Of a stretch of 52,904 bases of DNA, positions 1 through 52,904 are shown in pieces (within the stretch, counting starts at the first letter, position 1; each line of letters opens with the position of its first letter). The stretch covers positions 1 to 52,904 of the forward strand of contig CAKTHE010000016.1 of NCBI GenBank assembly GCA_934563745.1, written 5' to 3'. The translations under genes and the position numbers were made by a program. Below the pieces are notes generated by a model that was not told the DNA's origin, made no database searches, and worked only from the letters and a program-made list of their open reading frames with translations. Source of the stretch: an uncultured Dysosmobacter sp. GTDB taxonomy: Bacteria; Bacillota; Clostridia; Oscillospirales; Oscillospiraceae.

Positions 1-41
1 GTACGAGGCGGAGTGATCCGACCCGATCCGAAAATCAAACG

Positions 42-71
42 GCCCCCCGGCGATGAGCCGGGGGGCTGTTT
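42..71 (+). terminator. Intrinsic terminator of a gene upstream of the window
   Basis: A perfect 10-bp GC stem (42-51 with 57-66, loop GATGA) is followed by TGTTTT. A frame open from the window edge stops with TGA at 14-16, so a plus-strand gene probably ends just inside the window; too little of it is present to identify. Confidence 0.7.
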
Positions 72-100
72 TCTGTCTGGAGCATGGCCGGACCGCACAG

Positions 101-133
101 AAAAAGCCGGGACGCACAGCGTGTGCATCCCGG
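101..133 (-). terminator. Intrinsic terminator of the proBAC operon
   Basis: On the minus strand a 13-bp stem (one G-T pair, loop CGC) is followed directly by TTTTT. It lies about 20 bases past the proC stop codon, so it ends the proBAC transcript. Confidence 0.85.
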
Positions 134-154
134 CCGGGAGATCCGGAGCAAGGA

Positions 155-961
155 TCATTTGCCCAAAGCCCTGGTCTTTTCATAAGCGGCACAGACCGCT
201 TCCAGGCAGGCGGAGCGAAAGCCCTGTGCCTCCAGGGTGCGGACACCCTGAATGGTGCTGCCGCCGGGGGAGCATACCTGATCCTTCAAAACGCCGGGAT
301 GGCTTCCGCTTTCCAAGATCAAAGCTGCAGAGCCCAAAACGGTCTGCGCGGCCAGCTCCTGCGCCTGCGCCCGGGGAAGCCCGCAGGCCACGCCGCCGTC
401 CGCAAGGGCCTCTACAAACAGGTCCACGAACGCGGGGCCGCAGCCGGACAAAGCGCTGCCGGCATCCATCAGGCTTTCCGGAAGGGCACAGAACCGTCCC
501 GCGGCGGAAAGGGCTTGCAAAAAGACGGCCTGCACCGCGGGGGTGACCTCCGCGCTGGAGCAGTAGAGGATCATGCCGGCGCCGATGGAGGCGGGGGTGT
601 TGGGCATGATGCGGATCACGGGATAGGAACCACCGGCCATGCGCTGAATGTCGCCGATGGAGAGGCCGGCGGCCATGGAGATCAGGGTAAACGGCGCGGT
701 CCGCTCCTTCAGAACGGGTGCCAGCTCCGCAAGCACGCCTTTCATCATCTGGGGCTTGACGCCCAGGAAGAGCATATCTGCCTCCCGGGCAGCCGCGGCA
801 TTGTCCGCCGCGGTGCGGCAGCCCAGCTCCGCGGCCAGGCGCACTGCTTTTTCCGCCGTGCGGTTGGTCACGAGGACCTCCTGCGCCGGCACGGTTTTGC
901 AAAGGGCGCGGGCCAGGGCGGAACCCATATTGCCCACACCGATGAATCCGAAACAAGACAT
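155..961 (-). CDS. proC: Pyrroline-5-carboxylate reductase
   Basis: This enzyme reduces 1-pyrroline-5-carboxylate to L-proline with NAD(P)H, the last step of proline synthesis. The N-terminus has the Rossmann signature GFIGVGNMGSALARAL, the middle has the MPNTPASIGAG segment, and the C-terminal dimerisation domain has the family motif SPGGSTIQGVRTLE. The length of 268 residues is normal. The ATG at 961 is chosen because AAAGG lies 11 bases before it; a GTG three codons upstream (970) lies only 3 bases from the same site. It is the last gene of proB-proA-proC, 66 bases after proA, and is followed by a strong terminator. Confidence 0.95.
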   Translation of the reverse strand: MSCFGFIGVGNMGSALARALCKTVPAQEVLVTNRTAEKAVRLAAELGCRTAADNAAAAREADMLFLGVKPQMMKGVLAELAPVLKERTAPFTLISMAAGLSIGDIQRMAGGSYPVIRIMPNTPASIGAGMILYCSSAEVTPAVQAVFLQALSAAGRFCALPESLMDAGSALSGCGPAFVDLFVEALADGGVACGLPRAQAQELAAQTVLGSAALILESGSHPGVLKDQVCSPGGSTIQGVRTLEAQGFRSACLEAVCAAYEKTRALGK

Positions 962-1027
962 AAATTTCACAGCCTTTCCGGGCAGCGAAGCATTTGCTGC
1001 CGCTTAGGAAGTTAAGATGGAATCCGG

Positions 1028-2278
1028 TTATTCCCGGATCTGACCTTCCCCGTAGATCACATATTTGCAGCTGGTCAGCTCCTCCAACCCCATGGGGCCG
1101 CGGGCATGCATTTTCTGCGTGGAAATACCGATCTCGGCGCCGAGACCGAATTCCCCGCCGTCGGTGAAGCGGGTCGAGGCGTTTACATAAACCGCCGCCG
1201 CATCCACCTGGTCCAGGAAGTGCTGCGCGGTGAAGTAGTTCCGGGTGACGATGCTCTCGGAATGGCCAGTGCCGTGGGTGTTGATGAAATCAATGGCCTC
1301 CACCGGCCCGCTGACAATGCGGACCGCCAGAATGTAGTCGTCGTACTCGCTGTCCCAGTCCGTCTCCACTGCGGGGACGCCGGCGGCGCCCACAAGGGAA
1401 AGCGCCTCGGGATCGCAGCGCAGCTCCACCTGCTTCTGCGCCAGCAGCGGCAGTGCCTTTTCCAGGAAGGGCTTTGCCACCTGCCGGTCGATGAGTACGC
1501 ACTCTGCGGCGTTGCACACGGAGGGGCGGGAGCATTTGGCGTTGTAAAGAATGCGGGCGGCCATGTCCAGGTCGGCCTCGGCGTCCACGTACACGTGGCA
1601 CACGCCTTCGCCGGTCCGGATAACGGGGACGCTGGCCTCGGCCGCCACCGAACGGATCAGCCCCGCTCCGCCCCGGGGGATCAGAACGTCGACATAGCGA
1701 TTCAGGTGCATCAGCTCTCGGGCCGTCTCGCGGGAGGTATCCTGCACCAGGCTGATGCAGTCTGCAGGGAGCCCCACGCTCTCCAGCGCGGCCCGCAGGA
1801 TCTCCATCACAGCCTGATTGGAGCGGAAAGCCTCCTTGCCGCCCCGCAGGATGCAGGCGTTGCCGGACTTCAGGCACAGCACCGCCGCATCCACCGTCAC
1901 GTTGGGCCGGGCTTCATAGATAATGGCGATCACGCCCAGGGGAACGGTGCGCCGGCCGATGATCAACCCGTTGGGCCGGGTCTCCATTTTGGTCACCCGG
2001 CCGATGGGATCGGGCAGGGCGGCCACCTGCCGCACGGAGGCGGCGATGTCGCTGACCCTCTTTTGCGTCAGTGTCAGTCGGTCCAGCATGGCAGAGCCCA
2101 TGCCGGAGGCCTTGGCCGCGGCCACGTCCGCGGCGTTGGCAGTGAGCCATTCTTCCTTTCGTTTTTCCAGAGCGTCGGCAATGGCGGCCAGTGCCTGATT
2201 TTTACGGGCGGTGCCGGCTGTGGCCAGCACCCGGGCTGCAGCCTTGGCCGCGGCGCCCTGCAGTTCCAACTGTGTCAT
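1028..2278 (-). CDS. proA: Glutamate-5-semialdehyde dehydrogenase (gamma-glutamyl phosphate reductase)
   Basis: ProA reduces gamma-glutamyl phosphate, made by ProB, to glutamate-5-semialdehyde, which cyclises to the substrate of ProC. The protein (416 residues) is of standard length for the aldehyde dehydrogenase-type family. It contains the active-site region RPSVCNAAECVLID with the catalytic cysteine, the PRGGAGLIRSVA segment, and the C-terminal FTDGGEFGLGAEIGIS motif. Its start codon overlaps the proB stop by four bases, so the two are translationally coupled, which fits the need to hand over a labile phosphate intermediate. Confidence 0.97.
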   Translation of the reverse strand: MTQLELQGAAAKAAARVLATAGTARKNQALAAIADALEKRKEEWLTANAADVAAAKASGMGSAMLDRLTLTQKRVSDIAASVRQVAALPDPIGRVTKMETRPNGLIIGRRTVPLGVIAIIYEARPNVTVDAAVLCLKSGNACILRGGKEAFRSNQAVMEILRAALESVGLPADCISLVQDTSRETARELMHLNRYVDVLIPRGGAGLIRSVAAEASVPVIRTGEGVCHVYVDAEADLDMAARILYNAKCSRPSVCNAAECVLIDRQVAKPFLEKALPLLAQKQVELRCDPEALSLVGAAGVPAVETDWDSEYDDYILAVRIVSGPVEAIDFINTHGTGHSESIVTRNYFTAQHFLDQVDAAAVYVNASTRFTDGGEFGLGAEIGISTQKMHARGPMGLEELTSCKYVIYGEGQIRE

Positions 2279-3087
2279 TTTGCTGCGTCTCCTTTCGCGA
2301 GGAACCGGGTGCCGATGTCCCGGCCCAGAACAATATCGTAAAGCTGCTCCGGCCGCGCGCCGTTGGTGATGACCATATCGCAGCCGGCATCCATGGCGAT
2401 CCGGGCGGCGGAGAGCTTGGTGGCCATGCCGCCGGTGCCGCGCCAGGTGCCGGCGCCGCCGGCCATCTCCAGGATCTCGGGGGTCAGGGCGCAGACCCGG
2501 TGCAGAAGCTTTGCCCCCGGGTGTGTTTTGGGATCGGCGTCATACAGCCCGTCAATGTCGCTGAGCAGAACCAGAAGGTCCGCCCGGCACAGCCGGGCCA
2601 CGATGGCGGAGAGCGTATCGTTGTCGCCCAGGACCTTGTGCCGGCCGGTCTCGATTTCCGCCGAGGAGACGGAGTCGTTTTCATTGACGACCGGGATAAC
2701 GCCCAGCTGCAAAAGCGCCTCGAACGTGCCGCTCAGATGCTCGGCCCGGACCGGGTCGTCCACATCGTCCCCGGTCAGCAGGATCTGACCGACGGAACGG
2801 TTGTATTCAGAGAAAAACTTATCGTAAAGATGCATCATGCGGCACTGGCCCACGGCGGCCGCGGCCTGCTTCATCCGCAGCTCGGTGGGCCGGGCGGGCA
2901 GATTCAGCTTTGCGGTGCCGATGGCGATGGCGCCGGAGGACACCAGGATGACTTCATAGCCCTGTCCGGACAGATCCGCCAGGGCGCGGATCAGGTGTTC
3001 CATGCTGCGCAGATTCAGTGCGCCGCTGTCGTGGGTCAGGGTGGAGGTGCCCACTTTGACCACAATGCGCTGTTTATGTGCTTCCAC
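2275..3087 (-). CDS. proB: Glutamate 5-kinase, short form without PUA domain
   Basis: ProB phosphorylates L-glutamate on the gamma-carboxyl, the committed step of proline synthesis. The amino acid kinase fold is shown by RIVVKVGTSTLTHDSG at the N-terminus, LVSSGAIAIG, VVNENDSVSS and the C-terminal GTGGMATKLSAARIA motif. I chose the GTG at 3087, which has GAGGAGG 8 bases upstream; an in-frame start at 3144 would add 19 residues unlike the family and would overlap the promoter. The resulting 270 residues match the short form lacking the C-terminal PUA domain found in E. coli ProB. It is the first gene of the operon. Confidence 0.95.
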   Translation of the reverse strand: MEAHKQRIVVKVGTSTLTHDSGALNLRSMEHLIRALADLSGQGYEVILVSSGAIAIGTAKLNLPARPTELRMKQAAAAVGQCRMMHLYDKFFSEYNRSVGQILLTGDDVDDPVRAEHLSGTFEALLQLGVIPVVNENDSVSSAEIETGRHKVLGDNDTLSAIVARLCRADLLVLLSDIDGLYDADPKTHPGAKLLHRVCALTPEILEMAGGAGTWRGTGGMATKLSAARIAMDAGCDMVITNGARPEQLYDIVLGRDIGTRFLAKGDAAK

Positions 3088-3134
3088 GGCTGTTGCCTCC
3101 TCATTGCGTGTACGGCAATCGAAAAATATAAAGC

Positions 3135-3163
3135 AGTATAGCATACCGATTCAAAAAATGGAA
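3135..3163 (-). promoter_or_regulatory. Candidate promoter of proBAC
   Basis: The minus strand has a TATACT -10 box (3135-3140), about 40 bases ahead of the proB GTG. The -35 position 17 bases upstream is poor (TTCCAT-like), so only the -10 is convincing. Confidence 0.4.
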
Positions 3164-3281
3164 GCTGTGTATTTCCGCTTTTTCTGCAAAACATAGACCG
3201 TAAACGGAGAGCGGAGACGGCTGTGTCGGCGCTCCGGATCAAACCATTGCCGCTGCATCGCAGGCGGCAGAAGGAGGAGCG

Positions 3282-4001
3282 ATGCGCAACGAGACCAAGC
3301 CCGCCTCTGAGAGCGGGCAGGATCAGGGGGATGCGTCCGCGCGGCAGATCGTGGATTTCGGATCCTGCCTGACCCGGACGCCGGCCGGAAACGTGTATTG
3401 CATGACCATCGTCGGACAGATCGAAGGGCACACACTGGCCGGGCAGAACACCAAGACGACCAAATATGAGCATGTGCTGCCGCTGCTGGTGCGGCTGGAG
3501 GAGTCCGAAGAGGTGGATGGCGTTTTGTTTCTGCTCAACACCGTGGGCGGTGACGTGGAGGCGGGACTGGCCATAGCGGAGCTGATCGCCGGCATGAAAA
3601 AACCGACGGCGTCCCTGGTGCTGGGCGGCAGCCACTCCATCGGGATCCCGCTGGCCGTGGCGGCGGAGCGGAGCTTTGCGGTTCCCAGCGCGGCTATGAC
3701 CGTGCATCCGGTGCGGACCAGCGGAACGGTGATCGCCGCGCCCCAGACGGGGCTTTATTTCCGGCGCCTGCAGGAGCGGATCGTGGAATTTGTCTCCGGC
3801 CACAGCGGGATCCGGCCGGAGCGCTTTGAAGAGCTGATGCTTCAAAAGGACGATATGGCCGCCGATGTGGGCAGCATCCTCTATGGGAAGGAAGCTGTGG
3901 AGGAGGGACTCATCGACCGGCTGGGAGGCCTGTCTGATGCGCTGGAGTATCTTTACAAAAAGATCCGCCGGGAGAAGAAGGGAAAGCGCAGCGCCGATTG
4001 A
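3282..4001 (+). CDS. tepA: ClpP-like serine protease, TepA family
   Basis: A ClpP/crotonase-fold protein of the TepA (translocation-enhancing protein) family. The nucleophile motif GGSHSIGIP carries the predicted active-site serine, and MTVHPVR carries the histidine. The segment LLNTVGGDVEAGLAIAELI is the ClpP-like oxyanion-side helix. At 239 residues it matches TepA rather than housekeeping ClpP (about 195), with a polar N-terminal extension and a basic tail KKIRREKKGKR. Start at ATG 3282 with GAAGGAGG upstream. In many Firmicutes the gene sits before ftsK/spoIIIE; here it stands alone between minus-strand operons. The substrate is unknown. Confidence 0.88.
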   Translation: MRNETKPASESGQDQGDASARQIVDFGSCLTRTPAGNVYCMTIVGQIEGHTLAGQNTKTTKYEHVLPLLVRLEESEEVDGVLFLLNTVGGDVEAGLAIAELIAGMKKPTASLVLGGSHSIGIPLAVAAERSFAVPSAAMTVHPVRTSGTVIAAPQTGLYFRRLQERIVEFVSGHSGIRPERFEELMLQKDDMAADVGSILYGKEAVEEGLIDRLGGLSDALEYLYKKIRREKKGKRSAD

Positions 4002-4008
4002 AAACAAA

Positions 4009-4047
4009 CACAGAGGCCGGACGGATGGGTTCCGCCCGGCCTCTGTG
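4009..4047 (-). terminator. Bidirectional hairpin terminator between tepA and the tusA-like gene
   Basis: A 17-bp stem with one mismatch (4009-4025 with 4031-4047). On the minus strand it is followed by TGTTTGTTTTC, so it best ends the yedE-tusA transcript; on the plus strand it lies 8 bases after the tepA stop but has no T-run. Confidence 0.75.
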
Positions 4048-4062
4048 CCGGAAATACGTACT

Positions 4063-4269
4063 TTATGCGTTTTTCTGAAGTGTCAGAAGATAGTCCGCGC
4101 CCTGTGCGCTTTCCAGGGCCTGATAGCCCTGCGAAGCGGCATAGCGGGTGATGTTTTCCACGGCGACCCGGCTGTCGCAAAGGACCTTCAGCTCAGAAGG
4201 AGCCTTGCGCAGGGCGTCTTGCACCATCAGGACCGGCGTGGGGCAGGAAAGACCGCAGGTATCCAGCAT
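4063..4269 (-). CDS. TusA/SirA-family sulfurtransferase-like protein (YedF type)
   Basis: A 68-residue protein of the TusA/SirA/YedF family. The signature CGLSCPTPVL near the N-terminus contains the CPxP motif whose cysteine carries persulfide sulfur or, in the YedF branch, probably selenium. The rest shows the two-layer alpha/beta sandwich pattern. The ATG overlaps the last base of the yedE stop codon, with GAAAGGAGG inside yedE as ribosome binding site, so the two are coupled. This pairing with a YedE-type transporter is a recurrent genomic association in selenium-using anaerobes. The precise sulfur or selenium role is inferred from context. Confidence 0.85.
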   Translation of the reverse strand: MLDTCGLSCPTPVLMVQDALRKAPSELKVLCDSRVAVENITRYAASQGYQALESAQGADYLLTLQKNA

Positions 4270-5375
4270 CAGTTGGCCTCCTTTCGGGGCAGATGGGTCA
4301 GGCTGACTGCTGCCAGCACGACAAAGCCCAGCAAAACGGCGATCATGCCGGCGGAGCCGATGCCGCCGACCACATAGCTGCCGTCCTCCGCGACCGCATC
4401 CGCGGCGCCGGCAAGACCGAAGTTGTGGGAGACGGCGGCGCCCACGATCATGCCCAGAACCGTAACGGCGGAGTCGCCGTTGCCCTCGCCGGCCAGGATC
4501 AGCTGGCGCAGGGGGCAGCCGCCCAGCAGCACGGAGCCGTATCCGGCCAGGGCCATGCCCAGGAAGGACCAGAGGTACTGGCTGTGGGCGATGGGCTGGG
4601 AGAGAGCGGAGAGACGGTAGCTGCCCAGAAGCAGATTCCCGACCGTCACCGTGACCCAGATGGCAAGGAAGCCGTACAGCAGGTCAAAGTCCTTGAGCAT
4701 GAAGGCGTTGCGCAGGCCGCCGGCCATGCACAGGCGGCTGCGCTGGCACAGGGCACCCACCACGGCGCCGGCGATCAGCGAGACGGGAAGCGCGGCATGC
4801 ATGGAGCCCGGCCCCTCCTGGGAGAAGTGCAGCAGGGAGGGGACGAAGACCAGCAGGGCCAGCAGAACGACCATAACGGCCGGGAGCGCAGCGCCTTCGG
4901 CCGCGCGCACCGGGTAGGCCCGCCCCAGGGAGAAGCCCTTTTTCAGGAAGAAGGTACCCACCAGGATCCCACCGATAAAGCCCAGAAGACCGGCCACGGC
5001 CGTCAGGTCGCCGCCGCCCAGGCGAATGACCATACGCAGCGGGCAGCCCAGAAAGACCAGGGCGCCGATCATCACAAAAAGACCCACCACAAAGCGGGTC
5101 GCCGGGGAGGAGCCTGCCTTGGCCCGGAATTCCTTGGCGGCCAGCGCGGCGATCAGGGCCCCCAGCACGATCCCGATGATCTCCGGACGCATGTACTGGA
5201 CCTTGGCGGCGCTGTGCAGCCCCAGGGAGCCGGCAATATCCCGCTCAAAACAGGCGATGCAGAAGCCCATGTTTTTGGGGTTTCCCATGGCCGTCAGAAT
5301 CAGCGCGGCGACGCCGATGATCACACCGGTCAGCAGGATCAGACCGTGCTCACGAAACCAGCTTTTCTCTTTCAT
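4269..5375 (-). CDS. yedE: YedE/YeeE-family inner-membrane transporter, putative selenium transporter
   Basis: A polytopic membrane protein (368 residues, about ten hydrophobic segments) of the YeeE/YedE family, built as two homologous halves. Each half has a conserved cysteine motif: FLGCPLRMVIRLGGGD in the first, LLGGCPLRQLILAGEGNGD in the second. YeeE proteins import thiosulfate through such cysteines; the YedE subgroup next to YedF and DUF3343 is predicted to handle selenium. I chose the ATG at 5375, with AAGGAG 8 bases upstream, over an in-frame start 36 bases earlier. Start of a two-gene unit with the TusA-like gene. Confidence 0.88.
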   Translation of the reverse strand: MKEKSWFREHGLILLTGVIIGVAALILTAMGNPKNMGFCIACFERDIAGSLGLHSAAKVQYMRPEIIGIVLGALIAALAAKEFRAKAGSSPATRFVVGLFVMIGALVFLGCPLRMVIRLGGGDLTAVAGLLGFIGGILVGTFFLKKGFSLGRAYPVRAAEGAALPAVMVVLLALLVFVPSLLHFSQEGPGSMHAALPVSLIAGAVVGALCQRSRLCMAGGLRNAFMLKDFDLLYGFLAIWVTVTVGNLLLGSYRLSALSQPIAHSQYLWSFLGMALAGYGSVLLGGCPLRQLILAGEGNGDSAVTVLGMIVGAAVSHNFGLAGAADAVAEDGSYVVGGIGSAGMIAVLLGFVVLAAVSLTHLPRKEAN

Positions 5376-5426
5376 TCCAACACTCCTTACGATATTTTTT
5401 TGAAAAAACAACGATGCGGAAAAAGA

Positions 5427-5458
5427 AAAGGCACTCGCCTTTCGGGGAGAACTCCCCG
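5427..5458 (-). terminator. Tandem hairpins between the DUF3343 gene and yedE
   Basis: On the minus strand CGGGGA-GTTC-TCCCCG is followed at once by AAAGGC-GAGT-GCCTTT and then TCTTTTT. The second stem with its T-run looks like a weak terminator or attenuator that would lower yedE expression relative to the DUF3343 gene. Confidence 0.5.
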
Positions 5459-5460
5459 GT

Positions 5461-5703
5461 TTATCCGCGCAGGGACAGCTCGTAAAAGCCGGCGGTCTCC
5501 ACGCCGTTTGCGCGCAGCAGCGCCGGCAGCGTCTCCCGCAGCTCCGCCGGAGCGGACCAGGCCATGCCGCAGTCCGACGTAAGACAGCGGGGCACCGGGA
5601 TCAGCCGGCCCTCCAGCCCGTTGGCGCGGCACAGCCGCTCCGTCGCCATAGCCTCTGCGGTGGTATGGAACGTAACGACCAGCCGAAGCTGCTTTTGCGA
5701 CAT
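5461..5703 (-). CDS. DUF3343 domain protein (putative Se/S carrier-like)
   Basis: An 80-residue protein with the DUF3343 hallmark PVPRCLTSDCGMAW, including the paired cysteines of the family. The start at ATG 5703 (sequence MSQKQLRLVVTFHTT) has GGGAGG upstream; an earlier in-frame start would add 20 unrelated residues. DUF3343 proteins co-occur with YedE and YedF in selenium-utilising Firmicutes and are annotated as putative Se/S carriers, but the activity has not been shown to my knowledge. It is first in the minus-strand cluster with yedE and the tusA-like gene. Confidence 0.82.
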   Translation of the reverse strand: MSQKQLRLVVTFHTTAEAMATERLCRANGLEGRLIPVPRCLTSDCGMAWSAPAELRETLPALLRANGVETAGFYELSLRG

Positions 5704-5785
5704 AAGGCGCCCTCCCTGCCGTTGTTTTTTTGAAAGTATAGCAGAAGAAACGGGCGGCGGCAAGTACTTCTGGAAATTTGTTCCG

Positions 5786-5820
5786 AAAAAAGCACGGGGC
5801 GGATTTTCTCCGCCCCGTGC
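5786..5820 (-). terminator. Intrinsic terminator of azlCD
   Basis: A perfect 12-bp stem (5792-5803 with 5809-5820) is followed on the minus strand by TTTTTT. It lies 28 bases past the azlD stop. Confidence 0.9.
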
Positions 5821-5847
5821 TCGCGCAGGCAGCCTTTGCGGCCTGGA

Positions 5848-6174
5848 TCAAAATACAAGCTGGACCAGCAGCATGTAGCCGATGGTTCCGCCCAGAATGC
5901 TGAGCAGGGTGCTGCGCTTCCAAAGATGCAGACCCGCCGTCAGGGCAATGCCCAGAAGCTCCGGCGCGCCGAAGGGAGCGTGGAGAAACGATACGTCCTT
6001 GAGACAGTAGACGATCAGCATTCCCATAATGGCGCAGGGGAGCACCCGCCCCAGATAGAGGAGGAGCGGCGGGATATTTGTTTTTCCGCGCATGACGAGA
6101 AACGGCGCGAAGCGGATCAGCGCGGTGACCAGGGCCATGACCAGGACCTGGGCCGCGGCGTGCAGATTAGTCAT
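5848..6174 (-). CDS. azlD: AzlD-family branched-chain amino acid exporter subunit
   Basis: A 108-residue membrane protein with about four hydrophobic helices, typical of AzlD, the small partner of AzlC in a branched-chain amino acid efflux pair (BrnFE in Corynebacterium). Characteristic are TALIRFAPFLVM near the N-terminus and YLGRVLPCAIMGMLIVYCL. It overlaps azlC by eight bases, so the subunits are coupled, and an intrinsic terminator follows. Confidence 0.9.
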   Translation of the reverse strand: MTNLHAAAQVLVMALVTALIRFAPFLVMRGKTNIPPLLLYLGRVLPCAIMGMLIVYCLKDVSFLHAPFGAPELLGIALTAGLHLWKRSTLLSILGGTIGYMLLVQLVF

Positions 6175-6874
6175 GAGAAACGCCTTCCTCCCGGGCCGGC
6201 TCCAGCCGGCCGTGCATAGCCAGAAGACCGGCCGAGATCCCGATCATGGCGGGGATCAGGAACAGGTCCGCGGAAAAGACCAGACGGCACAAAGCCGTGA
6301 CGGCGATCCCCAGAAGGGCGGGGGCGTGCTGTTTGGTGGATTTCCACTGCTCCACAAAAACCGTCACAAAAAGCGCGGTCATGGAAAAGTCGATCCCGGT
6401 GGTGTCGAAGGGAAGCACGGCCCCCAGCAGCGTTCCCGTGACGCAGCCGATCACCCAGTAGCACTGATCAAACAGGGAGACCAGAAAGCGGAAGCAATGG
6501 GCGTCCTCCCCCTTGGGGCTGCTGCCGTCGCACAGGATCGAATAGGTCTCGTCCGTCAGGGAGAAAATCAGGTACGGCTTTTTCTTTCCTGCGTCCTGAT
6601 AGAGCGTCAGCATTGAGATGCTGTAAAAAAGGTGCCTGGCATTGACCATCAGGGTGGTGACGGCTGTGACCAGAAGGGAAGCGCCGCCGGCCAGCAGGCT
6701 TACGCCCACATACTGCATGGAGCCGGCATAGATCACGATGCTCATGCACAGGGCCCACAGCACCCCAAAGCCGCTTTTCTGCAGCAGAATGCCGAATCCG
6801 ATCCCCAATACGATGTAGCCGGCCATAATGGGCAAGGATTTCATAAAAGCAGCCCGAACGACGCGCTTTGTCAC
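6167..6874 (-). CDS. azlC: AzlC-family branched-chain amino acid exporter subunit
   Basis: The large subunit of the AzlCD (BrnFE-like) exporter, a 235-residue protein with several membrane helices. Family features are the N-terminal PIMAGYIVLGIGFGILLQ and NARHLFYSISML, plus the SLTDETYSI segment. Export of leucine, isoleucine, valine or methionine is known for characterised relatives; the substrate here is not determined. The start is GTG at 6874, with AAAGGA about 11 bases upstream. It is transcribed away from smc across a 280-base gap. Confidence 0.9.
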   Translation of the reverse strand: MTKRVVRAAFMKSLPIMAGYIVLGIGFGILLQKSGFGVLWALCMSIVIYAGSMQYVGVSLLAGGASLLVTAVTTLMVNARHLFYSISMLTLYQDAGKKKPYLIFSLTDETYSILCDGSSPKGEDAHCFRFLVSLFDQCYWVIGCVTGTLLGAVLPFDTTGIDFSMTALFVTVFVEQWKSTKQHAPALLGIAVTALCRLVFSADLFLIPAMIGISAGLLAMHGRLEPAREEGVSHD

Positions 6875-6927
6875 AATACTGCCATCCTTTCCAAACGAAG
6901 CAAAACCGTTGCAAAAATTACATTGAT

Positions 6928-6944
6928 CACGCCTAAAAGGCGTG
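6928..6944. repeat. Short inverted repeat between azlC and smc
   Basis: CACGCC-TAAAA-GGCGTG, a 6-bp perfect inverted repeat in the divergent azlC/smc region, 54 bases upstream of azlC. It could be a regulator site for azlCD or a small hairpin; nothing else supports either. Confidence 0.35.
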
Positions 6945-7065
6945 CAAGGGAAAGTTTAGCACGCCGTTTTGCGAAAAACAACCCCTATCCTGCAAACTTG
7001 TGCGGGAAAAGGCCGGAAAAGAGAGAATTTCAGGCGCCCGCGCGGGATTCTTCATGGAATATCCC

Positions 7066-7094
7066 TTGAAAAGAAAGCGGGTGTCTGGTATAGT
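7066..7094 (+). promoter_or_regulatory. Promoter of the smc operon
   Basis: TTGAAA (7066-7071), a 17-base spacer and TATAGT (7089-7094), about 60 bases before the smc start codon. Confidence 0.8.
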
Positions 7095-7154
7095 ATTAAA
7101 ATTGTAATTATGTGGTTTGCCCCCGAAAACCCAAGGGGGATAAGGAGAGACGAC

Positions 7155-10100
7155 GTGTACTTAAAAGCTTTGGAGATCCAGGGATTTAAGTCCTTCCCGG
7201 AGAAAACGGTTCTGAACTTTGCCGAGGATATTACCGCCATCGTCGGTCCCAACGGCTCCGGAAAATCGAATATTTCCGACGCGATCCGCTGGGTCATGGG
7301 CGAGCAGAGCGCCAAGGACCTTCGGGGCGCCAAGATGGAGGATGTGATCTTCGGCGGCACGGCCAAGCGCCCCCAGATGGGCTTTGCTCAGGTTACGCTG
7401 GTCCTGGATAATACGGAGCATATTTTCCCTACCATGGACGAGGCGGAGGTGTCTGTGACCCGCCGGTATTACCGCAGCGGGGAGAGCGAATATTACATCA
7501 ATCGCCAGTCGGTCCGGCTGCGGGACGTGACGGAGCTGTTTCTGGATACCGGCATGGGCCGGGAGGGGTATTCCATCATCGGCCAGGGGCGGATCGACGA
7601 GATCCTCTCTACCCGCAGCGGGGACCGGCGGGAGGTTTTTGAGGAGGCGGCCGGTATTTCCAAATACCGCCGCCGCAAGGAAGAGTCTGAGCGCAAGCTC
7701 CAGCGCACGGAGGAAAATCTGGTGCGCGTCAACGACAAGATCGCGGAGCTGGAGCTGCAGGTGGAACCCCTGCGGGATCAGGCGGAAAAGGCGAAGAAGT
7801 ACCTGGTTTTGCGGGATGAGCTGCGCCTGCTGGAGATTTCCGTGTGGCTGACCAATCTGGATGAGCTCAAAGCCGGGGCCCGCAGACTGGAGGCGGACTT
7901 CCGCCTTGCGAAGGAGCAGCGGGAGCGTGCCCGGCAGGAGCTGGATGCCCTCTATGCCGCGGGCGAGCGCTGCGGTCAGCAGATGCAGGAAAAGGAAATG
8001 GAGGCTGAGCGTCTGCGGACCGATGCCGCCGGAGTGGACGGTGCGCTGGGCGAGGAGGATGCGGCCGTGGCGGTGCTGGAGGCGACCATTGCCCACCAGC
8101 AGGAGAATCTGGCCCGGCTGGAACAGGAGCTTAGTGACCAGGCGGACCGCACGGGCGGACTGGAGCGGCAGATCGCGGCGCTGGATGAACGGCTGGAGCA
8201 GATCGCCCAGTCCGGAGCCGAGCAGGGAAAGCGGCTGGAGGAGCTTCTGAAGGAAGCGCAGGCGGCGGCGGAGTCCGCCGGAGGAGCCGGCAGCCTGGCA
8301 GAGACGCTGCGGAGCCGGGAGGCGGTCGCCCTTGCGGCGGCGGCACAGGCACGGGCGGAGGAAGCGGCCTGCGGCGCAGAGGATGCGCAGATGCAGGAGC
8401 GTCTGCAGGCGGTGCAGGAAGAACAGGCCGGCGTCCGGCAGGAGCTGGACGAAGCGAAAAAAGAGGAAAAGGCGGACCGGCGGGCGCTGGAGGATGCCCG
8501 GGACGAGGTGCAGGCGGCGGCCAACGTGATCGCGGGCCACACCCTGAAGCTGGACGAGCGCAGCCGCCGGGCCAAAGAGGCTGAGGATGAGGCCATGCGC
8601 TTGACGCTGGATTCCGGCGCGCTGGACAACCGGGTCCGCCTGCTCCGGGAGATGGAGCGGGAATATGAGGGCTTCTCCAAGGCCGTGCGCACGGTCATGC
8701 AGGCGAAAACGACGCTGCGCGGGATCCACGGCCCGGTGGCGGAGCTGATGGAGACGGACGGCACTTACTCCGTGGCCATTGAGATCGCCCTGGGCGCCGG
8801 GCTGCAGAATATTGTGGTGGACCGGGAGGAAGACGCCAAGGCAGCCATCGGCTACCTCAAGCGGCGGGATGCCGGCCGGGCGACCTTCCTGCCGCTGAGC
8901 GCCATTCACGGCGAGGCCTTGCGGGAGCGGGGCGTGGAACGGGAATACGGCTATGTGGGTCTGGCGTCGGAGCTGGTCCGTTTTGACGAGCGGTACCGCG
9001 GGATCTTTTTGAACCTTCTGGGACGGACCGTGGTGGTGGAGGATCTGGACTGTGGCATTGCCATCGCGCGGAAATACGCCGGCCGCTTCCGGATCGTTAC
9101 ACTGGACGGCCAGGTCATCAACCGGGGCGGCTCCATGACCGGCGGCAGCGTCAGCCGCAATGCCGGCGTGCTGTCCCGGGCGGCAGAGCTGCAGACGCTG
9201 CTGACCCGGCAGACATCCATGCGGCAGAGCCTGGAAACGGCCAGGGCCGCGGCGGAAACCGCCCGGCGTGAGCTGGAGGCGGCCCGCTATGCCGTGGAGA
9301 CTGCCCAGACCCAGCGCCGTCAGGCAGAGGACGAGGTGCTGCGCCTGGAAGGCCGGCAGAATCATGCCAGACTGCTGGTGCAGGGGCTGGAGGAGAAGCT
9401 GGAAAATCTGGCCGGAGAGGCGGAGAGCCTGCGCGGACGGATGGAGGACCACTCCGCCCGCCGGCAGGAGATCCAGGCAAGGATCGCGGAGCAGGAGCAG
9501 GAGGCGGAACGCTGCCGGGCGGAACTGCAAAAGGCGCTGTCCGGGCAGACGGAGCAGCTGGCCCGCTCCAATGAGCTGGCCGGGACCGTCAGTACGATCC
9601 AGGCGGAGCTGGCGGCACTGCACGCCGAAGAGGAGACGACCCGTAGCCGGAGGACCGATCTTCAGGAGCTGCAGACGCAGCTGCAGGGCGACCGGGACGA
9701 GAAAGAGCGCCTGCGGTCGGAGCATCAGGCACGCATTGCCGCTGCCCGGCAGGAGATCGAAACACACCGGGGCAAAAAAGAACAGCTGCAGGCCCGGCGG
9801 GACGAGCTGGGAACACGGATCACCGCCCTGAACGAGGCCCGCTTTGCCCTGGAGGCAGAGCGTACGGCCAAGAACCGGGCCGGCCAGGAGAAGAATGACG
9901 AGCTTCTGAATCTGGAGCGGGAGGCCTCCCGCTTGGAGCAGAAGATCGCGGCCAACGCGTTGGAGGAAAAGCAGATCCTGGACCGGCTGTGGGAGCGCTA
10001 TGAGCTGAGCCATTCCGACGCTCAGGCCCAGCGGCAGGAGCTGGAGAGCATTCCCCGGGCAAACCGGCGCATCGGCGAGCTGAAGCGGGATATCGGTGCG

Positions 10101-10721
10101 CTGGGGACGATCAATATCGGCGCCATTGAGGAATTTGACCGGGTGAACACCCGCTATACCTACCTCAGCGAGCAGCGCGACGATGTGGCCCGGTCCAAGG
10201 AGGAGCTGGAGGGCATCATTCAGGAGATCACGGAGGAGATGACCCGGATCTTCGGTGAGCAGTTCCGGCTGCTGAATGAGAGTTTTCAGACCACCTTCCG
10301 GGAGCTTTTCGGCGGCGGACAGGCCCGGCTGGAGCTGGAGGATGAAAAGGATATCCTCAACTGCGGCATTGAGATCAAGGCGCAGCCCCCGGGAAAAAGC
10401 CTGAAGACCATTTCGCTGCTCTCCGGCGGGGAGAAGGCGTTTGTTGCCATTGCCCTGTATTTTTCCATCATCAAGGTCCACCCGACGCCGTTTTGCGTCA
10501 TGGACGAGATCGAAGCTGCGTTGGACGACGTGAATGTGACCCGCTATGCCCGCTATATGCGTTCGATCACCGGAAAGACGCAGTTTATCGTTATCACGCA
10601 CCGCCGGGGCACAATGGAAGAGGCGGATGTCCTTTACGGAGTCACCATGCAGGAACAGGGGGTCAGCAAGATCCTGACCATCAACCTCAACGATATGGCG
10701 AAGGAACTGAAGATCAAATAA
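7155..10721 (+). CDS. smc: Chromosome segregation protein SMC
   Basis: The SMC ATPase of the condensin complex that compacts and helps segregate the chromosome with ScpA and ScpB. Domains in order: N-terminal ATP-binding head with Walker A GPNGSGKSN (residues 31-39), a long coiled coil, a central hinge (about 510-680, ending near GGSMTGGS), the returning coiled coil, and a C-terminal head with ABC signature LSGGEKA and Walker B PFCVMDEIEAALDD. I chose the GTG at 7155 because AAGGAG sits upstream and the protein then begins MYLKALEIQGFKSF as in other SMCs, giving 1188 residues, the usual size. It is followed by ftsY, a common Firmicutes order; rnc, often upstream, is absent here. Confidence 0.97.
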   Translation: MYLKALEIQGFKSFPEKTVLNFAEDITAIVGPNGSGKSNISDAIRWVMGEQSAKDLRGAKMEDVIFGGTAKRPQMGFAQVTLVLDNTEHIFPTMDEAEVSVTRRYYRSGESEYYINRQSVRLRDVTELFLDTGMGREGYSIIGQGRIDEILSTRSGDRREVFEEAAGISKYRRRKEESERKLQRTEENLVRVNDKIAELELQVEPLRDQAEKAKKYLVLRDELRLLEISVWLTNLDELKAGARRLEADFRLAKEQRERARQELDALYAAGERCGQQMQEKEMEAERLRTDAAGVDGALGEEDAAVAVLEATIAHQQENLARLEQELSDQADRTGGLERQIAALDERLEQIAQSGAEQGKRLEELLKEAQAAAESAGGAGSLAETLRSREAVALAAAAQARAEEAACGAEDAQMQERLQAVQEEQAGVRQELDEAKKEEKADRRALEDARDEVQAAANVIAGHTLKLDERSRRAKEAEDEAMRLTLDSGALDNRVRLLREMEREYEGFSKAVRTVMQAKTTLRGIHGPVAELMETDGTYSVAIEIALGAGLQNIVVDREEDAKAAIGYLKRRDAGRATFLPLSAIHGEALRERGVEREYGYVGLASELVRFDERYRGIFLNLLGRTVVVEDLDCGIAIARKYAGRFRIVTLDGQVINRGGSMTGGSVSRNAGVLSRAAELQTLLTRQTSMRQSLETARAAAETARRELEAARYAVETAQTQRRQAEDEVLRLEGRQNHARLLVQGLEEKLENLAGEAESLRGRMEDHSARRQEIQARIAEQEQEAERCRAELQKALSGQTEQLARSNELAGTVSTIQAELAALHAEEETTRSRRTDLQELQTQLQGDRDEKERLRSEHQARIAAARQEIETHRGKKEQLQARRDELGTRITALNEARFALEAERTAKNRAGQEKNDELLNLEREASRLEQKIAANALEEKQILDRLWERYELSHSDAQAQRQELESIPRANRRIGELKRDIGALGTINIGAIEEFDRVNTRYTYLSEQRDDVARSKEELEGIIQEITEEMTRIFGEQFRLLNESFQTTFRELFGGGQARLELEDEKDILNCGIEIKAQPPGKSLKTISLLSGGEKAFVAIALYFSIIKVHPTPFCVMDEIEAALDDVNVTRYARYMRSITGKTQFIVITHRRGTMEEADVLYGVTMQEQGVSKILTINLNDMAKELKIK

Positions 10722-10787
10722 CCGCGCCGGGAGAAGCGCTCCTGTGCCGCCGGGGCGGACCATAGCTGCCCCTGAAAGGAGTTTATG

Positions 10788-11660
10788 ATGGGCTTTTTTG
10801 ACAAACTGAAAAAAATCACCAGCAATCTTTTCTCCGGCTTTACGGAGGCGGATGAGGCCTTTTTTGATGAGCTGGAGGAGACGCTGATCCTGGCGGATCT
10901 GGGCGTGGATGCCGCCGCAGACGCGGTGGAGCAGCTGCGGACCCGGGTCCGGAAGGAGCATCTGGAGGGCCAGGAGGCCGTGCGGGAGGCACTGCGGACC
11001 ATCCTGGCCGAGGAGATGGACGTAGGGGATACGGCCCTGCAGCTGGGCACGCAGCCCAGCGTGGTGCTGTTCATCGGCGTCAACGGCGTCGGAAAGACCA
11101 CCTCCATCGGCAAGCTGGCGCATCGCCTCAAGGCAGAGGGCAAGCGGGTGCTGCTGTGCGCGGCGGATACGTTCCGGGCCGCGGCGGCGGATCAGCTGCA
11201 GATCTGGGCGGAGCGGGCCGGCTGTGAGCTGGTCCGCCAGAAAGAAGGGGCGGATCCCGGCGCGGTCCTTTTTGACGCGCTGCAGGCGGCCAAGGCCCGG
11301 AATGTGGATGTGGTGCTGTGCGATACCGCCGGCCGGCTTCATAACAAGGCGAACCTGATGGCGGAGCTGGCCAAGCTCTCCAAAATCATTGACCGGGAGT
11401 GCCCGGGCTGCAACCGGGAGACGCTGCTGGTGCTGGATGCCACCACCGGCCAGAACGGCCTGATCCAGGCCAGGACCTTCAAGGAGACCGCGGGGCTGAC
11501 CGGCATCGTCCTTACGAAGCTGGACGGTACGGCCAAGGGCGGCATCGTGGTTTCCATCGCCCGGGAGCTGGGGGTGCCGGTCAAATTTGCCGGTGTGGGC
11601 GAGGGCATCGACGATCTGAAGCCCTTTGATGCCCGGGATTACGCGGAGGCCATTATCTGA
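10788..11660 (+). CDS. ftsY: Signal recognition particle receptor FtsY
   Basis: The GTPase receptor that docks the SRP-ribosome complex at the membrane. An N-terminal helical N domain (about residues 1-85) is followed by the G domain with GVNGVGKTT (P-loop), [12 protein letters not shown], the DTAGR motif and [10 protein letters not shown]. It lacks the long acidic N-terminal A domain of E. coli FtsY, as is usual in Firmicutes. Two adjacent ATG codons occur (10785 and 10788); AAAGGAG lies 6 bases before the second, which is preferred. It lies 63 bases downstream of smc in the same transcript. Confidence 0.97.
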
Positions 11661-11664
11661 TCAG

Positions 11665-11691
11665 GCAAAGCGGCGGTCCGATCCGCTTTGC
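11665..11691 (+). other. Hairpin between ftsY and rph
   Basis: A 9-bp perfect stem GCAAAGCGG/CCGCTTTGC followed by GGGGATTTTG. The tail is not a clean T-run, so it may be a leaky terminator or a processing structure. Confidence 0.4.
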
Positions 11692-11716
11692 GGGGATTTT
11701 GAAATGAGGAATGAAT

Positions 11717-12439
11717 ATGACCAGACAGGACGGACGGGCGTACGACGAGCTGCGCCCCATCAAGATTACGACGGATTTTGTGAAGTTTCCGGAGGGGAGC
11801 TGCCTCATTGAATGCGGCGACACGATGGTGCTTTGCTGCGCCAGCATCGAGGAAAAAACGCCTCCGCATGTGCCGGAGGGCGAGGGCTGGGTCACGGCGG
11901 AGTATTCCATGCTGCCCCGCGCCAACCGGGAACGCAGCAAGCGGGACATTGCCAAGCTGAAGCTCAGTCCCCGCAGCGCAGAGATCCAGCGGCTGGTGGG
12001 CCGCAGCCTCCGGGCCGCCGTGGACCGGAAGGCCCTGGGCGAGCGGACCATCAACATCGACTGTGACGTGCTGCAGGGCGACGGCGGCACCCGGACCGCC
12101 TCCGTTACCGGCGGCTTTGTGGCGCTGGCGCTGGCCTGCCGGAAGCTGGTGGAAGCGGGCGAGCTGGCCTCCAGTCCCATTCGCCATTTTGTGACCGGCG
12201 TATCCGCCGGCATCGTGGATGAGCAGCCCATGCTGGACCTCCGGTACAGCGAGGACAGCCGGGCCCAGGTGGATCTGAACTGCGTAATGAACGAGCTGGG
12301 CGAGATCATTGAACTGCAGGGCACCGGTGAGGGCCGGGCCTTCACGCCGACAGAGCAGCAGGAGCTGGTGCGCCTGTGCACCAAAGGAAACCGGGAGCTG
12401 CTGAGGATCCAGAGAGAAGCGCTGGGAGGGAAGCTGTAA
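11717..12439 (+). CDS. rph: Ribonuclease PH
   Basis: A phosphorolytic 3'-5' exoribonuclease that trims tRNA 3' ends. Family features are the N-terminal RPIKITTDF, the ERSKRDIAKLKLSPRSAEIQRLVGRSLRA segment region, INIDCDVLQGDGGTRTASV in the phosphate-binding site, and the C-terminal LQGTGEGRAFT. Length 240 residues is standard. ATG 11717 is preferred over ATG 11711 because GAGGA is 6 bases before it. The stop codon overlaps the rdgB start by one base (TAATG). Confidence 0.96.
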   Translation: MTRQDGRAYDELRPIKITTDFVKFPEGSCLIECGDTMVLCCASIEEKTPPHVPEGEGWVTAEYSMLPRANRERSKRDIAKLKLSPRSAEIQRLVGRSLRAAVDRKALGERTINIDCDVLQGDGGTRTASVTGGFVALALACRKLVEAGELASSPIRHFVTGVSAGIVDEQPMLDLRYSEDSRAQVDLNCVMNELGEIIELQGTGEGRAFTPTEQQELVRLCTKGNRELLRIQREALGGKL

Positions 12440-13041
12440 TGAAATTTGTGCTTGCTACGCATAATCCCAATAAGATCCGGGAGATGGGGGAGATCTTGGG
12501 CCGGCTGGGCGTGGAAGTGGTCGCGCCGAAGGACCTGGGGATCACGGTGGACGTGGAGGAGACCGGCACCACCTTCGCGGAAAACGCCATGCTGAAGGCC
12601 AAGGCCATCTGCGCAGCGGCCGGGATCCCGGCCATCGCTGATGATTCCGGGCTGTGCGTGGACGCCCTGAACGGCGGCCCCGGGGTATACTCCGCCCGCT
12701 ACGGCGGTGAGGGCCTGGATGACCGGGGACGCTGCATGCTGCTGCTGCAGAGCATGCGGGGGCAGACCACCCGGGCGGCCCATTTTGCCTGCGCCATTGC
12801 CTGCGCCTTCCCCAACGGTGACACGCTGACGGCCGAGGGCCAGGCTCCCGGTACCATTGCCTTTGCGCCCATGGGGGAGAATGGTTTTGGCTATGACCCT
12901 GTGTTCTTCGTGCCTGACAAGGCAAAGACCTTTGCACAGCTGAGCCAGGAGGAAAAGGCGGAGATCTCGCATCGGGGCAAGGCTTTACGCCTTTTTGCCG
13001 AAAAGCTGGAAACTTATTTGCACACAAACGCGTCTTTCTGA
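12439..13041 (+). CDS. rdgB: XTP/dITP diphosphatase (RdgB/HAM1 family)
   Basis: A house-cleaning pyrophosphatase that hydrolyses dITP, ITP and XTP to monophosphates. The family motifs are clear: N-terminal FVLATHNPNKIREM, TGTTFAENAMLKAK, the ADDSGLCVDAL motif with the metal-binding aspartates, GENGFGYDPVF and the C-terminal SHRGKALR. Length 200 residues is typical. The start overlaps the rph stop by one base; rph-rdgB pairs are common in Firmicutes and in some species are fused. Confidence 0.96.
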   Translation: MKFVLATHNPNKIREMGEILGRLGVEVVAPKDLGITVDVEETGTTFAENAMLKAKAICAAAGIPAIADDSGLCVDALNGGPGVYSARYGGEGLDDRGRCMLLLQSMRGQTTRAAHFACAIACAFPNGDTLTAEGQAPGTIAFAPMGENGFGYDPVFFVPDKAKTFAQLSQEEKAEISHRGKALRLFAEKLETYLHTNASF

Positions 13042-13099
13042 AAAGGGGATCGGCCGCGTTTTTTACATTTTATTATGAGGGAGCGGTAGCAAAGTTTTT

Positions 13100-13420
13100 A
13101 TGGATCTGACAAGTAAGCAGCGGGCACAGCTCAAGGGGCTGGCCAACGGACTGGACACTATTGTGCACATTGGAAAAGACGGCATCGGCGAGAATCTGAT
13201 TCGTCAGGCCGATGATGCGCTGGAGGCACGGGAGCTGATCAAGGGGCGCGTGCTGGACAACAATCTGGACTATGATGCGCGCCTGGCCGCGCAGGAGCTG
13301 GCCAAGGCCACCCGTGCAGAGGTGGTGCAGGTGATCGGAAGCAAATTTGTTCTTTACCGGGAAAGCCACTCTAAACCGAAGGAGAAGCGGATCCAGCTGG
13401 CCCGGCCCGGCAAAAAATAA
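13100..13420 (+). CDS. yhbY: YhbY/CRM-domain ribosome-associated RNA-binding protein
   Basis: A small (106 residues) CRM-domain protein that binds pre-50S ribosomal particles in E. coli. The GxxG loop appears as GKDGIGENL and the N-terminal helix as LTSKQRAQLKGLANGL. A GAGGGAG sequence lies upstream but about 17 bases from the ATG, an unusually long spacing. It begins the ribosome and NAD block yhbY, nadD-yqeK, LCP, rsfS, which resembles the B. subtilis yqeH-yhbY-nadD-yqeK-rsfS order. Confidence 0.93.
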   Translation: MDLTSKQRAQLKGLANGLDTIVHIGKDGIGENLIRQADDALEARELIKGRVLDNNLDYDARLAAQELAKATRAEVVQVIGSKFVLYRESHSKPKEKRIQLARPGKK

Positions 13421-13474
13421 CGAGAGCGGCGAGCGGCTTTGCCGCCATGTCGGCAGACGCAGGAGGGAGTTTTG

Positions 13475-14671
13475 ATGCGAATCGGAGTTTACGGCGGAAC
13501 CTTTAATCCGCCCCATCTGGGCCACTTGACCGCGGCCCGGACCGCGTTTGAAATGCTCAAGCTGGACAAACTGGTGCTGATCCCGGCGGGGATCCCGCCG
13601 CACAAGGAGGTTCCGACCGGCAGCCCCACGGCCCGGCAGCGCCTGGAAATGACCCGCATGGCCGGCGAACAGCTGGGCCTGGGCGACCGGGTGGAGGTTT
13701 TGGATCTGGAGCTTCAGCGCAGCGGGAAGAGCTATACGGCCGACACGCTGCGCGAGCTGCACGCACGCTGGCCCGAGGCGGAACTGTGGCTTCTGATGGG
13801 AGCGGACATGTTTTTGACCCTGCACACCTGGTATCATCCGGACACGATTTTTTCCATGGCCGGTGTGGCGGCCTTTGGCCGCACGGAAGCGGACATGGAA
13901 GAGCTGTTTTCGGTCCAGCGGGAATATCTTTATTCGGTTTATCCGCAGGCCCGTATTTTTACCATGACCATTCCGGGTGTGGTGGACATCTCCTCGTCTC
14001 AGCTGCGGGATGAGCTCTGCCGCGGGCAGGGCGGGCAGTATCTGTCCCCGGCCGTCTGGGGCTATATCCTGCGGGAACGGCTTTACGGGACCCAGGCGGA
14101 CCTCAGGCACCTTCCGCTGCGGCAGCTGCGGGCGGTGGCGCTGTCGTACCTGAAATATAAGCGGATCCCCCACGTGCTGGGTGCCGAGCAGGAGGCCATC
14201 CGCCTGGCGCTGCGCTACGGGGAAGACCCGGAAAAGGCCCGGGTGGCGGCGCTGCTGCATGACTGTACCAAGAAGCTGGAGATGGACGATCAGCTGGCCC
14301 TGTGCCGGCAGTACGGGATCGAACTGGACGAGCTGGAGCAGAAGGCCCTGAAGCTGCTGCATGCCAAAACCGGCGCTGCTATTGCCCGGGATGTGTTCGG
14401 CGTGGATGACGCGGTCTATAACGCGATCCTATGGCATACGACCGGGCATGCTCACATGACGCGGCTGGAAAAAATCATGTATCTGGCGGATTATATTGAG
14501 CCGTCCCGGGATTTCCCCGGGCTTGAGAAGCTGCGCAAGGTGTGCTATGAGGATCTGGATGCCGGGATGCGTCTGGGTCTGGAGATGAGCATCGAAGAAC
14601 TGACGGGAGACGGAAAGCCCGTCCATCCGGACACCATCCGGGCGAGAGAGGATTTGAACACGGGCATATGA
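13475..14671 (+). CDS. nadD: Fused nicotinate-nucleotide adenylyltransferase and YqeK-type HD hydrolase
   Basis: Two enzymes in one 398-residue chain. Residues 1 to about 200 are NadD, which makes deamido-NAD from nicotinate mononucleotide and ATP: nucleotidyltransferase motif GVYGGTFNPPHLGHL and the C-terminal ISSSQLRDEL motif. Residues about 205 to 398 are a YqeK HD domain, a family with diadenosine-tetraphosphate hydrolase members: AALLHDCTK supplies the HD pair, with HAKTGAAIA and ILWHTTGHA as further metal histidines. In B. subtilis these are two adjacent genes. Start ATG 13475 has GGAGGGAG upstream. The stop overlaps the next gene by four bases. Confidence 0.93.
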   Translation: MRIGVYGGTFNPPHLGHLTAARTAFEMLKLDKLVLIPAGIPPHKEVPTGSPTARQRLEMTRMAGEQLGLGDRVEVLDLELQRSGKSYTADTLRELHARWPEAELWLLMGADMFLTLHTWYHPDTIFSMAGVAAFGRTEADMEELFSVQREYLYSVYPQARIFTMTIPGVVDISSSQLRDELCRGQGGQYLSPAVWGYILRERLYGTQADLRHLPLRQLRAVALSYLKYKRIPHVLGAEQEAIRLALRYGEDPEKARVAALLHDCTKKLEMDDQLALCRQYGIELDELEQKALKLLHAKTGAAIARDVFGVDDAVYNAILWHTTGHAHMTRLEKIMYLADYIEPSRDFPGLEKLRKVCYEDLDAGMRLGLEMSIEELTGDGKPVHPDTIRAREDLNTGI

Positions 14672-16116
14672 GAAAGAGATACGAACATACGGCAGAAGAA
14701 TCCGGGCGGGAACACGGAACCCGCAGGCGGCGCGGCCGTCTGACCCGCCAGCAGAAGGGGCTGCTGGCAATTTGTCTGGTGCTGGCCCTGGCCGTGGTGC
14801 TGGTTTTGGTGTACCGGTCCCTGGTGGTCCGGCCGGATATCCCCAACGGCGAGACGAAAAAGGATGAAGAGAAGATCGATTACGGAGACGGCGTCCAGCC
14901 CCGGGCAGACGGGGCGCGGAAAAGCGACTCGTGGTATACGGTGCTGATCCTGGGGCGGGATACCGGCGGCGGCGGAAACACGGACACCATGCTGCTGGCC
15001 AGTTATGACGTGACCAATCAGAAGGCCACGGTCATGTCCATCCCCCGGGATACCATGGTCAACGTCTCCTGGGACATCAAGCGCATCAATTCCGTCTATA
15101 ATTACTATGGCGGCGGCGATAAGGGCATCCAGGCGCTGTATAAGGAGATCTCCCAGCTGGTCGGCTTTGAGCCGGATTACCAGGTGGTTGTGGAGTGGGA
15201 AGCGGTCGGAAAGATCGTGGAGGCCATGGGCGGCGTGTACTTCGACGTACCCCGGAACATGAATTACGACGATCCCACCCAGGATCTGCACATTCACCAG
15301 ACCAAGGGCTATCGGCTGCTTTCCGGCAGCGATGCGATGCAGGTCCTGCGCTATCGCCACGACAACGATATGCGCTACGGCTATCCGGACGGGGATCTGG
15401 GCCGCATCAAGACCCAGCAGGCCCTGCTCAAGGCGATGGTCGAGCAGCTGCTGCAGCTGAAAAATATCGCAAAGATCAACGAGTTCGCCAAGGTGTTCCG
15501 GGAGAATGTGGAGACGGACCTGAGCTTTGCAAACCTCTGCTGGTTCGGCCAGCAGGCGGTGATGGGCGGGCTGAAGGCGGAAAACGTGAACTTTGTCACG
15601 ATGCCCAACAAGACCGCCTCCCTGTGGAGCCGGACCTATCACTGTTATCAGTCCTACGTGACGCCGAAGGCCGCGGAGCTGCTGGAACTGGTCAACAATG
15701 AGCTCAGCCCCTTCCAGGAGACGTTTACCCTCAGCGATCTGGATATTATGTCGGTGAACGCCGATGGGTCCGTCAGCTCCTCCACGGGACATGTGGAAGA
15801 CGCCAAGGCGGCTGTTCCGCCGGTCAAAACCACGAAGCCGTCCGGGACGGAGGAGCCGAATAACCCGGGGACCACGGATCCCGGCACTACCGATCCGGGG
15901 ACGACCGACCCCGGCACCACGGATCCCGGCGTTACCGACCCCGGTACCACGGATCCGGGCACTGTTGATCCAGGCACCACGGACCCCGGGACGACCGATC
16001 CCGGCACCACGGATCCGGGCACTGTCGATCCCGGGACAACGGACCCTGGGATTGAGGAGCCGGAGGTACCGGCCGCTCCGGAGGAACCGGAAAATTATGA
16101 CGAACCGACGGCCTGA
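14668..16116 (+). CDS. LytR-CpsA-Psr (LCP) family protein with proline/threonine repeat tail
   Basis: An LCP-family phosphotransferase of the kind that attaches wall teichoic acid or other anionic glycopolymers to peptidoglycan. Order: basic cytoplasmic N-terminus (RRRRGR), one membrane helix (about residues 30-52), then an outer-surface LCP domain with DTMLLASYDV, SIPRDTMV and RYRHDND...GDLGRIKTQQ containing the conserved arginines that bind the polyprenyl pyrophosphate. A C-terminal tail from about residue 400 holds twelve five-residue units PGTTD or close variants, probably a flexible linker within the wall. It overlaps the nadD-yqeK stop by four bases. Confidence 0.93.
   Translation: MRKRYEHTAEESGREHGTRRRRGRLTRQQKGLLAICLVLALAVVLVLVYRSLVVRPDIPNGETKKDEEKIDYGDGVQPRADGARKSDSWYTVLILGRDTGGGGNTDTMLLASYDVTNQKATVMSIPRDTMVNVSWDIKRINSVYNYYGGGDKGIQALYKEISQLVGFEPDYQVVVEWEAVGKIVEAMGGVYFDVPRNMNYDDPTQDLHIHQTKGYRLLSGSDAMQVLRYRHDNDMRYGYPDGDLGRIKTQQALLKAMVEQLLQLKNIAKINEFAKVFRENVETDLSFANLCWFGQQAVMGGLKAENVNFVTMPNKTASLWSRTYHCYQSYVTPKAAELLELVNNELSPFQETFTLSDLDIMSVNADGSVSSSTGHVEDAKAAVPPVKTTKPSGTEEPNNPGTTDPGTTDPGTTDPGTTDPGVTDPGTTDPGTVDPGTTDPGTTDPGTTDPGTVDPGTTDPGIEEPEVPAAPEEPENYDEPTA
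15865..16044 (+). repeat. Twelve 15-base units encoding PGTTD-type repeats
   Basis: In-frame tandem units encoding PGTTD, with PGVTD and PGTVD variants, at the end of the LCP protein. The codons vary between units, so the peptide rather than the DNA appears to be conserved. Confidence 0.9.
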
Positions 16117-16143
16117 GGCCGGAAAAAGAAAGGATACTTGCGT

Positions 16144-16503
16144 ATGACACCGAAAGAAATTGCCCTGACGGCAGTCCGGGCTCTGGACGAGAAAAAGGGA
16201 CAGGAGATCGCGGCCATTGAGATCACGGATCTGACGACTCTGGCAGACTATTTTGTTTTTGCGACCGGCAGCTCCAACACGCAGATCAACGCGCTGTGCG
16301 GCGCGGTGGAGAAGGCGCTGGACGAGCAGGGAGAGCAGGTCCTCCGGAGAGAGGGCTATCGGGATGGGACCTGGGTGCTGCTGGACTACGGCAGTGTGGT
16401 GGTCCATGTCTTCTCGCAGGAGGCCCGGGAATTCTATTCGCTCGAACGTCTTTGGAAGGACGGAAAGGCGCTGGACCTGAGCGCGGTCCTGACGAAGGAT
16501 TGA
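16144..16503 (+). CDS. rsfS: Ribosomal silencing factor RsfS
   Basis: RsfS binds ribosomal protein L14 and blocks joining of the 30S and 50S subunits under starvation. The 119-residue protein shows the family segments [21 protein letters not shown] and [30 protein letters not shown]. ATG 16144 is chosen, with AAAGGA 9 bases upstream; a TTG two codons earlier is possible. It is the last gene of the smc-to-rsfS run, followed by a terminator. Confidence 0.95.
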   Translation: [119 protein letters not shown]

Positions 16504-16514
16504 GAAAGGAGCGG

Positions 16515-16548
16515 GCCCGCCCGCCGCTGTGCGGCAGGGCGGGCTTTT
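16515..16548 (+). terminator. Intrinsic terminator after rsfS
   Basis: A GC-rich stem, 16515-16527 with 16531-16544 (one bulged A, loop TGT), followed by TTTT, 12 bases past the rsfS stop. Confidence 0.85.
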
Positions 16549-16600
16549 GCGGGGCCGGCGGCGGAACGGGATGAAGAAAAGCGGCGCCTCCCATTCCTGA

Positions 16601-16637
16601 AAAACAGGCGCTGCAACCAAAAGTTGCGCCGCAGTGG
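16601..16637. other. Imperfect inverted repeat upstream of the XRE gene
   Basis: GCAAC-CAAAA-GTTGC inside a longer imperfect GGCGC...GCGCC dyad, about 90-110 bases upstream of the XRE-type gene. It may be an operator or a small hairpin; the rest of the 220-base gap shows nothing further. Confidence 0.3.
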
Positions 16638-16725
16638 GTGGACGCAACCGCCTTTGTTTGGCAGGATTACGGCAGAAGATCCGTGGCGCTGAACCGCAGC
16701 GCCGGAAAACAAAGGAGGAAACGGA

Positions 16726-17112
16726 ATGGATATTATGACACCGGTAGTGGTGCTGGGGGTTTTCTTCGGCCTGCTGCGCATCGTTGCTCTGGTCGGTGCG
16801 GTTTACGGACTTTTTCAGGGGATCCGGGCCCTGCGGAAGTACAACCGCTCTGGGGAGGTCCGGAAGGAAAAGGCGGAGACCCGCCGCTCCCTGGGGGAAG
16901 TCCTGCGGGACCACCGGGTCCGGTGCAAGATGACCCAGGAGTTCGTGGCGGAATCCCTGGGCGTCAGCCGCCAGGCAGTGAGCAAGTGGGAGACCGGAGC
17001 GGCGGATCCCAGCACCTCCAACCTGCTGGCCCTGGCAAAGCTGTTCGGCGTGTCCGCGGAGGACTTGCTCCGGTCCGCGGAGGAGCACGCGCCGAAGGGG
17101 GAAAATCCCTGA
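16726..17112 (+). CDS. Membrane-anchored XRE-family HTH regulator
   Basis: A 128-residue protein with an N-terminal hydrophobic helix (about residues 5-33), a basic linker, then a Cro/C1-type helix-turn-helix (about 54-110) with the common MTQEFVAESLGVSRQAVSKWE motif. The start has AAGGAGG upstream. Most membrane-linked XRE proteins have the DNA-binding domain first and the helices after it; here the order is reversed, so the DNA-binding domain would hang from the membrane by an N-terminal anchor. It is a single gene between rsfS and leuS. Targets are unknown. Confidence 0.82.
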   Translation: MDIMTPVVVLGVFFGLLRIVALVGAVYGLFQGIRALRKYNRSGEVRKEKAETRRSLGEVLRDHRVRCKMTQEFVAESLGVSRQAVSKWETGAADPSTSNLLALAKLFGVSAEDLLRSAEEHAPKGENP

Positions 17113-17128
17113 GAAGCGGGGATCCCCC

Positions 17129-17157
17129 TTGACAAAGCCGAAGAATCCGCTTAAAAT
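17129..17157 (+). promoter_or_regulatory. Promoter of the leuS T-box leader
   Basis: Consensus TTGACA (17129-17134), a 17-base spacer and TAAAAT (17152-17157), directly before the T-box leader. Confidence 0.85.
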
Positions 17158-17162
17158 AACGC

Positions 17163-17407
17163 TGTTAAACGCTTGGAAGGGGAGAAAACCCGTGATGCCC
17201 GCCTCAAGAGAGCCGGCGGCTGGTGCGAGCCGGCGGGGGAGCATGGGAGGACTGGCCCCGGAGCGTCCCGCCTGAAGCCAAACGAGTAGGGCGGGCCGGC
17301 TGGCACCGTTATCCGCCGCACCGAGCGCCGGGAAACCGGCGGAAACAGGGTGGTACCGCGTTTTAAACGCCCCTGACCGTTTTGAAAACGGTCAGGGGTT
17401 TTCTTTT
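17163..17407 (+). promoter_or_regulatory. T-box riboswitch controlling leuS
   Basis: A tRNA-sensing leader of about 245 bases. Seen: AAGAGAGCC of the stem I distal region, GAGTAGG and CCGTTATC of the stem III region, the T-box itself CAGGGTGGTACCGCG (17346-17360), and a terminator with a perfect 14-bp stem (17370-17383 with 17385-17398) and TTTTCTTTT. Uncharged tRNA is expected to stabilise the antiterminator and allow leuS transcription. A CTG at 17252-17254, before GCCCCGGAGC, is a candidate leucine specifier codon, but I did not resolve stem I fully. Confidence 0.93.
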
Positions 17408-17470
17408 GGACCGGCGGCTGCCCGGAATGTGGAAAAGACTGCAGAACATTCGAATATAAAGGAGTAAGCC

Positions 17471-19897
17471 ATGAAGTACGATTTTGAAGCCATAGAGAAA
17501 AAGTGGCAGGCCCGGTGGCAGGAGGAGAAGCCCTTCACCGCTGTGACCGGGGACCAGAGCCGGGAGAAGTTCTACGGCCTCATTGAGTTCCCCTATCCCT
17601 CCGGCCAGGGGCTCCATGTGGGCCACGCCCGTCCCTTTACGGCCATGGACATCATCTGCCGGAAAAAGCGGATGCAGGGCTATAACGTGCTGTTCCCCAT
17701 CGGATTTGACGCCTTCGGCCTGCCGACGGAGAATTATGCCATTAAAAACCACATTCACCCCGCCATCGTGACCAAGCAGAACATCGCAAACTTCACCAAG
17801 CAGCTGCATATGCTGGGTTATTCGTTCGACTGGGACCGCGTGGTGGATACGACGGATCCGAAGTATTATAAGTGGACCCAGTGGATCTTCCTGCAGATGT
17901 TTAAGAAGGGCCTTGCCTATAAGGCGTCCATGCCGGTCAACTGGTGCACCTCCTGCAAGTGCGTACTGGCCAACGAAGAAGTGGTCGAGGGCGTGTGCGA
18001 GCGCTGCGGCAGCCCGGTGATCCGGAAGGAAAAGTCCCAGTGGATGCTGGCGATCACCAAGTATGCGGACCGGCTGATCGACGATCTGGATGACCTGGAT
18101 TATATTGAGCGGGTCAAGATCCAGCAGCGCAACTGGATCGGCCGCAGCGAGGGTACCGAGGTCTCCTTCACTGCCACCAACGGCGACGATCTGACGGTTT
18201 ATACCACCCGCTGCGATACGCTGTTCGGTGTGACGTATATGGTGCTGTCTCCGGAGCATCCGTACCTGAAAAAGTGGAAAGATCAGCTGGACAATTGGGA
18301 CGAGGTGGAAGCCTATATCGACGCGTCCGCCCGGAAGTCCGATATGGAGCGGACGGAGCTGAGCAAGGAAAAGACCGGCGTCCGCCTGCAGGGGATCGAG
18401 GCGATTCACCCGGTCACCAAGAAGCATATCCCCATTTTCATTTCGGATTATGTCCTGATGGGCTATGGCACCGGCATCGTCATGGGCGTGCCCGGCCACG
18501 ATCAGCGCGACTGGGACTTTGCCGACAAATTCGGCCTGCCCATCGTGGAGGTGGTCAAGGGCGGCGACGTGACCAAGGAAGCCTTTGTCCTGAAGGACGA
18601 CACCGGCATCATGGTCAATTCGGAGTTCCTGAACGGGCTGACCGTGAAGGAAGCCATTCCCACCATGAAAAAGTGGGTCACCGAGCACGGCATCGGCCAT
18701 CCCAAGACCAACTTTAAGCTGCGCGACTGGGTCTTCTCCCGTCAGCGCTATTGGGGCGAGCCCATCCCCCTGGTGAAGTGCGAGAAGTGCGGCTGGGTGC
18801 CTCTGCCGGAAAGCGAGCTGCCCCTGCTGCTGCCGGAGGTGGAAAGCTATGAGCTGACCGACGACGGCGAAAGCCCCCTCTCCAAGATGACCGACTGGGT
18901 CAATACGACCTGCCCGCACTGCGGCGGCCCTGCCCAGCGGGAAACCGACACCATGCCCCAGTGGGCCGGCTCCTGCTGGTACTTCCTGCGGTATATGGAT
19001 CCCCACAACGACAAGGCTCTGGCCAGCAAGGAGGCCCTGGAATACTGGTCTCCCGTGGATTGGTATAACGGCGGCATGGAGCACACCACGCTGCACCTGC
19101 TGTATTCCCGCTTCTGGCATAAGTTCCTGTATGACATCGGCGCTGTACCCACCAAGGAGCCTTACGCCAAGCGCACCAGCCACGGCATGATCCTGGGCGA
19201 GGGCGGCGAGAAGATGTCCAAGTCCCGGGGCAATGTGGTCAATCCCAACGACATCGTGGCCCAGTACGGCGCAGATACCATGCGTTTGTATATCATGTTT
19301 GTGGGCGATTTCGAGCAGGCGGCCACCTGGTCCACCGATGCGGTGAAGGGCTCCAAGCGCTTCCTGGATAAGGTGTGGAACCTGGCGGAGAGCGCCGGCG
19401 AGAGCTATGATCCCACGCCTGCCAACGAGGCGATCCTGCACAGGACCATTAAAAAGGTCACGGACGATATTGACAATCTGAAGATGAACACGGCCATCGC
19501 AGCGATGATGACGGCGGTGAACGAGCTCAGCGCCAACGGCGTCAGCCGGGGCGATCTGAAGACGCTGATCCTTCTGCTCAATCCCTTTGCCCCCCATATC
19601 ACGGAGGAGCTGTGGGAAAGCCTGGGCTTTGCCGCCCAGACCGGCAAGATGTGCTGCCAGGCGGAGTGGCCGGCCTATGACGCCAGCAAAACGGTGTCGG
19701 CCACGGTGGAAATGGCGGTCCAGGTCAACGGCAAGCTCAAGGGCACGATCACGATGCCGGCCGACAGTGAAGAGGCGGATGTGGTGAGTGCGGCCATGGC
19801 CGTTGAAAAGGTGGCCAAGGCAACGGAAGGGATGAAGTTGATCAAGACCATCTTGGTCAAGAACCGCCTGGTGAACCTGATCGTAAAGCCCCAGTAA
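17471..19897 (+). CDS. leuS: Leucyl-tRNA synthetase
   Basis: A class I aminoacyl-tRNA synthetase charging tRNA-Leu. The HIGH-type motif is [15 protein letters not shown] near residue 40; KMSKS appears as [13 protein letters not shown] near residue 580. Between them lie zinc-binding cysteine pairs (CTSCKC...CERC), the CP1 editing domain with [14 protein letters not shown] and [19 protein letters not shown], and another cysteine pair set (CEKCGW, CPHCGG). Length 808 residues is typical of bacterial LeuRS. Start ATG 17471 has AAAGGAG upstream and is about 70 bases after the T-box terminator, which controls it. Confidence 0.98.
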
Positions 19898-19920
19898 ACA
19901 GCGGCTGTCGGCACCGCGGG

Positions 19921-19940
19921 GAAAAGCAATTGCTTTTTCA
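19921..19940 (+). terminator. Weak hairpin after leuS
   Basis: AAAAGC-AATT-GCTTTT followed by TTCAAGTTTTCC, 24 bases past leuS. The stem is short and AT-rich, so termination is uncertain. Confidence 0.35.
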
Positions 19941-19949
19941 AGTTTTCCC

Positions 19950-19978
19950 TTGACAAGAAATCAGGGAATCTATATAAT
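19950..19978 (+). promoter_or_regulatory. Perfect-consensus promoter of rpsU
   Basis: TTGACA (19950-19955), 17-base spacer, TATAAT (19973-19978). Both boxes match the housekeeping consensus exactly, fitting a highly expressed ribosomal protein gene 80 bases downstream. Confidence 0.92.
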
Positions 19979-20056
19979 GAATTTGTTAAGCCATGTTTTA
20001 TGGCCCTTAAAGTATCCTGGGAAGAAGCCGGATACCTCGGAGGGAGGGAAATATAG

Positions 20057-20242
20057 ATGTCTGAGATTCATGTGAAGGATGGCGAGTCCATTGACAGCGC
20101 GCTCAAGCGTTTTAAGCGCAGCTGCGCCAAGGCGGGCGTCATCGCAGAGGTTCGCAAAAGAGAACACTACGAGAGCCCCAGCGTGAAGCGCCGCAAGAAG
20201 TCCGAGGCTGCTCGCAAGAACAAGAACAAGAGATTCTATTGA
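20057..20242 (+). CDS. rpsU: 30S ribosomal protein S21
   Basis: A small basic ribosomal protein (61 residues). The N-terminus [20 protein letters not shown] and the very basic C-terminal tail ([16 protein letters not shown]) are diagnostic of bS21. GGAGGGA lies upstream of the ATG. It has its own perfect promoter and a strong terminator, so it is a monocistronic unit. Confidence 0.97.
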
Positions 20243-20251
20243 TTCGGGAAA

Positions 20252-20283
20252 GCACCGCAGCAAGCCGCTGCGGTGCTTTTTTT
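20252..20283 (+). terminator. Intrinsic terminator of rpsU
   Basis: A perfect 10-bp stem GCACCGCAGC/GCTGCGGTGC followed by seven T residues. Confidence 0.95.
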
Positions 20284-20295
20284 CTGCCCAAAGGC

Positions 20296-21054
20296 TCAGC
20301 GGGAAGGCAGCAGCTGGGCCAGCAGATCCTGAACCTCCGGATACATGAAAAAGGCGGCCTGATACCCAAGGGCAGTGGCGATCCGCAGCTTCTGCAGCAG
20401 CGTCCCGGCGTCATCGAAAAGGACAAAATGGGTGTGGTCCTTGTCGGAATAGGTGAAATAGCGGGCGCACAGCTCCGGAGAGAAGAAGACGCAGGGCTGC
20501 CGTTCCAGCCGCTGTGCCAGATCCGCAGACGAGAGCGGGGTCCCTTCCCCGCGGGGCTCCGGAAGCGTGAAGTCCATCGCCAGACGCTGTACATCCAGCG
20601 CCGGCATGCGGCCGGGGACTGCCTTTTCCCGCAGATAGGCTTCATAGCTGCCGCCGGAGAGAGCTGTGTTGAGAAGCGGGACAGCGCCCTCCGCTCCGGC
20701 TGCATATGCTTCCGGAACAAAGAGCTGCCGTTTGATCCGCAGCAGACTTCGGGCCAGGACGGAGACAAACTGCTGCCGGTCCGGCCGGGGCAGCGCCTCA
20801 AAATCCAGAACTGCGCCGGAGAAGCTGCGCCGCAGGCACTCCTGAACGACGGCACCGGCCAGATGATCCGGCTTTTGGATCGGAGGAGCCTCCCAATCGC
20901 TCAGGGACAAAAGCCCGCCCCGGATCTGGATCGGCAGTGTGCCCCGCAGCAGTGTGGACTCCGGTCCGATCCGATAGGCCACATGAGCCGGTGTGCAGCG
21001 ATAGCGCAGGGCGTTGCGCAGCTCCTGCGGCGCGGCGGAGAGATAGATCTGCAA
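20296..21054 (-). CDS. Hypothetical protein with GH18-like motif
   Basis: A 252-residue soluble protein of no firm family. The segment FSGAVLDFEALPRPDRQQF resembles the GVNIDFE...DR region of spore-germination glycosyl hydrolases (YaaH/GH18), where the terminal Glu is catalytic, and the alpha/beta pattern could be a TIM barrel. Against this, it has no signal peptide and no LysM domain. The start is taken as TTG 21054, with AAGGGGGG 7 bases upstream; an in-frame ATG at 21165 would run over the divergent yqeG start. It is divergent from yqeG across about 75 bases. Confidence 0.55.
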   Translation of the reverse strand: MQIYLSAAPQELRNALRYRCTPAHVAYRIGPESTLLRGTLPIQIRGGLLSLSDWEAPPIQKPDHLAGAVVQECLRRSFSGAVLDFEALPRPDRQQFVSVLARSLLRIKRQLFVPEAYAAGAEGAVPLLNTALSGGSYEAYLREKAVPGRMPALDVQRLAMDFTLPEPRGEGTPLSSADLAQRLERQPCVFFSPELCARYFTYSDKDHTHFVLFDDAGTLLQKLRIATALGYQAAFFMYPEVQDLLAQLLPSR

Positions 21055-21067
21055 GTGGTCGCCCCCC

Positions 21068-21096
21068 TTGTGTAAGGATCCGGAACCTGCTATACT
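21068..21096 (+). promoter_or_regulatory. Candidate promoter of yqeG
   Basis: TTGTGT (21068-21073), a 17-base spacer and TATACT (21091-21096), 33 bases before the yqeG ATG. Confidence 0.55.
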
Positions 21097-21128
21097 TACC
21101 CCAAGCCTATGACGAAGGAGCGGTATTG

Positions 21129-21638
21129 ATGCATTCTCTTTTGGTGCCGGATGGCATCTTTGCACGCTATGACTGCCTGACGGCAGAGGCCCTGCGGGAA
21201 CGCGGGGTCACACTGCTGCTCAGCGATTTGGATTTTACGCTGGCGCCCAAGTCCGTTCTGCTGCCGGATCAGGCCCTGAAGGATTGGGCCGCGTCGCTGC
21301 AGCGATCCGGCATTACGCTTATGGTCGTATCCAATAACCGCTCCGGAGAGCGGGTGACCCGGTTTTGCAAGGCTCTGGGCATTCCCTTTCAGGGCCATGC
21401 GGGGAAGCCCAGTCCCCGGGGACTGGAGGCGGCGATGGCCCGCTGCGGCGTGGATCGGGAGCAGACGGCTATGCTGGGCGATAAGCTTTTGACGGATGTG
21501 CTGGCGGCCCGCCGTGCCGGCGTGCGTGCCTGGATGGTGGAGCCACTGGGCGGTGCACGGACGCTGTGGCAGAAGGTGCTGCATGCGCTGCAGGCACCGT
21601 TTAAGGCCCTGTGCCGGGAACGGATCGGATTGGAATAA
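21129..21638 (+). CDS. yqeG: YqeG-family HAD phosphatase
   Basis: A 169-residue HAD-superfamily (subclass IIIA) phosphatase; YqeG/GEP4-type relatives act on phosphatidylglycerophosphate. Motif I is LLLSDLDFTLAPK with the DxDxT nucleophile, motif II is the SNN triplet in MVVSNNRSGERV, motif III the lysine in AGKPSPRGLEAA, and motif IV MLGDKLLTDVLAARRAG. ATG 21129 has AAGGAGCGG upstream. Usually yqeG heads the yqeH-aroE-nadD cluster; here it is about 7 kb away from that cluster. Confidence 0.88.
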   Translation: MHSLLVPDGIFARYDCLTAEALRERGVTLLLSDLDFTLAPKSVLLPDQALKDWAASLQRSGITLMVVSNNRSGERVTRFCKALGIPFQGHAGKPSPRGLEAAMARCGVDREQTAMLGDKLLTDVLAARRAGVRAWMVEPLGGARTLWQKVLHALQAPFKALCRERIGLE

Positions 21639-21653
21639 GAATCCCAGGAAAGG

Positions 21654-21690
21654 CAGGAAGGCCGCCGGATTTTATCCGGCGGCCTTCCTG
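21654..21690. terminator. Bidirectional hairpin between yqeG and the symporter gene
   Basis: A long perfect stem, about 17 bp with loop TTT, between the convergent ends of yqeG and the sodium symporter operon. Neither side has a strong T-run. Confidence 0.65.
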
Positions 21691-21753
21691 CTGCTTAGGC
21701 GGGTCATAAGGAGTGTGGAGGTATCGGAGAGGGGTGTGAGGAGGGGAGACCGG

Positions 21754-23265
21754 TTACTCCGCTGCGGACGCCGGGGCTTCCTCGGGATAATCATCGCTGA
21801 ACCAGACCTTGATGATCCCATAGGGAGTCTTGGGTGTCACCAGAGAAACGATCACCATGGCGGCCAGGCCATACACGCTGGCCATGATGCTGGCGTTGAG
21901 CCCAAAGGCCAGGGCCGAGCCGATGCCGTTGGCCATCAGCAGGTAGGAGCCAATGCCTACGACGATGCAGGCGATGGCGCCGTACTCATTGGCCCGGGGC
22001 CAATAGTAGCCCAGAAGCATGACGCCCAGGAACCCGGCCATCAAAGCACCGGTGGAATAGGTGATCAGCTGGGCCAGCAGGGCCGGGGGATTGACGGAGA
22101 AGGCGAATACGATGGCGGCCACGGCCAGGGTGGAGATCGTGGTGACCTTCTTCATGGAAGAGCCCTTCAGATTGGGATAAAGGATGTTCTGGATCAGATC
22201 CCGGATCACGCAGGTGGACAGGGACATGATCATGCCGCCGATGGAGGACTGCACGGCCGCGCACACGCCGGCCAGAACCAGACCGGCAATCCAGGCCGGC
22301 AGAACGGTGACCGCCAGGGTGGGAATGCCCAGATCCGCAGAGGCCAGGTCCGTGAACAGGGACTTGATGGGGAAGGCCAGCAGGTTCAGACCGATCAGCC
22401 AAATGGTGTAGACCACGATGCCGACCTTCATGGCCTGATGCATGGTGTTGGTGTCCTTATAGGTCAGAGTGCCGATGGAGACGTGCGGCAGCGTGAAGCT
22501 GGCAAAGCCCCACAGCAGTGCGTAAGTGATACAGGTCTTTACGGCGGTGGGGCCGGGCTCCCACCACTCCGGATAGGTGACCGTCAAGTTGCGGATCGTG
22601 TCGCCCAAAGGACCGGCCGAGCCAATGCCCATGCAGAAGAGGATGACCACGCACACCGTCATAACAATGCCCTGGATCATGATGGAGGTGCCGACGCCCT
22701 TGACGCCGCCGGTCAAAGCCGCGATCACGACCAGCGCCGCGAAGATGGCAAGACCGACCCAGAAAGGAAGGCCCGTCAGGACCTGGAAGATGCGTCCGCC
22801 GCCGACCATGGTGGAGACCGCGAAACCGCCCAGGAAGATCAGCATGACCAGAGAGGCCAGTACGCCGAAGACCTTGTTCCTGGCAAAGCGGTGGTACATC
22901 AGCTCCACAAAGGTCTGTGCGTTGCAGCGCCGGGCCACAATGCCGGTTTTCTTGCCCACGATGCCCAGGGTGGTCAGCGTACAGGACATGGACCAGAAGC
23001 AGCACACCAGCCACATGCTTCCAAAGGTATAGATGAAGCCGGGCACGCCCAGGAACACGCCGGCACCGGCAATGCCGGCACAGACCATCATGGCCACGAC
23101 GAATACGTTGGAGTCACGGCCGCCGGTGGAGAACTTTTCCACGTAATCTCCGCCCTTGGCGGATTTCATATTATTGCCCTTGATCGCCCAGATCAGAACA
23201 GCCAGTGTATAGACCGCAAACACCGCGATCATGATCATACGAGAAGAACTGCTGATTTCGATCAT
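21754..23265 (-). CDS. Sodium:solute symporter (PanF-like SSS family)
   Basis: A 503-residue membrane protein with about 13 hydrophobic helices of the sodium:solute symporter family. Segments such as DYVEKFSTGGRDSN, AQTFVELMYHRF and VQSSIGGMIMSLSTCVIRDL are typical of the PanF branch. PanF imports pantothenate with sodium, and a YhdT-type small protein gene lies just upstream, as in the E. coli yhdT-panF pair. However, it is the last gene of an operon with a CoA-transferase and a hydratase-like protein, so the cargo may instead be a carboxylate that is activated to a CoA thioester. GAGGGAAA precedes the ATG. Confidence 0.88.
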   Translation of the reverse strand: MIEISSSSRMIMIAVFAVYTLAVLIWAIKGNNMKSAKGGDYVEKFSTGGRDSNVFVVAMMVCAGIAGAGVFLGVPGFIYTFGSMWLVCCFWSMSCTLTTLGIVGKKTGIVARRCNAQTFVELMYHRFARNKVFGVLASLVMLIFLGGFAVSTMVGGGRIFQVLTGLPFWVGLAIFAALVVIAALTGGVKGVGTSIMIQGIVMTVCVVILFCMGIGSAGPLGDTIRNLTVTYPEWWEPGPTAVKTCITYALLWGFASFTLPHVSIGTLTYKDTNTMHQAMKVGIVVYTIWLIGLNLLAFPIKSLFTDLASADLGIPTLAVTVLPAWIAGLVLAGVCAAVQSSIGGMIMSLSTCVIRDLIQNILYPNLKGSSMKKVTTISTLAVAAIVFAFSVNPPALLAQLITYSTGALMAGFLGVMLLGYYWPRANEYGAIACIVVGIGSYLLMANGIGSALAFGLNASIMASVYGLAAMVIVSLVTPKTPYGIIKVWFSDDYPEEAPASAAE

Positions 23266-23315
23266 ATCGTTTTCCCTCGATTCCTTTTTAGAATTCCGCT
23301 GTGAAGCAGCCGGAT

Positions 23316-23657
23316 TTACTTTTTCTTTTTGGGATAGATCTTACCGCGGGGTGAGATATCCATATCCCGATAGAAACAGGAGATCAGCACGAACACGAGG
23401 ATGATGTACACCACGAATTCGCCTAACTGGAAGGCCAGCCAGGACGGGAACGGTCCGATGTAGGTGTAATTGGCGGGATCAGGCGCACCCGTCATATAGT
23501 TGACGATCAGAACGACTGCGTGCAGGAAAAACAGAGCAACTGTAACCAGAACCTCTTTGTTGATCTGCTTGAAACGGGGATCAATGGGAATCGCTTTGAT
23601 ATCGTAGTCCCGGCTGTTGGGGTCGATGGAGTCCATAATTTTCTTTTCTTCTGCCAT
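23316..23657 (-). CDS. YhdT/DUF997-like small membrane protein
   Basis: A 113-residue protein with a polar N-terminus containing DPRFKQINKE, two membrane helices (about 38-55 and 78-96) and a lysine-rich tail. It matches the YhdT/DUF997 pattern of small proteins encoded directly before PanF-type symporters, probably as an accessory subunit. GGAGG is present upstream of ATG 23657. It lies 50 bases before the symporter in the same operon. Confidence 0.75.
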   Translation of the reverse strand: MAEEKKIMDSIDPNSRDYDIKAIPIDPRFKQINKEVLVTVALFFLHAVVLIVNYMTGAPDPANYTYIGPFPSWLAFQLGEFVVYIILVFVLISCFYRDMDISPRGKIYPKKKK

Positions 23658-23713
23658 AACGACGAAATCCTCCCTTCAAATTTGCGGGGCTGCTCAGAGC
23701 TCAGGCGGCCTGT

Positions 23714-24481
23714 TTATTTGCCGTTGAACACCGGCTTACGCTTTTCATTGTGTGCGTCAATGGCTTCCTTGAAGTCGTGTGAGCCCAGCATATTGTCCAT
23801 AAAGCTGTGCTGCTCCACCAGGAACTGATCCCGGATGTGAAGCTCCATGTTCTGGTTGAAGTTCTGATGGAAGCAGGCCAGGGCCCGATAGCAGGACGAG
23901 GCGATGCGCTGCGCGAATGCGTCGGCTTCTGCCCACACCTGATCCTTGGGGACCACCTTCATCACGCAGCCCCAGCGGTGCAGATCCTCCGCCAGGATCG
24001 GATCACCGGTGAAGCTGTAATATTTGGCCATGTGCATGGGCAGGCACATCTTGGTGAAAACGCCCGCGGCGGGGATGCCCAGGTTGATTTCCGGCATGCC
24101 GAACTTTACGCCTTCGCCGGCGATGATGAAGTCGCACACGGCGGCCATGGCCCAGCCGGCGCCCATGCAGGCACCCTGTACGGCGGCGATCACCGGCTTT
24201 TTGCCGCCCCAGATGGCACTGCACATATCGGCGCAGCGCAGGGCGGCCTCTTCGGCGGCCGTACGTGTGTCAAAGCAGGAGAAGGCTCCGGTGTCGTTGC
24301 CGCCGCAGAAGATCTTGCCCTCTGCGCGGAGAACGATGATGGCAACATCTTCCCGTTCGCCCAGCTCATAGAATGCGTGGGTCAGGTCGATATACATATC
24401 GTCCGTCAAGGCATTGGCGGGAGCGTGTGCCATGGTCACGGTTGCGATTTTGTTCTGCACATCAATTTTAACGTAGCTCAT
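23714..24481 (-). CDS. Enoyl-CoA hydratase/isomerase family protein
   Basis: A 255-residue crotonase-fold protein. The oxyanion hole region is seen in FCGGNDTGAFS and GACMGAGWAMAAVCDFIIAGE. In rat enoyl-CoA hydratase two glutamates act (Glu144 in GGGCELAMMCD, Glu164 in QPEILLG). Here the second is kept (FGMPEINLG) but the first position falls in GAGWAMAA and is not acidic, so simple hydration is doubtful; isomerase, decarboxylase or another crotonase reaction is possible. GGAGG precedes ATG 24481. It is second in the operon, after the CoA-transferase. Confidence 0.88.
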   Translation of the reverse strand: MSYVKIDVQNKIATVTMAHAPANALTDDMYIDLTHAFYELGEREDVAIIVLRAEGKIFCGGNDTGAFSCFDTRTAAEEAALRCADMCSAIWGGKKPVIAAVQGACMGAGWAMAAVCDFIIAGEGVKFGMPEINLGIPAAGVFTKMCLPMHMAKYYSFTGDPILAEDLHRWGCVMKVVPKDQVWAEADAFAQRIASSCYRALACFHQNFNQNMELHIRDQFLVEQHSFMDNMLGSHDFKEAIDAHNEKRKPVFNGK

Positions 24482-24532
24482 AATCCATCCTCCATATTTT
24501 TTTGATTTGCGGTCTTAAAAAAGATCCTGCGC

Positions 24533-26116
24533 TTAGGCCTCTTTGGCATCCATAATGGCCTTCAGGCCGCCCCAGTCCTCCTGGAACAGGCACGCGTCCA
24601 TGACCTTGAGGTCCGGAGAGATCCGGGGACGGAAGCCCATATTGGCGATAATGTCCTTGTCCAGGTCGATGCCCGGAGCGATCTCAATGAGCTCCAGACC
24701 ATCCGGAGTGAGCCGGAACACGCCGCGCTCGGTGATGTAAAGGACCTCCTGGCCGGATTCCACCGCGTAGTCGCCGCTGAAGGTGACCTGCTGCACGGAC
24801 TCGACGAACTTGCGGCTGCGGCCCTCCTGCACGATGTGGATCTTGCCGTCCTTCACTTCCGTTTTCAGCTTGCCGGCCATCATCGTTCCGCAGAAGATGA
24901 CCTTTTTGGTGGGCTGGGTGATGTCGATAAAGCCGCCGGGACCGTTGACCAGGGAGCCGAATTTACTGACATTGACGTTGCCGTGGGCATCGGATTCCGC
25001 AAGGCCCAGGAACGCCACGTTCAGGCCGCCGCCGTTATACCAGTTGACCTGCACGTCCTGGTCCAGAATGCACTCCGGATTGTAGTTGTTGCCGAAGCCC
25101 GCGCCGCCGACGATGGCCACGCCGCCGACGATACCGGACTCGCTGGTGGCCGTTACGTAGTCGGAGACGCCCTCTTCCACGCAGACGGAGGCAACGTTCT
25201 GGGGAATGCCGATGCCCAGATTGATGCTGTCCCCGCGGGAGATCTCCATGGCGGCCCGCCGGGCGATGACCTTCTGATCGTTCAGGGGGATCCGGGGAAT
25301 GGCACTGAGATTGGCCTTCACATTGCCGCACAGGGTGGGATTGTAATAGAAGGCTTCGTTCTGCAGATGCGTTTCCTCCGGCGTCTCACAAACCACCAGG
25401 TAATCGATCAGCACGCCGGGAATATGCACGTCTCTGGGATGCAGCGATCCGGCCTCGGCCAGGTATTTGGTCTGGGCAATGACGATTCCGCCGCTGTTTT
25501 TGACGGCCCGGGCCAAAGCCAGGGAGTCGCCGTTGATGCTTTCTTCCGAAAGAGAGAGGTTGCCGCGGGTGTCGGCCACGGTGCCGCGGATCAGGCCAAC
25601 ATTGAGCTTCATGCTCTTATAAAGCAGCCATTCCTCACCAGAGATGTTCACCAGATCCACGATGTCCTCTTTGGTGACCTCGTTCATCTTGGCGCCCTCC
25701 AGGCGGGGGTCCACATAGGTCCGCAGACCGATCTTGGTGATAAGACCGGGCGTTTTCCCCGCGATGGCGGGCCACAGTTGGTTGATGACGCCCATGGGCA
25801 GGCAATAGGCCTCGATCTTATTGTTCATGCACAGGTCGATCATGCCGGGCGTGGCGCCGATGAACCCGCCGATGTAGCGCTTGAGCATGCCCTCATGGGT
25901 CCAGCGGTTCCAGCCCCACTCCTTGGAGGGCTTGTCGCCCTGGTGAGCGCCGTAAATCAGCGTCAGATCCCGGGGACTGCCGTTTTCCAGAAAACGCTGT
26001 TCCGTTGCGCGGATCACGTCTTCGCACAGACCCATCAGAGCCATACCGGCGGAAGCGACCGTATCGCCGTTTTTGATCAGAGCGGCGGCTTCTTTTGCGG
26101 TGATGATTTTTGCCAC
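24533..26116 (-). CDS. Family I acyl-CoA:carboxylate CoA-transferase (YdiF type)
   Basis: A 527-residue single-chain family I CoA-transferase in which the alpha and beta halves are fused, as in YdiF. The N-terminal half has SAGMALMGLCEDVIRA and LTLIYGAHQGDK; the second half has GINLGIGIP-like SINLGIGIPQNVA and ATSESGIVGG, whose glutamate is expected to form the covalent CoA thioester. Start is GTG 26116 with GAGGAGGA upstream. As first gene of an operon with a hydratase-like protein and a symporter, it probably activates an imported acid by taking CoA from acetyl-CoA or another acyl-CoA. The acid is unknown. Confidence 0.92.
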   Translation of the reverse strand: MAKIITAKEAAALIKNGDTVASAGMALMGLCEDVIRATEQRFLENGSPRDLTLIYGAHQGDKPSKEWGWNRWTHEGMLKRYIGGFIGATPGMIDLCMNNKIEAYCLPMGVINQLWPAIAGKTPGLITKIGLRTYVDPRLEGAKMNEVTKEDIVDLVNISGEEWLLYKSMKLNVGLIRGTVADTRGNLSLSEESINGDSLALARAVKNSGGIVIAQTKYLAEAGSLHPRDVHIPGVLIDYLVVCETPEETHLQNEAFYYNPTLCGNVKANLSAIPRIPLNDQKVIARRAAMEISRGDSINLGIGIPQNVASVCVEEGVSDYVTATSESGIVGGVAIVGGAGFGNNYNPECILDQDVQVNWYNGGGLNVAFLGLAESDAHGNVNVSKFGSLVNGPGGFIDITQPTKKVIFCGTMMAGKLKTEVKDGKIHIVQEGRSRKFVESVQQVTFSGDYAVESGQEVLYITERGVFRLTPDGLELIEIAPGIDLDKDIIANMGFRPRISPDLKVMDACLFQEDWGGLKAIMDAKEA

Positions 26117-26169
26117 GATAATTCCTCCTCTTTCTCGGTCTTAACAGATGTTCCGGTTGGATTGCCTAA

Positions 26170-26198
26170 ATTGTAACAATACCGGCGGGGCTTTTCGA
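26170..26198 (-). promoter_or_regulatory. Candidate promoter of the CoA-transferase operon
   Basis: On the minus strand TCGAAA (26193-26198), a 17-base spacer and TACAAT (26170-26175), 54 bases before the GTG start. Confidence 0.45.
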
Positions 26199-26456
26199 GT
26201 GGGCGAATTGTTGATTTTGCACAGCAAATAACAGGCAATCAAAGTGCTGCTTGGGCGATACGACTAGCAATTTCTAGGAAGAAAAGGAGCAGAACTAGCG
26301 GTTTTCTACCGAAACTACCGAAGGCTTCCACGGGGGCTTGATTTTTACGGGGGGATGTGTGAGAATAAGAAACAGAAAACGAAGATAAATGGAAAATACG
26401 AACTGCACGGAAGAGGCGGCTGACGGCCTTTTTCCGGATAAAAGAGAGATGATACC
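26199..26456. promoter_or_regulatory. Divergent control region between CoA-transferase and LuxR genes
   Basis: An AT-richer 340-base gap. It contains two direct CTACCGAA copies nine bases apart in phase (26306-26313, 26315-26322), a short dyad CTAG-CAATTT-CTAG near 26265, and a second ACTAGC at 26293. These are candidate sites for the divergently encoded LuxR-type protein. No clear plus-strand promoter is visible. Confidence 0.4.
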
Positions 26457-27296
26457 ATGCGATACACCTTGTCGGACCGGGAGTTTACATTCATTTCCCA
26501 GATGATCTATCGGATTAATACCTTGGACAGCTATGAGGCGGTCTCCCAAATGGCGCTCAAGCAGCTGCAGACCATCATTCCTTTTACCAAGGGGATCATC
26601 TTCCAGATTCGGGAGGAGCACCAGAAGCTGGTTTACCGGAATCCGGTGGTTCTGGATCCGCCCGGAGAGGACTATACGGAGATGGACCATCATTTCATGG
26701 ATGCGAATTACCGTTCGGACTGGCTGATGTATACGTCCTCCCCCTGGAGCAATACCTTCCGGCAGACGGATATCCGGGATGAAGAGACCTTTTTGAAAAG
26801 CGATCTGTACCGGGATATTTATGAAGCGCAGAACGTCTACTACGGGCTGCAGTCCATTCTGGTGCATCAGGATCACAAGCTGGCGCTGGTGGGCCTGTTC
26901 CGCCCCCAGGATGCATCGGACTTTTCGCCCCGGGATGAGTTCATTATGAGCTCCATCGCTCTGCACCTGGAGCTGAAGTATTACGAGCTTTATCTCAAGG
27001 AGGCCAAGCAGGAGGCCTATTCATCGGACCAAGCACAGGCCTTCCGCAAAAACGAGGATTTCCAGTTTTACATGATGCAGAAGTATAAGCTGACCAAACG
27101 GGAGATCGAGACCTGTCTGCTGATCAGCCTGGGCAAAAGCAACCAGGAGATCGCGACGGCGCTGTTTATCAGCAAGTCCACGCTGGATAAGCATCTTTAC
27201 AATTCTTACCGCAAGGTCGGCGTGAACAACCGGATGCAGCTGGTTCAGCTTCTGCTGGAGGAGCATGGTCAGTTTGACGCCGGCGTGCAGGGCTGA
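26457..27296 (+). CDS. LuxR-family transcriptional regulator
   Basis: A 279-residue regulator: residues 1 to about 190 form a GAF-like sensory region (for example FTKGIIFQIREEHQKLVYRN), and the C-terminal 65 residues are a LuxR/GerE helix-turn-helix (LTKREIETCLLISLGKSNQ, IATALFISKSTLDKHLYN, KVGVNNRMQL). AGAGAG lies before ATG 26457. It is divergent from the CoA-transferase/hydratase/symporter operon and is its most likely regulator; the ligand could be the operon's substrate or its CoA ester. That role is inferred from position only. Confidence 0.87.
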   Translation: MRYTLSDREFTFISQMIYRINTLDSYEAVSQMALKQLQTIIPFTKGIIFQIREEHQKLVYRNPVVLDPPGEDYTEMDHHFMDANYRSDWLMYTSSPWSNTFRQTDIRDEETFLKSDLYRDIYEAQNVYYGLQSILVHQDHKLALVGLFRPQDASDFSPRDEFIMSSIALHLELKYYELYLKEAKQEAYSSDQAQAFRKNEDFQFYMMQKYKLTKREIETCLLISLGKSNQEIATALFISKSTLDKHLYNSYRKVGVNNRMQLVQLLLEEHGQFDAGVQG

Positions 27297-27336
27297 GAAA
27301 ACGGGCCGCCGCGGCCCACAGAATTTGTAAAAGTGC

Positions 27337-27365
27337 TTGCAATCGGCGTGTATAGGGTATAAAAT
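27337..27365 (+). promoter_or_regulatory. Promoter of efp
   Basis: TTGCAA (27337-27342), 17-base spacer, TAAAAT (27360-27365), leaving a leader of about 90 bases before efp. Confidence 0.7.
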
Positions 27366-27459
27366 ATCAACGGTTCATTTTGCACTGAGATTATAAAGGA
27401 AGGGAAAATGTCCTCCAGGAAGGTCGTTTTCTCATTCGATTTTTAAGGAGGATTACAAG

Positions 27460-28026
27460 ATGCCTACGATTACGGCGGGTGATTTCCGCAACGGCGTTAC
27501 CTTTGAGATGGATGGAAAGATCATGACGGTGGTGGAGTTCCAGCACGTCAAGCCCGGCAAGGGTGCTGCTTTCGTCCGTACCAAGATGAAGAACGTGGTG
27601 ACCGGCGCCGTCACTGAAACGTCCTTCAACCCCACGGCCAAGTTCGAGCAGGCTTTTGTGGAGCGCAAGGATGCCGAGTACAGCTATAATGACGGCGATC
27701 TTTATTATTTCATGGATCCGGAGACCTATGATATGACCCCGCTGAACCGGGATGTCCTGGGCGATGCGTTCCGCTTCGTCAAGGAGAATACGGTCTGCAA
27801 GCTGGTAAGCTACAAGGGCAAGGTGTTTGCCGTGGAAGCGCCCAACTTCATGGACCTGGAAGTTACGGAGACGGAGCCCGGCCTGCGCGGCGATACGGCG
27901 ACCAACGTGACGAAGCCCGCTACGCTGGAGACCGGCGCCGAGATCAAGGTGCCCCTGTTCATCAACACTGGTGACCGGATCACGGTGGATACCCGTACCG
28001 GCGAATATCTGAGCCGCAGCAAATAA
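27460..28026 (+). CDS. efp: Elongation factor P
   Basis: EF-P binds the ribosome E site and relieves stalling at polyproline stretches, such as could occur in proline-rich proteins like the LCP protein of this window. The 188-residue chain has the three beta-barrel domains of the family. Domain I has [18 protein letters not shown], where the tip lysine at PGKG is the modifiable position. The C-terminal domain has [20 protein letters not shown], the family signature. GGAGG precedes ATG 27460. It has its own promoter and terminator. Confidence 0.97.
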
Positions 28027-28033
28027 AAACGAG

Positions 28034-28062
28034 AAAGGGGAGGAGTTGATCCTCCCCCTTTT
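28034..28062 (+). terminator. Intrinsic terminator of efp
   Basis: GGGGAGGA/TCCTCCCC stem with loop GTTGA region, flanked by AAA and followed by CTTTT. Confidence 0.85.
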
Positions 28063-28151
28063 CAGCCGGCCCTTACCCGAAGCGCCGGCTTCATAAAACC
28101 ATCAAACGCTGATTTCAACGGAAACGAAGCGACAAGAAAGGAGCCATTGCT

Positions 28152-28577
28152 ATGGAAATTACCGAGAAGGTTGCCTATCTGAAGGGCCTGGCGGAGGGCC
28201 TGGGTCTGGATGCCCAGACGAAGGAGGGCAAGATCCTGCAGACTGTGATCGATGTGCTTGATGACATGGCACTGGAGATCGAGGACCTGAAGGACTGCCA
28301 TCTGGAGCTGAGCGAGGGCCTGGACGCCGTCAGCGACGATCTGGAAGACGTGGAGGACCTGGTCTACGGCGAGGATGAAGACGACGAAGACGAGGACGAG
28401 GATGACGAAAGCGAAGAGTGCTACGCCACCACCTGCCCCAGCTGCGAAGAGACGATCTATTTTGACGATTCCATTCTGGAAGACGGCGAAGTGATCTGCC
28501 CGAACTGCGGCGAAAAGCTGGAGTTTGACCTTTCCGATGAGGAGACGGACGACGAAGGCGGAGACGACGAGAACTAA
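28152..28577 (+). CDS. Acidic zinc-ribbon protein (CD1247-like N-terminal domain)
   Basis: A 141-residue protein of a clostridial family annotated as CD1247 N-terminal domain-containing. The N-terminal helical part is MEITEKVAYLKGLAEGLGLD and continues to about residue 70; a run of Asp and Glu follows (about 72-88); then a zinc-ribbon with CPSC and CPNC pairs (about 95-120), and a second acidic tail. AGAAAGGAG lies before the ATG. Function is unknown; the acidic stretches and zinc-ribbon suggest contact with a basic partner such as RNA polymerase or ribosome, which is speculation. Confidence 0.8.
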   Translation: MEITEKVAYLKGLAEGLGLDAQTKEGKILQTVIDVLDDMALEIEDLKDCHLELSEGLDAVSDDLEDVEDLVYGEDEDDEDEDEDDESEECYATTCPSCEETIYFDDSILEDGEVICPNCGEKLEFDLSDEETDDEGGDDEN

Positions 28578-28592
28578 GGTTTTTGCGCGGAC

Positions 28593-28630
28593 AAAAGAGC
28601 GGACCGGTATCCTCCGGTCCGCTCTTTTTT
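28593..28630. terminator. Bidirectional intrinsic terminator
   Basis: A 15-bp perfect stem (AAAAGAGCGGACCGG with its complement) followed by TTTTTT on the plus strand and flanked by TTTTGTCC on the minus strand. It serves the zinc-ribbon gene and perhaps the convergent coaW-sdpI unit. Confidence 0.9.
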
Positions 28631-28699
28631 GTTTATGTATTTTGCGGCGTGTGAAAAGCGAAACGCCCTGGGGACGCCTCTTCCCGCGGCGGACCGCGC

Positions 28700-29140
28700 T
28701 CAGCGGCGGCGCTTCAGGCGGCGGTCGGAATGGCTGCTTCCGTCGAAGCCGTGATAGTTCTTCCGCCGCCGGCCATCTTTTGTAAAGGCCTGACGCAGGT
28801 TGTACTCCGTCAGCAGAATGCCGCCCAGAAACGGGAGGATCTGGATCCCCAGCAGGATCTGGGCATAGTCGCCCAGCCAGGCGGCGCCCTTGTCCGCGTT
28901 CAGCCACATGGCGCCGATCGTCAGTGCCAGCGTCAGCCAGCCCAGAACGAACCAGGTTTTGCCGCAGTAGTGGTGGGCAAACCGCCAGGTGTCCTCATTC
29001 AGGATGGAGCGGGAGGTCCGGTATCCTAAGAAGCTGCCAACCTTCTTCGGCGGACGGTTGGAAAAAAGATAGCCGAAAACGATCATGACCACCGGTACGA
29101 TGGAGACCATCAGCAGTAAAAAAGCCGTAAACGTATTCAT
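28700..29140 (-). CDS. SdpI-family membrane protein
   Basis: A 146-residue membrane protein with about three hydrophobic helices. The segment NRPPKKVGSFLGYRTSRSILNEDTWRFAHHYCGK is split here between two typical SdpI parts: the KVGSFLGYRT turn and the DTWRFAHHYCGK region. SdpI of B. subtilis gives immunity to the SdpC toxin, but most relatives have no known toxin partner, and none is seen here. ATG 29140 has AGGAGA about 9 bases upstream and overlaps the coaW stop by four bases. A basic tail (SDRRLKRRR) ends the protein. Confidence 0.82.
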   Translation of the reverse strand: MNTFTAFLLLMVSIVPVVMIVFGYLFSNRPPKKVGSFLGYRTSRSILNEDTWRFAHHYCGKTWFVLGWLTLALTIGAMWLNADKGAAWLGDYAQILLGIQILPFLGGILLTEYNLRQAFTKDGRRRKNYHGFDGSSHSDRRLKRRR

Positions 29141-29976
29141 CGGGTGGGATCTCCTTTCAGACTGCACAGGGCGGCGCCGATGGCCGTGGCAAACACCGCG
29201 TTTTCCGGAACGATGAATTTTACTCCGTACAGCCGCCGGAAATCCTCAGCCAGCTGAGCCGTCTGGGGAAGGGTCGCCAGAGAACCGGTCAGAATCGCCG
29301 TGTCGGTTTTGCAGCTGGAGCAGGCCAAAACCGACATAGTCCCGATGGACTGCAGCACCAGGTTGACGGTACCGGCGGCCAGATCGGCCGGGGAGGCATC
29401 GGAAGAGAGCTTGCCGAAGTTTGCCGCCGTCATGTCCGGGGTCAGGGTGGAGGCCGGATCCCGGGAGATGTCCCGGATCTGCAGGTCCGTTTTCCCCAGG
29501 TCCCCCTGGGCGGAAAGCTCCTGAAACTGGCGGAAATGCTCCACTCCAGCCAATTTATGGCAAAGCCCGCGCAGCGTGCCGCCTCCCACGCCGCTGCCGC
29601 ACAGATGCCGCACCTGCCCATCGGCCGCGGCCCAGAGAAAGGCAGTTCCGGTTCCCATCGAGACCACCACGGCCTCCCTGGCACCGGACAGGGCCAGACC
29701 GCCGGTGCCGCAGGCGGAGAATTCACTGACGGTCCGGGTGGGAAGCCCGTAGATGGACTCGTCCACAAAGGAGGCGCCCACGCCGGTGAGGACCACCTGA
29801 CAGACCTGCTGCAGCGACAGATGATTGGAGGAAAGATAATTGCCCAGCGCTCCGTAAAGAGAAGTCAGCTGATCCTCCGCCCGGACCCGCAGGACCGAGA
29901 GAAGCGAACCGTCCTCCCGAAGGCCGACGATCTTGGTAGTGGAGCCGCCGATATCGATTCCGAGAATCACATTCAT
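29137..29976 (-). CDS. coaW: Type II pantothenate kinase
   Basis: CoaW phosphorylates pantothenate, the first step of coenzyme A synthesis. It is an ASKHA-fold kinase of 279 residues, with GIDIGGSTTKIVG at the N-terminus (phosphate 1 loop), VSEFSACGTGGLAL, VVSMGTGTAFLWAA and SGVGGGTLRGLC. Type II enzymes of Staphylococcus are refractory to feedback by CoA. ATG 29976 has GGAAGGA upstream; an in-frame start 129 bases earlier would add residues not seen in the family. It is coupled to the sdpI-like gene downstream. Confidence 0.9.
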   Translation of the reverse strand: MNVILGIDIGGSTTKIVGLREDGSLLSVLRVRAEDQLTSLYGALGNYLSSNHLSLQQVCQVVLTGVGASFVDESIYGLPTRTVSEFSACGTGGLALSGAREAVVVSMGTGTAFLWAAADGQVRHLCGSGVGGGTLRGLCHKLAGVEHFRQFQELSAQGDLGKTDLQIRDISRDPASTLTPDMTAANFGKLSSDASPADLAAGTVNLVLQSIGTMSVLACSSCKTDTAILTGSLATLPQTAQLAEDFRRLYGVKFIVPENAVFATAIGAALCSLKGDPTR

Positions 29977-30155
29977 AGAACGTCCTTCCGGCTCCGCGCG
30001 TTCCGGCGGAGCCTGTATGAATTGCCGGCCTCTGCCGCGGAGAGCGGCCGGGCTTTTTGGCACAAATACGGCCTTTATTGTAGAAGAATCCGCCCTAAAA
30101 GTCAACCGGAACCGCCGCAGCCGGGTGCATCGGGAAAAGAAAAAGGGAAAAATGA

Positions 30156-30184
30156 TTGCTTTCCCGGAATGCGGGGCTTATAAT
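30156..30184 (+). promoter_or_regulatory. Promoter of pncB
   Basis: TTGCTT (30156-30161), 17-base spacer, perfect TATAAT (30179-30184), 47 bases before the pncB ATG. Confidence 0.8.
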
Positions 30185-30231
30185 AAAGCCTATCTTTTAA
30201 AAGGCGCCCGACGCGCCTGTGGAGGCACTGC

Positions 30232-31683
30232 ATGAGAACAGAAGAGAAGCTCAACATGACGATGTTGTGCGATTTTTATGAGCTGACCATGGGAAATGGT
30301 TATTTTCAGTCCGGCATGATGGACCGGATCACATATTTTGACGTGTTCTTTCGGAAGGTTCCGGACGGCGGCGGCTTTGCCATCGCCGCGGGGCTGGATC
30401 AGCTGATCGACTATATTGAAAACCTGCACTTCAGCGAGGAAGACATTGCCTATCTGCGGGGGCGCAAGTTGTTCAGCGAGGCGTTTCTGGAGTATTTGCG
30501 GACCTTCCGCTTCACCGGCGACATCTGGGCTGTGCCGGAGGGGATGCCCGTTTTCCCGCGGGAGCCGGTCGTGACGGTCCGAGCCCCGGCCATCCAGGCG
30601 CAGCTGATCGAGACGTTCACGCTTCTGACCGTGAACCATCAGAGCCTGATCGCCACAAAGGCCAACCGGGTGACCCGGGCGGCCCGGGGGCGGACGGTCC
30701 TGGAATTCGGTTCCCGCCGGGCCCAGGGGGCCGACGGGGCCATCACCGGTGCCCGCGCCGCCTACATCGGCGGCTGCAAGGGAACGGCCTGCACCATTTC
30801 CGACCAGCTTTACGGGGTGCCGGCCGGCGGTACGATGGCACATTCCTGGGTCCAGATGTTTGACAGCCAGTATGAGGCGTTCAAAACGTACTGCCAGATC
30901 TATCCCACCAACGCAACGCTCCTGGTGGACACTTACAATGTCCTCAAATCCGGCGTGCCGGATGCGATCCGCGCATTTAACGAGGTGCTTCGCCCGCTGG
31001 GGATCACCCAGTGCGGGATCCGTCTGGACTCCGGCGATATGGCGTATCTGACCCGCAAGGCCCGGGAAATGCTGGACGAGGCCGGCTGGACCGGCTGCAA
31101 GATCTCGGTGTCCAATGCCCTGGATGAGTATCTGATCCAGGACCTGCTGCTGCAGGGCGCCCAGATCGATATGTTCGGCGTGGGCGAACGGCTGATCACC
31201 GCCCGGAGCGAGCCGGTCTTCGGCGGCGTATACAAGCTGGCGGCGGTGGAGGATGCCCAGGGGAACATTATTCCCAAGATCAAGGTCAGCGAAAACGTGG
31301 AAAAGATCACAAACCCGCACTTTAAAAAGGTCTATCGCCTCTATGACCGGGAGACCGGCAAGGCAGAGGCGGATTATATGTGCATTCACGACGAGACGGT
31401 GGACGATACCCGGCCGCTGGAGATTTTTGATCCCGACGCGGTCTGGAAGCGGAAGACCCTGACGAATTTCCAGGCGCGGGAGCTGCAGGTCCCGGTTTTC
31501 CTGGGCGGAAAGCTTGTGTATCAGCGTCCGGCCCTGAAGGAGATCCAGGCGTACTGTGCGCAGCAGGTGGATACGCTTTGGGATGAGGTCAAGCGGTTTG
31601 ATAATCCGCATACCTACTATGTGGATCTTTCCCAAAAGCTTTGGGATGTCAAGCAGGCGCTGCTGCTTGAGAGCAATCACTGA
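30232..31683 (+). CDS. pncB: Nicotinate phosphoribosyltransferase
   Basis: It joins nicotinate to PRPP to give nicotinate mononucleotide, the entry to the Preiss-Handler NAD salvage route; the product is the substrate of NadD encoded earlier in the window. The 483-residue chain has FYELTMGNGYFQ at the N-terminus, EFGSRRAQGADGAI, GVPAGGTMAHSW with the histidine phosphorylated in this family, and IRLDSGDMAYLTRKAREMLD. GGAGG precedes the ATG. It is a single gene with its own promoter and terminator. Confidence 0.96.
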   Translation: MRTEEKLNMTMLCDFYELTMGNGYFQSGMMDRITYFDVFFRKVPDGGGFAIAAGLDQLIDYIENLHFSEEDIAYLRGRKLFSEAFLEYLRTFRFTGDIWAVPEGMPVFPREPVVTVRAPAIQAQLIETFTLLTVNHQSLIATKANRVTRAARGRTVLEFGSRRAQGADGAITGARAAYIGGCKGTACTISDQLYGVPAGGTMAHSWVQMFDSQYEAFKTYCQIYPTNATLLVDTYNVLKSGVPDAIRAFNEVLRPLGITQCGIRLDSGDMAYLTRKAREMLDEAGWTGCKISVSNALDEYLIQDLLLQGAQIDMFGVGERLITARSEPVFGGVYKLAAVEDAQGNIIPKIKVSENVEKITNPHFKKVYRLYDRETGKAEADYMCIHDETVDDTRPLEIFDPDAVWKRKTLTNFQARELQVPVFLGGKLVYQRPALKEIQAYCAQQVDTLWDEVKRFDNPHTYYVDLSQKLWDVKQALLLESNH

Positions 31684-31698
31684 AAAGCGAAGAGCAAT

Positions 31699-31739
31699 GC
31701 GGCTCTGCCGGGCGGATCCCGGCGGGGCCGCCGCTTTTT
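31699..31739 (+). terminator. Intrinsic terminator of pncB
   Basis: GCCGGG-CGGAT-CCCGGC core within an outer GCGGC/GCCGC stem, followed by CGCTTTTT, 15 bases past pncB. Confidence 0.8.
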
Positions 31740-31747
31740 AAAGAGCC

Positions 31748-31776
31748 TTGCAGAGCGGGCGGAAAACGGATATAAT
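31748..31776 (+). promoter_or_regulatory. Promoter of cls and the lipoylation cassette
   Basis: TTGCAG (31748-31753), 17-base spacer, perfect TATAAT (31771-31776), about 50 bases before the cls start. Confidence 0.82.
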
Positions 31777-31828
31777 GAATAGATGAAATTCATACAGCGG
31801 GAAGCTGTGCCGGAGAAGGGAGCAATAC

Positions 31829-33385
31829 GTGCGCAAGGGATTGAAAATTCAGGAAAAGACAGAGCGCAGGATCTCTGCGGCTTTCCGCATTACGCTTTGC
31901 GTGGTGCTTTTCGCGCTGCAGCTGGCCATGATCTTTCTGCTGACCCAGTACATCCACGAGAAGATCTCGTTTGTATACGGCGCGCTGACGATTCTGGGCG
32001 CAGTTATGGCCGTGTGGATTTATACCCGCAGCGGCAGCCCGTCCTATAAGCTCAGCTGGATGTGCCTGCTGCTGCTGGTCCCGGTCGCCGGGCTGATCCT
32101 TTTTTATCTTTGGGGCGGGACCCACCAGGCCAAAACCCTGAGTCTGCGGCGGGTGCCCCTGCCGACCGAACGGAAGGCGGCCCGGGATAAAAGCCACAGC
32201 AACGTGACGGCCCTGAGCCGGGAGAACGGGGATCTGGGGCACATCGCTTCGTATCTGGAGCGGCAGGACTTTCTGCTTTACCGGAATACAGCCGCCCGCT
32301 ATCTGGAAAACGGCGCCGTGTTTTTTGACGACCTGGTCGAGCATCTGCGCCGGGCGGAAACCTATATTTTTATGGAGTATTACATCCTGGCGGAGGGAGA
32401 GATCTGGGATGAGATCTTCTCCGCACTGAAGGAGCGGGCTGCCGCCGGGGTGGAAGTGAAGCTGATCTTTGACGATTTCGGAAATATTACCCGCCTGTCC
32501 GATACCACGCTGCAGGCGATCCAGGACGCGGGGATCGAGGTGGCGGTCTTCAATCCGGTCCATCGTTATGTAAACCGGCTGTACTTTAACTATCGGGACC
32601 ACCGGAAGATCACGGTGATCGACGGATTTTGGGCCTATACCGGCGGGATCAACATCGGCGACGAATACGCCAACCGGATCAAACGCTTTGGCTATTGGAA
32701 GGATACCGGGGTCCGGCTGGAAGGCGAGGGTGCCTGGGGGCTGGCAGCCCTGTTTATCCAGATGTGGAAGATGCTGGGGCGCACGCTGCCCAATGAAGAT
32801 GACTATTACCGCCCCCGGCAGGAGACGTCTGCCCCGGGCTGGTGCCAGACCTTTGCGGACGGTCCGCTGAACAATCCGGATAACCCCATCGAGGATACCT
32901 ATCATCTGCTGATCGGGGCGGCCCGCCGCTTTTTGTATATCACCACGCCCTATTACGCGGTGGAGGAGTCCATGCAGAAGGCCCTTTGCATTGCGGCGGA
33001 GTCCGGCGTGGATGTGCGCTTGCTGGTGCCGGCGATCCCGGATAAGAAGTACGCCTATATGGTGGCGGAGACCTATTGGGGCGAGCTGCTGCGCCATGGG
33101 GTCAAGATCTATAAATATACGCCGGGGTTCCTGCACGCAAAAAGCGTGATGGTGGACCGGGAGGCGGCGCTGATCGGCAGCACCAACATGGATTACCGGA
33201 CCTTTCAGCTGCACTATGAGTGCGCCGTGCTGACCTATCGTTCGCCGATGGTGGAGTCTATGCTGGAAGATATGGACCAGATCATGGACGAGAGCAGCAC
33301 CTACACCTTGGAGGACTGGAACAGGCGCCCCTGGTACCGCAGGGCGGTGGCTTCGGTGCTGAAGCTGTTTGCCATCTGGCTGTAA
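31829..33385 (+). CDS. cls: Cardiolipin synthase
   Basis: A phospholipase D-superfamily enzyme that condenses phosphatidylglycerol molecules to cardiolipin. Two or three N-terminal membrane helices (residues about 17-100) are followed by two HKD domains: HRKITVIDGFWAYTGGIN in the first and HAKSVMVDREAALIGSTN in the second, with YITTPYYAVEES before the latter. Length 518 residues is usual. The start is GTG 31829 with GAAGGGAG upstream. It is first in a transcript that continues, 15 bases later, into the lipoylation cassette, with no terminator between. Confidence 0.95.
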   Translation: MRKGLKIQEKTERRISAAFRITLCVVLFALQLAMIFLLTQYIHEKISFVYGALTILGAVMAVWIYTRSGSPSYKLSWMCLLLLVPVAGLILFYLWGGTHQAKTLSLRRVPLPTERKAARDKSHSNVTALSRENGDLGHIASYLERQDFLLYRNTAARYLENGAVFFDDLVEHLRRAETYIFMEYYILAEGEIWDEIFSALKERAAAGVEVKLIFDDFGNITRLSDTTLQAIQDAGIEVAVFNPVHRYVNRLYFNYRDHRKITVIDGFWAYTGGINIGDEYANRIKRFGYWKDTGVRLEGEGAWGLAALFIQMWKMLGRTLPNEDDYYRPRQETSAPGWCQTFADGPLNNPDNPIEDTYHLLIGAARRFLYITTPYYAVEESMQKALCIAAESGVDVRLLVPAIPDKKYAYMVAETYWGELLRHGVKIYKYTPGFLHAKSVMVDREAALIGSTNMDYRTFQLHYECAVLTYRSPMVESMLEDMDQIMDESSTYTLEDWNRRPWYRRAVASVLKLFAIWL

Positions 33386-33400
33386 CGGAGGGAGAAACAC

Positions 33401-34351
33401 ATGATCACATTGGATTCCGGATCCCGGGACCCGTTTTATAATCAGGCCTTCGAAGAATATGTGTTTGAAACGTTTCGGGATGAAGAGGTGCTTTTGCTGT
33501 GGCGCAACGATCCGGCGGTGATCGTGGGCTGCTATCAGAATATCTGCCGGGAGGTCCACGTGCCGACGCTGCGGCGCCTGGGGATCCCGGTGGTGCGGCG
33601 GATCTCCGGCGGAGGAACGGTTTATCATGATGCGGGAAATCTCAATTACAGCCTGATGCTGCCGCAGACCGAGCGGATCAATTATCAGCGCTGCATGGAG
33701 CCGGTGATCCGGGCACTCAACGCGCTGGGAGTACCCGCCTATGCCGACCGGGTGTGCGACATCGCACTGGATGGCCGGAAGATCTCCGGCAGTGCCCAGC
33801 GCAGCGCCGGCGGACGGGTGCTTCATCACGGGACGCTGTTGTACTGCAGCGATCTGACGCGCCTGGACGCTATTACGACGGCATCGAAAAACGCCTGTAT
33901 TGAAACCAAGGGGACGCCTTCGGCCATCTGCCGCGTGACCAATATTGCCGACCATCTGGCCCGGCCGCTGCCGCTGGAGGACTTTGCCCGGGCTCTGCGG
34001 GAACAGATCCTGCCGCCGGGCAGCCGGCAGGTGGAGCTGGACGGGGCGCAGCGCGCGCAGGTGGAGCGGCTGCGGGATGAAAAGTACCGCAGCTGGGCGT
34101 GGACCTGGGGAAAGACGCCGGCCTTCACCTATGACCGGCAGGGGCGCTTCGACGGGGCCACGATCCATACGGCGTATACCGCCCGAAAGGGGATTCTGAG
34201 CGGTCTTCGGATCGAGAGTCCGCGGATCGCCGCCAATGCGGCTGAGCGCTTCGGCAGGGAACCGCGCCTGGATCCGGAGGAGCTGATGCGCGTATGCCGC
34301 GATCTTGTGGGAGACGAGCGGGCCGAAGCGCTGCTGGAGTGCCTGCTGTAA
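33401..34351 (+). CDS. lplA: Lipoate-protein ligase A homologue, copy 1
   Basis: LplA activates lipoate with ATP and attaches it to a lysine of lipoyl domains. The 316-residue chain has the large catalytic domain with VVRRISGGGTVYHDAGNLNY and DIALDGRKISGSAQR, where the lysine contacts the lipoyl-AMP carbonyl, and a C-terminal accessory domain (from about residue 245, AWTWGKTPAFTYDR). GGAGGGAG precedes the ATG. It starts the cassette lplA, lipoyl carrier, lipA, second lplA. It could instead be an octanoyl or lipoyl transferase, since the families are close. Confidence 0.9.
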   Translation: MITLDSGSRDPFYNQAFEEYVFETFRDEEVLLLWRNDPAVIVGCYQNICREVHVPTLRRLGIPVVRRISGGGTVYHDAGNLNYSLMLPQTERINYQRCMEPVIRALNALGVPAYADRVCDIALDGRKISGSAQRSAGGRVLHHGTLLYCSDLTRLDAITTASKNACIETKGTPSAICRVTNIADHLARPLPLEDFARALREQILPPGSRQVELDGAQRAQVERLRDEKYRSWAWTWGKTPAFTYDRQGRFDGATIHTAYTARKGILSGLRIESPRIAANAAERFGREPRLDPEELMRVCRDLVGDERAEALLECLL

Positions 34352-34388
34352 AATAAAGACTGCCGGACAGGCGGGAAAGGGGAACATA

Positions 34389-34652
34389 ATGGAAAAGAAA
34401 CTGTTGATGCCCAAGCTGCGGCCGGAAATGGAGCAGGGGGTCCTGTGTGCATGGCTGCGGGAAGAGGGGGACCGGGTGGAAGCCGGCGAACCGCTTTTTG
34501 AGATTGAGACGGATAAGGTGGTCAATCAGATCGAAGCGCCCCAAAGCGGTGTGCTGCGCCGGCAGCTGCGGGAGGAAGGCGACGAAGTACCGGTCCTGAC
34601 GCCGGTGGCTGTGCTGGAGATTGAAGGAGACGAACATGGAACGAAAGCCTGA
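34389..34652 (+). CDS. Stand-alone lipoyl-domain protein
   Basis: An 87-residue protein consisting of only a biotinyl/lipoyl domain. The hairpin EIETDKVVNQIEAP carries the lysine (residue 43) expected to be lipoylated; the DKV rather than MKM context means lipoyl, not biotin. The start MEKKLLMPKL is typical of an E2 lipoyl domain, but no subunit-binding domain or acyltransferase domain follows. AAAGGGGA precedes ATG 34389. It lies between a ligase and the lipoate synthase, overlapping lipA by 17 bases. It may be the acceptor on which lipoate is assembled, or a carrier for an enzyme elsewhere. Confidence 0.88.
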   Translation: MEKKLLMPKLRPEMEQGVLCAWLREEGDRVEAGEPLFEIETDKVVNQIEAPQSGVLRRQLREEGDEVPVLTPVAVLEIEGDEHGTKA

Positions 34653-35502
34653 CTGGCTGAAGGTCCGCTACAATCAGGAGGCGGTGGACGAGGTGGCGGC
34701 CCTGATGCGGGACCTGAAGCTCAACACCGTCTGCAAGGAGGCGAACTGCCCCAACTTGGGGGAGTGCTATCGCCGCCACACGGCGACCTTTATGCTTCTG
34801 GGCAGCCACTGCACCCGCAACTGCCGCTTTTGCAATGTGGAGCACGCGTTCCCGGATCCGGTGGACCCGGAGGAGCCGGAAAATGTCGCCCTGGCCGCGC
34901 AGAAGCTGGATCTGCGCCACGTGGTGCTGACCTGCGTGACCCGGGATGACTTGCCGGATGGCGGGGCCGAACAGTTTGCAAAGACCGTTCGTGCCATTCG
35001 CCGGCTGTGCCCGCACACCACGGTGGAGACACTGATTTCGGATATGGAGCTGAATACCGCGGCGCTGGATACGGTCCTGGCGGCGAAGCCGGAGGTGCTG
35101 AATCACAATGTGGAGACGGTGAAGGAGCTTTACAGCACGGTGCGCCCGCAGGCGGGCTATCGCCGCTCACTGGAGGTGCTGCGCTACTGCAAGGAGCATG
35201 CGCCGGGGATCCTGACGAAGACCGGCTTCATGGTGGGCCTGGGCGAGACGGATGAGCAGATCGACGCACTGATGGATGACGTTTTGGCTGTGGGCTGCGA
35301 CATTTTGACCATTGGGCAGTATCTGCAGCCTACGCCGGCCCATGTGCCGGTGGCCCGCTACGTCACGCCGGAGGAGTTTGAGCGTTATAAAAAGCAGGCG
35401 CTGGACAAGGGGTTCCGCTTTGTGGCCAGCGCACCGCTGGCCCGCAGCTCTTACCGGGCCTGGGAGGTTTTGCAGGAGGAGCAGGCGCATGATCTATATT
35501 GA
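34636..35502 (+). CDS. lipA: Lipoyl synthase
   Basis: A radical SAM enzyme that inserts two sulfur atoms into a protein-bound octanoyl group. Both iron-sulfur clusters are visible: the auxiliary cluster cysteines CKEANCPNLGEC and the radical SAM CTRNCRFC. The conserved C-terminal serine motif that ligates the auxiliary cluster appears as ARSSYRA. The 288 residues match the family. GAAGGAGA precedes ATG 34636, which lies inside the lipoyl-domain gene (17-base overlap). Octanoyl transferases LipB or LipM are not in the window; one of the LplA-like proteins may fill that role. Confidence 0.96.
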   Translation: MERKPDWLKVRYNQEAVDEVAALMRDLKLNTVCKEANCPNLGECYRRHTATFMLLGSHCTRNCRFCNVEHAFPDPVDPEEPENVALAAQKLDLRHVVLTCVTRDDLPDGGAEQFAKTVRAIRRLCPHTTVETLISDMELNTAALDTVLAAKPEVLNHNVETVKELYSTVRPQAGYRRSLEVLRYCKEHAPGILTKTGFMVGLGETDEQIDALMDDVLAVGCDILTIGQYLQPTPAHVPVARYVTPEEFERYKKQALDKGFRFVASAPLARSSYRAWEVLQEEQAHDLY

Positions 35503-36469
35503 GACCGGCTCCGACGACGTCTATTATAACTTTGGCCTGGAATACTATTTCGCGGCGGAAAAGCGTCTGCCGGATACGGTGTTCCTGTTCTGGAGAACCA
35601 CGCCTACCCTGATGGTGGGGAAGTACCAGAATGTGCTGGAGGAGATCAATAAGCCCTACGCAGATGCCCACGGCATCCGCATCGTGCGCCGCATGAGCGG
35701 CGGCGGCACCATTTATACGGACCCGGGCGGCTGGCAGTTTACGTTTATCCAGCACGGCGGCGGAGACGAGATCTCCTTTCATGCCTACATTGCGCCGGTG
35801 ATCCAGGCTCTGGGGGAGCTGGGGGTCCAGGCGTCCTTCAACGGCCGCAACGATCTGACCATTGATGGAAGAAAGTTTTCCGGAAACGCCCAGTACCGTC
35901 TGGGGGACTGTGTGGTGCATCACGGATCGCTGCTTTATCAGACGGATATTGCCCAGATGGTGGCCTCCACCACGGTGGACCGGTATAAGATCCTATCCAA
36001 AAGCATCAAATCCGTTCGGGACCGGGTGACCAACATTGCCGATCACCTGCCCCAGCCCATCCCTACGGAGCGCTTTAAAGAGACCATGGTGCGCTGCATC
36101 CTGGGCCCTGATGGGACCCGCTACGAACCGACCGAGGCGGATCGGGCACGGATCCGGCAGCTGGCGCAGGAGCGGTTTGCCTCCTGGGAGCGGATCTACG
36201 GCGCATCGCCCCGGTTCAATATTGAGAAGACCGGCCGTTTTGCCGGCGGGAAGATGCAGTTCCGTATGGAGGTCCAAAAGGGCGTGATCCGGGAAGCCTC
36301 CGTCAACGGGGACTTTTTTGCCACCCTGGACGCAGAGGATATTTGCAGGGCTCTTGTCGGATGCCGCTATGAGCGGGGAGCGGTGCTGCAGGCGCTGCGG
36401 GCCAACGGGATCGACGGCGCGGTATACCGCGTGAGCGCGGAGGAGATGGCGGCGCTGATCGTGGACTGA
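35489..36469 (+). CDS. lplA: Lipoate-protein ligase A homologue, copy 2
   Basis: A second LplA-type protein, 326 residues, clearly diverged from the first copy. It has IVRRMSGGGTIYTDPGG, the catalytic NDLTIDGRKFSGNAQ with its lysine, VVHHGSLLYQTDI, and a C-terminal accessory domain (SWERIYGASPRFNIEKTGRF). ATG 35489 has AGGAGGAG upstream and overlaps lipA by 14 bases. Two ligases around one lipoate synthase suggest a split of labour, such as octanoate versus lipoate, or different acceptor domains. No terminator follows before the tRNA promoter. Confidence 0.9.
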   Translation: MIYIETGSDDVYYNFGLEYYFAAEKRLPDTVFLFWRTTPTLMVGKYQNVLEEINKPYADAHGIRIVRRMSGGGTIYTDPGGWQFTFIQHGGGDEISFHAYIAPVIQALGELGVQASFNGRNDLTIDGRKFSGNAQYRLGDCVVHHGSLLYQTDIAQMVASTTVDRYKILSKSIKSVRDRVTNIADHLPQPIPTERFKETMVRCILGPDGTRYEPTEADRARIRQLAQERFASWERIYGASPRFNIEKTGRFAGGKMQFRMEVQKGVIREASVNGDFFATLDAEDICRALVGCRYERGAVLQALRANGIDGAVYRVSAEEMAALIVD

Positions 36470-36531
36470 AATAAAACTCCGACGGCGCAAAGGAAAAAAC
36501 GTGTATTTCGAAAAAAACTTCGAAAACTATC

Positions 36532-36559
36532 TTGACAATTTCTGATTTATTTGTATAAT
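36532..36559 (+). promoter_or_regulatory. Promoter of tRNA-Gln
   Basis: Perfect TTGACA (36532-36537), a 16-base spacer and perfect TATAAT (36554-36559), 30 bases before the tRNA. Confidence 0.9.
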
Positions 36560-36588
36560 AATATCTGTTCGCTGCACAGCGTACAGAT

Positions 36589-36662
36589 AGCGGGTTTGTG
36601 TAATGGTAGCACACCGGACTCTGACTCCGTTTGTGAGGGTTCGAATCCTTCACCCGCTGCCA
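36589..36662 (+). tRNA. tRNA-Gln (anticodon CTG)
   Basis: A 74-base tRNA including encoded CCA. Acceptor stem AGCGGGT/ACCCGCT, D stem GTG/CAC, anticodon loop CTCTGAC with anticodon CTG at 36621-36623, T arm GAGGG-TTCGAAT-CCTTC and discriminator G, as expected for glutamine. The outermost anticodon pair (position 27-43) is a C-T mismatch where B. subtilis has A-T. It decodes CAG. Confidence 0.95.
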
Positions 36663-36663
36663 T

Positions 36664-36706
36664 AAAAAAGCTCTGAAACCGTAAAGGTTTCAGAGCTTTT
36701 CTTTTT
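36664..36706 (+). terminator. Intrinsic terminator of tRNA-Gln
   Basis: A 15-bp perfect stem (36666-36680 with 36686-36700, loop GTAAA) followed by CTTTTT. Confidence 0.92.
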
Positions 36707-36727
36707 GCTTTGGCGGAAAGTGCACCG

Positions 36728-36765
36728 AAGATCCCGGAAACCACATGGCTTCCAGGATCTTTTTC
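36728..36765 (+). terminator. Second terminator-like hairpin without a gene before it
   Basis: AAGATCC-C-GGAA paired with TTCC-A-GGATCTT (36728-36739 with 36750-36761), followed by TTTTT. No gene lies between it and the tRNA terminator, so it could be a backup terminator or a remnant of a lost gene. Confidence 0.6.
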
Positions 36766-36827
36766 TGCTGTTCGGTTTAACGGTTCCGGCTCGGCTTTAC
36801 GGTCCGGACCCGAATCCAGGAGAATAC

Positions 36828-36935
36828 ATGGAAACGGGCCCGAAGACGTTCACCAATATCCTTCCCCGGCGGAAGGCTTTGCCGCGCGGTAAAGAGGCTG
36901 GAACTTTCGGCAATGGGTTTCGTCTATATCCGTAA
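36828..36935 (+). CDS. Possible 35-residue small protein
   Basis: An ATG with CCAGGAGAA upstream opens a frame of 35 codons (begins METGPKTFTNILPRR, basic). It lies 25 bases before the next gene. I see no family resemblance and it may be chance; it fills part of an otherwise empty 300-base gap. Confidence 0.2.
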   Translation: METGPKTFTNILPRRKALPRGKEAGTFGNGFRLYP

Positions 36936-36963
36936 AAGCGTCTGACGACGAAGGAGGGACCCT

Positions 36964-37365
36964 ATGAAAAAGAGAGCGGGCATTCGCGCGGCCGCCGCGG
37001 TATGCATTCTGGTCATGGGTATGTTTCTTTTCCGTGGGCAAAGGCCGTACAGGAATTTGAAAGCGTCCGATCTTATTTCCGCATCGGTTTGCCTGACTCC
37101 GCCCGATGAGACGGTCCCGATTACAGAGCCGGACGCGCTTGTCTCCTGCCTGAGGGAGCTTGTGATCGGTCGGAAAGACCAGTCCTATACCGAATACAGC
37201 GGGCAAGCGGTCACCTTTACCCTGGTTTTGACGGACGGATCTCGGCAGGAGATCCTGGTGTGCAATCCGTTTGTTGTGATAAACGGAACCGGATACAGGG
37301 CGGAATACGGGCCGTGCGAACGCTTGAGCAGCTATGCCAATAAACTGCTGGATCGGACGAAATAA
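36964..37365 (+). CDS. Hypothetical secreted or membrane-anchored protein
   Basis: A 133-residue protein with an N-terminal membrane helix or signal (MKKRAGIRAAAAVCILVMG) and a short extracytoplasmic domain. The order, LKASDLISASVCLTPPDETV, then a helix, then a strand-rich part SGQAVTFTLVLTDGSRQEI and a CERLSSYANKLL end, suggests a small beta-rich domain. AAGGAGGGA precedes the ATG, so it is probably real. I do not recognise the function. No promoter or partner gene is clear; the next feature is a lysine riboswitch. Confidence 0.7.
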   Translation: MKKRAGIRAAAAVCILVMGMFLFRGQRPYRNLKASDLISASVCLTPPDETVPITEPDALVSCLRELVIGRKDQSYTEYSGQAVTFTLVLTDGSRQEILVCNPFVVINGTGYRAEYGPCERLSSYANKLLDRTK

Positions 37366-37480
37366 GCAGCCGCTGAGCGGAGAACGGGCCGCAGGCGAAC
37401 CGGGCGCGGATGGGATCCTTTTGAAAGACCGGCCGATCTGCGGAATTTATGCCGAGAAACGGCATTCCTTCGGAAAATGG

Positions 37481-37509
37481 TTGCGGATTTGGTCGATCCG
37501 TGCTATACT
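37481..37509 (+). promoter_or_regulatory. Promoter of the lysine-riboswitch transcript
   Basis: TTGCGG (37481-37486), 17-base spacer, TATACT (37504-37509), 20 bases before the aptamer. Confidence 0.75.
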
Positions 37510-37523
37510 ATTGCAGAAAATTG

Positions 37524-37760
37524 AACGAGGATAGAGGCGCGGCGCGCAAAAGTACCTTCGGGGTCAGAACAGGCGGTTCCCGAAGCGAAAGGGCAAGCCG
37601 CCGAAGGGTCGCCGCTCTGGCCTGTAAGGGGGGCGATTGCCTGGGCCGTCGGAGAAGATCCGGCGGACTGCCACACTGTGGAGCGCTATCAGGTCATCAT
37701 GCGGAAGGGTTCCGTTTCATGTCACGGCTATGATCTCCACGGGGATCATAGCTTTTTTTA
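37524..37760 (+). promoter_or_regulatory. Lysine riboswitch (L box) with terminator
   Basis: The aptamer closes with GATAG (37530-37534) and CTATC (37686-37690). Core segments match the B. subtilis lysC leader: GATAGAGGCGCG...AAAAGTA, then AAGCCGCCGAAGGGTCGCC, then GGACTGCCAC...GTGGAGCGCTATC. The expression platform ends in GCTATGATC/GATCATAGC (37727-37752) with seven T residues, an intrinsic terminator. Lysine should favour termination and so lower expression of the NhaC-M20 pair. Confidence 0.88.
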
Positions 37761-37801
37761 TCCTTTTTCAGTTTTTACAGAATGAGAAGGGATGACGGAA
37801 A

Positions 37802-39184
37802 ATGGAAGAAAAAAGAATTGTAAAGCCATGGCAGGCAGGGCTGATGCTCTTGGTCGGCGTCGCGATTATCATCGCAGGGCTGCTGGTGATGAAGCTGAAC
37901 AACCGCATTGTCCTGGCGCTGGATGGCGTAGTGATGTGCCTGATGGCCTGGTGCTTCGGGATTCCTTACGAAAGATTGCAGCAGGGGATTAAGGAGACCG
38001 TGTCCTCCATGATCGTGGCTATTTTGATTTTGCTGTCCGTGGGTGTTCTGGTGGGCGTCTGGATGGCCAGCGGCACGGTGCCGGTGATGATCTACTACGG
38101 AATGAAGATCCTGACGCCCGGCCTGTTTTTGCCGGTGGTCTGCATTCTCTGTACGCTGATGTCCACCATGGCCGGAACCTCCTGGGGGACCTTGGCCACC
38201 GTGGGGGTTGCCTGTATGGGCGTTGCCCAGGGCCTGGGGGTACCGTTGCCGGTGGCGGCGGGCGCGGTGTGCACCGGCGCGTTTTTCGGGGATAAGGTTT
38301 CCCCGCTGTCGGACTCTCCCGTGATCACGGCTACCGTATGCGACGTGCCTTTGATGGAGGGGATCCGCCATGCGCTCCTTTCCACGGGACCGGCTTATCT
38401 GCTTTCCCTGGTGTTCTTTTTTGTTTATGGTCTGCGCTACGCGGGAGGCAGCGTGGGCGGAGAAGTATATGAGGATATTCTGACGACCGTTTCCGGCACG
38501 TTTTCTTTAAGCCCGCTGCTGCTGGTCCCCGTGGCTGTGGTGGTGATCCTGATCCTCACCAAGAAACCCACCATCCCGACCTTTGTCGCCGGCATTGCCG
38601 TGGGAGCGCTGCTGGCCATGGTGTGCCAGGGAGTGAGCCTGAGTGAGATCCTGACGGTGATGTATTCCGGCTATTCGGTGGACTCCGGATCGGAGGTGGT
38701 CAACTCCATGCTCAACCGCGGCGGCTTTACGTCCATGCTCTCCACCATCGGCCTTTTGATTGCCGCCGGCATTTTCGGCGCGCCTCTGCGTACGGCCGGT
38801 GTGGTAGATGTTCTGCTGGGCTTCGTGCGGCGCATTGCCAAGTCTTCCCGCACCATGTCGCTGGGGGTTCTGGTGCTGCACGCCGTGTTCTTTACCATCA
38901 CCGGTGCCTACTATGTCTCGTACCCCGTGGTGGGCGGCATGGTGAAGGATCTTTACCCGGAGTATCATCTGGACCGCAAGAACCTGATGCGCACCCTGCT
39001 GGATACGGGCACGGGACTTGCGCCCATGGTGCCCTGGTCGACGACCGGCTCGTATACGGCCACTACGCTGGGCGTTGCAAACCTGGCCTTTTTGCCCTAT
39101 GCGCCCATGCTGTGGCTGTCGATCGTGTTTTCTGTCTTTTATGCCGTTACCGGGATTGGCACGGCGCGGGCAAAGGAGGCGTGA
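37802..39184 (+). CDS. NhaC-family transporter under lysine riboswitch control
   Basis: A 460-residue membrane protein with about 11-12 helices of the NhaC Na+/H+ antiporter superfamily. Typical segments are VCILCTLMSTMAGTSWGT, CTGAFFGDKVSPLSDSPV and LMRTLLDTGTGLAPMVPW. NhaC-type proteins preceded by lysine riboswitches were predicted in earlier comparative work to be lysine transporters (LysW), and the leader here fits that group. It is followed 3 bases later by an M20 hydrolase in the same transcript. Start ATG 37802 with GAAGGGA upstream. Confidence 0.88.
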   Translation: MEEKRIVKPWQAGLMLLVGVAIIIAGLLVMKLNNRIVLALDGVVMCLMAWCFGIPYERLQQGIKETVSSMIVAILILLSVGVLVGVWMASGTVPVMIYYGMKILTPGLFLPVVCILCTLMSTMAGTSWGTLATVGVACMGVAQGLGVPLPVAAGAVCTGAFFGDKVSPLSDSPVITATVCDVPLMEGIRHALLSTGPAYLLSLVFFFVYGLRYAGGSVGGEVYEDILTTVSGTFSLSPLLLVPVAVVVILILTKKPTIPTFVAGIAVGALLAMVCQGVSLSEILTVMYSGYSVDSGSEVVNSMLNRGGFTSMLSTIGLLIAAGIFGAPLRTAGVVDVLLGFVRRIAKSSRTMSLGVLVLHAVFFTITGAYYVSYPVVGGMVKDLYPEYHLDRKNLMRTLLDTGTGLAPMVPWSTTGSYTATTLGVANLAFLPYAPMLWLSIVFSVFYAVTGIGTARAKEA

Positions 39185-39187
39185 GCG

Positions 39188-40333
39188 ATGGAACGGATTT
39201 TGCAGCGCTGGTATGATCTGATTGCCATTCGTTCGGTCAATGGACACGAGGCACAGATCGCGGACTATGTGGCGAACGTGCTGCGGGAGCTGGGAATGGA
39301 TCCGCATTACAGCTATTTCGAAGAGGACACGGTCCGGCAGCGTCCCTCGGTGTGGTCCGTACTGGACAGCGGCCGTCCCGGCAAGACGGTACTGCTGATC
39401 GGGCACCTGGATACGGTGGACGTATCTGAGCGCTGGAAGACGGACCCCTTCGTCCCTACGGAGATTAACGGCAAGGTCTATGGCCGGGGTGCCATGGATA
39501 TGAAGGGCGGTTTGGCCGCTATTCTGGAGACCCTGACCTATTACGCAGGGCACACCGACGAGATCAGCGGCAGGATCCTGACCTGCTTTGTGGCGGACGA
39601 GGAGGGACTGAGCAAGGGTACCTATCAGCTGGTGGCGGAGGATGTGATCCATGCGGATTACGCCATTATGGGCGAATGCCGGTACGACAATGTGGCGGTG
39701 GGCTTCCGGGGCCGGTACAGCTTTGAGGTTACAGTCCGCGGGCAGACGGCCCATGCCAGCCATTATCCCGAGGTGGGGGAAAACGCCCTGATTTCCGGCG
39801 GAAGGCTGGCGGCGGCGATCGAGGCGCTTCCTACGCGGACGCACCCGTATCTCAAGCACGGGACCTGGTGTGTGCGCTATATGGAGGGGGGAAACCCCGG
39901 CACGCTGGTGGTGCCTGAGAAATGCTATCTCTTTGTGGACCGCTATGTGGTGCCCGGTGAGACGGACGAAACCTGCATTGCGCAGATCCTGGAAGCGGCG
40001 GAGGAACTGGGCCTTTCCGGAAAGGTGGAGGTGCGGCTCAAGCCCCGGAATTCTCCGTATATGCAGTCCTTTGCCCTGGCGGAGGAGCACCCGCTGGTGA
40101 AGGTGCTGCAGGAGGAGTTTCATTCCGTTACGGGGAAGGAGCTTCCCTGCGCGTATGATGCGTCGGTGTGTGATTCCAATATTCTGGCGGTCACGCTGGG
40201 TATCCCCACTGTGACCTTCGGCCCTTCCGGCGGCAACATGCACGGAGATGACGAGTATGGCTATGCCTGGCAGGTAAAAAACTGCGGCGAGGTCTATCGC
40301 CGCACGGTCGCCCGGCTTTTGGCGGCGGATTGA
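39188..40333 (+). CDS. M20-family metallohydrolase (ArgE/DapE/YgeY-like)
   Basis: A 381-residue two-zinc hydrolase of the M20 family. Metal ligands are visible: His in LLIGHLDTVDV, bridging Asp in YGRGAMDMKGG, catalytic and metal Glu in FVADEEG, Glu/Asp in MGECRYDN, and His in GNMHGDDEYG near the C-terminus. Members remove acyl groups from amino acids or cleave dipeptides. Being co-transcribed with a lysine-riboswitch-controlled transporter, it may release lysine or diaminopimelate from an acylated or peptidic form. AAAGGAGG precedes the ATG. The gene starts 3 bases after the transporter. Confidence 0.85.
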   Translation: MERILQRWYDLIAIRSVNGHEAQIADYVANVLRELGMDPHYSYFEEDTVRQRPSVWSVLDSGRPGKTVLLIGHLDTVDVSERWKTDPFVPTEINGKVYGRGAMDMKGGLAAILETLTYYAGHTDEISGRILTCFVADEEGLSKGTYQLVAEDVIHADYAIMGECRYDNVAVGFRGRYSFEVTVRGQTAHASHYPEVGENALISGGRLAAAIEALPTRTHPYLKHGTWCVRYMEGGNPGTLVVPEKCYLFVDRYVVPGETDETCIAQILEAAEELGLSGKVEVRLKPRNSPYMQSFALAEEHPLVKVLQEEFHSVTGKELPCAYDASVCDSNILAVTLGIPTVTFGPSGGNMHGDDEYGYAWQVKNCGEVYRRTVARLLAAD

Positions 40334-40350
40334 ACCGGAAAAGAACATGC

Positions 40351-40390
40351 GCAGAAAGCCTTGAATCCACAAGGATTCAAGGCTTTCTGC
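40351..40390 (+). terminator. Hairpin after the M20 gene
   Basis: An 18-bp perfect stem (40351-40368 with 40373-40390, loop ACAA), 17 bases past the stop. No T-run follows the stem on the plus strand, though the stem itself ends in CTTTCTGC. Confidence 0.65.
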
Positions 40391-40400
40391 GATTTCAGGG

Positions 40401-40438
40401 AAAAGCCCGCCGTCTGCACGGCCGTGCAGACGGCGGGC
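40401..40438 (-). terminator. Intrinsic terminator of the dehydratase cluster
   Basis: A 16-bp perfect stem (40405-40420 with 40423-40438) followed on the minus strand by CTTTT, 18 bases past the family III CoA-transferase stop. Confidence 0.85.
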
Positions 40439-40455
40439 CTGGCTCCCGGGCCGGC

Positions 40456-41678
40456 TTAAATAACGCCCTCTTCCTGCAGAGCGGCGATTTGCGCGGGGGT
40501 CATGTGAAGCAGATTCCGGCAGGTTTCCTCCGTATGCTGGCCCAGCGTGGGGGAGGGGAGGACCTCCACCGGGGAATCGGACAGATGGAAGGCGCTGCCC
40601 AGGGTCTCGTGAACGCCCAGAACCGGGTGATCCACCTCTACGATGGTGCCGGCCTTCCGGTAGATCGCACCTTCGGCAATGTCCTTGGTGCTCAGCACCG
40701 CGCCGCAGGGGATGCCGGCTTCGGCGAACAGGGCCATGACTTCTTCCTTGTCGTAGCGGCGGGTCCACTTGGTGATCTCACTGTCGATTTCGTCCCGATG
40801 CTCAGCCCGCTTCATGGGGTCGGAGTAAATGGGATCGTCGAACCAGTCCGGGCGCTGGATCAGGGTGCAGAATCTGGCCCATTGGGGGCTTCCGGGCACG
40901 GGGGAGACATACATGAATACGTAGTCGTTCAGCCCATCCGTTCCGCGGGGCTTGCAGGGGTACATGTTGTGCGGGCAGCGGTTGACAAACTTCTTGTTGC
41001 CGAAGCGCACGTTTTCGACCCCGTCGTCCAGCTGGCTGACAAAGGCACCGCGGCAGGTCTGAATCAGGACCTCCTGCATGTTGATGCGCACCAGCTGCCC
41101 CCGGCCGGTCCGCTCCCGCTCCAAAAGGGCTGCCAGGATCCCATGGGAGAGATAGACGCCGGAGATGTTGTCCGCCAGATTTGCGCCGCTTTGCATGGGA
41201 GCGCCATCCCGCTCGCCGGTGATGCTGCACACCACGCCCATGGCCTGGGCCACGCCGTCGAAGCAGGGGTATTTGCTGTAGGGACTTTCATCCGCGTAGC
41301 CCTTGATGGAGCCGTAAACGATCTGGGGATTGAGCGCCCGGACCTCTTCGTAGGAAAAGCCCAGCCGTTCCATCGTTCCGGGGGCGAAATTCTCAACCAG
41401 AACGTCGCCGGTTTTGATCAGCGCCCGCAGGATGTCCTTTCCCTTGTCCGACTTGATGTCCAGCGTGACGCTTTTTTATTGTTGTTCAGAAGACCGAAAT
41501 GAATGGTATCGGCGCCGGGACCGCGGGTGCCCCGGGAGGAGCGGGCGCCCATGCGGGCCTGCTCGCCGTATTTGGGACGTTCGATCTTTAATACTTCGGC
41601 GCCCAGCTGGGCCAGATGCAGCGTGGCGATGGGACCGGATTCAAACTGGCTCAGATCGATGACACGGATTCCTTCCAA
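40456..41678 (-). pseudogene. Family III (CaiB/BaiF) CoA-transferase, frameshifted
   Basis: A family III CoA-transferase, a kind that often activates the 2-hydroxy acid for a dehydratase (as FldA in Clostridium sporogenes). The N-terminal part (EGIRVIDLSQFESGPIATLH, AEVLKIERP, IHFGLLNNNKK) ends in one frame; the rest (VTLDIKSDKGKDIL, VENFAPGTMERLGF and on to IAALQEEGVI) continues in another. The break is at six T residues (41472-41477, A6 in the coding strand); one more A would restore a 407-residue protein. The start is also odd: TTG 41678 has no near ribosome binding site, and AAAGGA lies 16 bases upstream, before an ATC codon. It is the third gene of its operon. Confidence 0.85.
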
Positions 41679-41705
41679 TGCTTTTATGGGGATCGTTCCT
41701 TTCCT

Positions 41706-43004
41706 TTACTGATCTTTTTTCATCACACGATGGACAATGAAGTCTTCTACCATGGCACTCATGGTCTCCCGGCTCCAGCTGCCGGGGTTGACGGGGTCGG
41801 CCTTGAACATCAGCACGGGGATGCCGGCGTCCTCCAGGGCCTTCTTGGTGAAATAGGAGCCCTCCAGAGAGATGGCGCAGCTGTCCGGAACCATGTAGAC
41901 CACGCCGTCGATTTTGTTGTGCAGGGCTTCTTTCAGAAACCATTGGGAGTTCCAGGGGGGCATGTGGAGAAAGTCCTCCAGCCCGACAAAGCGGGCGGCC
42001 AGTGCCCGCAGGGGATCCGGCTCCACGTGATTGCGGATGTAGCCGTCAGCTGCCAGGCCCAGGTACATGGTCCAGATGAAGACGGCACCGTACTTCTCCT
42101 CGAAATCCTGATAGAACGCGAAATCGTGCCACAGGCCGCGGCCGATCCACATGAGACGGTATTTTTCGTTGGGAACGGCGGCTTTTCCGGCGTCCGCCAT
42201 GGCCTTGACTTCTTCGTAAAGACTTTTGGCGTGTTCGGCGCCCCAGCGGGTGCCCCGCTGCCACTGCCCCTGCATGACGGCATTGACCGTGTCCGCCACG
42301 GTGACGGGGGCCGGAACCGTCTGTGCGATCAGATCCCGGGTTTTGCGGTACCAGCCCTCCTGCTCGTTGATCAGCTCCATGACTTCCTGAAGCCGGTGGA
42401 GATCGAACATTTTGCCGGTTTTGCGCTCCAGGAAGGAGATGAGCTGGCGAAGCTCCACCTCGCCGGTGTCCAGACGCTCCGGGTCATAAAGCTCCTCCCA
42501 GCGATCCAGATCCAGTTTCCACCAGTTCAGGGGCAGCTTCCGGGCAACGGTCGTTTCCATGGTGTACAGGCCGATGTTGTGCTGCCGGGCAAAAAGCTCC
42601 CAGATCTTGGAGTTGTAATCGCAGTTCAGGCGCGTAATGGCCAGCGTGGGCTTGGGCAGGCCGCCCCAGGGGCCCAGCTCCCGGTCCTCCGGATCCAGGC
42701 TTTCGCCGAAGGAGGTGGCGCAGTAGGAGCAGATGTCGGTGGGATAACCGGCTTCCTGCAGCAGGCGGTTGTAGCGGGGCGTCATGCGCTTGGCAGCGCA
42801 GATGGAGACCCACCATTGGTTTACGGCAAAGGGAATGTCCATGGCCCGCAGGATTTCCATGGGGAAGTCGGCCGGGACCAGCGCGAAGTCGTCGCCCTGC
42901 TCCACCCGCCTGCGCAGGGCCGCAAACCATTCCTTCTGATGGACGGCTGCCGTCCGGGTGGCCTGAAGTGCCTTTTTGGCGGTGGATTTGCTCTCGTTTT
43001 CCAT
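41706..43004 (-). CDS. 2-Hydroxyacyl-CoA dehydratase subunit (HgdA/HgdB family), intact
   Basis: A 432-residue subunit of the 2-hydroxyacyl-CoA dehydratase D-component family, oxygen-sensitive iron-sulfur enzymes that remove water from 2-hydroxyacyl-CoAs by a ketyl radical route. Cysteines likely to bind the cluster include CSYCATSFGES (about residue 95) and ITRLNCDYNSK; the end VYMVPDSCAISLEGS...IPVLMFKADPVNP is typical of the family. ATG 43004 has AAGGAGGGA upstream. The partner subunit upstream is frameshifted, and no activator ATPase (HgdC/FldI type) is in the window, so function is uncertain although this frame is intact. Confidence 0.87.
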   Translation of the reverse strand: MENESKSTAKKALQATRTAAVHQKEWFAALRRRVEQGDDFALVPADFPMEILRAMDIPFAVNQWWVSICAAKRMTPRYNRLLQEAGYPTDICSYCATSFGESLDPEDRELGPWGGLPKPTLAITRLNCDYNSKIWELFARQHNIGLYTMETTVARKLPLNWWKLDLDRWEELYDPERLDTGEVELRQLISFLERKTGKMFDLHRLQEVMELINEQEGWYRKTRDLIAQTVPAPVTVADTVNAVMQGQWQRGTRWGAEHAKSLYEEVKAMADAGKAAVPNEKYRLMWIGRGLWHDFAFYQDFEEKYGAVFIWTMYLGLAADGYIRNHVEPDPLRALAARFVGLEDFLHMPPWNSQWFLKEALHNKIDGVVYMVPDSCAISLEGSYFTKKALEDAGIPVLMFKADPVNPGSWSRETMSAMVEDFIVHRVMKKDQ

Positions 43005-43018
43005 GTCGCATTCCCTCC

Positions 43019-44159
43019 TTAAATCGTTTCGATGAAGGCGCGGAGCTGCTCTTTGAGACCGTCGTTGTCTGCAAAGGGATAGCGCAGATTCCGAAGCTTC
43101 AGGCTGGGGATCCCGGCCGCGTCCAGAAGCTTTTTCTGCTCGGGATAGTCCCAGCTGATGGCGTCCTCGTATTTTTGGGAGAGCAGCAGAACGCCCTGCG
43201 CGCCGGAGGCGTGCACCGCGTCGTTCAAAGCGGCTGTGCGCTGGCTCAGCCCGCCCTTCTCGGAGCATGTAGCGATCTACAAGTCCCCAGAGGGGCGTAT
43301 ACAGCGGATTCACATCCCGCTCATAAAGGTGTGCGCCCCAGTTGTGGACCTCGCCCACGACCACGGCACCGGAATCCTCCAGAGTCCGGTAGAGCCAGAC
43401 ATCCGCCTGGTCGGTGCCGGAGAAAAAGATGCGGGTTCCGGGGACCTCCGGCCAGGCGGGAATGTCCGCGCAAAGCGCCCTTACAAGGCGCGTGTGCTCC
43501 GGCTTATCCATGAAAAGCCCGGCACCCAGGATTACCAGGGCCTCTTCGCCGGTCAGGTGGACGTGCTCCCCGCAGCGGAAGCGCAGCAGCTCCCGGACGG
43601 CCGCGCGGTTTTCGTTGCAGATCTGGACGCCGCGCTGATAATCCGCTTCGCGGATGCTTCGCCCAGCCCAGCGCTCCGCCGTTTCCCAAAAGAGTTTCAG
43701 GCTGCGTTCGTTGCGCATCGCGTACAGCAGAGTGCGCCCGAAGAGCCAGTCGATAAACTCGAGTTCAGGGATGGGCAGTTCCGGTTTCTCCCGCCGCAGC
43801 TCGCGCAGATAAAGATACAGGCGGACAAACTGGTCGGAGGAGTTGGAGACGGCCAGATAATCGATGTACGCGCTGCAGCAGCCGTTTACCAGCGTTTCAA
43901 AGCAAAGCTTGGTGCTTGTCTGAAAGGACAGTTCCAGATAGCGCTCCGCCAGCGGGGTCTGGATCCCGGCGACGGGTCCGATCTGCGCCGGAAACAGGTC
44001 CGCTGCGATGAGAAGCTCCTGCGGGACGTCGTACCCCAGCGTACCAACCACTTTTCCGCCCCTGCGCCGATGCTCCCGGGCAGCGGCATCCCGGTGATCA
44101 TATGCGTATTGCAGCGCGGCAAAGGCCTGGTTGTTTCGCACACATTCACGAATGCTCAC
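43019..44159 (-). pseudogene. 2-Hydroxyacyl-CoA dehydratase partner subunit, frameshifted
   Basis: Another 2-hydroxyacyl-CoA dehydratase family subunit. The first frame, from GTG 44159 (GGAGG upstream), reads through GKVVGTLGYDVPQELLIAA, NGCCSAYIDYLAVSNSSDQF and DSGAVVVGEVHNWGAHLYE to about LWGLVDRYMLR; the family C-terminus SEKGGLSQRT, GVLLLSQKYEDAISWDYPEQ and KEQLRAFIETI lies in another frame. The shift falls between 43260 and 43277, where the second frame meets a TAG. The total is 1141 bases, one more than a multiple of three, so a one-base gain or two-base loss explains it. The unshifted frame would read on into the next gene. Confidence 0.85.
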
Positions 44160-44269
44160 GGTGAAAACCCTCCGTTTCTTCTTTGGCGTTTGAATTGACA
44201 AGGCCCAGCCGCTGCTTCTGGGCATCCGGCACAAAGACGGCGGGCGATGCGGAAAAAGAGGGGGCTGCC

Positions 44270-45912
44270 ATGCTGACGATCAACTTAATCCGGTGGGCAC
44301 TGGAGGATGCGCTTTTGTCCGATCACGTTCACCGGAAACCGGATCCCTTCACGCGGTTTGAGCTGCTTGCCGAGAATGGACGGCTTTCACCCGATGGGGC
44401 GATCTTCTGTACCTGGCCACGCCGGGAACGTTTTGCACCGCCGCGGACCGGGTGGACGGGACGGAGACGTCCTATACCTTTCTGATCGCGGGGGACAGTC
44501 CGGCGCTGGCACCCTATCGGGAACGGAAGGAATTCAATATCCTGACGGCGGCGCTTTCTTATCCCGCGCTGTGCAACCGCATGGTCCGGCTGGAGCACGC
44601 ATATGATGACTGGCGAAGCCGTTTGAGACGGGCCCTCTATGCGGAGGCGTCTTTGAACGGCCTGCTTTGCGCCGGGGCGTCCCTGCTTCCCACGGACCTT
44701 CTGTATCTGAGTATCGGCTATCGGGTCGTCGGTTCGGCCCGCACAGCCCACTGCCCGTTTTTGGATGCGGCGGAAGATGCGGGCCAGCTTTCCGACGAGC
44801 AGCTCCGGAAGCTTGTCAGCGGCACGTGGCAGGCGTGGAACGGCTGGCTTTTCTGCCTGCATCCCGTCCAGGCGGAGGGACAGCTGGTGGGATATCTCAC
44901 CCTGGCCGTGCCGGAGCGGGTGGGCAGCGCCCTGGCGTCTGAACTGCGGGATCAGACGGTGGACGCTCAGCAAACCTTTATGTCCCGTTATTATCAGGAG
45001 CAATATGCCTCCTCCAATCTGCTGACCGTTTTCATGTGTGACCTGCTGGACGGAAAGCTGAGCGATCAGGAGGAGCTGGTGCTCCGGGCCAGGCAGCTGC
45101 CGCTTCCGCTGAAGAACCGGTATTATCACCTGGTCGTGGTGGAGCCGGACGATTCCACGATGGCCAATTCCCCGATGGCCAATTCCCCGATGGCCAATTC
45201 CCCGCATTTTCTCTCGGGGCTTGCCAAATGCTTCGCGTCGGATATTGTTGCGTCGTATCGGGGACGGATCCTGGTGGTCGCCTCCAAGAGGCGGGGGGAT
45301 GAGCAGATTGCATACGATCCGCAGGGCTTGAAAACCCTTCTGGAGCAATACAATGCCGTCGCCTGCATCAGCAATCATACGCAATGGCTGACTGCCCTGC
45401 GTCCTCTGTATGTGCAGACCCAGGGGGCCATTCGGTTCGCCGGGGTTTATTGTGCGGACCGCTCCCGCCGGGTTTTCCGCTCGGAGGATTATGCCATGGC
45501 GCAGATCATTGACCTGTGCGCCCAGCACTGTCAGGACTATTTTCACGATGACCTGCGCTATCTCTGCCACGCGGGGATCGTTTCACTGAAGGACTATGAC
45601 GATAAGCATCAGACCGATTACTGCGCGCTGCTCAAGTACTATCTCATGAACGACCGGAAGACCGTTCAGACGGCCCAGGCCTTTTACATGTACCGCAACA
45701 CCCTTCAAAGCAGGATTGAGAAGATCGCCCGTATTGTCGGCGAGGATTTTGAGGATCCGCAGATCCGCCAGCGGCTGCTGTTTTCCATTCAGGTGCTGGA
45801 GTATATGCGCACCTGCCTGAAGCAGGAGGACCTATACGGAAAAAAGCAGCATACGGCTCTGACTTTTCACCGCCTGGGCGGCCGGCCCGATTCCGGCGAT
45901 GCGGCGCGCTGA
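44270..45912 (+). pseudogene. PucR/CdaR-type transcriptional regulator, frameshifted near its start
   Basis: A regulator with a long sensory part and a C-terminal PucR-type helix-turn-helix (LLKYYLMNDRKTVQTAQAF, YMYRNTLQSRIEKIARIVG). The start MLTINLIRWALEDALLSD has GAGGGGG upstream; its frame reaches SPDGAIF at about 44407, while the continuation LYLATPGTFCTAADRVDG lies one frame back. The 1643-base span is one base short of 548 codons, consistent with one deleted base. An internal start after the break might still yield most of the protein. It is divergent from the dehydratase cluster and probably controlled it. Confidence 0.8.
45160..45204 (+). repeat. Three exact 15-base tandem repeats
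   Basis: ATGGCCAATTCCCCG occurs three times in a row, encoding MANSP three times inside the regulator gene. The copies are identical, indicating a recent in-frame expansion. Confidence 0.95.
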
Positions 45913-45967
45913 AGCAGCCCTTGCGGGAAAGAGTGCCATTCCGGACGGAGCTTGCGTGAAAAAGCGA

Positions 45968-45996
45968 TTGTAAAGCGGCAGAGCATATGGTAAACT
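45968..45996 (+). promoter_or_regulatory. Promoter of the DivIVA-like gene
   Basis: TTGTAA (45968-45973), 17-base spacer, TAAACT (45991-45996), about 70 bases before the ATG. Confidence 0.6.
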
Positions 45997-46067
45997 AAAC
46001 TTTATAAGAAAGAGGCATCCGGCCCGCGCAGGCGGACTGGGGCGTAAACGGAAATGCAGGTGGAAAA

Positions 46068-46667
46068 ATGGAGAGCAAGACATTCAAAAGCGTTACATTC
46101 GGCGGCTTTGACAAGCAGGATGTGATTCATTATATCGAGGAAACGGCCCGCCAGTACGAAGAGACCACGGCCCGGCTGGAGAAGGAGAAGGACGTGCTGG
46201 AGCGGGAGACGGCGGATCTGAAAACCAAGCTTCAGGAGGCGGAGAAGCAGCTGCGCGCCCTGATTGAGGAAAAGCAGCGCCTGGAAGCGGCTGCCCAGGG
46301 AAAGGCACAGGCGGAGGAAGCCCTGGCGCAGACCCGGGCAGAGGCGGAGAGCCTGCGGGCGGAGGCGGAGCAGCTGCGTCCGCTGGCGCAGGCCTATCAA
46401 AACGTGAAAGAGCAGATCGGCGACATTGAATGCGAGGCACGCCGGCGGGCCAATACCCTGGAGGAGCAGACCCTTTCCAGACTCAACCGGCTGCTGGCGG
46501 CCTGCCGGGGAGAGTATCAGACCTTGACGGAGACCTATGCCACGACTTCTTCACATATGATCGCGGAGCTTCGCAAGATGGAGGTCAGTCTGACGCAGCT
46601 TCCGCGGGCTTTGGACCAGGTGGGAAAGGACCTGACCGAGCTGGAGCAGGAACTGGGCGGCAGATGA
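46068..46667 (+). CDS. DivIVA-domain coiled-coil protein
   Basis: A 199-residue protein with the short N-terminal DivIVA lipid-binding motif (VTFGGFDKQDVIHYIEE, residues about 9-25) followed by a long Glu/Ala/Gln-rich coiled coil to about residue 110 and a helical C-terminal part. DivIVA proteins bind curved membrane at poles and septa and recruit division or wall-growth factors. B. subtilis has DivIVA and the smaller GpsB; this chain is longer than GpsB and lacks clear identity with either beyond the motif. AGGTGG precedes the ATG. It has its own promoter, upstream of the V-ATPase operon. Confidence 0.82.
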   Translation: MESKTFKSVTFGGFDKQDVIHYIEETARQYEETTARLEKEKDVLERETADLKTKLQEAEKQLRALIEEKQRLEAAAQGKAQAEEALAQTRAEAESLRAEAEQLRPLAQAYQNVKEQIGDIECEARRRANTLEEQTLSRLNRLLAACRGEYQTLTETYATTSSHMIAELRKMEVSLTQLPRALDQVGKDLTELEQELGGR

Positions 46668-46679
46668 GCGGCGCACCCT

Positions 46680-46886
46680 TTGACAAAAATTAGACCAACA
46701 ATCGGGGAACAGTGTCCAAAAATTGGGCACCGTTCCCCGATATGTCTATTGAGGAAAGGAAGTGCTTCCGTTAAAATTAGAAAAGAAAATTCAGGAAAAA
46801 ACGTTTGCCTGGATTGGAAAAGTATAGGCAATTCCAACAAACGGAAGAAGAAAAATGAGCAAAAGTTTGTGAATCAAAAAACTTAC
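46680..46886. other. AT-rich patch with a 41-base imperfect palindrome
   Basis: This stretch is much richer in A than the rest of the window. It opens with an imperfect palindrome at 46701-46741 (outer arms ATCGGGGAAC/GTTCCCCGAT, inner GTGTCC/GGGCAC), which could end the DivIVA transcript but has no T-run. An 83-codon frame (46680-46931) crosses it but overlaps the ATPase promoter and has no family features, so I do not call it a gene. Confidence 0.6.
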
Positions 46887-46915
46887 TTGAATTCTTTCCA
46901 AGCACCCCATATAAT
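46887..46915 (+). promoter_or_regulatory. Promoter of the V-type ATPase operon
   Basis: TTGAAT (46887-46892), 17-base spacer, perfect TATAAT (46910-46915), about 110 bases before the first subunit gene. Confidence 0.8.
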
Positions 46916-47025
46916 AGGGGATATTGTATAGGAAGTCGAAAAATGACAGGGACTGCCGCGAAGATTTTGGTAATAAGTACACATACTGATGCGTGCGAGC
47001 ATGTTTAAGGAAAGAGGGTGAAGAG

Positions 47026-47340
47026 ATGTCATTGGAGGCGATTGAACAGATTTCAAAAGCAGAGGCTGAGCAGGCGGCAAGAAAGCTTTCCGCGCAGATC
47101 GAGGCGAAAAACCGGACGGCGGAGGCAGAGCGTGCCGGAAAGGAACAGATACGCAAAACGCAGGAGCAGGCTGACGCCCGCAGGGCGGAGCTGCTGGCTC
47201 AGGCGGAGGCTTCGGCGAAAAGACAATCAGAGCAGATCCTTCATGCAGCGGAGGAAGAGGCCCGGCGTCTTCGGGATACGGCGAAGACGTACCTGGACGA
47301 AACTGCGGAATGGATCGTCGGAAAGGTCGTGGGACGCTAA
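47026..47340 (+). CDS. V/A-type ATPase peripheral stalk subunit G/H
   Basis: A 104-residue, almost wholly helical, Glu/Ala/Arg-rich protein (AIEQISKAEAEQAARKLSAQ, LRDTAKTYLDETAEWIVGKV) of the subunit H/G type (AhaH, NtpF in Enterococcus). With subunit E it forms the peripheral stalk that holds the catalytic head to the membrane subunit. ATG 47026 is chosen because AGAGGGTGAAGAG precedes it. It is first in the operon and abuts subunit I with no gap. Confidence 0.88.
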   Translation: MSLEAIEQISKAEAEQAARKLSAQIEAKNRTAEAERAGKEQIRKTQEQADARRAELLAQAEASAKRQSEQILHAAEEEARRLRDTAKTYLDETAEWIVGKVVGR

Positions 47341-49784
<2,444 letters not shown>

Positions 49785-49830
49785 TGCGGAGGAATGCAGG
49801 CACTACGAAGGAAAGGCGGGAACATAGGGC

Positions 49831-50427
49831 ATGAACGGAATTGAGAAGATCATCCAGCGCATCGATGCGGATACCCAGGCTCAGATCGACAGCCTGACGG
49901 CTGCGGCGCAGCAGGAAGCACAAAAGCTGACGGCTGCCTATCAGGCTCAGGCCGATCAGCTTGCCGCAGAGCTGGCCGCCCAGAATGAGAAGGCGGCGCA
50001 GGAGCGGGAAGAGCGGCTGGTCAGCGTGACGCAGCTGGAGGCCCGGAAGGTGACCCTTGCCGCGAAGCAGGAAATGGTGGAGCTGGCTTTTGAAACTGCA
50101 CTTGAAAAGCTTCGGGCGCTGCCGGAGGCGGAATATGTTCAGGTCGCGGCCAAGCTGCTGGCTGCCGCGGCGCCGGACGGACGGGGAGAAGCGGTCTTCG
50201 CCCCAGAGGACCGGGAGCGGATCGGCCGCGCGGCAGTGGAGCAGGCGAACGCGCTGCTGGGTGCGAAGGGGGCCCTGACCCTGTCGGAGGAGACCCGCCC
50301 CACCGGAGGCGGCGTGATCCTGAAAAGCGGCAAGGTGGAGGTCAACTGCACCTTTGGTACGCTGGTGCGTCTGCAGAAGGCGGAGTGCGCCGGCGAGGCG
50401 GCCCATCGGCTGTTCCCTGACACCTGA
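49831..50427 (+). CDS. ntpE: V/A-type ATPase subunit E
   Basis: Peripheral stalk subunit, 198 residues: a long N-terminal helix with regular Gln/Ala/Glu pattern (residues 1-75, IEKIIQRIDADTQAQIDSLT) that pairs with the G/H-type subunit, and a globular C-terminal domain ending TGGGVILKSGKVEVNCTFG, typical of the family. AAGGAAAGG lies upstream of ATG 49831. It comes after K and before C in the standard operon order. Confidence 0.93.
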   Translation: MNGIEKIIQRIDADTQAQIDSLTAAAQQEAQKLTAAYQAQADQLAAELAAQNEKAAQEREERLVSVTQLEARKVTLAAKQEMVELAFETALEKLRALPEAEYVQVAAKLLAAAAPDGRGEAVFAPEDRERIGRAAVEQANALLGAKGALTLSEETRPTGGGVILKSGKVEVNCTFGTLVRLQKAECAGEAAHRLFPDT

Positions 50428-50445
50428 CGGGAGGAGGAACTGGGC

Positions 50446-51447
50446 TTGGCAAAAAAACACAATGATACGGATTATTTGTCGATTTCGACCCGGGTACGGG
50501 CTCTGGAGACCCGGCTGATCCGCCGGGAGCGGCTGGAGCAGATCCTGGAGGCCGGAAGCGACGATGAGGCGGCCAAGCTGCTTCAGGACAGCGGTTATCC
50601 CGGGGTGGATCCGGCGAATCCGGAGCAAATGGATGCGGCCCTTGCGGCTGTCCGGCGGGAGACTCTGGAGGAATTGGCCGGCGGTATGCCGGACGAGCGC
50701 TATCTGGATCTTTTCCGGCTGAAATATGACTACCACAACAGCAAGGCCCTGCTCAAAGCGGCGGCTATGAATGTATCTCCGGACCGGATGCTGATGGATA
50801 TGGGCACGGTCCCGGCGGATCAGCTGCGCCGCGCGGTGGAGGAGGACGACCTGGATGGGCTGCCGGCCACTTTGGCTGCGGCAATCCGGGAGGGAAAGTC
50901 CGTCCTGGACGAGACCCGGGATCCGCAGCTGGCGGACATGGCGCTGGACAGCCGCTACTATCAGCAGCTGCTGGCGCTGGCCGAAGAGACGGGAAGCGCG
51001 TTTCTCAAGGGCTATGTGCAGCTGCAGATTGACGCGGCGAATCTGCGGATCTGGGTGCGCACACAGCGCATGGGCAAAGGCGTCGGGTTTTTGCGCAACG
51101 CGTTGTTCGCCGGCGGGACACTGACGCCGGACCGGCTGGTGGATGCGGCGGAAAGCGGGAAAGAGCTGGAGACCGTCTATCTGGCAACGCCTTTGCAGGA
51201 GGCGGCCGCCGCTGGCCAGCAGGCCTGTTCCGGCGGTACGCTGACGGAGTTTGAAAAGCTCTGCGACGACGCGGTAAGCCAGTATCTGGAGAAGGCGCGC
51301 TTCGTCCCCTTCGGCGAGGCGCCGCTGCTGGGTTATCTGGCCGCCCGGGAGACGGAGTACGCCAACCTGCGGATCGTACTGATGGGGCGCACGTCCGGCC
51401 TTCCCAAAGATGTGATCGTGTCCCGGCTTCGGGCGAGTTATGTGTAA
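50446..51447 (+). CDS. ntpC: V/A-type ATPase subunit C
   Basis: The socket protein (C/AC39/d family) linking the central stalk to the K ring, 333 residues and mostly helical, with three repeated helical lobes. Recognisable parts are LSISTRVRALETRLI at the start and KYDYHNSKALLKAAAM, and near the end LLGYLAARETEYANLRIVLM, the family signature. Start is TTG 50446, with GGAGGAGG 8 bases upstream. It follows subunit E by 18 bases. Confidence 0.93.
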   Translation: MAKKHNDTDYLSISTRVRALETRLIRRERLEQILEAGSDDEAAKLLQDSGYPGVDPANPEQMDAALAAVRRETLEELAGGMPDERYLDLFRLKYDYHNSKALLKAAAMNVSPDRMLMDMGTVPADQLRRAVEEDDLDGLPATLAAAIREGKSVLDETRDPQLADMALDSRYYQQLLALAEETGSAFLKGYVQLQIDAANLRIWVRTQRMGKGVGFLRNALFAGGTLTPDRLVDAAESGKELETVYLATPLQEAAAAGQQACSGGTLTEFEKLCDDAVSQYLEKARFVPFGEAPLLGYLAARETEYANLRIVLMGRTSGLPKDVIVSRLRASYV

Positions 51448-51460
51448 GGCGGTGTGAACC

Positions 51461-51778
51461 ATGGCAACAACGTATCGGATCGCAGTCATCGGTGACTGGG
51501 AATCTGTGATGGGCTTTCGGGCCCTGGGACTGGAGACCTATCCGGCCGGCTCGGCCGCCGAGGCCCGGACCCTGATCCATCGCCTGGCCAAGGAAGACTG
51601 CGCGGTGATTTATCTGACCGAGCAGCTGGCTGCCCAGCTGGGCGACGTGATTGCGCGCTACAAAGATGAGCTGCGCCCGGCGATCATTCTGATCCCGGGA
51701 CGGGAGGGGTCGCTGGGGATCGGAAAGCGGACCATCCAGACAGCCATTGAGCGTGCGGTTGGCGCGGATATCCTGTAA
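51461..51778 (+). CDS. ntpG: V/A-type ATPase subunit F
   Basis: A 105-residue central-stalk subunit (F; called NtpG in Enterococcus) with the CheY-like fold of the family: IAVIGDWESVMGFRALGLET at the N-terminus and the C-terminal PAIILIPGREGSLGIGKRTI, leading into a helix that enters the catalytic head. AAGGCGG lies upstream of the ATG. It follows subunit C by 13 bases. Confidence 0.92.
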   Translation: MATTYRIAVIGDWESVMGFRALGLETYPAGSAAEARTLIHRLAKEDCAVIYLTEQLAAQLGDVIARYKDELRPAIILIPGREGSLGIGKRTIQTAIERAVGADIL

Positions 51779-51786
51779 GTGATACG

Positions 51787-51806
51787 GGAGAGGGGATGAT
51801 CCCTCT
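51787..51806 (+). other. Hairpin between subunit F and subunit A genes
   Basis: GAGAGGG/CCCTCTC with a six-base loop and a TCTTC tail, at the start of a 160-base gap inside the operon. It may be a processing site or a weak terminator that adjusts subunit levels. Confidence 0.4.
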
Positions 51807-51940
51807 CTTCAGAGTCTCCCGGCCGGGGAGCGGCACAGCGGACCCGGCGGGGGAGGAGGCGCAGGAACGCGTGCCCCCATCCGCTGATCCGGATCGGAGG
51901 CACAGCAGACTTTGCGACGACGAGAAAGAAGGTTATCGAA

Positions 51941-52904
51941 TTGAGTGGTAAAGTTGTGAAGGTATCCGGCCCGCTGGTGGTTGCCACCGGCCTGGCCGAT
52001 GCCAATATGTCTGACGTGGTTCGCGTCGGCCCGCAGCATTTGATCGGTGAGATTTTGACCATGAAAGGCGACTCCGCCTCGATCCAGGTCTATGAGGAGA
52101 CCTCCGGCCTGGGACCCGGGGCCGAGGTGGTCACCACCGGCGCCCCTATGAGCGTGGAGCTGGGGCCGGGCATGATTGAGGGCATTTACGACGGAATTCA
52201 GCGTCCTCTGGCAAAGATCGTGGAAAAAGTGGGGCCGTGCATCGTGCGCGGCGTGGAGGTCCCGCCCCTGGATTATGACAAGAAGTGGGACTTTACACCC
52301 ACTGCAAAAGCAGGCGATACGGTGACCGGCGGCGACGTGATCGGAACGGTTCCGGAGACGGAGGTCGTGCTGCATAAGATCATGGTTCCGCCCGGACTGT
52401 CCGGAACGCTGCAGTCGGTGGCGGCTGTGGGCAGCTATACGGTCAAGGAGACGGTGGCGGTTCTGAAAACGGCGGAGGGGAAAGAGATCCCTCTGAGCAT
52501 GTCGCAGAAGTGGCCGGTCCGTGTCGGACGGCCGTATCAGCATAAATACGCGCCGGACCGGCCGCTTTGCTCCGGCCAGCGGATTATCGATACGCTGTTC
52601 CCCATTGCCAAGGGCGGCACGGCGGCGGTCCCCGGGCCCTTCGGCTCCGGCAAGACTGTGGTGCAGCATCAGCTGGCCAAATGGTCGGATGTAGACATTG
52701 TGGTTTATATCGGCTGCGGCGAGCGCGGCAATGAGATGACCGATGTTCTGCGGGAATTCCCCGAGCTGAAGGATCCCCGCACCGGCGAATCCCTGATGAA
52801 GCGGACGGTGCTGATCGCCAACACCTCGGATATGCCGGTGGCGGCCCGTGAGGCGTCGGTCTATACCGGCATCACCATTGCGGAGTATTTCCGCGATATG
52901 GGCT
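51941..52904 (+). CDS. ntpA: V/A-type ATPase catalytic subunit A, partial
   Basis: The catalytic subunit, cut by the window end after 321 codons of about 590. The N-terminal beta-barrel starts [17 protein letters not shown]; the family-specific bulge domain (about 110-185) follows; the Walker A loop [17 protein letters not shown] is at about residue 230, followed by [15 protein letters not shown] with the catalytic glutamate. The start is TTG 51941, with AGAAGG upstream. Subunits B and D are expected next. Confidence 0.95.

Follow-up and report, generated by a model that had tools for sequence, protein, structure and literature searches.

A 2-hydroxyacyl-CoA dehydratase-like module and its regulator carry frame losses consistent with decay of one functional unit in an uncultured Dysosmobacter

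A four-gene module with three broken reading frames

The window analyzed here, a 52,904-nt stretch of contig CAKTHE010000016.1 from an uncultured Dysosmobacter sp., contains an island with a four-gene module of an anaerobic bacterium, whose order is a divergent PucR-type regulator, HadC-like and HadB-like subunits of the PF06050 family and a family III CoA-transferase. The genes, their pieces and the neighboring features are the following:

40350..40391, no strand: inverted repeat with two perfectly matching 19-nt arms, placed where two genes converge; on the minus strand it resembles a terminator
40456..41678, minus: family III CoA-transferase (CaiB/BaiF-like), broken into an N-terminal piece at 41418-41678 and, in another frame, a C-terminal 305-aa ORF at 40456-41373; each piece matches Pfam CoA_transf_3
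41472..41477, minus: break 1, a six-A run on the coding strand (Viterbi switch at 41468; ortholog motif N-x-N-K-K-S)
41706..43004, minus: HadB/BzdO-like PF06050 subunit, 432 aa, in frame (PF06050 at 8.4e-51; matches to MbdO, 3O3M_A and BzdO)
43019..44159, minus: HadC/BzdN-like PF06050 subunit, broken (N-terminal piece 43272-44159; C-terminal piece 43019-43267, in another frame)
41706-44159, minus: 817-aa ORF, the HadC-like N-terminal frame read into the HadB-like gene (98% match to P0121)
43246..43257, minus: break 2, between the YMLRE and SQR motifs (Viterbi and comparison with relatives)
44270..45912, plus: divergent PucR-type regulator, broken (HTH_30 at 7.4e-10; alignment with 10 relatives), with an N-terminal piece from the presumed start at 44270 and a main ORF at 44452-45912 that holds the PucR HTH_30 domain
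44378..44398, plus: break 3, in the regulator (Viterbi and alignment)
45160..45204, plus: 15-nt repeat (MANSP) in three in-frame copies within the regulator, absent in 10 relatives

Terminator-like sites, of the kind that the inverted repeat resembles, number 4 in the region, with 6.2 expected in shuffles.

The loss of frame in the CoA-transferase, the HadC-like subunit and the regulator, as proposed in the initial annotation, is borne out by codon usage and, for the first two, also by Pfam. A Viterbi model of codon usage, for which five window genes including the HadB-like one served as seeds, switches frame inside genes at 41468 (CoA-transferase), 43265-43293 (HadC-like) and 44378-44395 (regulator), and two Pfam domains are divided over two frames each (CoA_transf_3 into 1-64 and 68-366, HGD-D into 3-241 and 268-342). 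By our reading of the Viterbi output such in-gene switches occur only within the island, in agreement with the accompanying claim that the other window genes are free of frameshifts. Four of the 55 coding segments lack an in-frame stop near their end: three are the breaks, and the fourth, 14738-15960, lies outside the island in an ORF of its own that ends ahead of the next gene, at 16116, and hence involves no frame change. Nor did reading of the Pfam results reveal any domain split over neighboring frames in the 43 covered (one without a hit) of the 47 gene calls that lie outside the island, out of 50 in the window. The island takes up 5457 of the 52904 bases, and the probability that all three breaks fall inside it by length alone is, as calculated post hoc, approximately 0.001.

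The idea that each gene could be restored by one single-base correction holds for the CoA-transferase, which is one base net short of the ortholog spacing at the six-A run, but for neither of the other two. Compared with 23 relatives, the HadC-like gene falls 14 nt short at break 2 and a conserved 8-residue segment is gone, so that this break is not a single-base slip; the broken frame then continues stop-free into the HadB-like gene, giving the single 817-aa ORF. At break 3 the regulator is 5 nt longer than 10 relatives by hand count; its start region is present in 10 relatives, and the second frame of the window resumes at 'LLYLATP'.

In-frame relatives and recurrence of two of the breaks

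The CoA-transferase is in frame in 24 of 24 relatives (L013 was left out, as its contig ends before the gene), with orthologs P0141-P0149 spanning 410-425 aa, and the HadC-like gene is one open frame in 25 of 25, two of them partial at contig ends (L003 and L008). Neither a genome of this species or genus nor a closely related one with intact copies and identical flanks was found for comparison: the closest leucyl-tRNA synthetase among the 14 module-bearing genomes is 79% identical (G008 and G009). The CoA-transferase piece is matched at E<=1e-50 in 30 of 400 genomes of G008's family, at most at 43% identity, and in 0 of 394 genomes of the order at E<=1e-75, a cut-off too strict even for G008. 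V-ATPase subunit I is matched in 276 of 400 genomes and in 0 of 2 genomes of the genus, and the module proteins have no match in the 8 larger V-ATPase flanks (7-16 kb, with the subunit 54-59% identical); such distant relatives and short flanks say little on how the island arrived.

Breaks 1 and 2 recur beyond the window. P0121, from a cluster of 6 member sequences and 3 contigs, is a read-through fusion of identical length (817 aa) and 98% identity, whose out-of-frame stretch is that of the window residue by residue and which differs from the window elsewhere in its sequence. P0140 is a 305-aa truncated CoA-transferase with the same length and start as the window ORF and 99% identity to it; its cluster comprises 5 members and 6 contigs, the representative again differs in sequence from the window, and, judging from the ORF start, it would carry the same break 1. 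The two clusters share the source 'ena' and a longest contig of 55181, and may thus come from one study.

This recurrence bears directly on the possibility that all three breaks are local sequencing or assembly errors in working genes, which the initial annotation had retained as its alternative. The six-A run of break 1 and the G run next to break 3 are indeed typical sites of slips, and the regulator break is known from one assembly, which also counts against shared decay. However, breaks 1 and 2 seem common to other assemblies of the same organism, as the same-length fusion occurs on 3 contigs and the same-length truncation on 6, with representatives that differ from the window, and they are thus not sequencing slips; further arguments against error are the conserved segment missing from a gene 14 nt short at break 2 and the conserved-site changes in the HadB-like gene, which is in frame. 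We hence reject error for breaks 1 and 2, and consider it very unlikely as an account of all three.

Recoding by ribosomal or transcriptional slippage, or on/off switching at short runs, would leave the genes functional in spite of the breaks, and the A run of break 1 does fall within K-K codons. Such bridging is nevertheless extremely improbable: it would need three unrelated places, it would have to contend with the coding sequence lost at break 2, and a six-A run also occurs at that position in L015 and L017, two of the 24 relatives, which remain in frame without it. The cluster representatives are broken just as the window genes are.

A third reading is that break 2 created a working 817-aa fusion under selection, akin to natural two-subunit fusions elsewhere. 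The natural proteins P0128 (841 aa) and P0132 (842 aa) align with both halves, no stop interrupts the linker in either allele, and the HadB-like frame is open back to that point in 0 of 25 relatives, many of them with genomes of lower G+C. The fusion, however, lacks the C-terminal ~80 residues of the HadC-like subunit, which Pfam still recognizes in the other frame, and in other window genes an 85-codon out-of-frame stretch is open at 6.5% of positions in one frame and at 17% in the other. With the HadB-like half changed at fixed sites, and with the CoA-transferase and the regulator broken as well, we see only a slim chance that the fusion is a selected protein.

Apparently relaxed constraint on the HadB-like gene and probable decay of the module

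The HadB-like gene had been taken as the intact member of the module, a view that its allele differences at otherwise fixed sites do not support as far as function is concerned: the gene is in frame, yet apparently under relaxed constraint at the level of protein alignments. Between the window and P0121, 8 of 10 differences (two adjacent, possibly one event) fall at columns where conservation in 120 homologs is 93% or more, compared with an average of 16% and a maximum of 75% in a control of 67 non-independent homolog pairs at 1.4-6% divergence, each with at least 6 differences and compared at the protein level only. Random nonsynonymous changes to the gene would place 60% at conserved columns (95% range 30-90%). 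A conservation threshold of 98% gives a weaker test, with 6 of 10 differences against a control mean of 5% and one pair at 62.5%. For five of these 8 changes it is the other allele, not the window, that has the derived residue. Window-derived changes at conserved sites are also found in the broken genes: CoA-transferase residue 17 is Q here and R in 11 of 12 orthologs, and HadC-like residue 271 is V here where all 23 relatives have D. Of the 6 allele differences in the CoA-transferase and the HadC-like piece, the remaining 4 are in variable columns, which speaks against relaxed constraint. Against decay stand two further observations: neither a stop nor a large deletion interrupts the HadB-like gene, which Viterbi continues to score as coding, and the out-of-frame stretch of the fusion, ~84 residues, shows 0 allele differences where we estimate ~1.5 to be expected. 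No HadB-like copy of more than 80% identity occurs among the best 120 of 878 matches (candidates of 237-756 aa), and an unfused copy of the window allele is thus not among the matches listed.

Together, the two recurrent breaks, the in-frame relatives and the relaxed HadB-like gene make the decay of one functional unit well supported, as a case of ordinary gene decay, and in this lineage the module is very probably no longer functional and in the course of decay. The breaks would be true mutations older than the split of the sampled strains, the host or niche would be one where the module confers no benefit, and the regulator would have decayed along with it. Pseudogenised operons are a general kind in host-associated bacteria, and the likeness is close: several genes of a unit are broken, its regulator included, with intact orthologs elsewhere. 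There is no difference of principle, although here one break fuses two subunits into one ORF.

Pathway assignment and a cysteine-poor partner subunit

The proposal of recent decay thus stands for the unit but not for the pathway named with it, 2-hydroxy acid or amino acid reductive fermentation, which is not supported because the HadC-like class is devoid of the inferred cluster cysteines and the module lacks an activator gene. With its two PF06050 subunits, as recognized by Pfam, beside a family III CoA-transferase, the module resembles HadBC, the (R)-2-hydroxyisocaproyl-CoA dehydratase of Clostridioides difficile (PDB 3O3M), whose CoA-transferase is HadA. The HadB-like subunit matches 3O3M_A at 3.1e-17 and the in-frame HadC-like relative L002 (Clostridium sp. 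chh4-2) matches 3O3M_B at 2e-23, whereas scores with the NCBIfam models for HadB and HadC stay far under the cut-offs. Among proteins of solved structure, the HadB-like subunit is matched best by MbdO (6e-21), of the 3-methylbenzoyl-CoA reductase MbdNO, and an intact HadC-like relative by BzdN (6.3e-29), of the Bzd-type benzoyl-CoA reductase BzdNO; in contrast to both systems, Pfam scans of the window recognized no further reductase or aromatic-pathway genes, and the HadC-like subunit of the module is without the cysteines.

The two subunits differ in this respect. Cys 92, 128 and 376 of the HadB-like subunit, the three expected for a [4Fe-4S] cluster, align with cysteines of 3O3M_A and are conserved as Cys in all 120 homologs, whereas at the three HadC-like columns aligned with 3O3M_B cysteines that we infer to be cluster ligands, 0 of 23 relatives have a Cys within two residues, the replacements being mostly Q, T and E. 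Two further 3O3M_B Cys columns hold a Cys in 6 of 23 and 5 of 23 relatives, and in 4 of 23 the whole subunit has only 1 or 2 cysteines. An ATP-dependent activator was found neither in the island nor among the 9, 7 and 2 neighbors scanned in L002, L004 and L009, respectively; TIGR00241 is matched at E<=1e-20 in 12 of the 14 module-bearing genomes. According to PMC8473912, the rule for 2-hydroxyacyl-CoA dehydratases is two clusters; the second would be expected in the HadC-like subunit, bound by three cysteines. We tentatively suggest, from these alignments, that the module could belong to a widespread dehydratase/reductase class in which an iron-sulfur cluster is kept only by the substrate-side HadB-like subunit and not by the electron-relay HadC-like one. 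Among open-access papers, none was found that links this family with pseudogenes, PucR or a missing cluster.

The locus thus presents a regulated module seen being lost together, on the evidence of more than one assembly, and calls for caution with automatic gene calling, which here lists a dehydratase fusion of 817 aa and a CoA-transferase of 305 aa among the proteins. Judging from the relatives with open frames, the module is conserved and its partner subunit poor in cysteine, a better lead than the decay itself: if the proposed class is real, the known two-cluster electron route would be closed to it, implying either another electron path or a different reaction.

Frame breaks within the island

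The island holds four genes:

40456-41678, - strand: family III CoA-transferase, broken
41706-43004, - strand: HadB/BzdO-like PF06050 subunit, 432 aa
43019-44159, - strand: HadC/BzdN-like PF06050 subunit, broken
44270-45912, + strand: divergent PucR-type regulator, broken

Their order recurs in relatives, at 25 loci fetched via the HadB-like protein (62-69% identical in it): the HadC-like gene is present at 25/25 and the CoA-transferase at 24/25, while the regulator was detected at 10/25, with several loci stopping near the module and undetected regulators there not scored as absent. Two perfect inverted repeats, 40350-40391 and 40405-40438 (19-nt and 17-nt arms), lie in the gap where the M20 peptidase and CoA-transferase genes converge.

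A codon-usage Viterbi segmentation, seeded with five window genes and permitting frame changes at a cost, switches frame within genes at 41468, 43265-43293 and 44378-44395. An in-frame stop lies near the end in 51 of its 55 coding segments; the four others are the three at the breaks and 14738-15960, whose ORF terminates at 16116, ahead of the next gene. The switches and missing stops bear out the initial annotation's claim that three island genes are out of frame, and its claim that no other window gene is frameshifted likewise holds, both by segment ends and by Pfam, where in our reading no domain is split across two neighbouring frames among 43 of the 47 gene calls outside the island (one of the 43, 20296-21054, lacks a Pfam match). 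Three of the window's 50 gene calls fall inside the island, and with the latter making up 10.3% of the window, the chance by length of finding three of three breaks there is P ~0.001, calculated post hoc.

The window also contains a T-box leader (17165-17377, +) immediately ahead of the leucyl-tRNA synthetase gene (17471-19897); another acyl-CoA unit, which is in frame (21754-26116, -; sodium:solute symporter, DUF997, enoyl-CoA hydratase, CoA transferase), accompanied by a LuxR-type regulator (26469-27296); a lipoate-type cluster (33401-36469, +) encoding two proteins with an LplA-B catalytic domain, a lipoyl-domain protein of 87 aa and a radical SAM protein; and a lysine riboswitch (37524-37696, +) upstream of an NhaC-type antiporter (37802-39184, +), followed by an M20 peptidase gene.

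Recurrence and nature of the breaks

The initial annotation had proposed decay as the origin of the breaks, with local assembly error as the alternative. The N-terminal frame of the HadC-like gene runs stop-free into the HadB-like gene to give an 817-aa ORF, and a protein search matched this ORF to the cluster P0121 (817 aa, 98% identity, 100% coverage; six member sequences on three contigs, the longest of 55181 bases), whose out-of-frame stretch is the window's, residue by residue. The C-terminal ORF of the CoA-transferase is similarly matched by the cluster P0140 (305 aa, 99% identity; five members, six contigs, the longest again of 55181 bases), from whose identical start and length we infer that it carries the same break; the nine hits after it are 410-425 aa long at no more than 80% identity, among the best 120 of 3341. 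With the HadB-like protein by itself as query, no unfused copy (237-756 aa) exceeds 80% identity among the best 120 of 878. Both matches are distinct records from the window because 13 of 817 and 3 of 305 residues differ, and since fusion and truncation thus recur, we reject sequencing error for these two breaks, with the reservation that the contigs possibly come from one study. Decay of the module, as originally put forward, is real and probably recent. As to natural fusions, P0128 and P0132 (841-842 aa) align with almost the full extent of both subunits (39-41% identity; 95-99% query coverage), which shows that fused pairs occur in other lineages.

The earlier assignment of one single-base correction to each gene survives for the CoA-transferase, whose frame shifts in a run of six A, with a spacing one base below that of orthologs P0141-P0149, and fails for the other two. 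From YMLRE to SQR, the HadC-like gene has 10 nt against 24 in relatives, which carry 8 residues there, often with an S-x-K-K core; this spacing is constant across 23 relatives (the 25 loci minus L003 and L008, both cut; 22 by pattern, L015 by eye) and in P0128 and P0132, and the pattern is unmatched in three more distant fusions (P0134, P0135, P0136). Given the 10 nt against 24, a small deletion describes the lesion better than a single-base slip does, with the caution that the compared relatives are not its nearest orthologs. In the regulator, 137 nt separate the presumed start codon from LYLATP, against 132 nt to the corresponding motif in 10 relatives (hand count, gap-free alignment over the start region), and three in-frame 15-nt repeats at 45160-45204 (+) are absent from those 10.

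Constraint on the HadB-like subunit

That the fourth gene remains intact, as initially annotated, is doubtful on protein-level comparison, the level of the constraint evidence for all three genes. The HadB-like alleles of the window and P0121 differ at 10 of 432 residues, with eight of the differences at columns of 93% conservation or more and six at columns of 98% or more (120 homologs, 65-80% identical; mean conservation over the ten, 0.92). Across 67 non-independent control pairs of homologs (1.4-6% divergence, at least six differences each), the 93% columns take up 16% of the differences on average (at most 75% in any pair) and the 98% columns 5% (at most 62.5%, exceeding the 60% of the HadB-like alleles), with a mean conservation of 0.64 (maximum 0.91); for 219 pairs at 6-12% divergence the 93% columns hold 7% (maximum 17%). 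Random nonsynonymous changes to the window's gene would place 60% in the 93% columns (95% range 30-90%).

Of the eight conserved-site changes, the other allele carries the derived state at five (39, 56, 119, 209, 254) and the window at two (182 and 183, possibly one event); 131 departs from the homolog state in both. At columns at least 98% conserved, the window is off-majority 10 times and the other allele 13, against 4, 1, 4 and 3 in the four nearest homologs and a 120-homolog median of 0.5 (maximum 10, P0071); this excess is partly the lineage's distance from the majority. Elsewhere, HadC-like residue 271 is V in the window vs. D in 23/23 relatives and CoA-transferase residue 17 is Q vs. 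R in 11/12 orthologs, with the remaining four allele differences of these two genes in variable columns.

Function of the module and its cluster cysteines

The solved structures matched by the HadB-like subunit are MbdO, HadB and BzdO, and those best matched by the intact HadC-like relative from Clostridium sp. chh4-2 (locus L002, 8793-9962) are BzdN and HadC; curated NCBIfam models score far under cut-off. According to PMC8473912 and PMC11574389, each subunit of the known enzymes carries a [4Fe-4S] cluster on three Cys, with an activator delivering an electron to one cluster and substrate on the other.

HadB-like Cys 92, 128 and 376 are kept in 120/120 homologs and align with Cys of the C. 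difficile HadB structure (3O3M_A). In contrast, at the three HadC Cys-aligned columns that we chose as likely ligands, 0/23 HadC-like relatives have a Cys within two residues of any, the positions being mostly Q, T or E; two further such columns have a nearby Cys in 6/23 and 5/23. The HadC-like subunit has one Cys in total at locus L004 and two at L002, L007 and L014 (3 to 11 in the others), and such one- or two-Cys proteins would be insufficient for a three-Cys cluster, whichever columns are chosen. No activator-like gene is found among 9, 7 and 2 scanned neighbours in L002, L004 and L009; TIGR00241 matches occur elsewhere in 12 of 14 module-bearing genomes, many in 950-1560-codon frames. Of the scanned window proteins only one (29137-29976) has a score for PF01869, and it does better with Fumble, a pantothenate kinase family.

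With low NCBIfam scores, presumed ligand Cys missing and no activator among those neighbours, the proposed loss of 2-hydroxy acid or amino acid reductive fermentation was a guess from family names. What the data show is loss of a CoA-ester module; operon decay of this kind is an ordinary phenomenon, and the module class to which the island belongs merits a separate look.
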